The notes below the pieces were generated by a model. That model made no database searches. It was not told the origin of the DNA and saw only the letters and a list, made by a program, of their open reading frames with translations. From NCBI GenBank assembly GCA_017473165.1, contig JAFUNA010000036.1, positions 1-53,306 on the forward strand: a stretch of DNA of 53,306 nt, read 5' to 3'. The DNA is from Clostridia bacterium. Its GTDB lineage: Bacteria > Bacillota > Clostridia > Oscillospirales > Acutalibacteraceae. This document shows positions 1 to 53,306 of this stretch, piece after piece (position 1 is the first letter of the stretch; each line of letters starts with the position of its first letter). The position numbers and the translations under genes were made by a program.

Positions 1-192
1 AAACTTGCACAGCAAATCCGTAAGTACCGCAAGAAGATGTTCCTTTGTGGGGTAATAATAAGTAAGATTGCCCGTTGATATTCCAAGCTCTTTAGCTATC
101 ATCTGCGGCGAGGTTTTTGAATATCCGACCTCAAGAAACATCGTTGTTGAAACACGAAGTATTTTATTTTTTGTTGATTCTGAATTTGCCAT
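1..192 (-). CDS. TetR/AcrR-family transcriptional regulator, N-terminal part (cut by window edge)
   Basis: The first 64 codons are present; the rest lies beyond base 1. The protein begins MANSESTKNKILRVSTTMF and continues with a helix-turn-helix in which ELGISTGNLTYYYPTKEHL is visible, the signature of TetR-type DNA-binding domains. The ATG at 190-192 follows an AAGGAGG site at 196-202 (minus strand). A perfect 15-bp inverted repeat overlaps the promoter just upstream, which suggests that the protein represses its own gene. The ligand-binding domain is missing, so the inducer and other targets cannot be judged. The fold assignment is firm; the role is inferred. Confidence 0.88.
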   Translation of the reverse strand, partial: MANSESTKNKILRVSTTMFLEVGYSKTSPQMIAKELGISTGNLTYYYPTKEHLLAVLTDLLCKF

Positions 193-213
193 AGCGCCTC
201 CTTAAAAAGCTTC

Positions 214-250
214 TTGCATTAGTGCTAACTATAATTTAGCACTAATGCAA
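214..250. promoter_or_regulatory. Operator palindrome upstream of the TetR-type gene
   Basis: Bases 214-228 and 236-250 form a perfect 15-bp inverted repeat (TTGCATTAGTGCTAA) separated by seven bases. It covers the -10 region and most of the spacer of the minus-strand promoter. Long near-perfect palindromes over the promoter are typical TetR-family operators, so autorepression is likely. Nothing is transcribed rightwards from it within reach. Confidence 0.8.
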
Positions 251-261
251 ATAAATGTCAA
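233..261 (-). promoter_or_regulatory. Promoter of the TetR-type gene
   Basis: On the minus strand, TTGACA (256-261) is followed after 17 bases by TAAATT (233-238). The -35 is perfect and the -10 weak. The operator palindrome overlaps it. Confidence 0.6.
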
Positions 262-281
262 TGTATTTTATAAAAATATCG

Positions 282-305
282 CTGCAAAGTAACATTTCTT
301 TGCAG
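282..305 (-). terminator. Possible secondary terminator hairpin
   Basis: CTGCAAAG (282-289) and CTTTGCAG (298-305) form an 8-bp hairpin. On the minus strand it is followed by CGATATTTTTATAAAA. It could be a back-up stop for transcripts coming from the leucine-rich-repeat gene, but the T run begins several bases after the stem. Confidence 0.35.
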
Positions 306-319
306 GAAAACTGTTTTCG

Positions 320-367
320 CATATAAAAAGAGCTATACAAACTGCTTTAATGCAAGCTGTATAGCTC
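320..367 (-). terminator. Intrinsic terminator, minus strand
   Basis: GAGCTATACA (330-339) pairs with TGTATAGCTC (358-367) around an 18-base loop. On the minus strand the stem runs straight into TTTTTATAT. It separates leftward transcription from the TetR promoter. Confidence 0.6.
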
Positions 368-419
368 CCGTTGTTGTTATCTCACATCCGATAACAATAT
401 TAATTTATTTTTTTAAACA

Positions 420-545
420 ACCAAAAGGCTCCATCTTAATGGAGCTGTCGAGCAAAACAAAACTTACGGAATTAAAATAAACCCCTCCGCCATTTTCTTG
501 CGAAACCGCCATTTCCCCTGAATGGGAGGCAAAACAAATTCTGCG
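420..545. repeat. Probable degenerate intergenic repeat element
   Basis: This gene-free stretch carries GGCTCCATCTTAATGGAGCT followed by GTCGAGC, then CCCCTCCGCC and later TTTCCCCTGAATGGGAGGC followed by AAAACAAA. Paired GGCTCC..GGAGC and CCTCCC-type hairpins flanking GTCGAGC resemble a mobile repeat family that I recognise from gut Clostridia. The copy seems decayed. Recognition is from memory and has not been aligned. The 405-668 reading frame across it is not a credible gene. Apart from this repeat and the terminators and promoter listed, nothing else is seen in 193-588. Confidence 0.4.
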
Positions 546-548
546 ATT

Positions 549-581
549 CAATAACAAAACCCCGCACAGATGTGTACGGGG
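549..581 (-). terminator. Terminator of the leucine-rich-repeat gene
   Basis: CCCCG (560-564) pairs with CGGGG (577-581). The loop can extend the stem with ACA/TGT. On the minus strand the hairpin is followed by TTTTGTTATT, eight bases after the stop codon of the gene. Confidence 0.7.
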
Positions 582-588
582 CTGAATT

Positions 589-1686
589 TTAATATATGCA
601 GTTGAATGCTTCGGGAATTGTTTTTGTAAGACCGAAAAGCTTTTTGAAGAATGCGATAATCTTATCAAATAAACCTGCTTTTGAGGTCATTGACTGCTTG
701 TCGGTTAAAACAGGTTTACCGTCTGCATCATAGATTGTTGCGGTGAAATTTGTGTTACCACTATTTTTAGGGGTAATAGTGCAGGTTGTTCCGTCTGCAG
801 AAACGGAATAACTGAAATTATCGTTCGAGGGAGTCCATTTAACATAACCACCCTCGGGAATCTTTGAAGCATCAACATGAAGAACAATGGAATTGCCATA
901 GCTTATGGTTGTTTGTGTAGGTGTAGGCATAAGATAGGCGTCTGCAACAGATGAATCATAATCGGGAATATTATCAGGCACATCAGGTGTTTCTGTTGAG
1001 CCACTATCGGAAGTTCCTTTGGAACTATAATGAATTTTTGCAGAAGTGAGATATTCATTTCCGTCCTCTATCACGATTTTTTTCCACTCGGATTTTGAAC
1101 CATCATAATAAACATCAACGAGGTTTGTGCAAGAGCTGAACGCATAATAACCAATGCTTATTACGCTGTCGGGGATTGTTACGCTTGCAAGGCTTGTGCA
1201 ACCGCTAAATGTATAATTGTATATGTTTGTTACGTTGTTGGGGATTGTTACACTTGTAAGGCTTGTGCAATCAGAAAACGCCAAACCGTATATGCTTGTT
1301 ACGCCGTCGGGAATTGTTATACTTTCAAGACTTGTGCAATTACCAAACGCCAAAGAACCTATGCTTATTATACTGTCGGGGATGGTTACAGTTACAAGAT
1401 TTTTGCAATTATAAAACGCACCTGAATCTATGCTTGTTACAAAATAACCGCCGAAAGTTGACGGAATAGTAATATTTCCGCTAATTGATGTGTCAACACT
1501 GGTTATTATTGCTTCACCGTTTGAAACAGAATATGTATAATATCCCTCTGTTGCTGCTTCGGCTTTTGTGCTGAAAAAATTGAGTTCGGGCAGTTCAAAT
1601 CCCACAAAGCCTGCAAGGGGTGCGGCGCCGAAAACCATAACCGCAACGAGAAGAGCTGATATTGCTTTTTTGAGTGCGTTTTTCAT
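589..1686 (-). CDS. Secreted leucine-rich-repeat (BspA-like, LRR_5) protein
   Basis: A 365-aa surface or secreted protein. Residues 1-45 form a signal peptide (MKNALKKAISALLVAVMVFG, then AAPLAGF). Residues about 83-195 hold five 23-residue repeats of the type VTSI..xAFxxCTSLxSVTIPDS, the BspA/Treponema pallidum leucine-rich repeat. Residues about 250-335 look like a bacterial Ig-like domain (DGTTCTITPKNSGNTNFTATI). The tail GLFDKIIAFFKKLFGL is a basic amphipathic helix that resembles the end of the phosphoesterase at 25836. The ATG at 1684-1686 was chosen over an upstream frame extension because it has GGAGGT upstream and starts the signal peptide. Such proteins usually mediate adhesion; the ligand is unknown. 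The gene has its own promoter and terminator. Confidence 0.88.
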   Translation of the reverse strand: MKNALKKAISALLVAVMVFGAAPLAGFVGFELPELNFFSTKAEAATEGYYTYSVSNGEAIITSVDTSISGNITIPSTFGGYFVTSIDSGAFYNCKNLVTVTIPDSIISIGSLAFGNCTSLESITIPDGVTSIYGLAFSDCTSLTSVTIPNNVTNIYNYTFSGCTSLASVTIPDSVISIGYYAFSSCTNLVDVYYDGSKSEWKKIVIEDGNEYLTSAKIHYSSKGTSDSGSTETPDVPDNIPDYDSSVADAYLMPTPTQTTISYGNSIVLHVDASKIPEGGYVKWTPSNDNFSYSVSADGTTCTITPKNSGNTNFTATIYDADGKPVLTDKQSMTSKAGLFDKIIAFFKKLFGLTKTIPEAFNCIY

Positions 1687-1740
1687 AAATACAACCTCCG
1701 TATTCCGCCAAAAAGTATGATTACTCATTTTAACGTATGA

Positions 1741-1769
1741 AGTATAACATAAACGTTTTTTTGTTTCAA
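1741..1769 (-). promoter_or_regulatory. Promoter of the leucine-rich-repeat gene
   Basis: TTGAAA (1764-1769) and TATACT (1741-1746) on the minus strand are separated by 17 bases, about 55 bases upstream of the start codon. Confidence 0.65.
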
Positions 1770-1824
1770 CAGAAATTTTGTATGCATCACAAAAACGCAA
1801 TACCCTTTTAACAAAAGTTTATGG

Positions 1825-1853
1825 TTGACTAAACCGAGCTGTCATATTATAAT
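1825..1853 (+). promoter_or_regulatory. Promoter of the rightward radical SAM operon
   Basis: TTGACT (1825-1830), 17 bases, TATAAT (1848-1853). The leader is very short, with AGGGAGG at 1871-1877 and ATG at 1885. There is no room for a cobalamin riboswitch. Confidence 0.8.
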
Positions 1854-1884
1854 ATAATGTAATATTTTTTAGGGAGGTAAGCTT

Positions 1885-3807
1885 ATGAAAAAGAATATCT
1901 ATATGGCACAGATTAATTACCTCCACGGTAAATCCACCTTTTTGCCCTATGCCGCAGGAACTCTCATTGCCAACGCAAAGGCTGACGGCGAAATTAATGA
2001 TTTCTACCATTTCAAGGAGCCCCTTTTCATAAGAGAAAGCGTTGAAACGGCTCTTTCAAAAATCACCGACCCGTATCTTATCGGCTTTTCAAATTACATC
2101 TGGAATCACGAATATAACAAGGTGCTCGCAAAGAAGGTTAAGGAAAAATACCCCGACTGCATAATCGTTTTCGGCGGACACCATATTTCTCCCGACACCT
2201 CTCTCATGGAAAGCGAAGAATACATTGACATAATGTGCTTCGGCGAGGGCGAAGAAACCTTTTCCGCACTCCTGCTTGCTCTCAAAAACGGTTCTTCGCT
2301 TGACGGAGTTGCAAACATTGCATACAGAAAAAACGGCAAGCCCGTTTATACATATCACAAAAAATCCGAGGGCATTGACTACCCATCACCCTATCTCACG
2401 GGCGTTTTTGATTCGATTATGGAAAACTATCCGCAAATCGATTTTCATGCCGTTATCGAAACAAACCGAGGCTGTCCCTATAACTGTGCATATTGCGACT
2501 GGGGAAGCCTGCACTGCGGAATAAGATTTTTCCCCGAAGAAAAAATCATGCAGGAGCTCCGCTGGCTCAACGACCACAAAATCAGCGGCTTCGGCGGTGC
2601 TGACGCAAACTTCGGAATGTTTGAGCGTGACGAAAGATTTGTTGACGAAATGGTGCGTCTGCACAATGAGGAAGGCGTTTTCAAGGGCTTTCAGGTATCG
2701 AGTGCAAAGAACAGTAACGAGCGTGTTTTCAGCATTTCCAAAAAACTCAACGACTGCGGAATGGACAAGGGTGCGACCCTCTCTTTCCAGTCATTGAGCC
2801 CCGTTGTGCTTGAAAATATTCACAGAAAAAACATTTCCGTTGACACCTTCACGCAGCTTCTCAACAAATACAACGAGGCGGGAATCCCCACCTATTCCGA
2901 GCTGATTCTCGGTCTGCCGGGCGAAACCTGCGAAAGCTTTGTTGAGGGCATTGACATTCTTCTCAATTCGGGTCAGCACAATTCAATTTATATTCACGAC
3001 TGCGAATGGCTCCCCTGCTCTGCAATGGGCAACCCCGAATATGTTGAAAAGCACGGAATAAAATATGTTCTTGTGCCCCTCAATCAGCCCCACACAGTCC
3101 TGATTGACAACGAAGAAATCGGGGAATTCTCCAGACTCATCGTTGAAACAAACACAATGAGCCGTGCCGACTGGGTGAGAATGAACATCTACTCCGCAAC
3201 AATTCAGGCGTTCCACCACGAGGGTCTGCTGATGCTCTTTGCCCTTTATCTTTACAACGAAAAAGGCATAAAATATTCAGATTTTTACAACGCATTTATT
3301 AATTATATGTTCGAAAATCCCGAAACCGTGGGCGGCAGAATCTATGCAAAGCTCAAAGAGAGATTTGAAGCCGTTGCAAGAGGCGAGGCGGGAATTGTGT
3401 GGGAAGACAGACGCTTCGGCGATGTCGGTTGGCCGTCCGAAGAATTTGCGTTTCTCAATGCCGCATATGAATGCGATAAATTCTATGCCGAAATAAAAGA
3501 TTTCATAAAATCGTTTTTTGAAAACGACAATGCTTTTGAGGATTTGTTCCTCTGGCAGACAAAAACGGTCAAGCTTCCGTTTACCGACAAAATCGAATTC
3601 GAATGCGGCTATGATTTCAAGAGCTATTTTTCGGATTTGCTTTGCGGTCAGCCTGCAACTCTCAAAAAGGCAAGAACGCTGAACACGGTTGAAAAAACCG
3701 TGAAATGCAAATCATGGCAGGATTATGCCAGATTTATCGTATGGTACGGCAGAAAAGACAGCCGCAACATTTACCTTGATGAAGTTGATTCACAGGAGAT
3801 AAAGTAA
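1885..3807 (+). CDS. Cobalamin-binding radical SAM protein, ~640-aa subfamily (copy 1)
   Basis: A 640-aa protein, first gene of the rightward operon. Residues 1-150 form a B12-binding Rossmann domain (IIVFGGHHIS and CFGEGEETF are its late strands). No DxHxxG motif is present, as in most B12 radical SAM enzymes. Residues 195-204 carry the 4Fe-4S motif RGCPYNCAYC (Cys 197, 201, 204), followed by DWG. Later blocks ATLSFQSLSP and GLPGETCESF belong to the barrel. Residues about 430-640 form a subfamily-specific C-terminal region (HEGLLMLFALYLYNEKG). Enzymes of this class often methylate unactivated carbon or phosphorus or make rings; the substrate here is unknown. Copies 2 and 3 of the subfamily open the opposing operon. 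Confidence 0.88.
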   Translation: MKKNIYMAQINYLHGKSTFLPYAAGTLIANAKADGEINDFYHFKEPLFIRESVETALSKITDPYLIGFSNYIWNHEYNKVLAKKVKEKYPDCIIVFGGHHISPDTSLMESEEYIDIMCFGEGEETFSALLLALKNGSSLDGVANIAYRKNGKPVYTYHKKSEGIDYPSPYLTGVFDSIMENYPQIDFHAVIETNRGCPYNCAYCDWGSLHCGIRFFPEEKIMQELRWLNDHKISGFGGADANFGMFERDERFVDEMVRLHNEEGVFKGFQVSSAKNSNERVFSISKKLNDCGMDKGATLSFQSLSPVVLENIHRKNISVDTFTQLLNKYNEAGIPTYSELILGLPGETCESFVEGIDILLNSGQHNSIYIHDCEWLPCSAMGNPEYVEKHGIKYVLVPLNQPHTVLIDNEEIGEFSRLIVETNTMSRADWVRMNIYSATIQAFHHEGLLMLFALYLYNEKGIKYSDFYNAFINYMFENPETVGGRIYAKLKERFEAVARGEAGIVWEDRRFGDVGWPSEEFAFLNAAYECDKFYAEIKDFIKSFFENDNAFEDLFLWQTKTVKLPFTDKIEFECGYDFKSYFSDLLCGQPATLKKARTLNTVEKTVKCKSWQDYARFIVWYGRKDSRNIYLDEVDSQEIK

Positions 3808-5291
3808 TGAAAATTTTGCTTATAAATCCCGCTCCCGAGCACTACACAAGAGCCCGCTGCGCTCCCCTTGGCGTTTTATCCATCGCAAGCTATCTCGAGG
3901 CTAACGGTCACACCGTCAAGGTGCTCAACAGAGCAACAAAATCAACCGATATCAACGTTGAACTTGATGAATTCAAGCCCGACTTTCTCGGCTGCTCACT
4001 GCTTGCTGTTATGTCGGTCAAGGACTGCATTATTTGCTCCAAAGCCGCAAAAAAAAGAGGGATAACAGTTGTTTGGGGCGGACCGTATGTTTCCTGCTCT
4101 CCCGAGCTTACTCTTGAGCTCGGCTGCATGGACTTTATTTCCATGGGCGAGGGCGAAGAAACATGGCTTGAGCTTGTTGAAACCGCAGAAAAAGGCGGCG
4201 ACCTTTATTCAATCAAGGGTCTTGCATATCTTAAAGACGGCAAAACGGTTACAACCCCCGAAAGAGAATTCACCGACCTTTCGAAGCTTCCCAAAATCAA
4301 CTATGATTTAATCAATGTCAGGGAAACTCTTTACAAAAACTATGACTACGGCGGAATCATGGGAATGTATCTTTCCAAGGGATGCACGGGTCACTGCACC
4401 TTCTGCTATAACTCTGCATTCCACAAAAACTGCTACCGCTCCCGTAACATTGACCTTTTTATTGAAGAGGTAAGATACCTTAAAGAAAATCACGGCTTGA
4501 AAGCCGTTGCTTTTGCCGATGAGCTTTTCGGCTACAACAAAGAAACCCTGCGTGAAATCTGCCAAAAATTCATTGATGCCGACCTTGGAATTCATTGGGG
4601 CGGTATGACAAAAATCGGTCTTTTCGATAAAGAAGATTTTCAGCTCATGCACGATGCGGGCTGCCGCTGGCTTGAATTCGGTATCGAAAGCGGTGCAAAA
4701 ACAACTCTTGCCCGCATGAAGAAGGGCTACAAGCCCGGACGAGTTGAAGAGGATTTGCAGAACTGCCGTGACGTTGGCATAATTTCACTCTGCTATTTCA
4801 TTGTCGGTTTCCCCGACGAAACAGAGGACGAGCTTCGTGAAACCTGTGCTCTTGTTAACAAAATCAGCTACACGAAATTTGTCTGCTCATATTTCAGTCC
4901 CCTGCCCGGCTCCGAAATTTATGATAAGCTTGTTGCAGAGGGCAGACACACTCCCGCAAAATCCATGAAGGAGTGCATGAAAACCAAAATTTTCTATTCG
5001 CCCAAGCCCAATCTTTCAAAGGTTAAATCTCTTGACCTCAAGGTTGTCCGCTCCCACATTCTCTGGAGCAGCTTTACAAAGAAAAACTTCATCGAAAACG
5101 GTAAGCTCAACTATTCCGTTGCAAAGAAGGATATTCTTGACGTGCTCCGCAGCCTTAAGGGTCACGGATTCAAAAACGGTGTTGAACAGTTTTTCATCAG
5201 CGGCTACGAATTCCTTGATATCTTCTTCTACGGAAATTTCTTCCCGAAAATCATCAAGAAATACGGTCTTGACTTGAAAGAAAGGAAATAA
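3807..5291 (+). CDS. Cobalamin-binding radical SAM protein, ~490-aa subfamily (copy 1)
   Basis: A 494-aa protein. The B12-binding domain covers residues 1-150: MKILLINPAP, APLGVLSIASYLEANGH, VVWGGPYVS, MGEGEETW. The radical SAM domain starts at KGCTGHCTFC with Cys 193, 197 and 200. DELFGYN, FGIESG and FIVGFPDETEDE are typical barrel blocks. The C-terminal 130 residues end in a hydrophobic stretch (FLDIFFYGNFFPKIIKKYG) that is conserved in the next gene and in the gene at 6813, perhaps a membrane-contacting helix. The start overlaps the previous stop (TAATG), which implies translational coupling. It is homologous along its length to its downstream neighbour, so the two arose by duplication. 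The reaction is unknown. Confidence 0.88.
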   Translation: MKILLINPAPEHYTRARCAPLGVLSIASYLEANGHTVKVLNRATKSTDINVELDEFKPDFLGCSLLAVMSVKDCIICSKAAKKRGITVVWGGPYVSCSPELTLELGCMDFISMGEGEETWLELVETAEKGGDLYSIKGLAYLKDGKTVTTPEREFTDLSKLPKINYDLINVRETLYKNYDYGGIMGMYLSKGCTGHCTFCYNSAFHKNCYRSRNIDLFIEEVRYLKENHGLKAVAFADELFGYNKETLREICQKFIDADLGIHWGGMTKIGLFDKEDFQLMHDAGCRWLEFGIESGAKTTLARMKKGYKPGRVEEDLQNCRDVGIISLCYFIVGFPDETEDELRETCALVNKISYTKFVCSYFSPLPGSEIYDKLVAEGRHTPAKSMKECMKTKIFYSPKPNLSKVKSLDLKVVRSHILWSSFTKKNFIENGKLNYSVAKKDILDVLRSLKGHGFKNGVEQFFISGYEFLDIFFYGNFFPKIIKKYGLDLKERK

Positions 5292-5292
5292 G

Positions 5293-6771
5293 ATGAGAGT
5301 TCTTTTCGTTAACCCCGCAATGGAGCGTTATACCCGTCAGGTAGGTTTTCCCTTGGGGATTATGTCCATTGCAACCTATCTTCAGACAAACGGTCACACG
5401 GTTAAGATTCTTGACCGCACAATCAAAACCACAAACATAAAAAAAGAGCTTGAAGAATTCAAGCCCGATATTGTCGGCGTTTCCGTTTTTTCGCTTAAGG
5501 CTTTCACCGATGCGGAAAAGGTTACAAAAGCCGCAAAAAAATTCGGTGCAAAGGTTGTCTGGGGCGGTATTTTTGTTTCGCTCGATACCGAATTCACCTT
5601 CAACAACATTGACATTGATTTCATTTCTATCAGCGAAGGCGAAGCTACATGGCTCGACCTTGTTACAACCCTTGAAGCAGGCGGCGACCCCTATGCCGTT
5701 GCAGGTCTTGCATACAAAAAAGACGGCAAAGTTATTTACACTCCGCAGCGTGAGTTTATGGATTTATCCCTGCTGCCTCCCATTGATTTCACACTCATTG
5801 ACGTTGACAAATATCTCGGCTCGATGTACGGCTGCAAGCGCACCGCCCTTCTTTATCTTTCAAAGGGCTGCTTCGGTCAGTGCACATTCTGCTTCAACAA
5901 AAGATTTCACCGCCAATGCTACCGTGTCAGACCCGTTGAGGTTTTTCTTCAGGAGGTTGAGTATCTTGTTAAAAACCACAATGTTGACTGCATCTATGTT
6001 GCCGATGAGCTTTTCTGCAAAAACAGGCAGGAAATGCTTGACGTTTGCAAGGCGTTCAAGGAATCGGGTCTTGACTTCAAATGGGGCGTTGAAACAAGAG
6101 TCGGCATTTTTGAAAAAGACGATTTCAGAATAATGAAGGATGCGGGCTGCATCTGGATTGCCTTCGGAATTGAAACAGGCTCCCCCGCAATGATGAAGAA
6201 AATCAAGAAGAATCTGCCGTTTGACAAAATTGAGCAGACCTTTGAGGATTGCAAGGCGGTTGACCTTGTTTCGCTTGCAAACTTCATTATCGGTTTCCCC
6301 GACGAAACCGAGGAAGAATTCAGAGAAACAATTGACATGGCACTTCGCATTGCAACAACCCAGCGTACCTTCTTTTTCTATATGCCGGGTCCGGGCTCGG
6401 AACTTTATGACGAGCTTGTTGCAAGCGGACGGTATAAGCCTCCCAAAACTTTCAGAGATTACACCAACATTCAGTTTTTCTATTCCCCGAAGCCGAATTT
6501 TTCAAAAATTCCTTCAAGGGATCTGAAGGTTGTTCGTTCATATTTCCTCTGGAAAGGATTTTCAAGAAAATATTTCTCCGAAACCTCAAGAACATATGAC
6601 ATTGCAAAGAAGGATATCGTTGACGTGCTCAAACAGTTCAGGGGGCACAATCTCCGTTTTGCAATTCAGCTTATACTTATTTCGGCTTACGAATTCCTTG
6701 ACATCTGGTTTTATGCACATTTCTTCCCGTCGATTATAAAAAAATACAATATCAATCTTGACGATGAATAA
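5293..6771 (+). CDS. Cobalamin-binding radical SAM protein, ~490-aa subfamily (copy 2)
   Basis: A 492-aa paralogue of the preceding gene with the same domain order: B12-binding domain (MRVLFVNPAM, FPLGIMSIATYLQTNGH, VVWGGIFVS), then KGCFGQCTFC with Cys 193, 197 and 200, in the same positions as its neighbour. FGIETG and FIIGFPDETEEE follow. The B12-domain block reads ISEGEATW instead of MGEGEETW. The C-terminal hydrophobic helix FLDIWFYAHFFPSIIKKY is kept. The start lies one base after the preceding stop, with AAAGGAAA as ribosome site. It is the last gene of the rightward operon, followed by the shared terminator. The function is unknown. Confidence 0.88.
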   Translation: MRVLFVNPAMERYTRQVGFPLGIMSIATYLQTNGHTVKILDRTIKTTNIKKELEEFKPDIVGVSVFSLKAFTDAEKVTKAAKKFGAKVVWGGIFVSLDTEFTFNNIDIDFISISEGEATWLDLVTTLEAGGDPYAVAGLAYKKDGKVIYTPQREFMDLSLLPPIDFTLIDVDKYLGSMYGCKRTALLYLSKGCFGQCTFCFNKRFHRQCYRVRPVEVFLQEVEYLVKNHNVDCIYVADELFCKNRQEMLDVCKAFKESGLDFKWGVETRVGIFEKDDFRIMKDAGCIWIAFGIETGSPAMMKKIKKNLPFDKIEQTFEDCKAVDLVSLANFIIGFPDETEEEFRETIDMALRIATTQRTFFFYMPGPGSELYDELVASGRYKPPKTFRDYTNIQFFYSPKPNFSKIPSRDLKVVRSYFLWKGFSRKYFSETSRTYDIAKKDIVDVLKQFRGHNLRFAIQLILISAYEFLDIWFYAHFFPSIIKKYNINLDDE

Positions 6772-6773
6772 AA

Positions 6774-6814
6774 AAATTAAGGACATACCGCTTCATTGGT
6801 ATGTCCTTGTTTTT
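6774..6814. terminator. Bidirectional terminator between the two radical SAM operons
   Basis: AAGGACATACC (6779-6789) and GGTATGTCCTT (6798-6808) make an 11-bp stem. GTTTTTATT follows on + and AATTTTTTTATT on -, so it can end both converging operons. It lies eight bases after one stop, and its T run reaches the other. Confidence 0.9.
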
Positions 6815-8297
6815 ATTCAAATCGTTTGCCCATCCCGTATTTTTTCATAATCGAAGGATATGCGTGGGCATACCAGATAACCGAGAAAAGTTCAAATGCG
6901 GAGCTTATCATCGAAAGCGTAAAATCCTTGAGCTTACTGCGTTTAAGCTGTTTTATAGCATCGGTTGCAACCTTTTTCGCAAACGAGAAATTCTCGGTGT
7001 TCTTTGAAATGCTTTTTGCGGAAAAGCTTCGCCACATATACCATGAACGTATAACGTTCAAATCCTTTTCGGGCACGGTTGTGAAGCTGTATTCGTTGCG
7101 TTCGATTGGTCTTATATCCGCAAGCTGACTCAAATCCGTTATCCTCGGATATCTGCCCTCCGCAAGCATTTTGTTATAGATATCCGACCCGGGAACAAGT
7201 GCAAAATAGTTGAGGTTAATAAGCGGAGTTTCAAGCTTTTCGATAAGTTCAACGGTTTTTGCAACATCCTCAACCGTTTCATCGGGAAAGCCTACTATAA
7301 ACGACGCAATGGCAATAACCCCCGCTTTTCTGCAGTTGCTGAAAGTTTCTTCAATTCGGTCAAACGGAATTCTTTTATTCATCTTTTCAAGAATTCTTTC
7401 GCTTCCGCTTTCAACGCCGAAAAATACCCATCTGCAGCCCGAATCATACATATATCTGAAATCTTCCTCGGTGAAAACACCGATTCTTGTCTGGCATCCC
7501 CAGACAAATTTAAGATCAAGACTTCTTAAGCTGTCACAAATCTGACGCATTTCCGTGCGGTTTCTGCCCCACATTTCATCGGCAAAATAAACGCCGTCCA
7601 TGCCGTAGTTTTCGACAAGATATTTTATTTCGTCAAGCACCATGTCAAGAGGGCGTTTGCGGTAGGTGCAGCGGTGGAAATCCTTGTTATAGCAGAACGC
7701 ACAGTTATGAGGGCAGCCCTTTGCACAGTAAAGATAAAGCATTTTGCTGCATTCATATGATGACTGAAAATATTTCGGAACATCAACCAGCGACCAGTCA
7801 ATGGGCGGCAATTCAGCCAAATCAACAAAATCCCTTTGTGCAGTCAGAACGGTTTCTCCGTTTTCGTTTCGCATTGCGATGCCCGAAACAGACAAAAAAT
7901 CGGTTTCGCCCTTTGCGTATTTTTCCGCAAGCTCTGTCCATGTTGCCTCGCCCTCACCTATCGAAACAAGGTCAACGCAGTTATGCTTGAGCACGGTTTC
8001 GGGAATCTCCGAAGCAAGAGGTCCGCCCCATACAACGGGCAGATTGAATTTTTTAGAGTATTCCGAAAGCTCGAGTGCATCATAAACGGATTTGAACGAC
8101 ACAAGCGAAATTCCGACCAATTCGGGCTTGAACTCCTCAAAAACTTTTTTCGTTTTAATCTTTTCAACCGTTCTGTCATAAAGCCTTACTCTGTGACCCT
8201 TTGACTGCAGAGTGCTTGCAATTGAAAGAAGTCCGAGAGGTGCGGTAACAGAGCGGGAATATCCCACGGTTGCGGGATTTATAAGAAGTATGTTCAT
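6813..8297 (-). CDS. Cobalamin-binding radical SAM protein, ~490-aa subfamily (copy 3)
   Basis: A 494-aa protein, last gene of the leftward operon, paralogous to the two genes at 3807-6771. The B12 domain shows MNILLINPAT, APLGLLSIASTLQSKGH, VVWGGPLAS and GEGEATW. The radical SAM motif is KGCPHNCAFC (Cys 195, 199, 202), followed by ADEMWGRN, FGVESGSERI and FIVGFPDETVED. The C-terminal block SVIWYAHAYPSIMKKYG matches the hydrophobic ends of its paralogues. The start codon lies 17 bases beyond the preceding stop with only a weak GAAG-type ribosome site, so translation may depend on coupling. That the same subfamily occurs in both facing operons links them functionally (inference). Confidence 0.88.
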   Translation of the reverse strand: MNILLINPATVGYSRSVTAPLGLLSIASTLQSKGHRVRLYDRTVEKIKTKKVFEEFKPELVGISLVSFKSVYDALELSEYSKKFNLPVVWGGPLASEIPETVLKHNCVDLVSIGEGEATWTELAEKYAKGETDFLSVSGIAMRNENGETVLTAQRDFVDLAELPPIDWSLVDVPKYFQSSYECSKMLYLYCAKGCPHNCAFCYNKDFHRCTYRKRPLDMVLDEIKYLVENYGMDGVYFADEMWGRNRTEMRQICDSLRSLDLKFVWGCQTRIGVFTEEDFRYMYDSGCRWVFFGVESGSERILEKMNKRIPFDRIEETFSNCRKAGVIAIASFIVGFPDETVEDVAKTVELIEKLETPLINLNYFALVPGSDIYNKMLAEGRYPRITDLSQLADIRPIERNEYSFTTVPEKDLNVIRSWYMWRSFSAKSISKNTENFSFAKKVATDAIKQLKRSKLKDFTLSMISSAFELFSVIWYAHAYPSIMKKYGMGKRFE

Positions 8298-8314
8298 TAC
8301 TTCAACTCACTTCA

Positions 8315-10135
8315 TCAATATTTGGGTATATCCTTCTTATATTTCAGCCTGTAATTCTTAACGTAATCCTTACCGTAGCGTGTCAGATAAAACATAAGAT
8401 AATCGCCCTCGGTGAAGGTATGGGGCCAGAGTCTGTCAGCGGTATCTTCAAGGAATTTTTTCTCAAAGCGATTGCGTCTTGCCTTAACCTCCTCCATGGT
8501 GCTCGAAAGGGAGCTGTATTTATAGGAAATATGCAGCTCGCCGTTTTCGTGGAATTCGGTTATGTCAACGCTGTCTGTTTTTGATTTGAGAATTGCGTTT
8601 TTCTTAAGGGCAAAATTTGAGGGCACGCAGGTGTCAACTATTGTGCTGTCATAGATAACATCAATGGTTGACTGCAGCTCCTCATCGGTTTCCGTCGGGA
8701 AGCCGAGAAGGAAGGTTACAACGTTCCAGATGCCCGCCTTTGCGGAATCGGCAAGAATTCTTTTACGTTCCGAAAGGTCAATGCCCTTGTTCATGAGCTC
8801 CATAATCCTCGGCGACTCGGATTCATAACCCCACATCATATAGCGTGCACCCGAATTATACATATTCTGAAGAACATCTGCTGTAAATGCCTTTTCAAGA
8901 CGCACAAAGGAGCTGTAATAAATTTTGAGATTTCTCTTTATAAGCTCCGTTGCAAAGGCGTTGTAGAATGCGGGCGGAACAGCCTCATCAACAAAGTTGA
9001 AATGCTTGAAGCCGTATTTGTTGACAAGAAATTCAACCTCGTCAACGGCTCTTGAAACACTTTTCATATCAAACTTCTGCTGACCCGTGTAGAAATCGCA
9101 GAAGGTGCATTTTGACCAGTAGCAGCCCTTGCCGAACTGAACGGGAAGCACAGGCTCGGGAGCAAGATATTTACCGAAATCAAGGCAATCAAAATCGGGA
9201 TAATAAATATTATCCATATCGAGCAAAGGTGCGGTTTTGTTTGTTATGACATTGCCGTTTTCATCGGCATAAACAAGAGAATGAACATCTCCGATATTTC
9301 TTTTTCCGCACATATATTCCGCAAGCTCAACCGATGCAATTTCACCGTCGCCGACAATGAAGAAATCGCAGTATTCGCTGAAAATTTCGGGAATTTTCTT
9401 GAGGTCGGGCGCAATTTTATAGATATAGTTTCCGCCAAGGCAGATTTTTGCATCGGTTTTTTCTTTGAGAAGTCTTGCAAGCGTCAGACCGGGCACAATC
9501 TGGCTCAGGTCTGTTATTGAAATATTGATAAGAGAGTAAACGGAAAAATCCTTTTCGCCGAGTTTCTGCTCAAAATAAGGCAGAAACATATTCATATCCG
9601 CATTTTTGCATTGATAGTCAACATCGGCAAAATCATAGGTCATAACGGGGTTTGCAATGAAATTGTCTATCATAATTCTTGACGGCACATAGGGCAGAGA
9701 TGCCATATCGAGGGCTGAATTTATGATATCCTTTGCTTCATAAAGCTTTTCGGGGTCAAAAAACAGCTCTTTCGTTTTGATTACGCTCATTGCCCAATCG
9801 ATTTTTTCAATTGTTCTTTCAGCCTTTTCGCCGTCAAATTTTATGTAGTCGCCGACAATACGCTTACGGATTTCAAAGGTTTTCTTTCTTTTTTCGTTGA
9901 TATCATCCGAAAAAGATGCATCACAGGCGAATTCAGCCGATGAAAGAAATTCTTTCGCATCTTCAAGGCTCTTTTTCGCATAATCTTTGTTCAGTATGTC
10001 ATTGAAAAATTCAATATTGAAATCATAGCTTTCGGCGTCAAAGCCTCTGCCTTTAAGCTGACCCACAAGCAAAGCAGCCGCAAGATAGGGGCTTGCGGGA
10101 TACCATTGGGGCACAGCTGTAAAAAGAATTTTCAT
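8315..10135 (-). CDS. Cobalamin-binding radical SAM protein, ~610-aa subfamily (copy 1)
   Basis: A 606-aa protein. The B12 domain starts normally (MKILFTAVPQWYPASPYLAA) but is interrupted by a mainly helical, charged insertion at residues about 45-195. It resumes at VYSLINISITDLSQIVPGL, then ICLGGNYIY and VGDGEIAS. The cluster motif is KGCYWSKCTFC, with Cys 338, 343 and 346, that is CX4CX2C rather than CX3CX2C. VDEAVPPAF, YESESPRIMELMNKG and LGFPTETDEE follow. The same arrangement occurs in the gene at 10874, its paralogue. Similar CYW/CWW-type motifs and split B12 domains are known in some RiPP-maturation radical SAM families, but no precursor peptide is seen here. The reaction is unknown. 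Confidence 0.86.
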   Translation of the reverse strand: MKILFTAVPQWYPASPYLAAALLVGQLKGRGFDAESYDFNIEFFNDILNKDYAKKSLEDAKEFLSSAEFACDASFSDDINEKRKKTFEIRKRIVGDYIKFDGEKAERTIEKIDWAMSVIKTKELFFDPEKLYEAKDIINSALDMASLPYVPSRIMIDNFIANPVMTYDFADVDYQCKNADMNMFLPYFEQKLGEKDFSVYSLINISITDLSQIVPGLTLARLLKEKTDAKICLGGNYIYKIAPDLKKIPEIFSEYCDFFIVGDGEIASVELAEYMCGKRNIGDVHSLVYADENGNVITNKTAPLLDMDNIYYPDFDCLDFGKYLAPEPVLPVQFGKGCYWSKCTFCDFYTGQQKFDMKSVSRAVDEVEFLVNKYGFKHFNFVDEAVPPAFYNAFATELIKRNLKIYYSSFVRLEKAFTADVLQNMYNSGARYMMWGYESESPRIMELMNKGIDLSERKRILADSAKAGIWNVVTFLLGFPTETDEELQSTIDVIYDSTIVDTCVPSNFALKKNAILKSKTDSVDITEFHENGELHISYKYSSLSSTMEEVKARRNRFEKKFLEDTADRLWPHTFTEGDYLMFYLTRYGKDYVKNYRLKYKKDIPKY

Positions 10136-10140
10136 TGCGT

Positions 10141-10869
10141 TTACCTCTTGATTAATTTTTTCTTTGAGGAAAATCTGACCCTCAAAGCGGTTTTAAGATA
10201 GAGTGCGGTTTGTCTGAACGAGTTTTTGGATTTTCCCTCTGTTCTTGACATACACTCAACGGGAATTTCCCTGAATTTTGCTCCGATACGAAGCGGTGCA
10301 ACAACAAGCTCAATCAGAAACGGAAAATTAAGCTCCCGAAAATCGATTGATTTGTAAAGCTCGGTCGGCATTGTCTGCACGGGCAGAGTGAAATCCGTCA
10401 AATCCGAAAGGAAAAGGATTTTTAAAAAAATCTGGGCAAGACGGTTGAATATTTTTCTTGTCGGGTCATATTCGTGAAAGCTGCCCTTTTTGAGCCATCT
10501 TGAAGTTTTAATTATTGTTTCGGGCTCTGCCTTTGCTCCGTTTACCATGCGGGGAATGCAGTCAAGCGAAACCCCCAAATCGCCGGGCAGAAGCATTATG
10601 TGCGACGAGGCTGCGGAATCAAAGCCGTCACGGATTCCTCCGCCGATATAAGGTCTTGTCTGCATCATTCCGAAAACCTTGCCGGGATATTTTCGGCTTA
10701 ACATTTCTATTGCATTAACGCATTGCTCCGCCGCACGCTTCGGATAAACCATGACAACCCTGTCGATATCGTTTATATCGCAGGTTTCCATGATGTAGTC
10801 AACGGTTTTCTTAAGACCTTCGTTTTCATCGGTTGCACCTATATAGATTGAAACCTTTTCAAAATTCAT
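10141..10869 (-). CDS. GT-A glycosyltransferase, family 2 (polyprenyl-phosphate glycosyltransferase-like)
   Basis: A 242-aa protein with a GT2 fold resembling dolichyl/polyprenyl-phosphate hexosyltransferases: an N-terminal nucleotide-binding region, GGGIRDGFDSA, LLPGDLGVSLDCIPRM at the DxD position, then FHEYDPTRKIFNRLAQIFL and DLTDF. The usual DADL is replaced by PGDL and the early DDGS motif is not seen, so metal and donor binding may differ. No transmembrane helices follow. The ATG at 10869 was chosen because an AGGTGAG site precedes it and the start lies 4 bases after the upstream stop; the longer frame overlaps its neighbour. As the only non-radical-SAM gene of the cluster, it points to a sugar-bearing or lipid-linked substrate (inference). 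Confidence 0.78.
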   Translation of the reverse strand: MNFEKVSIYIGATDENEGLKKTVDYIMETCDINDIDRVVMVYPKRAAEQCVNAIEMLSRKYPGKVFGMMQTRPYIGGGIRDGFDSAASSHIMLLPGDLGVSLDCIPRMVNGAKAEPETIIKTSRWLKKGSFHEYDPTRKIFNRLAQIFLKILFLSDLTDFTLPVQTMPTELYKSIDFRELNFPFLIELVVAPLRIGAKFREIPVECMSRTEGKSKNSFRQTALYLKTALRVRFSSKKKLIKR

Positions 10870-10873
10870 AAAC

Positions 10874-12709
10874 TCACCTGAATTCGGGGCAGATACGCTC
10901 CTCTGACCTGTAGTTACGCACATAGTCGCAGCCGTATTCTGAAAGATAGAGCAGAAGGTGGTCAAAATCGGAGAAAACAACAGACCACAGGGAATTTTTG
11001 TTTTCCTCGGTAAATTCAAACTGGAATTTGCGGCGAAGCTCACGTCTGTCTGACTGGGAAACGCCATCCATGACATCTTTATATGAAGTGAAGAATTCGC
11101 CGTTTTCCGTGTAGCTTATAATTCCGTTTGAGCCAACGGATTCCTTGAGAAGCGAATGCTTTTTGAGAGAGAAATTGGAAAGAGTACAAGAATTGATGAT
11201 ATCTCTGTTATTGCGGATAATATTCATCGTCTGCTCAATTTCCTCTGGAGTTTCGGTTGGATAGCCGAAAATGAAAAGTCCGTTATTCCAGATTCCCGCT
11301 TTATGAGAATCAAGCAGAATATCAAGACGTCTTTCGGCGTTGATGCCCTTATTCATAAGCTCCATAACACGCAGGGATTCGCATTCATAGCCCCACATAA
11401 ATATCCTTGCACCCGAATCATAAAGATTTTTGAGCACCTCGGCGGTGTAGCCGTCTTCAAGGCGTGCAAAGGAATAATAGGTTATATCAAGACCCGCTTC
11501 GATAATCGCAAGGGCAAGTCTGTTATAAAATACGGGCGGAATTGCCTCATCGATAAACATAAACCTTGAGGCGGAATAATTGTCAACGTAGTATCTGATT
11601 TCATCGATTATGCGGTCAATGCGTTTGGGGCAGTAGCCCAGCTGACCGTAGGCATAATCGCAGAAGCTGCATTTGCCCCAGTAGCAGCCCTTCGAAAGCT
11701 GCACGGGAAACACGGGCTCGGGAGTCAGATATTCCGAAAAATCATAGTCGCCGAAATCGGGATATGCAACGGTATTGAGGTCAATATGCTCGCAGGTGAA
11801 ATGGGTTGAAACAACCTTTTCTCCGTTATGGAAGCAAATATTCTCAACATTCTCTACGCTGCCGTTGCCGTCAAGAAAATTGCAGAGGTCAACAATTGCC
11901 GTTTCGGCATCGCCGATAACAAGATAATCAATATAGTCGGTGAAAATATTCTCATATTTGAGCATATCCTCATAAATCTGGGTTGCATAGTTTCCGCCGA
12001 GAATGATTTTTGCATCGTTTTTTTCTTTGAGCATTTTCGCAAGGGTGAAAACGGGAATGAGCTGGCTCAAATCCGTCATTGAAAGACCGATTATGTCATT
12101 CCCCTGCCCTGCGATTTCCTCCGCCTTTTCGGCAAGAAATTCATAAAACATATTGAGCCCTTTGTCATCGCACTGAAGCTTTATGCTTGACCAGTCAAGG
12201 CGTAAAATCGGATTTGCAAAATAGTTGTCCAAATCAATTTCGTTTGGTGCAAAGGGCATTGAAGCAACACGCAAAGCAAGCTGCACGGTGCGTTTTGCTT
12301 TTGCAAGCTTTTCGGGAATATAGAAATCGGGAGCATTTTTGAGAGTAAAAACAGCTTTGTCCGTTTCGTTTATAACTCTCTCAATTTCCTCTGCGTTTTC
12401 CGAATAAAACTTTTTGATTGTAAGATATTTTAAACCAAGATTTTTTTCTTCGAAGCTGCCGTTTTCTTTGATTGCCGCAAAATCTGCATTTTTGAATTTT
12501 TCTTCAAGGTCCGAAAGAATTCTGCGTGATTTTTCATCGGCAGCGGCAAGATGAGAATTTGATAAAATTCTGTTATAAAATTTAACATTCAGGTCAAGTG
12601 CTTTGGCGTCAAAGCCCGCTCTTTTGAGCTGTGCGGTTAAAAGAGGCACGGCAAGATGGGGAGAAACGGGATACCACTGCGGCGGCTGAACAAGCAAAAT
12701 CTTTTTCAT
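10874..12709 (-). CDS. Cobalamin-binding radical SAM protein, ~610-aa subfamily (copy 2)
   Basis: A 611-aa paralogue of the gene at 8315. The B12 domain begins MKKILLVQPPQWYPVSPHLA, is split by an insertion at residues about 45-200, and resumes at IIGLSMTDLSQLIPVFTLA, IILGGNYA and VIGDAETA. The cluster motif is KGCYWGKCSFC (Cys 342, 347, 350), again CX4CX2C. Downstream are FIDEAIPPVF, YECESLRVMELMNKG and FGYPTETPEE. Its first ATG overlaps the stop of the preceding gene by four bases (ATGA). The glycosyltransferase gene lies between this copy and the other 610-aa copy, so the three probably act together. Substrate unknown. Confidence 0.86.
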   Translation of the reverse strand: MKKILLVQPPQWYPVSPHLAVPLLTAQLKRAGFDAKALDLNVKFYNRILSNSHLAAADEKSRRILSDLEEKFKNADFAAIKENGSFEEKNLGLKYLTIKKFYSENAEEIERVINETDKAVFTLKNAPDFYIPEKLAKAKRTVQLALRVASMPFAPNEIDLDNYFANPILRLDWSSIKLQCDDKGLNMFYEFLAEKAEEIAGQGNDIIGLSMTDLSQLIPVFTLAKMLKEKNDAKIILGGNYATQIYEDMLKYENIFTDYIDYLVIGDAETAIVDLCNFLDGNGSVENVENICFHNGEKVVSTHFTCEHIDLNTVAYPDFGDYDFSEYLTPEPVFPVQLSKGCYWGKCSFCDYAYGQLGYCPKRIDRIIDEIRYYVDNYSASRFMFIDEAIPPVFYNRLALAIIEAGLDITYYSFARLEDGYTAEVLKNLYDSGARIFMWGYECESLRVMELMNKGINAERRLDILLDSHKAGIWNNGLFIFGYPTETPEEIEQTMNIIRNNRDIINSCTLSNFSLKKHSLLKESVGSNGIISYTENGEFFTSYKDVMDGVSQSDRRELRRKFQFEFTEENKNSLWSVVFSDFDHLLLYLSEYGCDYVRNYRSEERICPEFR

Positions 12710-14616
12710 TCCGTTTCCTCCGAATAATCAATATGATCTCTGGGGTTGACAAGAAGGGTTGCACTGTAGCGTTTTCCGAACCAGATAACCTCTCTTGCAT
12801 AGTCTGCCCAGTTGTCAAAAAGCTTGTCCGACTTGACATGAAGCACGGTGTTTTTCTTTTCAAGCTTTTCGTTTTTCTCAAAATAAGCATAGAAATTCCA
12901 ATCGGAATTTATCTTTACCTCGTCTTTGTTGAGAAGTCTTATAAGTGAATACTGATAGTCAAGCAAGTTCGAAAGCAAGTCAGGCTCAACTCCGAAGCTC
13001 TTTACAAAAGGCATCATATCGCTCTTGAATTCGTCAAAATGATATGCCATTTCAAGGAATGCACCTTCCTCAAAATACCAGCCCGTTGAGCCGAAAACAT
13101 CACGCTGATATGTCCAGTCGGCAGTTTCGGTGTCATACTTTCTGTTGGCAAGGCTGACAAAGAAATCGTGAACAAAACCGCCGCTTTCTTTATAGATATA
13201 GCTGAAAAGCCTGTTATAGAATTCGTGATAGGATATGCCCTTTTCGTTATGCAGATAAATCGCAAAATAACGGAGCAGCCCGAGATGGTGGAAGGTCTGA
13301 AGCACAACCGCAAACATACACGCCTTAACCCAGTCTTTCTTGGGCATGGTTGCCGTTTCGGTTATAATTTCAATATATTCCTGCACTCCGTTAAGCTCGG
13401 GGGTAAAGTGAATTCCGAGCTGTGGAATGACTGATGTTTTGATGCCGAATTTCTGCTGATAATCCTTGTTGCTGACTGCGGTGTTGGGATAAACCTGACA
13501 GTCATAAACCGTCATGGAGTTATTCTGACCCTTTTCAAGCAGGGTGCAGATTCCGCTGCAGAATGTTTCAAAGGTTTCGCCGGGCAGACCGAGAATAAGC
13601 TCCGTATAGGTTGGCACTCCCGCTGCAGTGAATTTTGCATCAATTTCCGCAAAGCTTTCAAGAGTCAGATTCTTTCTGCCGATATTCTCAAGAGCTGTTT
13701 TATCAAGAGTCTGATAAGCAAGGGTTACGCTCTTGTCAATCTGATTTTTGTTGAGAATATAGCCCGCTTTGAACGCATTTTCATTGCTTTCCTTTGCATA
13801 GCAGGGCTTGAAAACTCCGGGATAGCCGTATTTTTTCTTCATCTCGACAACAAATTCCGCAATTTCAACGTCACGGTCAAACATTCCGAAATTTGCGTCT
13901 GCACAATAGCTGTAGCTGATTTTATGCTGTGCCGCCCACTCGATTTCCGCCTTCACCTTTTCAATCGGGAAAAGACGTACTTTCTTTGTGCAGCTCCATT
14001 CGCAGTATGCACAGGAATAGGGACAGCCACGGTTGGTTTCAATTGTAACGTGATATTCAATATGGGGAAACTCCGCCATAATTCCGTCAAAAACGCCTTC
14101 AAGATAGGGCGACGGATAGGCTGAAATATCCTCGGGGATATAGGTTTTTGTTGTGATTTTTTCGCTGCCGTTTCTGTAGCAGAGATTTGGAACATTTTTT
14201 AAATCCGTACCGTTTTCGAGAGCCTTGAGAAGCATTGCCGTGCTTTCTTCGCCCTCGTTATACATAAGAAAATCAACATACGGGCACTCGTCAAGCAGAC
14301 TTCCGTCTTTTTCAACATTCGGTCCGCCGAAAACAATTATGATTTCGGGATATATCTCCTTAAGCCTTTTCGCAAGGACTTTATTATATTCAAAATTCCA
14401 TACGCTGCACGAAAACGCCGCCATAAACGGATTTTCAAAGCGATCAAGAATTTTTTCAACAGGCTCTCTTGCCGTCAGGATATCGGGGATTTCAAAGCAT
14501 TCCGAAATCTCCGCATCCTTTTTGAGATATGCGGCAATGCACCCTGCGGAATACGGTAAAAACCAGGGTGTTGAGTAAGATGAGCCTATCTGAATTAAAA
14601 AGACCTTTTTCTTCAT
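12706..14616 (-). CDS. Cobalamin-binding radical SAM protein, ~640-aa subfamily (copy 2)
   Basis: A 636-aa relative of the gene at 1885. The B12 domain has FLPYSAGCIAAYLKKD, IIIVFGGPNV and YNEGEEST (Asn replaces the usual Gly before EGEE). The cluster motif is ETNRGCPYSCAYCEW (Cys 198, 202, 205). The blocks TLAYQTLDKTALENIGRKN and LGLPGETFETF match the other copies, as does the C-terminal LGLLRYFAIYLHNEKG. The ribosome site AAAGGAAA precedes the ATG at 14616, 12 bases after the previous stop. It lies second in the leftward operon. Biochemical role unknown; radical SAM and B12 binding are well supported. Confidence 0.87.
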   Translation of the reverse strand: MKKKVFLIQIGSSYSTPWFLPYSAGCIAAYLKKDAEISECFEIPDILTAREPVEKILDRFENPFMAAFSCSVWNFEYNKVLAKRLKEIYPEIIIVFGGPNVEKDGSLLDECPYVDFLMYNEGEESTAMLLKALENGTDLKNVPNLCYRNGSEKITTKTYIPEDISAYPSPYLEGVFDGIMAEFPHIEYHVTIETNRGCPYSCAYCEWSCTKKVRLFPIEKVKAEIEWAAQHKISYSYCADANFGMFDRDVEIAEFVVEMKKKYGYPGVFKPCYAKESNENAFKAGYILNKNQIDKSVTLAYQTLDKTALENIGRKNLTLESFAEIDAKFTAAGVPTYTELILGLPGETFETFCSGICTLLEKGQNNSMTVYDCQVYPNTAVSNKDYQQKFGIKTSVIPQLGIHFTPELNGVQEYIEIITETATMPKKDWVKACMFAVVLQTFHHLGLLRYFAIYLHNEKGISYHEFYNRLFSYIYKESGGFVHDFFVSLANRKYDTETADWTYQRDVFGSTGWYFEEGAFLEMAYHFDEFKSDMMPFVKSFGVEPDLLSNLLDYQYSLIRLLNKDEVKINSDWNFYAYFEKNEKLEKKNTVLHVKSDKLFDNWADYAREVIWFGKRYSATLLVNPRDHIDYSEETE

Positions 14617-14628
14617 CTGAACTTTCCT

Positions 14629-16545
14629 TTATTCTTCGGTTACGTCGTCTTTATAGGATGCCCAGCCCATTCTGCCGTACCACACAACAAATTTGCCGTA
14701 GTTAAACCAATCGGGTGCGGTGCTGCTGTCTTTCATAACAAGGGTATGGGCTTTCTTTTCAAGGGGTTTATAGTTATCAACATAAATTCCTGTGAGATAG
14801 CTGTGGATATCATAATCAAGCTCTTCTCTGCACTCCGTTTCGGCGGGCTTGCGGAGAATTGCTTTCTGATACCTGAACAAATCGTTGAAGATGTCCTCGT
14901 CGATATCAAAGCTCTTGAGATAAGGAATCATGTCCTCATAAAATTCATCAAGCCTTGAAATCATATGGAGCACAAGATATTCGTTATCATCCCACACCAT
15001 ATCGCCGCAGGGCTCAAAAAAGAGCTTTTTGTTAACGATACCGAGGGATTGCTCGGTTGCGTGCTCTTTGATTTCGAAATAAAGCTTTGATGCAAACAAA
15101 TCGGGATTCGCCTCAAAATAATCAAGCATTCCGTCATAGAATTTCTCGTAGGGCACTCCCTTTTCGTTGCGGAGATAGATGTCAAACGCACGCAGAAGTC
15201 CGTTGCCGTGGAGAGCCTTTGCGACATAGTAGAAAACGGTTGACCTTATCCACATTTCACGGCTCATGGTATCGGTTTCAACGATGATTGTGTTATATTC
15301 GGGAATTTCAAAAGCCTGATTTGCAAAATGGCTTCTGATAATTTCAAGGTCAACGGTTTTTATTCCGTGCTTTTTAACGAATTCCTTCTGACCGATTCTT
15401 GCGTTGGGCAGAAGAATGCAGCTGTAAACCTCAAAAACAAAGTGCTGACCGAGTTCAAAGAGCTTGCCGATGCCCTGCGTGAAGCTTTCGTAGGTTTCGC
15501 CGGGCAGACCGAGAATCAGCTCGGAATAAGCCTTCATGTTTTCTTTGTTATATGCCGCAAGCAGATTGCGGTAAAAATCAAAGTCCATGTTTTTGCGGTC
15601 AATGTTATCAAGCACCGTCGGTGAAAGACTCTGGAATGACAGAGTTGCACCGACTCTGTCAAAATCAACCTCTTTGAAAATCTTTATGATTTCAAAAACA
15701 ACCTTGAAGTTGGTTTTTGAATAGTTCATTCTCATTCTTTCGGGATAGCCCGTTTTTCTTTTTGCATCGGCAAGAGCCTTTGCAATTTCGATATCACGGT
15801 CAAACATTCCGAAATTGCCGTCAGCACCCCAGATGAAGGCGATTTTGTTGTCGCTCATCCATTGAATTTCCTTCTGAATTCTGTCAAAGGGGAAAAGACG
15901 GGGCTTAACGCTCTGCATACCCCAGTCACAGTATGCACACTTATGGGGGCAGCCGCGGCTTGTTTCAAGGATTGCATTGAATGAAATTTCGGGATACTGC
16001 TCAATCAGACCATCAAACCAGCCCTCAAGATAGGGTGAGGGGTAGTCAAGAGTTGTCTGGCACTTGGTTTCGGTTCTTTTATATCCGTTTTCGCTTCTGA
16101 AGGAAATGTTATAAACTTCGTCAAGCGGAGCACCCGTTGCAAGGGCTTCCATGAGCGTTCTGACCGTATCCTCGCCCTCACCGTGGCAGAGAATATCGAT
16201 ATAGTCGCATTCCTCGAGGAACGAAAAATCATCGGGAACGTTGTGTCCGCCGAAAACGATTATGCATTCGGGGAATTTTTCTTTTATCGCCTTTGCGAGA
16301 AGCTTGTTATATTCGGTGCTCCAGCTGTAGGTGCTGAACGCAGCCATAAAGGGGTTTTCCATTCTTGCAACAACGCCGTCAACGCTTTCTCTTAAAAAGA
16401 TAAATTCTTTGAAGCAGTAATTCTGTTTAACGGTTTCGCTCTGCCATGCAGACGCAACAAGAATACCCGCCGTGTAGGGCAGATAGGCATTCTGTGCACC
16501 CATGCAGGCTGAAACGTCAACCTGAACAAAATAAACATTTTTCAT
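14629..16545 (-). CDS. Cobalamin-binding radical SAM protein, ~640-aa subfamily (copy 3)
   Basis: A 638-aa protein, first gene of the leftward operon. The B12 domain shows YLPYTAGILVAS, IIVFGGHNVP and HGEGEDTV. The radical SAM motif is ETSRGCPHKCAYCDWG (Cys 199, 203, 206), followed by ATLSFQSLSPTVLDNIDRKN and LGLPGETYESF, nearly the same blocks as in the gene at 1885. The C-terminal region contains NGLLRAFDIYLRNEKG. The ATG at 16545 was preferred to one six codons upstream because GGAGGAATAAAA places a ribosome site correctly. The promoter at 16618-16646 drives it. Function unknown. Confidence 0.88.
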   Translation of the reverse strand: MKNVYFVQVDVSACMGAQNAYLPYTAGILVASAWQSETVKQNYCFKEFIFLRESVDGVVARMENPFMAAFSTYSWSTEYNKLLAKAIKEKFPECIIVFGGHNVPDDFSFLEECDYIDILCHGEGEDTVRTLMEALATGAPLDEVYNISFRSENGYKRTETKCQTTLDYPSPYLEGWFDGLIEQYPEISFNAILETSRGCPHKCAYCDWGMQSVKPRLFPFDRIQKEIQWMSDNKIAFIWGADGNFGMFDRDIEIAKALADAKRKTGYPERMRMNYSKTNFKVVFEIIKIFKEVDFDRVGATLSFQSLSPTVLDNIDRKNMDFDFYRNLLAAYNKENMKAYSELILGLPGETYESFTQGIGKLFELGQHFVFEVYSCILLPNARIGQKEFVKKHGIKTVDLEIIRSHFANQAFEIPEYNTIIVETDTMSREMWIRSTVFYYVAKALHGNGLLRAFDIYLRNEKGVPYEKFYDGMLDYFEANPDLFASKLYFEIKEHATEQSLGIVNKKLFFEPCGDMVWDDNEYLVLHMISRLDEFYEDMIPYLKSFDIDEDIFNDLFRYQKAILRKPAETECREELDYDIHSYLTGIYVDNYKPLEKKAHTLVMKDSSTAPDWFNYGKFVVWYGRMGWASYKDDVTEE

Positions 16546-16617
16546 TTTTATTCCTCCGTGCAAGCCGAAAATCTCTTATATAATTAATTTGATACATTAT
16601 TATTAGTTAACTGAATT

Positions 16618-16646
16618 ATTATATCATTATGAGATTATAGTGTCAA
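16618..16646 (-). promoter_or_regulatory. Promoter of the leftward radical SAM operon
   Basis: A full-consensus promoter on the minus strand: TTGACA (16641-16646), 17 bases, TATAAT (16618-16623), about 73 bases before the start codon. Strong constitutive-looking expression is suggested unless a repressor acts; no clear operator is seen. Confidence 0.85.
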
Positions 16647-16647
16647 G

Positions 16648-16682
16648 TTAAAAAGGCTCCGAACCGAGAGTCCGAAGCCTTT
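16648..16682 (-). terminator. Terminator of the LOR-family gene
   Basis: AAAGGCT (16652-16658) and AGCCTTT (16676-16682) pair with a 17-base loop, and TTTTTAAC follows on the minus strand. Its T run lies directly before the -35 of the leftward radical SAM promoter. Confidence 0.65.
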
Positions 16683-16687
16683 AAATA

Positions 16688-17176
16688 TTATGTTGAAGCT
16701 GATGCCGCTGCCTGCGATGCCATTACGCAGTCGATGGTTAAAACAACCGCAAGGGCAATAATTTCGTCACGGGAATCGGCTATGTCAAGCTCATAGCTGT
16801 CGCCCCATGTCATCCATTCCTTCTGAATGGTAACAATGGGATTGCCGTTTCGTGATATCATATAGTTGTGCGACCAGAAATCGCCGTTTATATACCAGCC
16901 GAGCCCCTCAATTCTGTATTTCGGGCGTAAAAAGGTGAATTCCTTAACTATTTCGGCAATCTGTTCACCGTTGACAAAAACATGATATTTCGGAAGAAAG
17001 CTGAAAACCTTTTGCTGAATAAAAGCAACCTCTCTGCCGTTCAAATCCGTCACATGGAGCTTTCTGCCCCATGAAAAGACCTCGCCCTGAACAAAATATC
17101 TGTCGCTGCCGTTTTCATCTTTCACGGTGAATTTAGCACCCCATGAGAAAACCTTTTGTTTTATATAAAGCTTCAT
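16688..17176 (-). CDS. LURP-one-related (LOR / tubby C-terminal-like) protein
   Basis: A 162-aa protein of the LOR family (YxjI type), a 12-stranded barrel around a central helix that is related to tubby and scramblase folds. Family hallmarks are MKLYIKQKVFSWGAKFTVKD, VFSWGRKLHVTDLNG, QQKVFSFLPKYHV and the hydrophobic C-terminal helix DEIIALAVVLTIDCVMASQ. The molecular role of bacterial members is unknown; membrane or lipid association is often proposed. The ATG at 17176 is preceded by GGAGGAACCGAA, better than the ATG six codons earlier. It is monocistronic, with its own promoter and terminator. Confidence 0.85.
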   Translation of the reverse strand: MKLYIKQKVFSWGAKFTVKDENGSDRYFVQGEVFSWGRKLHVTDLNGREVAFIQQKVFSFLPKYHVFVNGEQIAEIVKEFTFLRPKYRIEGLGWYINGDFWSHNYMISRNGNPIVTIQKEWMTWGDSYELDIADSRDEIIALAVVLTIDCVMASQAAASAST

Positions 17177-17205
17177 TTCGGTTCCTCCCTTCATATGTTA
17201 TTTAC

Positions 17206-17234
17206 ATAATATCACAGTATCGCCGAGACATCAA
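17206..17234 (-). promoter_or_regulatory. Promoter of the LOR-family gene
   Basis: TTGATG (17229-17234), 17 bases, TATTAT (17206-17211) on the minus strand, 30 bases upstream of the start codon. Confidence 0.6.
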
Positions 17235-17359
17235 TAAATTTTCCGTAAATTTGATAGACCAAGCAGCTTTTTGCTTCGTCTTATAGATGAAAGGGCAAAA
17301 ATCGGTTAACCGTTTCTTGTTTGCCGACACTATATTTTCAAAAAAGAGGAGAATTTATT

Positions 17360-17968
17360 ATGAAAAAAATTATTATCACCATATCCGCTTTCATTCTTGC
17401 TTTTGCCGTTATATTCGGTGCCGTAACGGGATATATTTACTACGATTTTCACGTTAACGGAATTGATACGGAAAAATTTGCTTATATGGTTGACTTTGAA
17501 ACCGAAGGTACTTTTGATTTGAAAAACATAAATGCGGAATTCAAAGACGGAAAAATAACATCATCATCGGATACTGCCGAATTCCTCGGCGTTACGGTTA
17601 CCGCAAGCATCTGCGAAACCGAAGGCAGCGGCAGCCTTATTCTTCGTATTCATCAGAAGCCCTCTGTTTATACGCCGTTCAATGCGGAATACTTAAACTT
17701 TGCACAAAGAGTTTTCAAGGAAAACGGAACTGTAAACTATACTTTCCCCGGACCTGTCGGCACAGGTAAAAACGGAGAAAGGCTGATTATTGTTGAAGGA
17801 AGCTCCGGTTATGAATACGTTGGTGAAAACAATGTTAAAACATATGAATATTGGATAAGAGATGCGGAGCACAACCCGCTTAAGGCAGAAGATATTGACG
17901 AATATTTTCCCATATCAATCACTCATAAGGGTCAAAAGTCAACTTATACACGCACATCAATCTTTTAA
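17360..17968 (+). CDS. Membrane-anchored or secreted protein of unknown function
   Basis: A 202-aa protein. Residues 1-27 (MKKIIITISAFILAFAVIFG) form a signal sequence or N-terminal anchor with no lipobox cysteine. The remainder is a soluble, beta-rich extracellular domain with alternating charged residues and no motif that I recognise. The ATG at 17360 follows AGAGGAGAA at 17344-17352; an upstream ATG in frame has no ribosome site. The gene is followed 29 bases later by a small integral membrane protein, and the two probably form a transcription unit. No confident promoter is visible; TATATT at 17331 may be a weak -10. Confidence 0.72.
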   Translation: MKKIIITISAFILAFAVIFGAVTGYIYYDFHVNGIDTEKFAYMVDFETEGTFDLKNINAEFKDGKITSSSDTAEFLGVTVTASICETEGSGSLILRIHQKPSVYTPFNAEYLNFAQRVFKENGTVNYTFPGPVGTGKNGERLIIVEGSSGYEYVGENNVKTYEYWIRDAEHNPLKAEDIDEYFPISITHKGQKSTYTRTSIF

Positions 17969-17997
17969 ATAAAAATGCTTGAAAAAGGAGAATTATT

Positions 17998-18372
17998 ATG
18001 AAAAACAAAATGCTGAAAATTCTTTGCGTTGTTCCGTTTTGTATACCGTTTGCCTATCTGTTTTTAAGAGCTGACTATTACGGTAACGAATGGATAATTC
18101 CCATTATAGGTCCGCTTGCGGGACTTCTCGGATTTAGCTTTGCTTTTCTCAACAAAAAATATCCTGTTTTTATCGGTGCTCCGATAAGCATGGCTGTTTC
18201 GCTTATTTTAACATTTTCACTCGATAAAAACATAGATGCCGGCTGGTTTTGTCCCCTCACTCCCATGTTATATATAATTCTCATATCGTTGTTTTTCACA
18301 GTCTGCCATCTTGCCGCCTTTCTTATCGGACGTTTTTTTATCAAGTTAAAAGAAAAAATCAAAAAGAAATAA
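17998..18372 (+). CDS. Small integral membrane protein of unknown function
   Basis: A 124-aa protein with four predicted transmembrane helices (about residues 7-23, 33-49, 57-72, 85-111) and a lysine-rich tail (KLKEKIKKK) that suggests a cytoplasmic C terminus. No family is recognised. AAGGAG at 17986-17991 serves the ATG at 17998. It lies downstream of the secreted protein at 17360 and ends before a bidirectional terminator. Confidence 0.7.
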   Translation: MKNKMLKILCVVPFCIPFAYLFLRADYYGNEWIIPIIGPLAGLLGFSFAFLNKKYPVFIGAPISMAVSLILTFSLDKNIDAGWFCPLTPMLYIILISLFFTVCHLAAFLIGRFFIKLKEKIKKK

Positions 18373-18407
18373 CCGACGTTTTGCTTGCTCTCTAATATTT
18401 TCATTGC

Positions 18408-18436
18408 AAAACCCCGTGACGAATCACGGGGTTTTT
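18408..18436. terminator. Bidirectional terminator
   Basis: AAAACCCCGTGA (18408-18419) and TCACGGGGTTTT (18424-18435) form a 12-bp stem with a four-base loop. A T run follows on + and the complementary A run gives T's on -. It serves the + gene ending at 18372 and the - ABC gene ending at 18438. Confidence 0.9.
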
Positions 18437-18437
18437 G

Positions 18438-20588
18438 TCATTTCGTAAGCTTTGCCGTCTGACGCTGTGCCATAACGAGCTTTGCATAAATTCCGTTCTG
18501 TAAAAGCAATTCTCGGTGAGTTCCGCTTTCCGCAATTCTGCCCTTTTCGATTACGATAAGCCTGTCTGCATTGCGGAGAGTCGCAAGCCTGTGGGCAATG
18601 GCAAAGGTTGTTCTTCCCTTGACAAGCCTTGCAAGTGCCTCCTGAATAAGGCTTTCGGTTTCGGGGTCAAGAGCACTCGTTGCCTCGTCGAGAATAAGTA
18701 TTTCGGGATTTCTCAATACCGCTCTGGCAATTGAAATTCGCTGGCGTTCACCGCCCGAAAGATTGTGTCCGTCCTCACCGACAACGGTGTTGTAGCCGTC
18801 GGGCAGCTTCATTATGAATTCGTGGGCATTCGCCGCCTTTGCCGCCGCAATTATCTCGCCCGGCTCTGCCGTGGGGCGTGCATAGGCGATGTTGTCATAA
18901 ACCGTGCCCGCAAAAAGGAAGGTTTCCTGGAAAACAATTGCAACTTTTTTTCTGTATTCCGTCTGACTCATGCTTCTTATATCCTCGCAGCCGACGGTTA
19001 TGCTGCCGTCATCAACGTCATAAAGCCGCATGATGAGGTTAATAAGCGTTGATTTTCCCGCACCAGAATGACCGACCAAACCAATCATTTCGCCCTGCTT
19101 CACGGTGAAATTTATGTCCTTGAGCACGGGCTCATATGCCTTGTAGCCGAAACGCACGTTATCAAAAACAATATCGCCGTCAAGGTTTGCGGGAGCTGCG
19201 TTTTCGCTGTCCGAAACGCCCTCTTTTTCGTCAAGAATTTCAAAAATTTTGATAAGGCTTGTTGCGACCTCGCCAAGACGTCTGGGCAGGTTGGATACCC
19301 AGCGGAGAGGCTGATAAATATAGGCAAGGAACAAGGTGAATTCAAGCAGCTCACCAACAGAAATTGTTCCCTGAACAGCCATTCTGCCGCCGAAATAGAG
19401 CACAAAGAATTCGCCGATTCCCATGAAGAACGAAAGGAAAGGAAAAACTCTTGCCCAGAGCTGCTCATTGCTTGCGGAAATTTCCGCAAGACGTTTGCAG
19501 ATTGCATCAAACTTTTTGATTTCACGCTCCTCGCTGCCGAAGGTTTTGACAACTCTTATACCCCTTACGATATCGTGGAGCACGGAGTTTGAGCGTGAAT
19601 CGCATCTCCATTGCTTTTCGTAGCGGAGATGAATGAATTTCCAGAAGCCTCGGATTGCAAAAATAACCGCAGGCACGGGAACAAAAACAAGAAATGTCAG
19701 CAAGGGGCTGATACTGATTAATATTACCAGAATTGCAATAAACATTATCAGCTTTTCAACAGCATACATACCCTGCTCGGTTATGAAGCGTTTTACGGTT
19801 TCGGTGTCACGGGTGACTCGCTTCATAAGGTCGCCCGCCGTCTTTTTTGACATTGACGAAAGCGAAAGCCGCTGCACCTTGTCATAAACCATAATTCGCA
19901 GGTCGTTTGAAATGCGTGAGCTGACCTTGTTTGTTCTCCTCTGGCTGAAAATCATGAAAATCTGACCGATAACCTGCGTCAGACCCATGAGAAGAACGGT
20001 TCTTATTATTCCGCTGACGGCATCGTCGCCGCTCAATGCAGAATTGTTGAAATAGCCGTCAACAAGTCTTGCATTGAACACGGGCAGAAGTGCCGAGCAG
20101 GCGGTTGCAAGGGTCAGAAGCAGTCCCGAAAAAGCAAGGGAAGGAAGATACTGCTTCACCATGCCGATTGTACGCTTGAAAAGATAGCTCTTTTCAACGC
20201 AGAAAAGACAAACGTCCATGCCCTTGACAAAATGCCTGCCGCATTTGGGGCAGACTCTGAAGTCCGCTCGGGAAAGCTCGGTTTCTTCGCCTGTTTTTAT
20301 ATAGTGGTTAACAACCTTGCAGAATTCGCCGATTTCTTCAACGCAGGACATCGAAAAACGGCAGACGGGAATGCTCTCTGACATTTCCGAATCCGCACCA
20401 TCGGGCACAAGCTCAAGCATTCCGCAGCCCACATATGTACGCTGCAAAAGCTCCGAAATTCCGTCAACGCTTCGCGAAAAAACGGTTTCGCCGTTTACGG
20501 CGGCAGTTATTCCGCCGTTTTCAAATATCAGCTCGCCCCTGCAAATGCTGCCGTCATTCGCAAGGTCAAAAGCCGCTTTTGTTTGCAT
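18438..20588 (-). CDS. ABC exporter (permease-ATPase fusion) with N-terminal zinc ribbon, second of pair
   Basis: A 716-aa half-transporter. Residues about 1-110 form an extra N-terminal domain, followed by a zinc-ribbon CPKCGRHF..CLFC. An exporter-type six-helix membrane domain spans about 140-450. The C-terminal ATPase has Walker A GHSGAGKST, signature LSGGERQRISIARA, Walker B LILDEATSALD and switch histidine IAHRLA, all intact. The ATG at 20588 has GAGGTG placed properly; an upstream GTG three codons earlier does not. It is third in the operon after the exporter at 21120 and the DUF1854 gene, and probably pairs with the former as a heterodimer. ABC-DUF1854 sets are known from so-called cyanophycin-associated transporters; the substrate here is unknown. 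Confidence 0.85.
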   Translation of the reverse strand: MQTKAAFDLANDGSICRGELIFENGGITAAVNGETVFSRSVDGISELLQRTYVGCGMLELVPDGADSEMSESIPVCRFSMSCVEEIGEFCKVVNHYIKTGEETELSRADFRVCPKCGRHFVKGMDVCLFCVEKSYLFKRTIGMVKQYLPSLAFSGLLLTLATACSALLPVFNARLVDGYFNNSALSGDDAVSGIIRTVLLMGLTQVIGQIFMIFSQRRTNKVSSRISNDLRIMVYDKVQRLSLSSMSKKTAGDLMKRVTRDTETVKRFITEQGMYAVEKLIMFIAILVILISISPLLTFLVFVPVPAVIFAIRGFWKFIHLRYEKQWRCDSRSNSVLHDIVRGIRVVKTFGSEEREIKKFDAICKRLAEISASNEQLWARVFPFLSFFMGIGEFFVLYFGGRMAVQGTISVGELLEFTLFLAYIYQPLRWVSNLPRRLGEVATSLIKIFEILDEKEGVSDSENAAPANLDGDIVFDNVRFGYKAYEPVLKDINFTVKQGEMIGLVGHSGAGKSTLINLIMRLYDVDDGSITVGCEDIRSMSQTEYRKKVAIVFQETFLFAGTVYDNIAYARPTAEPGEIIAAAKAANAHEFIMKLPDGYNTVVGEDGHNLSGGERQRISIARAVLRNPEILILDEATSALDPETESLIQEALARLVKGRTTFAIAHRLATLRNADRLIVIEKGRIAESGTHRELLLQNGIYAKLVMAQRQTAKLTK

Positions 20589-20602
20589 AAAAATCACCTC
20601 TT

Positions 20603-21133
20603 TTAATAGAGATAAGGCTCTAATTTGCGGCGGCTCTTTGACGGAATTGCCTCAAAATCAAGAATTCTGAAGCGGTTGCCGTCAATGTCGATAAGGTCAA
20701 TTGCATCGCCGTGCTGACGGATGCTTTTTGAAATATCCCTCACCGCAAAGGATTTTTTGCATTCGCCTATAAGAACATCAAAATAGAAATGACCCATTTT
20801 TTCTTTTATGGATTCGATTTTTGTGATTACGGGGCAGTAATAACGCTGGGCAAGCTCGTCGTTTATGAGAGCCTGCTGCTCCGACGAAAACGTCGCCGTA
20901 TGCTCGATTATTCCCACCTCGTTTTTCTCAACATCCGAAATGCAGATATAGTCATTCGGGCAGGTCAGGGGCAGAGAGCGGGTCAGAATAACTCTGCCGT
21001 AGTCCTTGCCGTTTATTTTTGCGGCAAGAAAGCCGTTTTTGTTTTTTGAAAAAACACAGCTTTCGGGCAAAACATATTCCGTTTTTAAGGTTTCGGGCGA
21101 AATTGTGTTCGCCGATATATTATTTGTGTTCAT
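20603..21133 (-). CDS. DUF1854 family protein
   Basis: A 176-aa soluble protein of the DUF1854 type, recognised by the central FYFDVLIGECKKSFAVRDI and the ending DGNRFRILDFEAIPSKSRRK. Family members accompany ABC exporters carrying N-terminal extra domains. A role as accessory or substrate-binding factor is possible but unproven. The ATG at 21133 with AAAAGGAGG upstream overlaps the end of the upstream exporter gene by 14 bases, so the genes are co-translated. A longer frame with MRKRRTR is not favoured. Confidence 0.78.
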   Translation of the reverse strand: MNTNNISANTISPETLKTEYVLPESCVFSKNKNGFLAAKINGKDYGRVILTRSLPLTCPNDYICISDVEKNEVGIIEHTATFSSEQQALINDELAQRYYCPVITKIESIKEKMGHFYFDVLIGECKKSFAVRDISKSIRQHGDAIDLIDIDGNRFRILDFEAIPSKSRRKLEPYLY

Positions 21134-23477
21134 TCTCGTCCTCCTTTTCCTCAACGGGAACGCCGATTCCGATGGTTTTGAGTGCCTCGGACTGAATCTT
21201 ATACTGCTTATAGAATTCGCCCTTCTGCTTTATAAGCTCCGCATAGGTGCCGTATTCGATGATTTTGCCGTCCTCGATTACCGCAAGATAGTCGGAATCT
21301 CGCAGGGTTGAAAGTCGGTGTGCAATGGCAATTGTTGTTCTGCCCTCTTTGAGCTTCGTGAGCGAATTCTGAATGTTTCTCTCGGTTTCGGTATCCATTG
21401 CCGCCGTTGCTTCGTCAAGAATCAGAATTTTGGGATTCTGGATTATTGTTCTGGCAATTGAAATTCGCTGACGTTCACCGCCCGAAAGCTTCTGTCCGCC
21501 CGCACCGACCCTTGTTTCATAGGCATCGGGCAGCTTCATGATGAAATCGTGTGCCGAAGCCGCCTTTGCCGCCGCAATAACCTCGCCCATGGTCGCATCG
21601 GGCTTTGCGTAGCGGATGTTATCGGCAATCGAGCCGATGAAAAGATAGATATCCTGCGAAACAAGACCGATGTTGCGGCGAAGCTCCGTGAGCTTGAGGT
21701 CACGCACGTCAATTCCGTCAATCTTAACGCAGCCTTCCTTTGCATCGTAGAGTCGGGCAATCAAATTTGCGATTGTTGTTTTGCCTGCACCCGTCTTGCC
21801 GACGATGCCGAGCATATCCCCCGCCTTGACGTTAAGGCTCAATTTTTTGATAATCGGACGGGCGGGCTCATATTCAAATTCAAGCTCGTTAATTTCAATA
21901 TCGCCGCGAAGATTTTCAAAGCTTACGGCATTTTCCTTTTCGGTTATATCCGCCTTTGCGTCAACAATTTCAAACACACGCTGTGCGGAGTCGGCACATC
22001 TTGCCCACCAGTTTGAAATCCACGCTAGAAAATCAAAGGGACCTTTAAGCATTTCAAGATAAACGATATAGCTCAAAAGAGTGCCCGTTGTCATTTCGCC
22101 CTTTGCAACCATTACGCCGCCTACACCAAGAACAAGAGTTGAAAGCCCCATGACAACAATTTCAAGAATCGGGAAAACCGTTGCCTCCGAAAGTGCAAGC
22201 TTCAGCTCGGCTTTCATGTGCTCGCCGCTGAGTTTTTCGAAACGCTTGTATTCATCGTTTTCCTTTGAAAAAGCCTTTATGACACGCTGACCGTTGATGT
22301 TATCGCTGACCATTGCGGAAACCCTTGCACCGTAAAGCCAGCTTCTGTGATGAAGCCGACGGAAAACCTTATCGCCGAGAACGAGGGTTACCATCAGAAT
22401 GGGCATTGCAAGAACGATAATCAGCGAGAGCTTCCAGTTCATTGCAAACATTATCGCAACAACGCCGATAATCGTTGCCGTGTCGATAATAACAGCAGGC
22501 ACGCCGTCGATGAAAAACCAGTAGATGTTGTTTGCGTCACGGATAACTCTTTCCATAAGCGAGCCTGTCTGCTTTGAAGAATAGAAATTAACCGAAAGCC
22601 TTTGCATGGCGTTAAAAATCTTGACCTTTATGTCATAGACAACCTTGGGCATGATTCCGCCCGTTATGTACTGCTGGATAACGGTCAGCAGGGTATTGAG
22701 AAGCCTTACCCCGAAGATTGAAAGCACAAGCCAGCCGAGAGCTTTGAGCAGCTCGGCGGCGGGAAGTCCGTCGGGATTTGCCAAAACGTCGTCAAACAAC
22801 GCCCTTGTGCTTATCTGGGGAATGAAAACCGATACTGCAGCACCCGCAAGCATGATTGAGATGATGACCGCAATCTGGGGAATATATCCGCCGAAAAACT
22901 TGAAAAGTCTTATTGCGGTTGAAGATTTCTTGTTGCACTTATGGCAGAAATCCTTATTCGGCGGGCAGGGCTTGCCGCATTTTTTGCATTTCTTTTCCTC
23001 GGGCTCTGCCGATGCGGGAATTTCCGCTTCGCCTTTTTCTTTATATGAATTGAATGCTCTTACAAGATTTTCAAACTGTGCGATTCTGCCGATTGAAAAA
23101 CGCACAAGGCTGATTTGCTCACCATCATTTTTCATAATCAACCTGCCCGTCGAAACATATCTCTCCGTTTCAAGAGAATCAATTTCTTCAATGGGAATAC
23201 TGCGGATTTCGCTGATATTGAATTTCGGCTCGTTTTTTCTGTGCTTACGCTTGGATTTTACAATTTCTTCCTCACCGAAAGCCATGTAAAAGCCCTTTTC
23301 ATCAAAGCAAAGCCACGCACCGCAGTAGCATGCCTCGTTATCCATATCGCCCGTGCAGCAGAAAATCAGATTTCGGGTTGAAAGTCCCGCATTTTCAAGT
23401 GCATCAAGCAGGGGCTTTGGAAATTTGCCTTTTTCGGGCTTTGGAGGTCCGGGATTTTTTTCTTTTTTCTTTCCCAT
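21120..23477 (-). CDS. ABC exporter (permease-ATPase fusion) with N-terminal PH-like domain and zinc ribbon, first of pair
   Basis: A 785-aa half-transporter. Residues about 20-160 form a soluble extension with a PH/GRAM-like look (GFYMAFGEEEIVKSKRK, VSTGRLIMKNDGEQ), followed by a zinc ribbon CKKCGKPCPPNKDFCHKC near 175-192. Six membrane helices precede an ATPase domain with Walker A GKTGAGKTT, LSGGERQRISIART, LILDEATAAMD and IAHRLS. Both partner ATPases keep the catalytic Glu, so this is not a degenerate-site heterodimer. AGGCGGTG precedes the ATG at 23477. A leader peptide gene and terminator lie upstream, which points to attenuation control as in some drug-efflux ABC operons. Confidence 0.85.
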   Translation of the reverse strand: MGKKKEKNPGPPKPEKGKFPKPLLDALENAGLSTRNLIFCCTGDMDNEACYCGAWLCFDEKGFYMAFGEEEIVKSKRKHRKNEPKFNISEIRSIPIEEIDSLETERYVSTGRLIMKNDGEQISLVRFSIGRIAQFENLVRAFNSYKEKGEAEIPASAEPEEKKCKKCGKPCPPNKDFCHKCNKKSSTAIRLFKFFGGYIPQIAVIISIMLAGAAVSVFIPQISTRALFDDVLANPDGLPAAELLKALGWLVLSIFGVRLLNTLLTVIQQYITGGIMPKVVYDIKVKIFNAMQRLSVNFYSSKQTGSLMERVIRDANNIYWFFIDGVPAVIIDTATIIGVVAIMFAMNWKLSLIIVLAMPILMVTLVLGDKVFRRLHHRSWLYGARVSAMVSDNINGQRVIKAFSKENDEYKRFEKLSGEHMKAELKLALSEATVFPILEIVVMGLSTLVLGVGGVMVAKGEMTTGTLLSYIVYLEMLKGPFDFLAWISNWWARCADSAQRVFEIVDAKADITEKENAVSFENLRGDIEINELEFEYEPARPIIKKLSLNVKAGDMLGIVGKTGAGKTTIANLIARLYDAKEGCVKIDGIDVRDLKLTELRRNIGLVSQDIYLFIGSIADNIRYAKPDATMGEVIAAAKAASAHDFIMKLPDAYETRVGAGGQKLSGGERQRISIARTIIQNPKILILDEATAAMDTETERNIQNSLTKLKEGRTTIAIAHRLSTLRDSDYLAVIEDGKIIEYGTYAELIKQKGEFYKQYKIQSEALKTIGIGVPVEEKEDENEHK

Positions 23478-23496
23478 TTTTTCACCGCCTAACAAT

Positions 23497-23537
23497 CAAA
23501 AAATAAAAACAGTGCTCTCGGCACGCGAAAGCACTGT
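23497..23537 (-). terminator. Intrinsic terminator in the leader of the ABC operon (attenuator candidate)
   Basis: ACAGTGCT (minus strand, from 23530-23537) pairs with AGCACTGT (23509-23516), followed by TTTTATTTTTTG. It lies between the leader peptide and the exporter start, so it would block the operon unless antiterminated. No competing antiterminator stem is obvious. Confidence 0.75.
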
Positions 23538-23562
23538 AGGACACAAATTAACCGCAAAAAAA

Positions 23563-23619
23563 TCAGACAGACTGCGGCCACAACACCTTCGCATTTACCG
23601 AATTATTGATTCTTGTCAT
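23563..23619 (-). CDS. 18-residue leader peptide upstream of the ABC operon
   Basis: A short open frame, MTRINNSVNAKVLWPQSV then TGA, begins 8 bases after a perfect AGGAGG (23628-23633) and is driven by its own promoter. It is followed by the terminator at 23497-23537. The bases GGACACAA at its start (23619-23626) are exactly complementary to TTGTGTCC beyond its stop (23539-23546), so a long-range stem could enclose the whole frame. This is the layout expected for ribosome-mediated attenuation, in which stalling or translation of the leader changes folding. There is no run of a single amino acid, so antibiotic sensing is more likely than amino-acid sensing (inference). Confidence 0.65.
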   Translation of the reverse strand: MTRINNSVNAKVLWPQSV

Positions 23620-23654
23620 TGTGTCCGCCTCCTTTCAAATTATATTGCTAATAC

Positions 23655-23684
23655 AGTATAAAACAGTACGGTTTATTTTGTCAA
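23655..23684 (-). promoter_or_regulatory. Promoter of leader peptide and ABC operon
   Basis: TTGACA (23679-23684), 18 bases, TATACT (23655-23660) on the minus strand, starting 14 bases after the panE-like stop. Two direct ACAGTA copies (23653-23658 and 23663-23668, ten bases apart on +) overlap the -10 and could be a regulator site. Confidence 0.75.
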
Positions 23685-23697
23685 GAAAAATATTCCT

Positions 23698-24714
23698 TTA
23701 TAGCAAATCTTCAAACAGTTTGATATTTGACTGTTCAAGTTTAAGCTCGCCCGCCTGCTCTTTTTTGATAACCTCAACAATTCTGTCATTGACGGGGGTG
23801 GGAATTCCGCACTTTCTGCCCCATTCGCAGACAACACCGTTGATTGCATCAACCTCGCAGGGCTTGCCGTTACGCAAATCCTGAAGCATTGAGGGAATAA
23901 TATCAACGTGCTTCTTCATCGCAATGGGAATAAGCAGCTCGCCGATTGCTCTCTTGAAGCCGTTTTTATAATAGAAAAGCTTTGTGATGTCCTTGCCCTG
24001 AACGGGTGCAAAAACCGCACCTGCGGCGTGACCGACATCAATGCACTCCTTCATGCAGCGGATTGCAACCTTGCGTGCAAACTTATCGCCCGTAACCGTA
24101 CCGAATGTGCCGCCCATAACCGTGCCCAGACCCGAGAAGGTTGCGTTGATGAGGAGCTTTGACCATCTTGTGCCGATGAGGTTATCTTCAAAATGAACGG
24201 GACACATTTTTTCGAGAAGCTCGGTAACGGTTTTAACCTGTGCATCGGTTATGCCCTCCATCTTGCCCATGTGGTAGGAAAGGCTGTCGGGCTCGCTTGT
24301 GAGCACGCATTCACCGGGAGCTGCAAGGTTTGCACCCCATTCAACTGCACAGCCCATTGTGTGCTCCTTGCCGACGATTTCGGCAATGCCGGGCTCGGGA
24401 ATACCGTTCTGAAGTGTTACGATAACGCCGTCCTCTGCAAGGAAAGGCTTAAGGAATGTGCAGACCTCTGCATTGAAAAGCTGTTTTGTCATAAGGAAAA
24501 TAACGCTGTAAACTCCGCTCATTTCGTCTGGAGTTATAGCCTTTACGGGCACTGTCATTTCAACCGTTCCCGTTATGTGTGCACCCTTTTCGTTAAGGGC
24601 GGCAACATGAGCCTTGTTTCTGTTGACAAGCTCAACGTCAACACCGTTTTTTGTCATGTAGGCACCGAGAACCGTTCCCAGCGAGCCTGCACCGTAAATT
24701 GCAACCTTGTTCAT
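23698..24714 (-). CDS. panE: 2-dehydropantoate 2-reductase (ketopantoate reductase) family protein
   Basis: A 338-aa NADPH-dependent reductase of the PanE/ApbA family, which converts 2-dehydropantoate to pantoate for coenzyme A synthesis. The N-terminal Rossmann fold begins MNKVAIYGAGSLGTVLGAYM. TLQNGIPEP is the family's LQNG block, and TRWSKLLINATFSGLGTVMGG carries the probable catalytic Lys of the helical domain. The length is slightly above the family norm. GGAGGAATAGAT precedes the ATG, 21 bases after the glycosidase stop, so it is co-transcribed with that gene. Family paralogues act on other 2-oxoacids, so the exact substrate is not certain. Confidence 0.8.
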   Translation of the reverse strand: MNKVAIYGAGSLGTVLGAYMTKNGVDVELVNRNKAHVAALNEKGAHITGTVEMTVPVKAITPDEMSGVYSVIFLMTKQLFNAEVCTFLKPFLAEDGVIVTLQNGIPEPGIAEIVGKEHTMGCAVEWGANLAAPGECVLTSEPDSLSYHMGKMEGITDAQVKTVTELLEKMCPVHFEDNLIGTRWSKLLINATFSGLGTVMGGTFGTVTGDKFARKVAIRCMKECIDVGHAAGAVFAPVQGKDITKLFYYKNGFKRAIGELLIPIAMKKHVDIIPSMLQDLRNGKPCEVDAINGVVCEWGRKCGIPTPVNDRIVEVIKKEQAGELKLEQSNIKLFEDLL

Positions 24715-24735
24715 ATCTATTCCTCCAAATTAATG

Positions 24736-25635
24736 TTAACCTATTCCAAATATTTCAACAAGTCTGTTATATTCACCGTCGCTTATTGCAACAACAGAGC
24801 CGTGGCGGGGTCTTACGCCGTCAAAGCTGTATTTTTCGGGGTCAACGGCGGTAAAATTTTCCATATCCTTTGTTGTCTGCATAAAGAAATTGCCCGTGCC
24901 GTATTCGTCCATTATCATTATCCATGTATCCGTGCCTGTCAGCTTATACATTGAGCTGCCCTCAACGCCGTGCTTTGAAAGAGAAACAACAACGGGCTTA
25001 TCCTCATAAGGTCCGCAGAGGGATTCAGACTTTACATAAGCGATTGTCTGGTCTTCATCATGCTTGAAATAAAGATAAAAATATCCGTTTTCTTCGTTAT
25101 AGGTTATATCGCCGTCAATGGTCTGAATTCCCTTTCTCTCATAGAGAAGCTCGGGCTTTGTCATGGTTTTGAAATCGTCGGTATGTGCGTAATACATCGC
25201 CGCAACATCGTTTTCAGCCGTTGAATTTGCCCAATAGACCATATATTTGCCCACGGCTTTGTCCCAAATTGCCTGCGGTGCCCATGCACGGTTTGTGTTT
25301 GCATATTCGCCGCCGAAATCACGGATATCTATTATTGTTTCGTCGGTCCAATTAACAAGGTCGGCGGATTTCCAGGTTACGAGAGCGTGGTTTGAGGTCC
25401 AGCCTTCTTCGCACCGCATATCCGTTCCGATTATGTAGTAATTTCCGTCCTCACCCTTTAGAATATAGGGGTCACGGACACACTTTTTGCCCTTGGTCTG
25501 AATTATTACGGGCTCGTTATTGTTAAGGGGTCTGAAATTATAGCCGTCTTTGCTGACTGCAAAATGAATTCTTTCCTGATTTTCTCCGTTACCGACAAAA
25601 TGACAGAAAAGATATCTGCTGTTTTTGTTTTCCAT
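24736..25635 (-). CDS. Glycoside hydrolase, GH43-like five-bladed beta-propeller
   Basis: A 299-aa protein without signal peptide, so it is cytoplasmic. The fold is that of GH43 arabinan/xylan-active enzymes: CVRDPYILKGEDGNYYIIGT with the Asp of blade one, VTWKSADLVNWTDE (typical SxDLxxW), AWAPQAIWD, IDGDITYNEENGYFYLYFKHDE with a second Asp, and HGVEGSSMYKL with the putative catalytic Glu. The ATG at 25635 is chosen because GGAGGTTGAAACG lies before it. The substrate is probably an imported arabino- or xylo-oligosaccharide; this is inferred from the family alone. It heads a unit with panE. Confidence 0.8.
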   Translation of the reverse strand: MENKNSRYLFCHFVGNGENQERIHFAVSKDGYNFRPLNNNEPVIIQTKGKKCVRDPYILKGEDGNYYIIGTDMRCEEGWTSNHALVTWKSADLVNWTDETIIDIRDFGGEYANTNRAWAPQAIWDKAVGKYMVYWANSTAENDVAAMYYAHTDDFKTMTKPELLYERKGIQTIDGDITYNEENGYFYLYFKHDEDQTIAYVKSESLCGPYEDKPVVVSLSKHGVEGSSMYKLTGTDTWIMIMDEYGTGNFFMQTTKDMENFTAVDPEKYSFDGVRPRHGSVVAISDGEYNRLVEIFGIG

Positions 25636-25657
25636 CGTTTCAACCTCCGCCACAGAT

Positions 25658-25686
25658 ATTTTATCATTTTATAATTTATTTGTAAA
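25658..25686 (-). promoter_or_regulatory. Promoter of the glycosidase gene
   Basis: TTTACA (25681-25686), 17 bases, TAAAAT (25658-25663) on the minus strand, 23 bases upstream of the start codon. Confidence 0.55.
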
Positions 25687-25771
25687 TCAAAACATAGCAC
25701 TCCGGCGTTTGTCAACTTTACCAAAAATAAACATCTGTTTTTGTTCACAACATCAAATTTTAATGTTATTC

Positions 25772-25800
25772 TTGTTGACCGCTTAAAAAGGTGTTATAAT
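25772..25800 (+). promoter_or_regulatory. Promoter of the secreted phosphoesterase
   Basis: A perfect TATAAT at 25795-25800 with TTGTTG (25772-25777) 17 bases upstream. An alternative TTGACC at 25775 gives a 14-base spacer and is less likely. Confidence 0.6.
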
Positions 25801-25835
25801 GTATAAGATTTTTAATTACATAAAGGAGAAACACC

Positions 25836-27002
25836 ATGAAAAAAACAATTTCACTCATTCTTGCGTTTATTCTCGCCTTTGCCGTTCTTATCCCCTCGGG
25901 TTCGGCTTCACAGGCAGACACAAAGCTTCAGTTTGACAAGGACGGCAATTTCCGCATCATGCAGATTTCCGATATCCAGGACGGCATCCTTCTTACCCCC
26001 GCCGTTAGCGACTATCTCAAAAAAGTCATTCCCGAAGCAGACCCCGACCTCATTGTCCTCACAGGTGACAACATTTCCGGCGGCTCTGCAGGTATTGGCG
26101 TAGGCTTCATCGACAAGCCCGCAACAAAAATCGCAATCAACCAATATATGTCCATTTTTGAAGAATTCGGAATTCCCGTTGCGGTTGTTTTCGGTAACCA
26201 CGATGCCGAAAATGCAGTAAGCAAGGAAGAACAGATGGAAATGTATATGAGCTATGACTGCTGCGTTGCAGTTGACGAGGGGGACGCTCTCTACGGCTGC
26301 GGCACATACAATCTTCCCATCTATTCCTCAAACGACAGCAGCAAAATCGCCTACAACCTCTGGATGATTGACTCAAATATGTATGACGATGACGGCTATG
26401 ACCATGTTCACGAGGATCAGATTAAGTGGTACAAGGAAACCTCCGATGCTCTTAAGGCACAGAACGGCGGCAAGCCTGTTCCCTCAATGATGTTCCAGCA
26501 CATCATCATCCCCGAAATCTATGATATCATTGAAGAAGTTCCCGCAGGAACAAAGAACGCTTACGAAAGCGACGGCAAATATTATGCCTTCAAAGACGGC
26601 TATCTCATTGACGGTGCTCTTTGCGAAGGTCCCTGCCCTCCCTCAAAAAACGGCGGTCAGTTTGACGCAGTTCTCGAACAGGGCGACGTTGTTGCAATGT
26701 TCTTCGGTCACGACCACAAAAACAGCTTCATCGTTGACTACAAGGGCGTTCACCTTTCAACAACTCCCGGTATTTCCTTCGGCTCCTACGGCAACGAGGA
26801 AAGAGGCGTAAGAATCATCGACCTCAAGGAAGGCACAACCGATTACGAAACCTCAATCATCTATTATCTTGACGTTTACGCAAACGACGAGCTTGCTCTT
26901 GCACGCTACACCCTTTACGGAAACGAATTTGATACAGGCGAAAAAATTCTCGCTTTCTTTGAAGTTATAATCGCACACATCAAAAATATTTTTAAATTCT
27001 GA
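25836..27002 (+). CDS. Secreted metallophosphoesterase (calcineurin-like)
   Basis: A 388-aa exported enzyme. Residues 1-25 form a signal peptide (MKKTISLILAFILAFAVLIP). The dinuclear-metal motifs are MQISDIQDG (Gln where DxH is usual), LTGDNISGG, VFGNHDAEN, MMFQHIIIPE and FFGHDHKNS. The C-terminal tail EKILAFFEVIIAHIKNIFKF is amphipathic and basic, similar to the tail of the leucine-rich-repeat protein at 589-1686. It resembles Dcr2/purple-acid-phosphatase-like proteins of gut Clostridia. The substrate is a phosphate ester outside the membrane, not further definable. AAAGGAG precedes the ATG. It is paralogous in layout to the gene at 27904. Confidence 0.85.
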   Translation: MKKTISLILAFILAFAVLIPSGSASQADTKLQFDKDGNFRIMQISDIQDGILLTPAVSDYLKKVIPEADPDLIVLTGDNISGGSAGIGVGFIDKPATKIAINQYMSIFEEFGIPVAVVFGNHDAENAVSKEEQMEMYMSYDCCVAVDEGDALYGCGTYNLPIYSSNDSSKIAYNLWMIDSNMYDDDGYDHVHEDQIKWYKETSDALKAQNGGKPVPSMMFQHIIIPEIYDIIEEVPAGTKNAYESDGKYYAFKDGYLIDGALCEGPCPPSKNGGQFDAVLEQGDVVAMFFGHDHKNSFIVDYKGVHLSTTPGISFGSYGNEERGVRIIDLKEGTTDYETSIIYYLDVYANDELALARYTLYGNEFDTGEKILAFFEVIIAHIKNIFKF

Positions 27003-27009
27003 TAAACCC

Positions 27010-27043
27010 AATGCGGCAGCACCATAAACTGCCGCATTTTATA
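27010..27043 (+). terminator. Intrinsic terminator after the phosphoesterase
   Basis: AATGCGGCAG (27010-27019) pairs with CTGCCGCATT (27029-27038), followed by TTTATAAATT. It ends just before the ATG of the cation transporter at 27048, which consequently has no visible ribosome site. Confidence 0.8.
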
Positions 27044-27047
27044 AATT

Positions 27048-27896
27048 ATGAAAGATTTAAACTCAAAAAACAAAATAACCGCTGCCGTAATCGGAGCATC
27101 GGTCAATCTTATTCTGTTTTTCGTGAAGCTCTATATCGGACTTTCAACAAACAGCGTTGCAATCTATGCCGATGCACTCAACAGCATGGCTGACAGTGCG
27201 GTATGTATAATTGCAGTAATCGGATTTTGCCTAATTTCGGAAAAACCGAGCGAGAAATATCCCTTCGGCTTCGGAAAAGCGGAGGAGCTTCTCGATTTGA
27301 TTGTTTCGGTTGTAATTCTTGTTACGGGCGGAGTTTTCGCATTCGTTTCGCTCGAAAGGCTTTTTTATCCCGTGCCCGTGTGGTATTCCGAGCTTTATGC
27401 GGTCATTGTTGCCGCAACGGCTGCCGTAAAGCTTGCACTTGCCTTATATTTCAGGTCGGCTGCAAAAAAATCGCAGGCGGGAATCATAAAAGGACTCGGC
27501 ACGGACAGCTTGCTTGATTTTTTCATCACCCTCTGCACGCTTGTTTCGTTCACCCTTTCAGCAAAAGCTGATTTTTCGGTTGACGGCTTTGCGGGAATCA
27601 TAATAAGCGTTTTGCTGTTAATTGAAGGCATAAAAATGACCGTTTCCGCAGTCAAAACCCTTATCGGCAAAAACAATTCCGACGAATGCGAAAAAATAAA
27701 GGCAGCTGTCGAATCCGACAATGCGGTTGAAGCGGTGCACGGCGTAAGCTGCATCACATTCGGAGAAGCAAGGGTTTACACGGCTGAAATCGGCATCAGT
27801 TGCAGCTCTGCAAAAGAGGTTTCCGACCTCGTTGAAAGGCTGGAAAGTGCCGTTGAAAGAGAAAATGTAAAATTATACTTGAAAATCAGGAGGTAA
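27048..27896 (+). CDS. Cation diffusion facilitator family divalent metal efflux protein
   Basis: A 282-aa CDF transporter with six membrane helices (residues about 10-200) and a short cytoplasmic domain. The metal site reads NSMAD in helix 2 (YADALNSMADS) and DSLLD in helix 5 (GTDSLLDFF), an Asn-Asp/Asp-Asp set. That resembles MntE-type manganese exporters more than the Asp-Asp/His-Asp of zinc carriers (established for that family, from memory). It expels metal using the proton gradient. No Shine-Dalgarno sequence precedes the ATG, which lies right after the terminator stem, so its expression is puzzling. The downstream phosphoesterase and patatin follow closely as an operon. Confidence 0.82.
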   Translation: MKDLNSKNKITAAVIGASVNLILFFVKLYIGLSTNSVAIYADALNSMADSAVCIIAVIGFCLISEKPSEKYPFGFGKAEELLDLIVSVVILVTGGVFAFVSLERLFYPVPVWYSELYAVIVAATAAVKLALALYFRSAAKKSQAGIIKGLGTDSLLDFFITLCTLVSFTLSAKADFSVDGFAGIIISVLLLIEGIKMTVSAVKTLIGKNNSDECEKIKAAVESDNAVEAVHGVSCITFGEARVYTAEIGISCSSAKEVSDLVERLESAVERENVKLYLKIRR

Positions 27897-27903
27897 TGTG
27901 AGC

Positions 27904-29181
27904 ATGAAAACTCAAAAATCCCCCAAAAGAAAAAAGATGCTTTTAAAAGTGTTTTCGGCAATTCTTGCGGTTATCGTTCTTTTTGTCGGAATCACAACCG
28001 CAGTAACCGTCATCGGTCTTAAGGCAAACCTCAACAAGGCTCAAAGCTTTCACGATGCACAGTGCAAGCAAATCAAGGTTGAAAACACTCCCGACGGTGC
28101 GTGGAATATCTACAGCGACGACGGGCTGAAGGTTATGCAGCTTTCGGATATCCACCTTGGCGGCGGCTGGATGTCACACAAAAAAGATGCCATGTCCATG
28201 AATGCCGTTGCGGCAATGATAACCGCCGAAAAGCCCGATTTTGTTATCGTTACGGGCGATATCGCATATCCCGTGCCCTTCCAGGCAGGCACAGCCAACA
28301 ACAAATCGGGGGCAAAGCTTTTTGCCGAGCTTATGGAATCGCTCGGAGTTTACTGGACAGTTGCCTACGGCAATCACGACACCGAGGCATACAGTTATTA
28401 TGACCGTGAGGATATAACGGAGTTCTATGCACAGTATCCCCATTGCCTTTTGCGTGACGGTGCGGAAGATGTTGACGGCTACGGAAATCAGGTTTTCAAC
28501 ATCGTCAAGTCAAACGGCGTTATAACCCGCTCGCTTTTCACGCTCGACTCACATTCATATGTTGACGGCGATATTTTCGGCATTCTCTGGAAATACGATA
28601 ACATTCACGAAAACCAGATTGAATGGTACAAAGAAACAATCGAAAAGAACAACAACCACAACAGAATGAAGCTTTATTCCTCGAGTGATTCTAATTTTGC
28701 CAAAGAAAACCCTACTGCGGGAAATATCCGCACAAGCGTATTTCTTCATGTTCCGCTCATGGAATACAGAGATGCGTGGGAAGAATATGTCAACGCAGGC
28801 TACAAGGACACCGCAAATGTTATTTATAAATACGGCGTTGCGGGCGAAACGGGTCAGGTTGTTTATCACGGACTTCACGAGGATAATTTCTTTGAAACCA
28901 TGCAGGAGCTTTACAGCACGGACACTTTTTTCTGCGGTCACGATCATCTCAACAATTTCTCTCTCGACTATAAGGGAATTCATCTTACATATTCCCCCAG
29001 CGTTGACTATCTTGCATATGTCGGAATTTCAAAGCTCGGCACACAGAGAGGCTGCACGGTTATCGAAATCGGCAAAAACGGCGAAATTGAATGGTCAGCG
29101 GAAAACTATTATCAGGACAAATATGTTTCTCACTATGAGAAAGAAGAAGTTACAATGCAGGAGCTTGGTGTTACGGAATGA
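27904..29181 (+). CDS. Membrane-anchored metallophosphoesterase
   Basis: A 425-aa calcineurin-like phosphoesterase with one N-terminal membrane anchor (residues about 12-37). The metal motifs are canonical: LSDIHLGGG, VTGDIAYP, AYGNHDTEA, FLHVPLMEY and FCGHDHLNN. GGAGG at 27889-27893 serves either the ATG at 27904 or a GTG at 27898; ATG is preferred. It follows the transporter stop after seven bases and overlaps the patatin start, so the three genes form one operon. Substrate unknown; a cell-envelope phosphoester is plausible given the outward-facing orientation predicted from the anchor. Confidence 0.83.
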   Translation: MKTQKSPKRKKMLLKVFSAILAVIVLFVGITTAVTVIGLKANLNKAQSFHDAQCKQIKVENTPDGAWNIYSDDGLKVMQLSDIHLGGGWMSHKKDAMSMNAVAAMITAEKPDFVIVTGDIAYPVPFQAGTANNKSGAKLFAELMESLGVYWTVAYGNHDTEAYSYYDREDITEFYAQYPHCLLRDGAEDVDGYGNQVFNIVKSNGVITRSLFTLDSHSYVDGDIFGILWKYDNIHENQIEWYKETIEKNNNHNRMKLYSSSDSNFAKENPTAGNIRTSVFLHVPLMEYRDAWEEYVNAGYKDTANVIYKYGVAGETGQVVYHGLHEDNFFETMQELYSTDTFFCGHDHLNNFSLDYKGIHLTYSPSVDYLAYVGISKLGTQRGCTVIEIGKNGEIEWSAENYYQDKYVSHYEKEEVTMQELGVTE

Positions 29182-30023
29182 AAACAGGTCTTATTCTTGA
29201 AGGGGGAGCAATGAGAGGTCTTTTCTCCGCAGGCGTTATTGACGTTTTTATGGAAAACGGAATTGAATTTGATGCGGCAATCGGTGTTTCGGCGGGTGCG
29301 GCTTTCGGCTGCAACTATAAATCACGTCAGCCGGGCAGAGTTATCCGCTACAACAAACGCTTTGCAAAAGACCCCCGTTTCTGCAGCCTTCGTTCTCTTA
29401 TAAAAACAGGCGACCTTTTCGGTGCGGAATTCTGCTATCACACAATTCCCGATAAGCTGGATTTGTTTGACACGCAAGCATATATCGACAATCCCATGGA
29501 TTTTTATGTTGTTGTGACAGACATTGAAACGGGCAAGGCGGTTTATATAAACTCTGAAGAAGCGGGCGAAGATGCCCTTGAATGCTTCAGAGCATCGGCA
29601 TCCATGCCCGTTGTTTCAAAGCCCGTTGAAATCAAAGGCAAAAAGTATCTTGACGGCGGAATTGCAGACTCCGTGCCGATTCAGTATTTCGAAAGCATCG
29701 GCTTTGACCGCAATGTCATTATTCTGACACAGCCACTCGGCTACGTCAAAAAGCCAAGCTCAATCAGCAAGGTTATGAAGCATGTTCTGAAAGAATATCC
29801 CGCAGTTGCGGAAACAATGGAAAACAGACACAACGAATATAACGAAACTCTTGCCTACATAGCCGAAAGAGAAAAATCGGGCAACGCTCTTGTCATCCGA
29901 CCCGAAACCGCCCTTGAAATAGGCAGAGTTGAGCATAATCCCGACAAAATGCAGGCAGTCTATGACGAAGGCAGACGTGTTGCGGAAAAATATCTTGTAA
30001 AGGTAAAAGAGTTTATAAAATAA
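29178..30023 (+). CDS. Patatin-like phospholipase (acyl hydrolase)
   Basis: A 281-aa patatin with a Ser-Asp catalytic dyad: oxyanion loop EGGAMRGLFSAG at residues 8-19, nucleophile Ser38 in GVSAG, and Asp159 in DGG. It is cytoplasmic, with no signal peptide. It resembles YjjU-type bacterial patatins that hydrolyse phospholipids or lysophospholipids. The start overlaps the preceding stop by four bases (ATGA), so it is translationally coupled to the phosphoesterase. A joint role in lipid turnover is inferred only from the operon. Confidence 0.87.
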   Translation: MKTGLILEGGAMRGLFSAGVIDVFMENGIEFDAAIGVSAGAAFGCNYKSRQPGRVIRYNKRFAKDPRFCSLRSLIKTGDLFGAEFCYHTIPDKLDLFDTQAYIDNPMDFYVVVTDIETGKAVYINSEEAGEDALECFRASASMPVVSKPVEIKGKKYLDGGIADSVPIQYFESIGFDRNVIILTQPLGYVKKPSSISKVMKHVLKEYPAVAETMENRHNEYNETLAYIAEREKSGNALVIRPETALEIGRVEHNPDKMQAVYDEGRRVAEKYLVKVKEFIK

Positions 30024-30031
30024 TAACACAA

Positions 30032-30075
30032 AAGTCGGTATCCTCCGTTTGGAAGATACCGACTTGATTTTTATT
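30032..30075. terminator. Bidirectional terminator
   Basis: AAGTCGGTATC (30032-30042) and GATACCGACTT (30055-30065) form an 11-bp stem. GATTTTTATTT follows on + and TTGTGTTATTATTTT on -. It separates the convergent patatin and gdhA genes. Confidence 0.85.
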
Positions 30076-30078
30076 TCA

Positions 30079-31425
30079 TCAGATAAGACCCTGTGCCATC
30101 ATTGCATCTGCAACCTTGATGAAGCCTGCGATGTTTGCACCTGCAACGAGGTCATAGCCGAGACCGTATTTTTCTGCTGCAGCAGCAGAGTTATCATGAA
30201 TGTTCTTCATAATCTGCTTGAGCTTGCTGTCAACCTCTTCAGCAGTCCAGCTGTATCTCATTGAGTTCTGGCTCATTTCAAGAGCTGAAACTGCAACACC
30301 GCCTGCGTTAACTGCTTTTGAAGGAGCAACTGCCTTGCAGTTTGCCTTAAGATAAGCAAGAGCATCGTTGGTTGTGGGCATATTTGCAACCTCGATGTAA
30401 TAGGGAACGCCGTTTGCAACAAGCTTTTCAGCCTGTGCCATATCGATTTCGTTCTGTGTTGCGCAGGGCATTGCAACGTCAACCTTAACGCCCCAGGGCT
30501 TCTCGCCTGCATGGAATTCGCAGCCGAACTTATCTGCATAATCCTGAACCTTGTCACGGCCTGATGCTCTCATTTCAAGCATGAAGTCAATCTTTTCTTC
30601 TGTGCTGATGCCGTCGGGATCATAAACATAGCCGTCGGGGCCGGAGATTGTTACAACCTTGCCGCCGAGCTCTGCAATTTTCTTTGCAGCACCCCATGCA
30701 ACGTTACCGAAACCTGAAAGAGCAAAGGTCTTGCCCTTGATTTCTTCGCCGAAATGCTTGAACATTTCAACTGCATAGTATGTTGCACCGTAGCCTGTTG
30801 CTTCGGGTCTGATGAGTGAGCCGCCGTAGGGAATGCCCTTACCGGTGAGAACGCCGTTTTCGAATGCACCTCTGATGCGTCTGTACTGACCGTAGAGGTA
30901 GCCGATTTCTCTGCCGCCTACGCCGATATCACCTGCGGGAACGTCAACGTCGGGACCGATGTGTCTGTAAAGCTCTGTCATGAAAGCCTGGCAGAAGCGA
31001 AGAATTTCAGCGTCGCTCTTGCCTCTGGGGTCAAAGTCGGAGCCGCCCTTGCCGCCGCCGATGGGAAGACCTGTGAGGCTGTTTTTGAAGGTCTGCTCAA
31101 AAGCAAGGAACTTCATGATGCCGATATATACTGAAGGATGGAAACGAAGACCGCCCTTGTAAGGACCGATTGCTCCGTTAAACTGTACTCTGTAGCCTCT
31201 GTTTACCTGTACCTTATTGTTATCGTCAACCCATGTAACTCTGAAAGAAATCTGTCTTTCGGGTTCAACCATTCTTTCAAGAAGGGCTGATTTTTCATAT
31301 TCGGGATGCTGCTCGATAACGGGAATAAGAGATTCAAAAACCTCTGTTACCGTCTGAACAAACTCGGGTTCGTTTGCATTCTTTTTTGCAACTGCGTCGA
31401 TAACGCTCTTAACATATGCGCTCAT
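30079..31425 (-). CDS. gdhA: NADP-type glutamate dehydrogenase
   Basis: A 449-aa hexameric-type glutamate dehydrogenase, which assimilates ammonium into 2-oxoglutarate. Hallmarks are RVQFNGAIGPYKGGLRFHPS, the active-site GGGKGGSDFDPRGKSD with the catalytic Lys, DVPAGDIGVGGREIGY, RPEATGYG, and the Rossmann motif SGFGNVAWGA. The length matches the 450-residue class I enzymes. The ATG at 31425 is used because an upstream GTG lies on top of the ribosome site; AAAGGAG stands 11 bases away. The 5' leader is about 95 bases with two small hairpins. Monocistronic. Confidence 0.96.
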   Translation of the reverse strand: MSAYVKSVIDAVAKKNANEPEFVQTVTEVFESLIPVIEQHPEYEKSALLERMVEPERQISFRVTWVDDNNKVQVNRGYRVQFNGAIGPYKGGLRFHPSVYIGIMKFLAFEQTFKNSLTGLPIGGGKGGSDFDPRGKSDAEILRFCQAFMTELYRHIGPDVDVPAGDIGVGGREIGYLYGQYRRIRGAFENGVLTGKGIPYGGSLIRPEATGYGATYYAVEMFKHFGEEIKGKTFALSGFGNVAWGAAKKIAELGGKVVTISGPDGYVYDPDGISTEEKIDFMLEMRASGRDKVQDYADKFGCEFHAGEKPWGVKVDVAMPCATQNEIDMAQAEKLVANGVPYYIEVANMPTTNDALAYLKANCKAVAPSKAVNAGGVAVSALEMSQNSMRYSWTAEEVDSKLKQIMKNIHDNSAAAAEKYGLGYDLVAGANIAGFIKVADAMMAQGLI

Positions 31426-31527
31426 TGTAAATGACACTCCTTTAGCTGAATTTTACGGCGGCTTTATGAAGTGCAGATTGCTCTGCCTTGTTAATGTATT
31501 AAAGTCGTCGAATTCTTCATTGTTAAC

Positions 31528-31556
31528 ATTCTATACTAACAGCATTAAAAATGCAA
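31528..31556 (-). promoter_or_regulatory. Promoter of gdhA
   Basis: TTGCAT (31551-31556), 17 bases, TAGAAT (31528-31533) on the minus strand. The rest of the 31426-31733 gap holds only AT-rich DNA and the terminator of the feo operon; no further gene is seen. Confidence 0.5.
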
Positions 31557-31660
31557 CAAAAAAATCTTTTAACTTTCATAATTTCGTTAAAAATGTGAAA
31601 AATCGGCTCATTTCAACTCATTTTTTGCAACATTGCACATAGATTAGTGTCATTTTGCAT

Positions 31661-31711
31661 CAAAAAAGCTGAATAACCCTGCCGAATATAATTCATTCAG
31701 CAGGGTTATTC
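31661..31711 (-). terminator. Terminator of the feo operon
   Basis: GAATAACCCTGC (31671-31682) and GCAGGGTTATTC (31700-31711) form a perfect 12-bp stem. On the minus strand AGCTTTTTTG follows. It lies 23 bases after the stop of the Cys-rich peptide gene. Confidence 0.8.
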
Positions 31712-31733
31712 GGTATAATTATACTGATTTATG

Positions 31734-31895
31734 TCAGTTTTTCTGCATATTTTCGCAGCATCCGCCGTTGCAGCCGCTGCAGCCTCCCGAGCACGAACAG
31801 CCGCCGCTTTTATGCTTTTTGACGGCGTTGACAACAACCGCAACAAATACAGCCGCAATTATTGCCGCAATAATAAAAGTTGCAAGATGATTCAT
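31734..31895 (-). CDS. FeoB-associated Cys-rich membrane protein
   Basis: A 53-aa peptide: one membrane helix (residues 5-24, LATFIIAAIIAAVFVAVVV), a basic KKHK segment, and a Cys/Gly-rich tail with seven cysteines (GGCSCSGGCSGCNGGCC). This is the small protein that commonly follows FeoB in Bacillota; its role in iron delivery or metal binding is unproven. AAGGAG precedes the ATG at 31895. It lies 18 bases after the feoB stop and is the last gene of the feo operon. Confidence 0.88.
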   Translation of the reverse strand: MNHLATFIIAAIIAAVFVAVVVNAVKKHKSGGCSCSGGCSGCNGGCCENMQKN

Positions 31896-31913
31896 AATTC
31901 ACACTCCTTGGAT

Positions 31914-34130
31914 TTATTTTGACTTAACATATTTGTTCTTTCTGAAAATAAGGTAGAGTATTAAAGCAAGCACCGCAATTGCAGCCGCCGTTCCGAGAGT
32001 GAATCCCGCTCCCGAGAAGAACATTCCGAACTGATAAACCATAAGAGAAATTGCATAAGCAAAGACCGTCATATAGCCGATTGCCGCAAATGTCCATTTT
32101 ACACTGTTCATTTCTCTTTTGATTGCACCCATCGCCGCAAAGCAGGGAGCACAAAGAAGGTTGAAAATCATAAACGAAAATGCACTGAATGCGTTGCCGC
32201 CGAAGAATTCCTGACCGATGATTGCAAGTGAGCCTTCGCCCGATTCAATCATTTCGAAGGCAAGGTCGGCATCCGCCATTGACGAAAGTGAGCCGAATAC
32301 GCCGACGACCTCTTCCTTTGCAACCAAACCGAGAACCGTTGCAACCGCCGCCTGCCAGTTGTCAAAGCCGAGAGGAATAAAGAGATTTGCAATAAGCTCG
32401 CCTATGGCATTGAGAATTGATTTTGCCTCACCGTCGCCGATATAATGGAATCCGCCCTCAAACGAAAGGCTGTTGAGAGTCCAGATAATAACGCTTGCAG
32501 CGAAAATAACCGTGCCCGCACGCTTGATGAAGCTCCAGCCTCTTTCCCATGTTGTGCGAAGAACGTTGCTTGCAAGAGGTGCATGATATGCGGGAAGCTC
32601 CATAACAAAGGGTGACGGCTCGCTGGCAAGGGATTTGAATTTTTTGAGAATAATTCCCGAAACAATTACTGCCGCTATGCCGATGAAATATGCCGCAACG
32701 GCAACCCATGCCTTGCGTCCGAAAACAGCTGCCGAAATGAGTCCTACGATAGGCATTTTTGCTCCGCAGGGAACAAAACCCGTTGTCATGATTGTGATTT
32801 TGCGGTCACGCTCGTTTTCGATTGTTCTTGATGCCATGATTCCGGGAACGCCGCAGCCCGATGCAACAAGCATGGGAATAAAGCTCTTGCCCGAAAGTCC
32901 GAAACGGCGGAAAATTCTGTCCATGATGAAGGCAACACGGCTCATATAACCGCAGTCCTCAAGAATTGAAAGCAGGAAGAAAAGAACAAGCATCTGCGGA
33001 ACAAAGCCCAGCACTGCACCGACGCCGCCGACAATTCCGTCCTGAATAAGGCTGTAAAGCCATTGTGCGATAACGGGAGTTCCGTCGGGATTCAGAAGCA
33101 CCATGTCAAGAAGTTCGGGAACGCTGTGGAATCTTGAAAGGAACGCCGCTCCGAAAAATTCGGGGTCAAGCCCCTTGAATGAACCGAAGAGTCCGTCATT
33201 CATAAAGGTTGTTGCCCAGTCGCCCACCGTGCCGATTGAAAGTGTATATACAAGCCACATAACCGCCGCAAACATGGGAAGGGCAAGAATACGGTTTGTT
33301 GCAACCATGTCAATCTTATCGGAAACGGTAAGCTTGCCCGCACGCTTCTTTTTGCAATGCTTCATCGCACGGTCTGTTATGTAGTTATATCTTTCGTTTA
33401 TGATGATGCTTTCCGCATCGTCATCCATTTCAAGCTCAACCTCACGGATATCCTCTTCTATATGAGCAAGCTTTTCGGGGTCAAGCTTCAGCTGTTCGAG
33501 TACCTTCGGGTCACGCTCAAAAATCTTGACCGCATACCATCTCTGCTGCTCAAGCGGCATATCATGCACCGCCGCTTCCTCAATATGAGCAAGTGCGTGC
33601 TCAACGGGACCCGAGAAAATATGTCTGTGGTCACTTTTGCCCTCTTTTGCCGCTTCGATAGCAGCATCAACGGCTTCATCAATTCCCGTACCCTTTAGTG
33701 CGGAAATTTCAACCATTCTGCAGCCGAGTACCTTGCCGATTTCCTCCGTATTGATTATATCGCCGTTTTTTCTGACAATATCCATCATGTTAACGGCACC
33801 CACAACGGGAATTCCGAGCTCGATAAGCTGGGTTGTGAGATAAAGGTTTCTTTCAAGGTTTGTTCCGTCGATTATGTCAAGAATAACGTCGGGACGCTCG
33901 CCGACAAGATAATTTCTTGCAACAACCTCTTCAAGAGTATAGGGCGAAAGGGAATAAATGCCCGGAAGGTCGGTGACGATTACGTCATCCTGTTTTTTGA
34001 GTTTACCCTCTTTTTTCTCAACCGTAACGCCCGGCCAGTTGCCGACATACTGATTTGAGCCTGTCAGCAGATTGAAAAGAGTTGTTTTTCCGCAGTTGGG
34101 GTTACCCGCAAGTGCTATTTTTATATCCAT
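31914..34130 (-). CDS. feoB: Ferrous iron transporter FeoB
   Basis: A 738-aa GTP-gated Fe(II) uptake permease. The N-terminal G domain has GNPNCGKTT (residues 9-17), the GNWPGVTVEKKEG switch, DLPGIYSLSP and NMMD. A helical guanine-dissociation-inhibitor-like domain follows to about residue 270. The membrane part has two Gate repeats; SGCGVPGIMASR carries the conserved Cys. ALNG-type and short hydrophobic ends are normal for the family, and the length is slightly long but typical. The ribosome site AAAGGCAGGG is moderate. Between feoA and feoB lies a GTTAG palindrome able to fold as a hairpin. Confidence 0.96.
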   Translation of the reverse strand: MDIKIALAGNPNCGKTTLFNLLTGSNQYVGNWPGVTVEKKEGKLKKQDDVIVTDLPGIYSLSPYTLEEVVARNYLVGERPDVILDIIDGTNLERNLYLTTQLIELGIPVVGAVNMMDIVRKNGDIINTEEIGKVLGCRMVEISALKGTGIDEAVDAAIEAAKEGKSDHRHIFSGPVEHALAHIEEAAVHDMPLEQQRWYAVKIFERDPKVLEQLKLDPEKLAHIEEDIREVELEMDDDAESIIINERYNYITDRAMKHCKKKRAGKLTVSDKIDMVATNRILALPMFAAVMWLVYTLSIGTVGDWATTFMNDGLFGSFKGLDPEFFGAAFLSRFHSVPELLDMVLLNPDGTPVIAQWLYSLIQDGIVGGVGAVLGFVPQMLVLFFLLSILEDCGYMSRVAFIMDRIFRRFGLSGKSFIPMLVASGCGVPGIMASRTIENERDRKITIMTTGFVPCGAKMPIVGLISAAVFGRKAWVAVAAYFIGIAAVIVSGIILKKFKSLASEPSPFVMELPAYHAPLASNVLRTTWERGWSFIKRAGTVIFAASVIIWTLNSLSFEGGFHYIGDGEAKSILNAIGELIANLFIPLGFDNWQAAVATVLGLVAKEEVVGVFGSLSSMADADLAFEMIESGEGSLAIIGQEFFGGNAFSAFSFMIFNLLCAPCFAAMGAIKREMNSVKWTFAAIGYMTVFAYAISLMVYQFGMFFSGAGFTLGTAAAIAVLALILYLIFRKNKYVKSK

Positions 34131-34148
34131 GCAAAGCCCTGCCTTTCA

Positions 34149-34168
34149 CGGTTAGCATCCGCTAACCG
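34149..34168. promoter_or_regulatory. GTTAG palindrome between feoA and feoB
   Basis: CGGTTAGC, ATCC, GCTAACCG make an 8-bp perfect hairpin with a four-base loop. The core GTTAGCATCCGCTAAC (34151-34166) has the same form as two sites upstream of feoA. It may be an intra-operon regulator site or an mRNA hairpin. Confidence 0.55.
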
Positions 34169-34214
34169 GCAATTCAAAAAGTCGGGTAGAAAACTCCCCT
34201 GTTTGTTTATATAT

Positions 34215-34436
34215 TTATTCAACCTCAATCATTTCGGCATCGCCTTTTCTGATTGAAAGTTCGTAGCCGCGAACGGAAATTTCAAGAGGGTCACCGAGAG
34301 GGGCAACCTTGCGGACAAAAATTTCAACGCCCTTTGTTATGCCCATATCCATGATTCTGCGTTTGAGCGCACCCTCACCGTGGAGCTTTATAACCTTTGC
34401 TCTTTTTCCGATTTTTACATCTCTTAAGGTTTTCAT
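34215..34436 (-). CDS. feoA: Ferrous iron transport accessory protein FeoA
   Basis: A 73-aa SH3-like protein that partners FeoB: MKTLRDVKIGKRAKVIKLHG, LKRRIMDMGITKG, VRKVAPLGDPLEISVRGYELSIRKGDA. All family landmarks are present. Of two ATGs six bases apart, 34436 is preferred because AAGGAG would be only two bases from the first. It is the first gene of the feo operon, with a consensus promoter and palindromic sites upstream. Confidence 0.93.
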   Translation of the reverse strand: MKTLRDVKIGKRAKVIKLHGEGALKRRIMDMGITKGVEIFVRKVAPLGDPLEISVRGYELSIRKGDAEMIEVE

Positions 34437-34453
34437 AGTCATCTCTCCTTGCG

Positions 34454-34469
34454 GTTAGCCTTTGCTAAC
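34454..34469. promoter_or_regulatory. GTTAG palindrome (operator) in the feoA leader
   Basis: GTTAGCCTTTGCTAAC lies about ten bases downstream of the feoA -10, over the expected transcript start, ahead of the ribosome site. Position and dyad form fit a metal-sensing repressor of DtxR or Fur type; the regulator is not in the window. Confidence 0.7.
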
Positions 34470-34478
34470 TGCATATAT

Positions 34479-34507
34479 ATTTTAACCGTCGATGAAAAAT
34501 TTGTCAA
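34479..34507 (-). promoter_or_regulatory. Promoter of the feo operon
   Basis: TTGACA (34502-34507), 17 bases, TAAAAT (34479-34484) on the minus strand. Confidence 0.8.
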
Positions 34508-34562
34508 TGGTTTTTTGAGAATATTACGGTCGGATTTTAATTTTTGTTGTTTTTGCCAGCAA

Positions 34563-34578
34563 GTTAGTCCAAACTAAC
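34563..34578. promoter_or_regulatory. Upstream GTTAG palindrome of the feo operon
   Basis: GTTAGTCCAAACTAAC, about 56 bases upstream of the feoA -35, has the same GTTAG-N6-CTAAC form as the two other sites. It could allow cooperative or looping binding. Confidence 0.6.
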
Positions 34579-34605
34579 CGTCTGTTTTGTTATATTTGTC
34601 AACTG

Positions 34606-34643
34606 CAAAAAGCAGCCTGCAACAGCGGATGTTGCAAGCTGCT
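34606..34643 (-). terminator. Terminator of clpE
   Basis: AGCAGCCTGCAAC (34611-34623) pairs with GTTGCAAGCTGCT (34631-34643) with one mismatch. TTTTTGC follows on the minus strand, a few bases after the clpE stop. Confidence 0.8.
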
Positions 34644-34649
34644 CTGTTA

Positions 34650-36947
34650 TTATTCAAAATTGCAAATAATTTTATCGCCCTCTGCGGTGAGATAAACCGA
34701 TTCTATGGGCTTGTCACCGCTGTTGACAATTTTTTCGGTTATGATATCCTCAACATTTCTGCGGATAACGTTGCGTAAATCTCTTGCACCTCTGGGACCG
34801 TCAACGGATTGACGTGCAATTTCGGCAACCGCTCCGTCACTCCATGTAAAGGTAATTCCCTTGTCAGAAAGAGGGTCAACAAGCTCGCTTAACATAAGAA
34901 CGGCGATACGCTCATAATCCTCCTGCGTGAGGTCATTGAACACAACAACCTCGTCAACTCTGCCGATAAATTCGGGGCGGAGGAATTCGTTGAGAGCCTT
35001 GAGAGCCTTTTCTTTTGATGCTTCGTTCTTGGTTTTTGCAAAGCCCATAGCACCCGAGCCTCTGTTGCTACCCGCATTGGAGGTCATAACGATAACCGTG
35101 TTTTCAAAGCTTACGGTTCTTCCCTGTGCGTCGGTTATTCTGCCCTCGTCGAGAATCTGGAGCAGAATGTTCATAACGTCGGGATGAGCCTTTTCGATTT
35201 CATCAAAAAGAACAACGGAATAGGGCTTTCTGCGTACCTTTTCGGTCAGCTGACCCGCTTCGTCATAGCCCACATATCCCGGAGGTGAGCCGATAATTCT
35301 TGAAACGGAGTGTTTCTCCATAAATTCGCTCATGTCAAGGCGGATAAGTGTTTCGGGAGTTTCAAAAAGCTCCTTTGCAAGAAGCTTTACAAGCTCCGTT
35401 TTGCCCACACCCGTAGGTCCTACGAAAATGAAGGATGCGGGTCTGCGGCGTGGACTAATCTGTACTCTGCCTCGTCTTACGGCGGCGGCAACAAGTGAAA
35501 TCGCCTCATCCTGTCCGATTATTCCCGCTTTGAGATTTTCTTCAAGCATTGAAAGACGGCGAAGGTCGCTTTCGATAACCTTGCTTGCAGGGATGCCCGT
35601 CCAGAGCTGAATTACCCTTGCAAGGTCGTCCTCGGTAACATGGCAGTCGGATGCAAGCTCTTCAAGCTTTGCAACTTCTTCTTTCTTCTGGATAAGCTCT
35701 GCCTTTACTTTTGCGATTTCTTCGTAGTCCTTGTCATTGGCTTCCATAAGCTCCGCCTCGTGCTTTTCAAGCTCTGAAAGCTCCTCGCTTGCAACCTCGA
35801 AATCGCTTATGCTCTTGTTTCGGAGATTTGCACAAGTGCACGCTTCGTCAAGAAGGTCGATTGCCTTGTCGGGCAAAAACCTGTCGTTGATGTATCTCTC
35901 GGAAAGCTTGACAGCCTTTTCGATGAGCGTATCGGTTACTTTGACACGGTGGAAATCCTCGTAATAATCCTTGACGCCGACAAGCATTTCGGTTGTCTGC
36001 TCGATTGAAGGCTCTTCAACCTTGATGGGCTGAAGTCTGCGTTCAAGAGCGGCATCCTTTTCGATATATTTTCTGTATTCGGTAAAGGTTGTTGCACCGA
36101 TTATCTGAATTTCGCCTCTTGAAAGAGAGGGCTTGAGAATATTTGCGGCATTCATTGAGCCTTCGGCATCGCCCGTGCCGACAAGGGAATGCACCTCATC
36201 GATAAAGAGAATGATGTTACCTTCGCTTCTGACTTCCTCAACAAGACCCTTGATTCTGCTTTCAAACTGACCTCTGAACTGCGTGCCTGCAACGAGTGCG
36301 GCAAGGTCAAGCATATGAATTTCCTTGTCACGGAGCTTTGCGGGAACGTCGCCTGCGGAAATCTTGAGGGCAAGACCCTCTGCAATTGCGGTTTTACCTA
36401 CGCCGGGCTCACCGATAAAGCAGGGATTGTTCTTTGTTCGTCTGCAAAGAATCTGGATTGCACGGTAGATTTCGTTTTCTCTGCCGATGATGCGGTCAAT
36501 ATTGCCTGCATTGGCTTTTGCGGTAAGGTCGGTGCAGAACTGGCTTAAATATTTGCGTTTCTTTTCTTCCTTTTCCTTGCCCTTTCTGCCGCCCCATTTT
36601 TTCTTTTTTTCTTCATTGGATTCGGTTGTTTCGGACGAAGATGTTTTCTCCTCATTGTTTGCACCGCTCATTGCAGCACCGAAATTCTGGAGAAACGGCA
36701 TTGTTCCCGCACCGCCGGGCTCAAAGCCGCCGTCCTCACCGAACATTGCCTCAAACTGCTCGCTTACATCCTCAAGCTCGTCCTCCGAGATGCCCATGCT
36801 CTGCATAATCTGCTTGACGGGACCGATATTCATTTCCATGGCGCATTTGATACACAGACCTTCCTGTGTTGTTTTTTCGCCCTCAACCTTTGTTACAAAA
36901 AACATGGCAGGACGTTTTTTGCACCTTGCACATAAAACCTGTTTCAT
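34650..36947 (-). CDS. clpE: ClpE-type AAA+ protease ATPase subunit
   Basis: A 765-aa Hsp100 unfoldase. The N terminus is not the usual Clp_N repeat but a treble-clef zinc finger with Cys 6, 9, 32 and 35 (CARC..CIKC), as in ClpE and McsA. After a charged low-complexity linker (residues about 95-130) come two AAA modules: Walker A GEPGVGKT and IDEVHSL, then a coiled middle domain, then GPTGVGKT and LFDEIEKAH. The MGF tripeptide (AMGFAK) near residue 622 fits a ClpP-docking loop. It feeds unfolded proteins to ClpP. No CtsR-type heptad repeat is seen nearby; the gene seems to be read from upstream genes. Confidence 0.9.
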
Positions 36948-36974
36948 TGAAAATTATCCTTTTGATTTTGATTT

Positions 36975-37595
36975 TTATTTTGTTTTTCTCTCTTTAACCT
37001 GCTTGAAAACTCCGGGCAGATAGCTGCCGAATGCAACGATTGTCAAAACAACGCTGATGCCTACGAGAATAAGCATTACGGACGCAGGAAGGGTGAAAAC
37101 ATTGCCGAGAATGCCGATATCGGGTCCGAAAACCATGATAAGGCACATAATTGCATAGAATGCGAAGGTTGCAATCTTGCCGGGCATTTCAGCCGCACCG
37201 GGCTTGAGTCCGAGCATAATCATGATTGCACCGCCGACTACCATAACAGCCTCCTTGATAAGGAAAACAAGGAAAACCCAGCTGAATTTCTTAACGGTTT
37301 CATCGCTGCTGCCGCTGAAGGTCATGTAGAAAACAATTGCAATCGTAATCTGTGTAAGCTTGTCGGCAATGGGGTCAAGAAGCTTGCCGAGGGCACTTAT
37401 CTGATTGAATTTGCGTGCGATTTTTCCGTCAAAGAAATCTGTAAGACCCGAAATCGCAAGCACGATGACCGCCCAAAGATAGTTTCCGTCGTTGAAAAGC
37501 ACGGCAAAAACGGGGATGAGCAGAATTCTGATTACCGAAAGAAGATTGGGAATTGTAAGACAACCCGTGAAGTATTCCTTTAATAAAGCTTTCAT
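36975..37595 (-). CDS. pgsA: CDP-diacylglycerol-glycerol-3-phosphate 3-phosphatidyltransferase
   Basis: A 206-aa membrane enzyme of the CDP-alcohol phosphotransferase family, which makes phosphatidylglycerol phosphate. The motif TDFFDGKIARKF followed by GKLLDPIADK matches D-G-x2-A-R-x8-G-x3-D-x3-D, residues about 52-79. TIPNLLSVIRILLIPVF at the start is typical of PgsA. Four to six membrane helices are predicted. AAAGGAG precedes the ATG. Neighbouring genes are close on the same strand, so it is part of the long housekeeping unit. Confidence 0.92.
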   Translation of the reverse strand: MKALLKEYFTGCLTIPNLLSVIRILLIPVFAVLFNDGNYLWAVIVLAISGLTDFFDGKIARKFNQISALGKLLDPIADKLTQITIAIVFYMTFSGSSDETVKKFSWVFLVFLIKEAVMVVGGAIMIMLGLKPGAAEMPGKIATFAFYAIMCLIMVFGPDIGILGNVFTLPASVMLILVGISVVLTIVAFGSYLPGVFKQVKERKTK

Positions 37596-37607
37596 AATTA
37601 TTCTCCT

Positions 37608-38300
37608 TTATACCTTTGTGAATGAGTTTATAATTTCCCATGCTGTTTTGATTATCGCTGAATCCTCAACCGCAGCCGCAAAGGGTGTTTCGGGTGCAAT
37701 TGATGATATTAACCAAAAAACAAGACCGATAATCAGAACTGCAATCAAGCCTTTTACGCCGCCGAGAATTGCACCGAGAAGCTTGTTGACGCTCTTAATC
37801 AGCGGAAGCTTGAAAATTCCGTTGATGAATGAAGCTGCAAAATTGAGAACGGCACTTCCGATTGCAAAAATGATAAAGAACGAAACAATCTTTATCGCCG
37901 GCACAATAAACGCTCCCTCAACTGCGGTGCAAATCTGCTCCGCCGCCTGAACAGAGGTTACGTTTGAGCCAAGGTCGGCTGTGATTTCCTTTGCCGAAAG
38001 TCCGATTGCCTCCGCAGCCCTTACTATGTAACCGGGAAGAGCGTTTGCAATTGCCGCCGCTCCGCTGCCTACGCTGTCGGAAATCGCGCGGGAAATCGAC
38101 TCAACTATTCTGCCGTGAACAAAGCTTTCGTTTATCCAGTTTGCAACAGGCTCGGCATATTCCTTTGCGATGAAAAGAGCGATAACCGCTGCGGCAACCG
38201 AAAGAATCATCTTGACAAAGCCTTTTTTGCGTCCGTCGATTATGCAGCCCGCAAAAACAACAATCAGAATTATGTCAATAATGAAAGGTAAAATATCCAT
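37608..38300 (-). CDS. CvpA-family membrane protein
   Basis: A 230-aa protein with about four membrane helices. The N-terminal block DIILIVVFAGCIIDGRKKGFVKMIL and the later NKLLGAILGGVKGLIAVLII are characteristic of the CvpA (colicin V production) family. The central region (residues 55-125) is longer and amphipathic. Function is poorly known; roles in envelope integrity or secretion have been suggested for homologues. GGAGGTAACTGCAT precedes the ATG. Confidence 0.82.
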   Translation of the reverse strand: MDILPFIIDIILIVVFAGCIIDGRKKGFVKMILSVAAAVIALFIAKEYAEPVANWINESFVHGRIVESISRAISDSVGSGAAAIANALPGYIVRAAEAIGLSAKEITADLGSNVTSVQAAEQICTAVEGAFIVPAIKIVSFFIIFAIGSAVLNFAASFINGIFKLPLIKSVNKLLGAILGGVKGLIAVLIIGLVFWLISSIAPETPFAAAVEDSAIIKTAWEIINSFTKV

Positions 38301-38315
38301 ATGCAGTTACCTCCT

Positions 38316-39482
38316 TTAATGCTTAACAACCGTTGAGCCCTCAACGGAATAAACCGTGCCCGAGCAGATGAACATTTCGGAAACGGGATTGTCGGTCTGA
38401 AGCTGCTTTGTTTCTCTTCCGCTTGAGGAATAAACCGTTATGTCGCTGCCCGTTGCAACGGCAATTCTTCCGCCGCTTGCAACTATGCAGTCGGGAATTC
38501 CGTCAACGGAAAAGCTGCAGCTTTTCTTTCCGCTTGCGGAAAATCGGACAATTCCCGTTTTTGAGCCGCCGAATTCCTTGAAGCTGACAACGGTGTTTCC
38601 GTCATCGTCAATACATACCGCACAAAGACTGTCCTCGGAATAGACAAGCTCATCAACGGTTTCGCCTTTTTTATTGAGCACAACGGTTCTGTTGTCGCCG
38701 ACGGCAATTATTTTTCCCGAGCTTGTGTATGCAACTCTCAAAAACAGAGTTCCGTCAAAGCGGATATCCGCATTCGGCTCGGCAGAGCCCGAATTGAAAA
38801 CCAGAAGCCTTGTATATATCTCCGCATTCTCTGTTCCCACAGCAACTGCGGCTATGTTTTTGCCGTTACCCGAAAGCGAGATATCGGCAATACGCTCCTG
38901 CGAACAGTTCCATTGAAAAATCTTTTTGAATCGGCTGTTATAAACGCTTAAAATGCTTTGATAATCCTCGTTTGAATAAGAGGTTGCAAAGCTTCCGTTC
39001 TTTGCAAGCGCCGCCGCAACAACCGTTCCTTTCTCGGTGAAATCGCCGAGCTTTTCGGTTTTGCTCAAAAGCGTGATTTTGTTTGCGGAGTTACTGTAAA
39101 TCAATGCTCTTGAATTTCTTGAAATAACCTTTGAATCCGCATATTCAAGCTGCGTGTCAAACATTTCGCCTGCCGACGAGCTCAAAACTCTGCATGAATC
39201 CTCATAAAGAACAAGAGGTCTGTTTCCGATTGCAAAGGATTTTCTGTAGTTGAAGGTATCAAGGCTGTAGGGATAGCCCTCTCCCCTTGCAAAAACGGTT
39301 TTTATCTCTCTTATGCCGTCTGTTATGTTTGAAACCGCAACGTTTCCGAGAAGTCTTGCACTCAAAAACAACGCTGCAATGACAACAAGAATAACAATCG
39401 GAATTCTGATTATTCTGAAAATCTTTTTGAGGGTTTCTTTATTTCTTATTTTTGACAAGCTGACAATCTTTTTTTCTGCCAT
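38316..39482 (-). CDS. DUF5711 family membrane-anchored beta-propeller protein
   Basis: A 388-aa protein. One N-terminal membrane anchor (residues 25-45, IPIVILVVIAALFLSARLLG) precedes an extracellular domain with repeated blades such as ISLSGNGKNIAAVAVG and CIDDDGNTVVSFKEF, like WD40 or quinoprotein propellers. It matches the DUF5711 proteins of Clostridia, usually located with pgsA or cvpA-like genes; function unknown. GGAGGGTGTTGA precedes the ATG. Confidence 0.78.
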   Translation of the reverse strand: MAEKKIVSLSKIRNKETLKKIFRIIRIPIVILVVIAALFLSARLLGNVAVSNITDGIREIKTVFARGEGYPYSLDTFNYRKSFAIGNRPLVLYEDSCRVLSSSAGEMFDTQLEYADSKVISRNSRALIYSNSANKITLLSKTEKLGDFTEKGTVVAAALAKNGSFATSYSNEDYQSILSVYNSRFKKIFQWNCSQERIADISLSGNGKNIAAVAVGTENAEIYTRLLVFNSGSAEPNADIRFDGTLFLRVAYTSSGKIIAVGDNRTVVLNKKGETVDELVYSEDSLCAVCIDDDGNTVVSFKEFGGSKTGIVRFSASGKKSCSFSVDGIPDCIVASGGRIAVATGSDITVYSSSGRETKQLQTDNPVSEMFICSGTVYSVEGSTVVKH

Positions 39483-39498
39483 TCAACACCCTCCTTTA

Positions 39499-40236
39499 TT
39501 AATAATGTATCTTATTAAGGAAAAGACCTCTTGCGGGGGCTGTGTAGCCTGCGGCAGAGCGGTTCCTTGCCTCAATTATCTGTTCAATCGAATCTGCGGG
39601 GATTTTTCCTCTTGAAATGTCAATAAGAGTTCCCGCCATTATGCGTACCATGTTATAGAGAAATCCGTCCGCTTCAACACGGAAGATAACCGTGTCGCCC
39701 TCACGCTCAACGGCTGCATTCACAACCGTTCTTTCGGTATCCTCAACGCTGCTGCCCGCAGCACAGAAGGAATCGAAATGATGAGTTCCGATAAAAGCCT
39801 TTGCCTGTTCGGAAAGAAATTTTTCGTCAAGCGGATATTTATAATGCAGACTGTGGTTAAAAATAAACGGATTTTTATTCGGTGAGTTCCATATTTTATA
39901 AATGTATTCCTTTGATTTGCAGTCATACCTTGCATGAAAATCAAAGTCAACCTCTTTGCAGTCAAGAGCCGCAATGTCACGGGGCAGAATTGCATTGAGT
40001 CCGCCGACAAGCCTTTGACAGTCAATAGTGCTTTCCGTTCTCATGTTGCAGCAATACATATTTGCGTGAACGCCCGCATCCGTTCTTGAACAGCCCACGA
40101 TATTGTCACGGTTTGAGCAGATTTTCTCGAGTGCATCCTGCAAGGTCTGCTGAACGGTTACGGCGTTTCCCTGAACCTGCCAGCCGTGATAATTCGTGCC
40201 GTCAAATGAAATTGTGAGAAGTAAATTTCGCATCAT
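39499..40236 (-). CDS. truA: tRNA pseudouridine(38-40) synthase TruA
   Basis: A 245-aa enzyme that isomerises uridines 38-40 in the tRNA anticodon arm. The catalytic Asp53 lies in CSRTDAGVHA. ISFDGTNYHGWQ at the start and FLYNMVRIMAGTL near the end are family landmarks. The length is standard. The start overlaps the ecfT stop by four bases (ATGA), giving translational coupling. Confidence 0.95.
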   Translation of the reverse strand: MMRNLLLTISFDGTNYHGWQVQGNAVTVQQTLQDALEKICSNRDNIVGCSRTDAGVHANMYCCNMRTESTIDCQRLVGGLNAILPRDIAALDCKEVDFDFHARYDCKSKEYIYKIWNSPNKNPFIFNHSLHYKYPLDEKFLSEQAKAFIGTHHFDSFCAAGSSVEDTERTVVNAAVEREGDTVIFRVEADGFLYNMVRIMAGTLIDISRGKIPADSIEQIIEARNRSAAGYTAPARGLFLNKIHY

Positions 40237-41048
40237 ATCACCGCTTCAAAGAAAATGTTGAGAACAATTACCCCTGCCGTAAGGGCAACGCAAACGAAAA
40301 GTGCGGCAAAATCACGGCCTGCAAGCTTCATCTGCTTCATTCTTGTTCTGCCCTCACCGCCCGTATAGCAGCGGCAGGTCATCGCAAAGGCAAGCTCATA
40401 GGCACGTCGGAATGACGAAACCATGAGGGGAATAAAAATCGGGACAAGTGCCTTTGCACGCTGAATTATTCCGCCCGTTTCAAGGTCTGCACCTCTTGCT
40501 TTCTGTGCGTTCATTATTCTGTCAATTTCCTCAATCAGAGTGGGAATGAAACGCAGAGCAAGGGTCATCATCATTGCAAGGGTATGAACCTTGATTTTGA
40601 ACACCTTAAGAGGTGAAAGAAGTCTTTCGATTGCATCGGTGAGCATTGTGGGGGTTGTTGTGTAGGTTAAAAGCGAGCTGATAACAACAAGGCACACAAT
40701 TCTTATCATTGTGAAAATTGCGGTGTTGACGCCCTTTTCGGTGATTGAGATTTCCCACCACTCAAAATAGGTTTTTCCGCCTTGTGTATAGAAAATGTTG
40801 AGAATTGCGGTAAAAATCAGAATGATTACAATGGGCTTTAAGCTCTTGAGAATCATTTTCGGGGGAACTTTCGAAAGAGCCGCCGCGCCGACCGTTGCAA
40901 GAGCTATAAGTCCGAGTGAAAGAAAGCTTTTGCAAAGGAAAATAACAACGATGAGTGCGAAGGTCAGCACAAGCTTCATTCGGGGGTCGAGCCTGTGAAG
41001 CACGGATTTTCCGGGATAATACTGACCGATTGTGATTTCTCTTATCAT
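40233..41048 (-). CDS. ecfT: ECF transporter transmembrane subunit EcfT
   Basis: A 271-aa membrane scaffold of energy-coupling factor transporters, linking the ATPase pair to vitamin- or metal-binding S components. It has five to six helices and two coupling segments: NAQKARGADLETG (ARG box) and FAMTCRCYTGGEGRT (RCY-type box, with Cys rather than Ala before the Arg). No S component gene lies beside it, as expected for group II modules that serve scattered S subunits. It overlaps ecfA2 by four bases. Confidence 0.93.
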   Translation of the reverse strand: MIREITIGQYYPGKSVLHRLDPRMKLVLTFALIVVIFLCKSFLSLGLIALATVGAAALSKVPPKMILKSLKPIVIILIFTAILNIFYTQGGKTYFEWWEISITEKGVNTAIFTMIRIVCLVVISSLLTYTTTPTMLTDAIERLLSPLKVFKIKVHTLAMMMTLALRFIPTLIEEIDRIMNAQKARGADLETGGIIQRAKALVPIFIPLMVSSFRRAYELAFAMTCRCYTGGEGRTRMKQMKLAGRDFAALFVCVALTAGVIVLNIFFEAVI

Positions 41049-41911
41049 TTCGCAGCCCCCTTTCCCATGAGGTTGCGGAGAATTTCTGCACCCTGCTCAA
41101 CAGTATAAACGTTTGCGGGCACATCAATTCCTTTTGCACGGAGCTTTGCGAAAATCTCGGTGATTTCGGGCACATTGAGCCCCATTGAGCGAAGCTCGTC
41201 ACCTCTTGAATAAACCTCGTCAACCGTGCCCTGCATTGCAACGGAGGATTTGTTCATAACAATAACCTTGTCCGCCATTTCGGCGATATCCTCCATGCTG
41301 TGGGAAACGATGATAACCGTGCTGCCCGTCTGTTTTCTGTATTCTTTAATGAGATTTATGAGAGCCTTTCTGCCTCGGGGGTCAAGACCTGCGGCGGGCT
41401 CGTCAAAAATGAGCACCTCGGGCTCCATTGACATAACGCCTGCGATTGCAACACGTCTTTTTTCACCGCCCGAAAGGTCGAAGGGCGATTTTTCCATGTG
41501 CTCGGGCTTAACGCCGACAAACGCAGCCGCACGGAAAACTCTTTCTTTGATTTCAGACTCGGAAAGCTTCATGTTTTTCGGTCCGAAGGCTATATCTTTG
41601 TAAACGGTTTCTTCAAAAAGCTGATATTCGGGATACTGGAAGCAGAGTCCTACTTTGAATCTTGACTGACGGAGCGTTTCCTTATCCTTGTGGATATCAA
41701 CGCCGTCAACAAGGATTTTTCCGCTGTCAGGCTTTAAAAGACCGTTGAAATGCGAAATAAGAGTGCTCTTACCCGAGCCCGTGTGTCCGATAATTCCCAC
41801 AAGCTCGCCTTTGTTTATCTGAAGATTGATGTTTTCTATCGCCGCTACCTGCTGAATTGTGCCCTTTGAATAATAGTGGGTCAGATTTACGGCTTCAATT
41901 GCGTAGCTCAT
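41045..41911 (-). CDS. ecfA2: ECF transporter ATPase EcfA2
   Basis: A 288-aa ATPase that forms a heterodimer with EcfA1. Walker [11 protein letters not shown] loop [13 protein letters not shown], signature [13 protein letters not shown], Walker [12 protein letters not shown] and switch SHSMEDIA are all intact. The ATG at 41911 was chosen because GGGAGGTGCGGT precedes it and it overlaps the ecfA1 stop by four bases; a longer frame exists but lies inside ecfA1. Confidence 0.93.
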
Positions 41912-42756
41912 ACCGCACCTCCCAGCACCTTGGAAATCTCGCTGACGCATTCGTCAACATCAAGAATTCCCTCTTTTAATCCGAGCACATGGCAGAGCTC
42001 CGTTGACTGGGGCACGTCAAGACCGCAGGCACGAAGCTTTTCAACCTGTGAGAATACCTCACGGGGCTTGCCCTGCATAACGATTTTTCCGTCGTCCATA
42101 ACAACAACTCTGTCCGCCTGCACGGCTTCATCCATGAAGTGGGTGATAAGCACAACGGTTATGCCCATTTCTTCGTTAAGACGCTTTACGGTCTGCATAA
42201 CCTCATCCCTGCCCATGGGGTCGAGCATTGCGGTTGGCTCATCGAGCACAATGCACTCGGTCTGCATTGCGATAACGCCCGCAATGGCAACTCTCTGCTT
42301 CTGACCGCCCGAAAGCTTATGGGGCTCTCTGTGGCGAAAATCGTACATATTAACCGATTTGAGAGCATCGTCAACCCTTCTGCGGATTTCGGCAGGCTCA
42401 ATTCCGAGATTTTCGGGGCCGAAAGCAACATCATCCTCAACGATTGTTGCAACAATCTGGTTGTCGGGATTCTGGAAAACCATGCCGACAATGCGGCGGA
42501 TTTCGTCTGCCTTTTCTTCGGTATCGGCAACAATACCCTTGACCTCAACCGTACCTTCGGTGGGCTCATAAATGGCGTTGCAGAGCTTCGCAAGTGTGCT
42601 CTTGCCCGAGCCGTTATGACCGAGCACGGCAACAAATTCGCCTTTGTTTATTGTTAAGCTTACGTCCTTGACCGCAGGAATTTTCTCAACGGAATCCTCC
42701 TCCTCGGCTTCATAGACAAAGGTAACGTTTTTGAATTCAATAATTTTTTCGCTCAT
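41908..42756 (-). CDS. ecfA1: ECF transporter ATPase EcfA1
   Basis: A 282-aa ATPase subunit. Walker [11 protein letters not shown] loop [25 protein letters not shown] (the usual EcfA1 sequence), signature [13 protein letters not shown], Walker [13 protein letters not shown] and switch THFMDEAVQ. It is the first gene of the ecfA1-A2-T-truA overlapping block, the common Bacillota order. TTAGGA precedes the ATG. Confidence 0.93.
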
Positions 42757-42782
42757 AATTTATTCCTAAAAAAAAATATATT

Positions 42783-43163
42783 TTACGGCAATTCTCTGCC
42801 GCATGACGAACAGAATTTATAGTCCTTTTCCGCTTTTTCGCCGCAATACGGGCAATATTTTGCCGCAGCTGCGGATTGCGGTCTGTTATCACGGTCGGTT
42901 CCGAATTTCTCATCCCACGGGTCGGGTTCTTCGCCTTCATCGGTGATATCGTATTGGGAATAACGGTTTTTATCCGTTGCATTTTTGAAATTGTAAACTG
43001 TATTTATAATGGCAATGACAATAAAAATCAAGCCAAACGGAATCATAAACCATGCTTCCATAACAATCGTCATAACAGTCCAGAACACTCCGAAAAGAGC
43101 AACCGCTATGCCGATTATTCCGCCCATGAACGACGGACCTCTGCCGGGTTTTATGCTTTTCAT
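42783..43163 (-). CDS. Small membrane protein with C-terminal zinc ribbon
   Basis: A 126-aa protein. Two membrane helices (residues about 13-30 and 35-55) are followed by an acidic linker (DITDEGEEPDPWDEKFG) and a zinc ribbon CPYCGEKAEKDYKFCSSCG. The architecture is common in Clostridia; no function is known. AAAGGGGAG precedes the ATG. It lies downstream of a repeat-bearing gap after the methyltransferase gene. Confidence 0.75.
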   Translation of the reverse strand: MKSIKPGRGPSFMGGIIGIAVALFGVFWTVMTIVMEAWFMIPFGLIFIVIAIINTVYNFKNATDKNRYSQYDITDEGEEPDPWDEKFGTDRDNRPQSAAAAKYCPYCGEKAEKDYKFCSSCGRELP

Positions 43164-43171
43164 TTCTTAAC

Positions 43172-43264
43172 TCCCCTTTCACGGTTTATCGAACCTGACG
43201 GTGCGACGACCCCTACAGAATGTTTCAATTCCGAATTCCGAATTACGCATTCCGAATTCCGAAT
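43172..43264. repeat. Intergenic repeat with duplicated 16-bp unit
   Basis: ATTCCGAATTCCGAAT occurs at 43228-43243 and 43249-43264, spaced by five bases. Each copy is itself made of the unit ATTCCGA. A further piece, CCTGACGGTGCGACGACC then CCTACA (43194-43217), precedes them and resembles the GTAGGGG-type repeats of gut Clostridia. The second copy reaches the methyltransferase stop codon. Confidence 0.6.
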
Positions 43265-44142
43265 TATTTTACACCCTTTCCCAGCCAAATTGCACTTGCA
43301 CCGCAGGGAAGCACTCTGCCGGGCTTTGACGAAACGGGAATTCCGATTTCGTCGCTCTCGGTTGTGCCGCCGAATTCCTTCTGCACGGTTTCGCCGAGAA
43401 TATATTCCATAACGCTGGGCGAAAGTCCCGTTGTGTAGGAATTAATCAGCACCATAAGCGAATCTTCGTAAAGAAGCTGTGAGCAAAGCTCAACAAAGCC
43501 GTAAACCTCGTTTTCAAGCTTCCATACTTCGCCGCCCGGACCTCTGCCGTATGAGGGCGGGTCCATGATAATGATATCGTATTTGTTTCCTCTGCGGATT
43601 TCACGCTGAACAAATTTGATGCAGTCGTCAACAAGCCAGCGTACGGGAGCATCGGTGAGCTTGCTTGCCGCCGCATTTTCCTTTGCCCACAAAGTCATTC
43701 CCTTTGAAGCGTCAACGTGAGCAACGCTTGCACCCGCATTGAGTGCCGCAACGGTTGCTCCGCCCGTATAGGCAAAAAGATTGAGCACCTTGACGGGTCT
43801 GCCCGCATTCTTTATTATGTCCGCAGTCATTTTCCAGTTAACCGCCTGCTCGGGGAAAAGTCCCGTATGCTTGAAGCCCATTGTTTTGATGTTGAATTTC
43901 AGCTCGTCAAAGCCAATCTGCCAAACATCGGGCATCTTTTTGCAAACTCTCCAGCTGCCGCCGCCCGTATTGGAGCGGTTATAGATGGCGTGGGGATTAT
44001 ACCAGAGCGGATTATCTTTGGGAGTTTTCCAGATAACCTGGGGATCGGGACGTACAAGAATAATATCGCCCCAGCGTTCAAGCCTCTCTCCGTCGGAGCA
44101 GTCGATAAGCTCATAATCAATCCAGCTGTCAGCCGTTCTCAT
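43264..44142 (-). CDS. Class I SAM-dependent methyltransferase (rRNA MTase-like, RlmI/RlmK fold)
   Basis: A 292-aa methyltransferase. SAM-binding motif I is VLNLFAYTGGATVAALNAGA (residues about 119-138), motif II ASVAHVDASKGMTLWAKEN, and the catalytic DPPSYGRGP. This trio is typical of the RlmI/RlmK group acting on 23S rRNA. No PUA domain precedes it, and the N terminus (residues 1-100) is divergent. The target is unproven. The ribosome site is weak and the gap after ruvB is only three bases, so coupling is likely. The stop codon lies inside a repeat. Confidence 0.82.
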   Translation of the reverse strand: MRTADSWIDYELIDCSDGERLERWGDIILVRPDPQVIWKTPKDNPLWYNPHAIYNRSNTGGGSWRVCKKMPDVWQIGFDELKFNIKTMGFKHTGLFPEQAVNWKMTADIIKNAGRPVKVLNLFAYTGGATVAALNAGASVAHVDASKGMTLWAKENAAASKLTDAPVRWLVDDCIKFVQREIRRGNKYDIIIMDPPSYGRGPGGEVWKLENEVYGFVELCSQLLYEDSLMVLINSYTTGLSPSVMEYILGETVQKEFGGTTESDEIGIPVSSKPGRVLPCGASAIWLGKGVK

Positions 44143-44145
44143 AAT

Positions 44146-45177
44146 TTACACATCCAATCTCTGTTGTCCCGGCATTGCTATTCCGAGATGGGCATAGCCT
44201 GCGGGGGTTACCATTCGTCCTCGTGGGGTGCGGCTCAAAAAGCCGACCTGCATAAGATAAGGCTCATAAACGTCTTCTATTGTCACGGCTTCTTCACCGA
44301 CTGCCGCTGCAATGGTTTCAAGTCCCACGGGACCGCCGTTATAATTCTTAATCATCGTTTTAAGGATAAGTCTGTCGATTGAGTCAAGACCGAGGGCATC
44401 AATTTCCATTCTGTCAAGGGCAAGGGATGCCGCTTCTTTGCTGATTTCGCCGTCACACATAACCTGTGCAAAATCTCTTGCACGCTTGAGCAGGCGGTTT
44501 GCAATTCGGGGCGTACCTCTTGAACGTGAGGCGATTTCCATTGAGCCCTGCGGGTCGATGTCTATGTTAAGTATGCCCGCACTGCGGTTAACTATCTCTG
44601 AAAGCTGCTCGGGAGAATAGAGCTCGAGGCGGAGAACAACTCCGAAACGGTCACGAAGCGGTGCACTCAACTGACCTGCTCTTGTTGTTGCACCGACAAG
44701 GGTGAAACGGTGAAGGTCAAGGCGGATTGAACGTGCGGAAGGTCCTTTGCCGATGATGATATCGAGCACGTTATCCTCCATTGCGGGATAGAGCACTTCC
44801 TCAACCGCTCTTGAAAGGCGGTGGATTTCATCGATAAAAAGTACATCGCCGTCATTGAGATTTGTCAGAAGAGCCGCCAAATCACCGGGCTTTTCGATTG
44901 CGGGACCGCTTGTTACACGGAAATTAACTCCCATTTCGTTTGCGATGATGCCTGCAAGGGTTGTTTTACCCAGACCCGGAGGTCCGTAGAGCAAAACATG
45001 GTCAAGGGGCTCACCCCTCTGACGTGCGGCTTCAATATAGATTGAAAGATTTTCCTTGACCTTGTCCTGACCGATATATTCGCCAAGGGTTTTGGGTCGG
45101 AGGGAAAATTCTATGTCATTGTCTGCCTCGGAGGAAAATTCGGGGGCTACAATTCTGTTTTCAAAATCGAAATCCAT
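44146..45177 (-). CDS. ruvB: Holliday junction branch migration ATPase RuvB
   Basis: A 343-aa AAA+ motor. It has [14 protein letters not shown] (Walker A), [10 protein letters not shown] (Walker B), [18 protein letters not shown] (sensor/arginine finger) and a C-terminal winged helix ([20 protein letters not shown]). With RuvA it migrates Holliday junctions. AGGAGGAACATC precedes the ATG, 15 bases after ruvA. Standard length. Confidence 0.97.
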
Positions 45178-45192
45178 GATGTTCCTCCTTCA

Positions 45193-45801
45193 TTAAAAGT
45201 TCTTTGCAAGCTGTTTGAGCGCCTGCTTAATCATTCCTTCGGTTGAAAGGTTGCCGTCAAGTCTGCCAACGGCAATGCTTGCCTCGGATTTGCTGTAGCC
45301 GAGCATAACAAGGGCGTTGACCGCATCCTCGCCCGCATAGCTGACGGTTGCCTTCTGTGCGGCGGCGATATTGCCCATCTGTTCGGAGGTTGTTGCAAAA
45401 ATATCAAGCTTGCCTTTGAGCTCAAGCACAATTCTCTGTGCGATTTTCGGACCTACGCCCTGTGCGGCGGTGATTGCCTTGACATCTCCGCCCGCAATAC
45501 TGACTGCAAGCATATCGGGGGTGAGCTGTGAAAGAATTGCAAGACCCGCCTTGGGACCTACGCCCGAAACGCCTGTCAGCATCTTGAAGCAGTCAAGCTC
45601 GTTTTTATCCGCAAAGCCGAAAAGGTCAAGGGCATCCTCACGCACGTTGAGGTGGGTGAAAAGGGTCTGCGTCTGACCGATATCGGCACATTTTTTCAAG
45701 GTGTTGAGGGTTGTGTAAAGACGGAATGCAACTCCGCCGCAGTCAAGGGCAACGCTGCTTTCGTCTGTATAAACAATTTTACCTGTCAAGCTGTAAAACA
45801 T
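45193..45801 (-). CDS. ruvA: Holliday junction DNA helicase subunit RuvA
   Basis: A 202-aa junction-binding protein. The N-terminal OB fold has MFYSLTGKIVYTDESSVALD. Two helix-hairpin-helix blocks follow: MLTGVSGVGPKAGLAILS and AAQGVGPKIAQRIVLELKGK. The RuvB-binding C-terminal domain (ALVMLGYSKSEASIAV) is complete. AAAAGGAGC precedes the ATG. A hairpin-string repeat fills the gap to ruvC. Confidence 0.97.
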   Translation of the reverse strand: MFYSLTGKIVYTDESSVALDCGGVAFRLYTTLNTLKKCADIGQTQTLFTHLNVREDALDLFGFADKNELDCFKMLTGVSGVGPKAGLAILSQLTPDMLAVSIAGGDVKAITAAQGVGPKIAQRIVLELKGKLDIFATTSEQMGNIAAAQKATVSYAGEDAVNALVMLGYSKSEASIAVGRLDGNLSTEGMIKQALKQLAKNF

Positions 45802-45824
45802 AATTTAAGCTCCTTTTTTCGGGT

Positions 45825-45950
45825 AAGGGCAGAGCCCTTCCTTAACTCGCCGAAGGCGAATATCACTTTCGGCAACGCCGAAAATATCACACAACAAAGT
45901 TGTATATCACATTCCGCAAGGAATATATCACCGTGAGCGAAGCGAACCAA
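45825..45950. repeat. Hairpin-string repeat between ruvC and ruvA
   Basis: Five small perfect hairpins stand in a row: AAGGGCAGAGCCCTT (45825-45839), TCGCCGAAGGCGA (45847-45859), TTTCGGCAACGCCGAAA (45867-45883), ACAACAAAGTTGT (45891-45903) and ATTCCGCAAGGAAT (45911-45924). The last four are each followed by the identical heptamer ATATCAC (45860, 45884, 45904, 45925). The stems differ while the linkers are identical, so it is not a simple tandem repeat. On the transcribed minus strand the linker reads GTGATAT. The element contributes the 3' end of ruvC. Confidence 0.85.
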
Positions 45951-46425
45951 TAAGTGACCCCGCACTGTGGCAATGGCAGATTGCCATTGCGAGGGCGTCG
46001 GCGGCATCGTCGGGTCGGGGAATTTTTTCAAGATTCAGCATAATTCTTGTCATTTCCTGAACCTGTTTTTTCTCCGCCCTGCCGTAGCCGACCACGCTCT
46101 GCTTCACCTGAAGGGGTGTGTATTCAAAAATGGGCATCTTCGCCTGCTGCGCCGCAAGCACAAGCACTCCCCTTGCCTGGGCAACGTCGATTGCCGTTTT
46201 CTGGTTTGTGTTGAAAAACAGCTTTTCAATCGCCATCGCTTCGGGGTGGTAGCGGTCAATGAGCATACACGCACAGTTATAAATTCTCTCGAGCCTTTCG
46301 TTGAACGGGGTGTGTGCTTCGGTTGTTATCGCACCGAAATCAAGCATTCTGAATCGGTTTTTATGATACTCAACCACTCCGTAGCCCACTATGGCATAAC
46401 CGGGGTCAATTCCCAAAACTATCAT
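45928..46425 (-). CDS. ruvC: Crossover junction endodeoxyribonuclease RuvC
   Basis: A 165-aa Holliday junction resolvase. Catalytic acids are visible: Asp7 (VLGIDPGYAI), Glu67 (AIEKLFFNTN), and the C-terminal PDDAADALAMAICH. The family fold is complete by AICHCH; the last residues SAGSLIGSLRSR are encoded by the hairpin-string repeat that abuts the gene. Its start overlaps the der stop by four bases. Placement before ruvA and ruvB is the normal ruvCAB order. Confidence 0.95.
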   Translation of the reverse strand: MIVLGIDPGYAIVGYGVVEYHKNRFRMLDFGAITTEAHTPFNERLERIYNCACMLIDRYHPEAMAIEKLFFNTNQKTAIDVAQARGVLVLAAQQAKMPIFEYTPLQVKQSVVGYGRAEKKQVQEMTRIMLNLEKIPRPDDAADALAMAICHCHSAGSLIGSLRSR

Positions 46426-47750
46426 TTCTTGTTTGACTCTCTTTCACGGACTATCATTCTTGTGGGAGTTCCCTCAAGACCGAAAACCTCTCTTATCTGG
46501 TTGTCGAGATAACGCTGATAGCTGTAATGGAACAGCTCCGCATTGTTGACAAAGCAGACGAATGTCGGCGGTCTTGTTGAGGGCTGGGTCATATAGTAAA
46601 TCTTAAGACGCTTGCCCTTGTCCGAAGGGGGCTGAACCCTTGCGGTTGCATCGGCAAGAACATCGTTGAGCTTGCCCGTTGAAATACGCATTGCGTTCTG
46701 GGTATCAACGAATTTTATAAGTTCAAACAGACGGTCAAGTCTGACTTTTTCTTTTGCCGAAATAAAAATGATGGGTGCATAGGACATGAATGAGAAATCC
46801 TTCATGAGCTGCTTTCTCATGCTGTCCATGGTCTTGCCGTCTTTTTCAACGGCATCCCATTTGTTGACGGCAATAATGCAAGCCTTGCCCATTTCGTGAG
46901 CAATGCCCGCAACCTTGGAATCCTGCTCGGTGAAGCCTTCGGTTGCATCAATCATGATAACGCAGACCTGTGCTCTTTCAACCGCCATTCTTGCACGGAT
47001 TACGGAATATTTTTCTATCTGGTCATAAACACGGCTCTTGCGGCGAAGTCCCGCAGTGTCGATAAACACAAACTTGCCGTGTTCGTTTTCAACAATTGAA
47101 TCCGTTGCGTCACGGGTTGTGCCGGCAATGTTTGAAACAATCATTCTGTCCTCACCGAGAACGGCGTTTACAAGCGACGATTTGCCTACATTGGGCTTAC
47201 CGATAACGGCAACCTTGATTGCATCCTCTTCATCCTCGCCCTCTTTTTCTTCGGGAAGGAATTTGAGCACCTCGTCAAGCAAATCGCCCGTTCCCATGCC
47301 GTGAACGGATGAAACTGCAACGGGATCGCCCAGACCGAGGTTATAGAACTCATAGAAATCTGCGGGAAGCTCACCCGGAGTGTCGCATTTGTTAACGCAG
47401 AGAACAACGGGCTTTCCGCTTTTCTGGAGCATTGCGGCAACCTCGCTGTCCGTTGCAACAACGCCCGAACGGATATCCGTTACAAGGATAATAACGTCTG
47501 CGCTGTCGATTGCAAGCTCCGCCTGATTTCTCATCTGTTTGAGAATGATATCGTCTGAATAAGGCTCGATACCGCCCGTATCAACGAGCATGAATTTTCT
47601 GTTGAGCCATTCGCATTCACCGTAAATTCTGTCACGGGTAACGCCCGGAGTGTCGTCAACAATTGAAAGGCGTTCGCCGATAAGTTTATTGAAAAGTGTC
47701 GATTTTCCCACGTTGGGTCTGCCGACAATAGCAACAACATTTCCTGCCAT
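46422..47750 (-). CDS. der: Ribosome biogenesis GTPase Der (EngA)
   Basis: A 442-aa double-GTPase needed for 50S subunit assembly. The first G domain has GRPNVGKST, DTPGVTRDRIYG, DTGGI and NKCD; the second has GKPNVGKSS, GTTRDATDS, DTAGLRRKS and NKWD. The C-terminal KH-like domain ends with GLEGTPTRMIVRERE. TTGACAGGAGG lies before the ATG, which directly follows the DUF512 gene stop. Confidence 0.97.
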   Translation of the reverse strand: MAGNVVAIVGRPNVGKSTLFNKLIGERLSIVDDTPGVTRDRIYGECEWLNRKFMLVDTGGIEPYSDDIILKQMRNQAELAIDSADVIILVTDIRSGVVATDSEVAAMLQKSGKPVVLCVNKCDTPGELPADFYEFYNLGLGDPVAVSSVHGMGTGDLLDEVLKFLPEEKEGEDEEDAIKVAVIGKPNVGKSSLVNAVLGEDRMIVSNIAGTTRDATDSIVENEHGKFVFIDTAGLRRKSRVYDQIEKYSVIRARMAVERAQVCVIMIDATEGFTEQDSKVAGIAHEMGKACIIAVNKWDAVEKDGKTMDSMRKQLMKDFSFMSYAPIIFISAKEKVRLDRLFELIKFVDTQNAMRISTGKLNDVLADATARVQPPSDKGKRLKIYYMTQPSTRPPTFVCFVNNAELFHYSYQRYLDNQIREVFGLEGTPTRMIVRERESNKK

Positions 47751-49058
47751 TTATATACCTCCTGTCAATGCACGGAGCAAATCTTCGCCGCCCGTGCCGT
47801 TTTGGGTTACTTTTACATTCAGCTTTTCCGAAAGCTCATCAACCGTCATATCGTCAAGGAACATATCGCCCTCGCTTCTTAAGCAGTTGGGCGGAATTAT
47901 AAGCTCCTCACCGAGATCCGTATTTTTGAGTGCGGAAACTATATCGGCTCCGCAGATAAGCCCCGAAACGGTTATCATGCTGCCGAGAAGCTTGTTTTTG
48001 ACTTCAACAACATTAACCGATAAGCCTTTGATTTTATTTTCAGCCTTTTTTGCAAGCTCCGAAATCAGCGGATAAGCCGCAACGCCCGTAACAACGGTTA
48101 CCCTGCGGTCAACTGCTCTTTCTTCGCATTCTTCAAGAGCCTGTTTGAATTCCGTTTTGAGAAGTGTCCACATTCCCACGCCGTTATCAAGCTGCGGATA
48201 GCCGTTATAATAATCCTCATCGGGCATGGGTCTGTTTGCCTTGATATAGAATTCATCCGCCGCATAGGCAATAACCGTTCCGTTTTCCTTTTTGAATTTT
48301 TCATTGAAACGGTCAATCGTGTCGATAACCTCGCCTGCGGTCTGTTCGTTATACGGTTTCAGCTCATAAAGACCCTCTCTGTGGTCGGAAAGTCCCACGG
48401 GCACAGCCGCTATGCTCTGCACGGCAGGGTAAAGCTTTGAAAGCTCGTTGAGGCTGAATTCAAGCTCTTTTCCGTCATTGATTCCGGGACAAAGCACAAG
48501 CTGGGTGTTGAGAATGATTCCCGCATCCGCAAAGGCTTTAAGACGGTTCAGAGCATCTCCTGCCTTCGGGTTTGCCATCATCTTGACTCGCAGCCCGGGA
48601 TTCATTGTGTGAACGGAAACATTGACGGGGCTGATGTGCATTTTGATTATACGCTGAACCTCATCATCGGTGAGATTGGTCAGCGTTATATAGTTGCCGA
48701 AAAGGAACGAAAGCCTTGAATCGTCATCCTTGAAATAAAGGCTTTTACGCAGCCCCTTCGGAAGCTGGTCGATAAAACAGAAGATGCACTTGTTTTTGCA
48801 GCTTCTTTGTTTGTCCATTAGGTATGTTTCAAATTCGAGCCCGATATCCTCAAACTCGTCCTTGCGTATCATGGCAAGCTTCGATTTCCCGTCAGCCGTT
48901 TTCAGCGAAAGCAAAAGCTTTGTGTCGTTGATGTAAAATCTGTAATCAAGAACATCGTTGATTTCGTTGCCGTTGATTGAAATCAGAACATCGTCTTTTT
49001 CAATTTTCTTTTTTGCGGCAATACTGTTTTTTTCAATTCCGCTGATTTTAACTGCCAT
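47751..49058 (-). CDS. PDZ / radical SAM / DUF512 protein
   Basis: A 435-aa protein of the widespread Bacillota DUF512 family. Residues 1-65 form a PDZ-like domain (ISGIEKNSIAAKKKIEKDDVLISING). A cluster motif CKNKCIFCF (CX3CX2C) at about residues 87-94 starts a reduced radical SAM region (VSVHTMNP, LVLCPGINDG). The C-terminal DUF512 domain runs from about 230. Function is unknown; the usual genomic neighbour is der, as here. The ATG at 49058 is used: AGGTGAAATT lies before it, while the longer frame extends through a repeat element. No B12 domain is present, unlike the 1.8-16.6 kb cluster. Confidence 0.9.
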   Translation of the reverse strand: MAVKISGIEKNSIAAKKKIEKDDVLISINGNEINDVLDYRFYINDTKLLLSLKTADGKSKLAMIRKDEFEDIGLEFETYLMDKQRSCKNKCIFCFIDQLPKGLRKSLYFKDDDSRLSFLFGNYITLTNLTDDEVQRIIKMHISPVNVSVHTMNPGLRVKMMANPKAGDALNRLKAFADAGIILNTQLVLCPGINDGKELEFSLNELSKLYPAVQSIAAVPVGLSDHREGLYELKPYNEQTAGEVIDTIDRFNEKFKKENGTVIAYAADEFYIKANRPMPDEDYYNGYPQLDNGVGMWTLLKTEFKQALEECEERAVDRRVTVVTGVAAYPLISELAKKAENKIKGLSVNVVEVKNKLLGSMITVSGLICGADIVSALKNTDLGEELIIPPNCLRSEGDMFLDDMTVDELSEKLNVKVTQNGTGGEDLLRALTGGI

Positions 49059-49089
49059 AATTTCACCTGCCTGTACTGACGTAAATGAT

Positions 49090-49169
49090 ATGTGCTTTGC
49101 ACATGATGAATGATATACTCCGTCGGAGTATGATGTGTTGCCTCGCAACATTAAGGACAGGCTCCGCCT
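49090..49169. repeat. Hairpin-string repeat in the DUF512 gene leader
   Basis: Four hairpins in a row: ATGTGCTTTGCACAT (49090-49104), ATACTCCGTCGGAGTAT (49115-49131), TGTTGCCTCGCAACA (49136-49150) and AGGCTCCGCCT (49159-49169), with linkers GATGAATGAT, GATG and TTAAGGAC. On this strand the grammar (TGATAT linkers, then TTAAGG and a GGCTC-loop hairpin) matches the minus strand of the element between ruvC and ruvA. It lies between the promoter at 49229 and the start codon, so the hairpins are transcribed. The remainder of 49059-49390 holds only two divergent promoters and AT-rich DNA. Confidence 0.8.
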
Positions 49170-49228
49170 ATGACCGATTTTGTCTGCCCGAAATGCGAAA
49201 CGCATTCTTCCATTTTAGTATTCATAAC

Positions 49229-49237
49229 ATTATAGCA
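49229..49237 (-). promoter_or_regulatory. Extended -10 promoter of the DUF512-der-ruv block
   Basis: TGCTATAAT on the minus strand (TATAAT at 49229-49234) with an extended TG. The -35 is poor (TATTAA, 49252-49257). It gives a leader of about 165 bases containing the hairpin-string repeat. Confidence 0.6.
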
Positions 49238-49310
49238 CATTAATTTAAAAATTAATAGTAAAATATTTGTAAATTTTAAAAGAGAAAACTGTAAAAATAA
49301 ACAAAATCTA

Positions 49311-49339
49311 TTGTAAAATCTATTTATTTGGGATATAAT
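49311..49339 (+). promoter_or_regulatory. Promoter of obg
   Basis: TTGTAA (49311-49316), 17 bases, TATAAT (49334-49339), about 50 bases before the start codon. Confidence 0.7.
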
Positions 49340-49390
49340 CTATGATGTAGTGATATGCTCAAAATTAAACAAAGGATACAGGAAAAGAAA

Positions 49391-50662
49391 ATGTTTGTAG
49401 ATATTGCGAAAATAAAAATTAAAGCGGGCAACGGCGGCAACGGTGCCGTAAGCTTCCGCAGAGAAAAATATGTTGCCGCAGGCGGACCCGACGGCGGTGA
49501 CGGCGGTAAGGGCGGAAACATTGTTTTTCAAGTTGACGATAACCTTGCAACCCTTGCAGACTTCCGCTATAAACGTAAATACACCGCTCCCAACGGCGAA
49601 AACGGCTCGGGCGGCCGAAAAAACGGCAGAGGCGGTCAGGATCTGATAATCAAAGTTCCCAGAGGAACAATTATCAGAGAGGTTGAAAGCGGTGCAGTTA
49701 TGGCGGATATGTCCGACAGCGAGCCCTTCATTGCCGCAAAAGGCGGCAGAGGCGGCTGGGGTAACCCCCACTTTGCAACCCCCACAAGACAGGTTCCCCG
49801 CTTTGCAAAAAACGGCACTCCCGGCGAAGAATGGGAGGTAAGCCTTGAGCTTAAGCTCCTTGCAGACGTTGGTCTGCTCGGCTTCCCCAACGTTGGTAAA
49901 TCAACGCTTGTTTCCGTTGTAAGCCAGGCAAAGCCCATCATTGCAAACTATCATTTCACAACAATTACTCCCGTTCTGGGCGTTGTTTCTCTCGGCGAGG
50001 GAAGCTCGTTTGTTATGGCGGATATCCCCGGTCTTATCGAGGGTGCGGGTGACGGAGTCGGTCTGGGTCACGAATTTCTCCGCCATGTTGACAGATGCCG
50101 TCTGCTTGTTCACATTGTTGATGCTGCAGGCAGCGAGGGCAGAGACCCCATCGAGGACTTTGAAATCATCAATAAAGAGCTCGAAAAATTCGACCCCGAG
50201 CTTGCAAAGCGTCCGCAGATTGTCTGTGCAAACAAAATCGACCTTGCAAGCGATGAACAGCTTGAAAAGCTTGAAAAATATTTCACAGAAAAGGGCTATG
50301 AATATCACACCATGTGTGCCCCCATTCTTGAGGGCACAAGCGAGCTCATAAGTGCCGTATGGAACAAGCTTCAGACCCTTCCGCCCATCAAAAAATACGA
50401 AACCGAATCTATTCCCGTTGAGATGTTTGAAAAGCAGAGCGACAAGGGCTTCACAATCCGTGTTGAGGATGATATTTATTTTGTTGAAGCTCCGTGGCTT
50501 CTCAAAATTCTTCAGCGTACCGACCTTGACGACTATGAATCCCTCCAGTATTTCCAGAGAATTCTCATTTCAAGCGGCATAATCGATGCCCTGCGTGAAA
50601 GAGGAATCAACGAGGGTGACACCGTTTCGATTTACGACCTTGAATTTGACTTTGTTAACTGA
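49391..50662 (+). CDS. obg: GTPase Obg (ObgE/CgtA)
   Basis: A 423-aa ribosome-associated GTPase. The glycine-rich Obg fold occupies residues 1-157 (IKAGNGGNGAVSFRREKY, GGPDGGDGGKGG). The G domain has GFPNVGKST, DIPGLIEGA and NKID. The C-terminal OCT domain (residues about 350-423, GFTIRVEDDIYFVEAP) is present, as usual in Bacillota. The ATG at 49391 starts the conserved MFVDIAKI; the ribosome site is a modest ACAGGAAAAG. It is the first gene of the obg-mrnC-yitT block. Confidence 0.96.
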   Translation: MFVDIAKIKIKAGNGGNGAVSFRREKYVAAGGPDGGDGGKGGNIVFQVDDNLATLADFRYKRKYTAPNGENGSGGRKNGRGGQDLIIKVPRGTIIREVESGAVMADMSDSEPFIAAKGGRGGWGNPHFATPTRQVPRFAKNGTPGEEWEVSLELKLLADVGLLGFPNVGKSTLVSVVSQAKPIIANYHFTTITPVLGVVSLGEGSSFVMADIPGLIEGAGDGVGLGHEFLRHVDRCRLLVHIVDAAGSEGRDPIEDFEIINKELEKFDPELAKRPQIVCANKIDLASDEQLEKLEKYFTEKGYEYHTMCAPILEGTSELISAVWNKLQTLPPIKKYETESIPVEMFEKQSDKGFTIRVEDDIYFVEAPWLLKILQRTDLDDYESLQYFQRILISSGIIDALRERGINEGDTVSIYDLEFDFVN

Positions 50663-50677
50663 TTAGAGGTAATTTAT

Positions 50678-51073
50678 TTGAATTTACTCATTGAAAAGCC
50701 TGCCGACGTTTCGGCACTCAGCCCCCTGACACTTGCATTTGTGGGCGATACGGTTTTTGATTTGCTCACAAGGGCAGAGCTTGTTACCGAAGCAAACCGT
50801 CCCGTCAACGACCTTCACAAAGCCTCAAGCAAAAGGGTTTGTGCCGCCGCACAGGCAGAAAGCATAAGAAAAATTCTTCCGATTCTTACCGAGGACGAAA
50901 CCGCCGTTTTCAAGAGAGGCAGAAACGCTCACACGGGCGGAATTCCGAAAAACGCATCAAGTGCCGATTATCACTACGCTACGGGACTTGAGAGCCTTTT
51001 CGGCTGGCTTTATCTTAAAGGCGAAATCGGCAGAATCAACGAGCTTTACGGCGAAATCCGCCGTGAGGATTAA
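50678..51073 (+). CDS. mrnC: Mini-ribonuclease 3
   Basis: A 131-aa RNase III catalytic domain without an RNA-binding domain, which matures 23S rRNA ends in Bacillota. SPLTLAFVGDTVFDLLTR contains the conserved acidic residues (Asp24, Asp28), and YHYATGLESLFGWLYLKG is the C-terminal acidic helix. Translation starts at TTG (50678) seven bases after AGAGGT; no ATG is available upstream in frame. It lies 15 bases after obg. Confidence 0.9.
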   Translation: MNLLIEKPADVSALSPLTLAFVGDTVFDLLTRAELVTEANRPVNDLHKASSKRVCAAAQAESIRKILPILTEDETAVFKRGRNAHTGGIPKNASSADYHYATGLESLFGWLYLKGEIGRINELYGEIRRED

Positions 51074-51087
51074 TCGGGAGGGTGTTT

Positions 51088-51945
51088 ATGAAAAAAGAAA
51101 CAGTTCTCAATACTCTCAAAAACAACGGAATGTGGATAATCGGCTGCATTCTCTATTCAATCGGCGTCAACAGCTTTGCCGTGCCCAATGACATCGCACA
51201 AAGCGGAATAACGGGCGTTTCGGTTATTTTCTATCACCTTTTTGAAACTCCCGTGGGAACAATCAACCTCATTCTCAACATTCCCCTGCTTATTCTCATG
51301 TGGATTTTCCTCGGCAAAAAGCTCGTTGCACGCACGCTCTGGGTAACCGTGCTTCTCTCAACCGCAATTGACGTTATTGCAATGTTTGACCTCGAATACA
51401 CGGGCAATCCCCTGCTTGCATCGCTCTATTGCGGACTGTGTCAGGGCGCGGGACTCGGACTGATAATGATTACGGGAGCAACAAGCGGCGGCACGGATAT
51501 CGTTGCACGTCTTGTTCACAAAAAGTTCCCCCACATAACCGTCGGAACGGTTGTTATGCTTGCAGATGCGGTTGTTGTTGCGGCGGGAATGCTTGTTTTC
51601 CGCAGCATCGAAAGCGGTCTTTATGCAATCATCGTCATCTATGTCAGCACAAAGGTTATCGACTCGATGATTTACGGCATCGGCAACGGCAAGATGCTTA
51701 TGATTGTTACCGAAAAGGGTGACGAGGTTTCAAAGGCAATTGTCAGCTCATCGCCAAGAGGAGTTTCAATTCTTCCCGCCGTCGGTGCATATACGGGTGA
51801 AAACAAAAATGTTCTGCTCTGCGTTGCAAGAAAGCACGAAATTTCGGGCATTATCAAAACCGTTGAATCCGTTGATGACAAAACGTTTATCATAGTCAGC
51901 GAAGCCAATGAAATTCTCGGCAAGGGCTTCAGGAAATCAATATAA
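51088..51945 (+). CDS. YitT family membrane protein (DUF161/DUF2179)
   Basis: A 285-aa protein with five to six membrane helices: IGCILYSIGVNSFAVPNDIAQSG and ITGATSGGTDIVARL are family blocks. A cytoplasmic DUF2179 domain follows (MLMIVTEKGDEVSKAIVSSS, RGVSILPAVGAYTGE). Function is unknown, and transport is suspected. The ATG at 51088 has GGGAGG five bases upstream; a GTG two codons earlier overlaps that site. It follows mrnC closely. Confidence 0.88.
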   Translation: MKKETVLNTLKNNGMWIIGCILYSIGVNSFAVPNDIAQSGITGVSVIFYHLFETPVGTINLILNIPLLILMWIFLGKKLVARTLWVTVLLSTAIDVIAMFDLEYTGNPLLASLYCGLCQGAGLGLIMITGATSGGTDIVARLVHKKFPHITVGTVVMLADAVVVAAGMLVFRSIESGLYAIIVIYVSTKVIDSMIYGIGNGKMLMIVTEKGDEVSKAIVSSSPRGVSILPAVGAYTGENKNVLLCVARKHEISGIIKTVESVDDKTFIIVSEANEILGKGFRKSI

Positions 51946-51959
51946 AGGAGTTATAAATT

Positions 51960-52340
51960 ATGAAAAAAATTGTTTGCATTTTGCTCGCCGCAATGCTTCT
52001 TCTTCTCTCCGCCTGCTCGGGCGGCGGCTTCAAGCCCGCAGTTTACCGCATGAACGATTCATATCCCCGAATTTCATTGAAGGAAGACGGAAGCTTCGTT
52101 TTTGTTCACGGTGCATCGGCATCACGCATGACACTCGGCACATATACCGTTGAGGAAAACGAAGGAAACACCGCACTCAAGCTTGAATGCGAGGACGGCG
52201 AAACCGTTTATTATTTTGACGTTACCGAGGATTCAATTGTTTTCGACGGTGAAAATTCAACTCCCATTTTCAGAGAATTCGAGGATGAATCCGAAATCAC
52301 CGACGGCACGGAATTTGACCTTTGGAGAGAATACAAATAA
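51960..52340 (+). CDS. Small predicted lipoprotein
   Basis: A 126-aa exported protein. The signal peptide ends in the lipobox LLSAC (Cys19), so it should be lipidated and anchored outside the membrane. The remaining 107 residues are acidic and beta-rich (SLKEDGSFVFVHG, LGTYTVEENEGNTALKLE), similar in style to small [13 protein letters not shown] or META-like domains of Clostridia, but no family is firmly recognised. AAAGGAG precedes the ATG. It is the last gene of the obg block. Confidence 0.8.
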   Translation: MKKIVCILLAAMLLLLSACSGGGFKPAVYRMNDSYPRISLKEDGSFVFVHGASASRMTLGTYTVEENEGNTALKLECEDGETVYYFDVTEDSIVFDGENSTPIFREFEDESEITDGTEFDLWREYK

Positions 52341-52344
52341 TTTC

Positions 52345-52373
52345 TTGACAACATTATTCCGTTGATATATAAT
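52345..52373 (+). promoter_or_regulatory. Promoter of yebC
   Basis: Full consensus: TTGACA (52345-52350), 17 bases, TATAAT (52368-52373), directly after the lipoprotein stop. Confidence 0.85.
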
Positions 52374-52409
52374 ATTTCAGTTAAATAACCATAAAGAGAG
52401 GTTTTTCAG

Positions 52410-53150
52410 ATGTCAGGCCATTCAAAATGGAGTACAATCAAACGCAAAAAAGAAAAAACAGATAATCAGCGTGCAAAGATTTTCACAAAAATCGGCAGAG
52501 AAATCGCTGTAGTTGTCCGTGAGGGCGGCCCCGACCCCGCTTCAAACTCAAAGCTTAAGGACGTTATCGCAAAGGCAAAGGCAAACAACGTTCCCAACGA
52601 TAACATCGAGAGAATCATCAAAAAGGCTGCAGGCGAAACAGGCGGTGCAGACTACGAAGAAATCATGTATGAGGGCTACGGTCCCTCGGGTGTTGCAGTT
52701 ATTGTTGAAGCTCTTACAGATAACCGCAACAGAACTGCAGGCGATGTTCGTCACTATTTCGACAAATACGGCGGAAACATGGGTCAGAGCGGCTGCGTTT
52801 CCTTCATGTTCTCAAAGCAGGGCGTTCTTGTTGTTGAGGCAGAGGGCGTTGACGAGGATAAGCTCATGGAGGATGCACTTGAAGCAGGCGCAACCGATTT
52901 CATAACCGATGATGAAGGCGTTTTCGAAATCAGAACAGAGCCCAACGACTGCGGTGCGGTCAGAGAAGACCTTGAGGCAAAGGGCTACGCTTTTGTTTCC
53001 GCAGAGGTTGAATATGTTCCCTCAACATACACAGCGCTCACAAATCCCGACGACATCAAGAACATGGCAAAGATGCTTGAAATGTTTGACGATAACGACG
53101 ATATCCAGGCTGTATGGCACAACTGGGAAAACGCTGACGACGCAGAATAA
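52410..53150 (+). CDS. yebC: YebC/PmpR family protein (transcriptional or translational regulator)
   Basis: A 246-aa protein starting MSGHSKWSTIKRKKEKTD, with the family blocks NNVPNDNIERIIKKA, YEGYGPSGVAVIVE and TDNRNRTAGDVRH. Three-domain fold, full length. Homologues have been described as DNA-binding regulators and, more recently, as factors that relieve ribosome stalling; which applies here cannot be told. AGAGAGG precedes the ATG. It has its own consensus promoter and terminator. Confidence 0.94.
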   Translation: MSGHSKWSTIKRKKEKTDNQRAKIFTKIGREIAVVVREGGPDPASNSKLKDVIAKAKANNVPNDNIERIIKKAAGETGGADYEEIMYEGYGPSGVAVIVEALTDNRNRTAGDVRHYFDKYGGNMGQSGCVSFMFSKQGVLVVEAEGVDEDKLMEDALEAGATDFITDDEGVFEIRTEPNDCGAVREDLEAKGYAFVSAEVEYVPSTYTALTNPDDIKNMAKMLEMFDDNDDIQAVWHNWENADDAE

Positions 53151-53200
53151 AATCGGTTTAAAAACAGCAAAAGGAGCTGTAAAAAAACAACCTAAAAAAA

Positions 53201-53239
53201 TCCGAGATTCGTGAAGAAGCGAGTCTCGGATGATTTTTT
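53201..53239 (+). terminator. Terminator of yebC
   Basis: TCCGAGA (53201-53207) pairs with TCTCGGA (53224-53230), followed by TGATTTTTTT. After it, 53240-53306 holds no recognisable feature. Confidence 0.8.
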
Positions 53240-53306
53240 TATGTTGATAACTTGTTGAAAACAATTTTTGGTCAATTTTAGATAACCATAAACTGACCGA
53301 CGAATA

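Follow-up and report, generated by a model that had tools for sequence, protein, structure and literature searches.

A convergent array of eight cobalamin-dependent radical SAM genes in a Clostridia genome, with a possible role in surface-glycan assembly

Two convergent operons fill positions 1885–16545 of the window (the whole 53,306-nucleotide stretch of Clostridia DNA analyzed here). They comprise eight cobalamin-dependent radical SAM (B12-rSAM) genes, all intact, together with a single glycosyltransferase gene. This array is half of a larger system with eleven B12-rSAM genes in all, the other three being located at a second locus in the same genome. On balance we lean towards a surface-glycan pathway built on a polyprenyl-phosphate-linked sugar, to which the array would supply the radical-chemistry half, namely radical C-methylation and other radical steps. 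The observations that bear on this concern gene content and order, orthology, co-occurrence, conserved cofactor residues and predicted folds.

Organization of the array

All nine frames of the preliminary description, including the glycosyltransferase (GT) as the only other gene, are present and intact. The features are as follows.

Promoter match, 1825..1853, + strand: sigma-70-like, 11/12, upstream of A
A, 1885..3807, + strand: B12-rSAM, TokK/KedN5-like, 640 aa; opens the + operon
B, 3807..5291, + strand: B12-rSAM, 494 aa; best models HpnJ, MCR-glutamine methyltransferase and BchE
C, 5293..6771, + strand: B12-rSAM, 492 aa; best model BchE
Stem-loop, 6778..6809, both strands: terminator-like, two-way, between the operon 3′ ends; 13 pairs on + and 11 on −, T-tails both ways
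D, 6813..8297, − strand: B12-rSAM, 494 aa; best model BchE; closes the − operon
E, 8315..10135, − strand: B12-rSAM-type, CX4CX2C motif, 606 aa; extension ahead of the B12 region
GT, 10141..10869, − strand: glycosyltransferase, 242 aa counted from the ATG at 10869; fold like that of polyprenyl-phosphate-sugar synthases
G, 10874..12709, − strand: B12-rSAM, CX4CX2C motif, 611 aa
H, 12706..14616, − strand: B12-rSAM, TokK-like, 636 aa
I, 14629..16545, − strand: B12-rSAM, TokK/KedN5-like, 638 aa; opens the − operon
Promoter match, 16618..16646, − strand: sigma-70-like, 12/12, extended −10, upstream of I

The genes are tightly packed, with gaps of no more than 41 bases and a one-base overlap of B onto the stop of A. 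Gene I starts either at the ATG at 16545 or at a TTG at 16563, and the open frame of GT runs on in frame to 11076. The arrangement as two facing operons is backed by the promoter matches upstream of I and A and by the stem-loop between the 3′ ends; across the whole scan promoter-like sites are no commoner than in shuffled sequences (28 vs 25.7), and terminator-like sites are commoner (30 vs 18.4). The 2.11 Mb genome contains 13 B12-rSAM genes, with three at the second locus and two single genes, both B/C/D-type, elsewhere; as eight of the 13 stand here, the array is not a chance grouping.

No cobalamin riboswitch scores at the gathering threshold in the window or at loci L009, L043, L049 and L050. 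The genome's one riboswitch sits on contig C28, where no gene could be named in the surrounding 2.4 kb (frames open at the ends are not listed), and riboswitch control of the cluster was rejected. So was plasmid carriage, as 7.1 kb of the cluster is without a near match in the plasmid collection.

Three subfamilies of radical SAM enzymes

The preliminary description gave all eight proteins an N-terminal B12-binding domain and a radical SAM cysteine motif. The Pfam Radical_SAM model matches all eight above its cut-off and the B12-binding model six. Of the other two, I scores 26.4 bits against the B12-binding cut-off of 32.1, and E gets no B12 match from Pfam, with its paralogue G just clearing the cut-off (32.5). 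In E and G approximately 190 residues precede the B12 region, such that the N-terminal placement does not hold for these two. The division into subfamilies of three, three and two members is borne out by pairwise identity (A/H/I, 37–41%; B/C/D, 40–48%; E/G, 41%), members of different subfamilies in the window being 21–28% identical over partial lengths. As described, A/H/I and B/C/D each span both operons, and E and G flank GT. The enzyme families themselves are already known.

A, H and I combine the B12-binding domain with a radical SAM domain carrying CX3CX2C, and H is close to the iterative C-methylases TokK and CysS, the alignment with TokK covering 530 residues. Together with the three second-locus paralogues they resemble the family of TokK (carbapenem), CysS (cystobactamid) and KedN5 in length and cysteine motif. 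A tryptophan lies on the lower face of the cobalt in TokK (W76) and CysS (W75), and its equivalent is kept in 111 of 112 A/H/I-type rows; the tryptophan two residues past the third cluster cysteine (TokK W215) is kept in 109 of the 112. Both of these mechanistic tryptophans occur in A, H and I as well as in all three paralogues from the second locus. We predict from these sequence features that A, H and I methylate unactivated sp3 carbon. They were rejected as members of the KedN5 family (NCBIfam NF033712) at 230.2, 231 and 228 bits against a curated cut-off of 700. The TokK and CysS systems also differ in using one iterative enzyme, whereas here there are several specialized paralogues with glycan-type neighbors.

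The best models for B, C and D belong to the BchE, HpnJ and MCR-glutamine C-methyltransferase group (up to 164 bits), all far under the curated cut-offs; BchE membership (TIGR02026) was rejected at 136.2, 163.8 and 141.1 bits, respectively, against 481.35. Pathway partners of this group were not recognized near the array, as read without a dedicated search. The best PDB relatives of C are AprD4 (6fd2) and 9ccb, at about 5e-18. PhpK and HpnR were likewise rejected as named families for the array enzymes, with NCBIfam scores under the cut-off.

For E and G the top NCBIfam match is the RiPP-maturation model TIGR03975 (123.3 and 144.2 bits), which with the PhpK-type TIGR04479 is the best available model, yet both score below cut-off. 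In OxsB, according to an excerpt of its description (PMC13331322), a domain precedes the B12 domain, a layout resembling that of E and G. E and G differ from all of these by CX4CX2C, which is present in 13 of 13 aligned rows. A comparison of G with the PDB gives no relative at E 0.001.

The glycosyltransferase and a GT-C-like membrane protein

The predicted fold of GT resembles that of dolichyl-phosphate-mannose synthase (DPMS), ArnC and GtrB along almost the full protein, although soluble glycosyltransferases also fit; phmmer against PDB sequences returned nothing meaningful. DPMS, ArnC and GtrB enzymes carry a C-terminal membrane part that the shorter window protein (242 aa) lacks, and its metal-site segment is PxDL, with one invariant Asp. 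The fold model suggests that GT may transfer a sugar to polyprenyl phosphate.

Two membrane-protein families lie beside the second locus, neither with a Pfam or NCBIfam match at 0.01. One of them, found beside 10 loci and outside the window, appears to resemble GT-C transferases: in a second structure comparison 34 GT-C-fold chains come top, with a clear step below them, using a weak model of a relative (pLDDT 68.9) for which plain Foldseek gives at best E 0.032. A GtrA-type flippase at the cluster was rejected, the genome's two being on contigs C13 and C8.

A second locus with sugar genes

At the second locus three more A/H/I-type genes adjoin a putatively heptose-type nucleotide-sugar module of a sugar kinase, a nucleotidyltransferase-phosphatase fusion, a cupin and an epimerase/dehydratase. 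The best models for the kinase and the fusion gene are those of the GDP-D-glycero-D-manno-heptose pathway (HddA, GmhB, HddC), with only GmhB above its curated cut-off and HddA and HddC below; the genes here differ in being joined to three B12-rSAM genes. The two halves are contiguous in four genomes of the same genus and one of another. Two genes reading like M42 peptidases flank the locus in the genus. The earlier statement that no synthase is present thus holds in the window and fails genome-wide, and the polyprenyl-linked glycan raised as one option is favored by the GT fold, the GT-C-like neighbor and the nucleotide-sugar genes.

A/H/I-type genes occur in 33 of 198 related genomes. The heptose-type fusion gene accompanies them in 26 of the 33, and five of the remaining seven have a fucokinase/pyrophosphorylase in its place. 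The Fisher value takes no account of the relatedness of the genomes. Copy numbers in this survey are 'at least' values, with six candidates scored per genome.

Distribution and conservation

Distribution is patchy, E/G being present in nine of the 198 genomes, the one described here included. The best 80 of 91 stretches found with E/G correspond to 69 loci, and counts use 36 (L058–L092 and L095) of these, the 33 left out being distant and mostly from other phyla; L071–L076, L079, L091 and L095 were treated as the same contigs as genomes of the survey. Genes were labeled by best tblastn matches above 60 bits, and 'next before' denotes adjacent labels on the same strand with at most 250 bases between them. 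E/G is present at all 36 by construction, having served as the query; H is at 35 loci, GT at 34, I at 32 and a GmhA-like gene at three. The carriers are Clostridia MAGs, with a ruminant host named for 23 of 36. In a comparison of H with viruses one distant locus was seen.

A single dedicated system had been proposed, and the neighborhood check supports it: the genes stay together, with their order largely kept, in many genomes. A tree (FastTree, with long branches, and omitting rows outside 560–760 aa) places the paralogue groups as older than the carriers. Stretches contain 3 to 11 labeled genes, some ending at contig ends. The paralogues may, as was also proposed, act one after another on a single scaffold, but two loci, L059 and L081, have only four of them, though their genomes (G199 and G214) have five A/H/I-type genes each in total.

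Alternative interpretations

The B, C and D matches, which include BchE, HpnJ, HpnR and ladderane-type models, would also suit the tailoring of a polyprenol or membrane lipid, with GT only adding a head group. A CrtI-like gene paired with an FAD/2Fe-2S reductase-like gene at eight of the 36 loci points the same way, as do genes reading like dxs and a prenyl synthase in genome G116, which are kilobases away in an apparent housekeeping run. However, the pair is missing from the other 28 loci as read, it is sugar genes that associate with the arrays, and no fatty-acid genes were recognized among the recurring flanking families (named by eye, part scanned). We regard this as the less probable account, at roughly one chance in five.

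A second alternative, a small natural product that is released and bears C-methyl groups like those of the TokK and CysS pathways, is somewhat more doubtful still. The nearest solved enzymes belong to antibiotic pathways and the distribution of E/G is patchy, but no scaffold synthase or carrier protein was recognized among the recurring neighbors (named by eye, part scanned), and GT and the GT-C-like protein indicate a membrane-bound intermediate. That gene duplication produced the array as a side effect, with enzymes serving unrelated pathways, we hold to be very unlikely: the copy number does vary and two single B/C/D-type genes lie elsewhere, yet old orthologous groups stay together and are associated with sugar genes. 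Maturation of a ribosomal peptide by E and G, for which TIGR03975 and the M42-peptidase-like genes might speak, is rejected as hardly credible, since both proteins are far under the TIGR03975 cut-off (281.85) and the cluster has no room for a precursor gene.

A proposed surface-glycan pathway

The set of eleven occurs together with genes for building and transferring sugars, and its probable role is hence to add carbon-bound methyl groups to an unusual sugar of the cell surface. For this surface-glycan pathway we infer the substrate, step order, methylation as the reaction and the product as follows. The second-locus genes would make a nucleotide-activated sugar, perhaps heptose-type. The TokK/CysS-like enzymes, six when the second-locus three are counted with A, H and I, would each consume one SAM in forming methylcobalamin and another in abstracting a hydrogen atom from an sp3 carbon, methylating different carbons of the sugar or its lipid-linked form. 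Additional radical reactions, whether methylation, oxidation or ring formation, may come from B, C and D and from the CX4CX2C-type E and G. The DPMS/ArnC-like GT would put the sugar onto polyprenyl phosphate, and the GT-C-like membrane protein would presumably pass it to the final acceptor.

We found no paper describing such an array in open-licence PubMed Central, nor one there on KedN5 and radical SAM. In the literature surveyed TokK, CysS, TsrM and Mmp10 each act alone, in pathways for antibiotics or protein modification; by contrast, up to eleven B12-rSAM genes are together here in apparent surface-glycan assembly. More tentatively, and with rather less confidence than in the pathway itself, we suggest a new class of surface sugar, in which a heptose- or fucose-type residue receives several C-methyl groups from up to six B12 methylases, undergoes additional changes through the BchE-like and the CX4CX2C-type B12-rSAM enzymes and is displayed via polyprenyl phosphate and the GT-C-like protein, the cassettes being swapped between strains like capsule loci; this could be a radical-chemistry surface-variation system of gut bacteria. 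If the proposal is correct, radical C-methylation of cell-surface sugars would become open to study, the array would provide a natural set of specialized sp3-carbon methylases, and vitamin B12 supply would help to shape the surface of a gut bacterium.

Two facing operons in the window

The segment 1885-16545 holds nine genes, all intact by frame listing and Pfam: eight encode radical SAM proteins of the B12-binding (cobalamin-dependent) type, named A to E and G to I, and one a glycosyltransferase (GT). Intergenic gaps do not exceed 41 bases, and the genes are arranged as follows.

from 1885, + strand: A, B, C, in this order within the operon
rising coordinates to 16545, - strand: D, E, GT, G, H, I; I is transcribed first

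A sigma-70-type promoter is matched perfectly upstream of I and at 11/12 before A, and C and D are separated by a stem-loop that resembles a terminator in both directions, so the preliminary description of two facing operons is right. Its three subfamilies of three, three and two members are recovered by models and alignment as A/H/I (TokK/CysS/KedN5-like), B/C/D (BchE/HpnJ-like) and E/G (CX4CX2C type). It had also placed a B12-binding domain in all eight frames; in Pfam six exceed the cut-off, I falls below it and E has no match. A LURP-one-related (LOR) protein is encoded upstream of I in the same orientation (16688-17194, -), and I's promoter match lies between the two. Elsewhere in the window, 45855-45933 (-) matches the Rfam sRNA family Gut-1 (52.3 bits, gathering threshold 50).

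Enzyme chemistry

Searches with H align 530 residues of it to TokK (E 5.1e-90) and match CysS at E 1.7e-49. In TokK, W76 is placed under the cobalt, and W215 helps to keep SAM and cobalamin together (PMC9692996); a Trp corresponding to W76 occupies the lower face in CysS as well (PMC12846815). Trp occupies the W76 position in 111 of 112 A/H/I-type rows (exception L092_0) and the W215 position in 109 (exceptions L070_7, L085_5 and L092_13). The A-type proteins L070_7 and L085_5 have Asp or Ser at the latter position, hinting that the reaction has changed in one branch.

The His-on motif DXHXXG is absent from the B12 regions of all eight window proteins. Base-off cobalamin binding that needs no His is described for many radical SAM enzymes (PMC13331322). 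CX4CX2C replaces CX3CX2C in all 13 aligned E/G rows, and G has no PDB relatives at E 0.001. The scores of B, C and D against BchE-, HpnJ- and related models lie far under the cut-offs, and the best PDB relatives of C are AprD4 and 9ccb, at ~5e-18.

At 47751-49205 (-) the window encodes another radical SAM protein, which has PDZ and DUF512 domains. Since DUF512 is reported to be a cobalamin-binding domain (PMC11659888), this protein may bring the cobalamin-dependent radical SAM proteins of the window to nine; its gene adjoins der and looks like a housekeeping gene.

Conservation of the cluster

E/G-type genes occur in nine of the 198 genomes compared, own included. Scanning public genomes with the E/G alignment as query gave 69 loci from the best 80 of 91 stretches. 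The 36 close loci come from MAGs of Clostridia, Oscillospiraceae or Ruminococcaceae; 23 of the titles name a ruminant as host and 13 name no host. The remaining 33 loci are distant and mostly from other phyla. Because these 36 carriers were found by E/G, presence of that type is by construction; locus by locus, H is present in 35, E in 35, GT in 34, I in 32, G in 30, A in 23 and a B/C/D-type gene in 18. GT is next before E in 29 and H before G in 23, while I before H and G before GT each occur in 19. Loci L059 and L081, with both flanks read, consist only of I-H-G-GT-E; L060 and L069 show this set too, but are cut by contig ends. Gene presence and order across the carriers, together with five joined loci, show the genes kept together in relatives, a check that the proposed single dedicated system thus passes.

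The array of L092 (UBA1447) is expanded, and three of its genes, two of E/G type and one of I type, are broken up through decay or assembly error. Distant E/G relatives in Bacteroides faecichinchillae (L114, 8091-14890) and a Melioribacteraceae MAG (L119, 7284-16265) sit amid genes whose protein starts read like a branched-chain amino acid ABC transporter; a link with glycans therefore does not hold for the E/G family everywhere. On a 77-kb contig from a viral collection (L144) there is a distant gene of A/H/I type (31%).

A second locus and cassette exchange

The window's own genome (2.11 Mb, 38 contigs, 88% complete) contains 13 such radical SAM genes: eight in the window cluster, three at one other locus and two single. 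The second locus, on contig C9, comprises:

C9a, C9b, C9c: three further A/H/I-type genes
neighbour: 2-hydroxyacid dehydrogenase
neighbour: HddA-like sugar kinase
neighbour: cupin
neighbour: fusion of HddC-like nucleotidyltransferase and GmhB-like phosphatase (HddC-GmhB)
neighbour: NDP-sugar epimerase/dehydratase
neighbours: two membrane proteins

The single genes are B/C/D-type (L010 6938-8404 on C18; L011 4587-6128 on C37); the latter is preceded by a gene reading like a DUF362-type ferredoxin protein, and its 60% relative in G039 is close to the core cluster.

Both halves form one locus in four genomes of the same genus (G016, G022, G036, G041) and one of another genus in the family (G116); each stretch read has 8 to 11 genes labelled as belonging to these types, the G116 count taking in one further radical SAM gene. 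In G022 and G041, A-H-G-I-GT-E-D lies between C9a and C9b, which in the window's genome and G010 are convergent and directly adjoining, with nothing between. The window core (I, H, G, GT, E) is 57-70% identical to MAG loci L059, L066 and L081, of unstated kinship, but only 40-52% to same-genus genomes, whereas C9a-c and the sugar genes are 64-95% identical to the genus. From these identities we read the contrast as probable cassette exchange similar to that of capsule loci. G199 and G214, to which L059 and L081 belong, have a total of five A/H/I-type genes each, one of them a C9a orthologue on a different contig, so a split system also occurs outside the window's genome.

When 112 A/H/I-type proteins are placed in a tree, H, C9b and C9c each form one clade, and so do A and C9a apart from L092 rows; I forms two main groups with C9b between, and L078 has both. 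All groups jointly need six changes, against a least possible five. By this tree the A/H/I-type duplications predate the carriers.

Association with nucleotide-sugar genes

Among the 198 genomes (own included), 33 have A/H/I-type genes (E 1e-60), 28 have HddC-GmhB-like genes (E 1e-45) and 26 have both; the HddC match is partial in G006 and G013. C9a orthologues (at least 52% identity, full length) occur in 25 genomes, every one within the 28. HddC-GmhB occurs without A/H/I-type genes in two (G079, G109), and the reverse holds for seven. Five of these seven have a fucokinase/fucose-pyrophosphorylase-like gene in or beside the array (G012 and G032 by Pfam; G029, G042 and G043 by similarity), a count covering array genomes only; G091 has none within 12 kb, and G103 is a fragmented assembly. 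All 36 carriers have A/H/I-type genes, and 31 match HddC-GmhB over at least 386 of 417 residues. In G010 an array leads into an export-type polysaccharide context made up of two GT2 genes, an ABC-2 permease, an ABC ATPase and an IspD-type cytidylyltransferase.

We found no description of such a cluster in the literature, among open-licence papers. Lipid tailoring is a less likely rival explanation, chiefly at the 8 of 36 loci that have CrtI-like and ferredoxin-reductase-like genes. We favour, with moderate confidence, a reading in which radical C-methylation and other radical steps tailor a surface sugar linked to lipid; the GT-C part of the evidence for it is weak. The co-occurrence with HddC-GmhB and fucokinase-like genes and the G010 context indicate that the radical enzymes tend to accompany whichever nucleotide sugar the strain makes.
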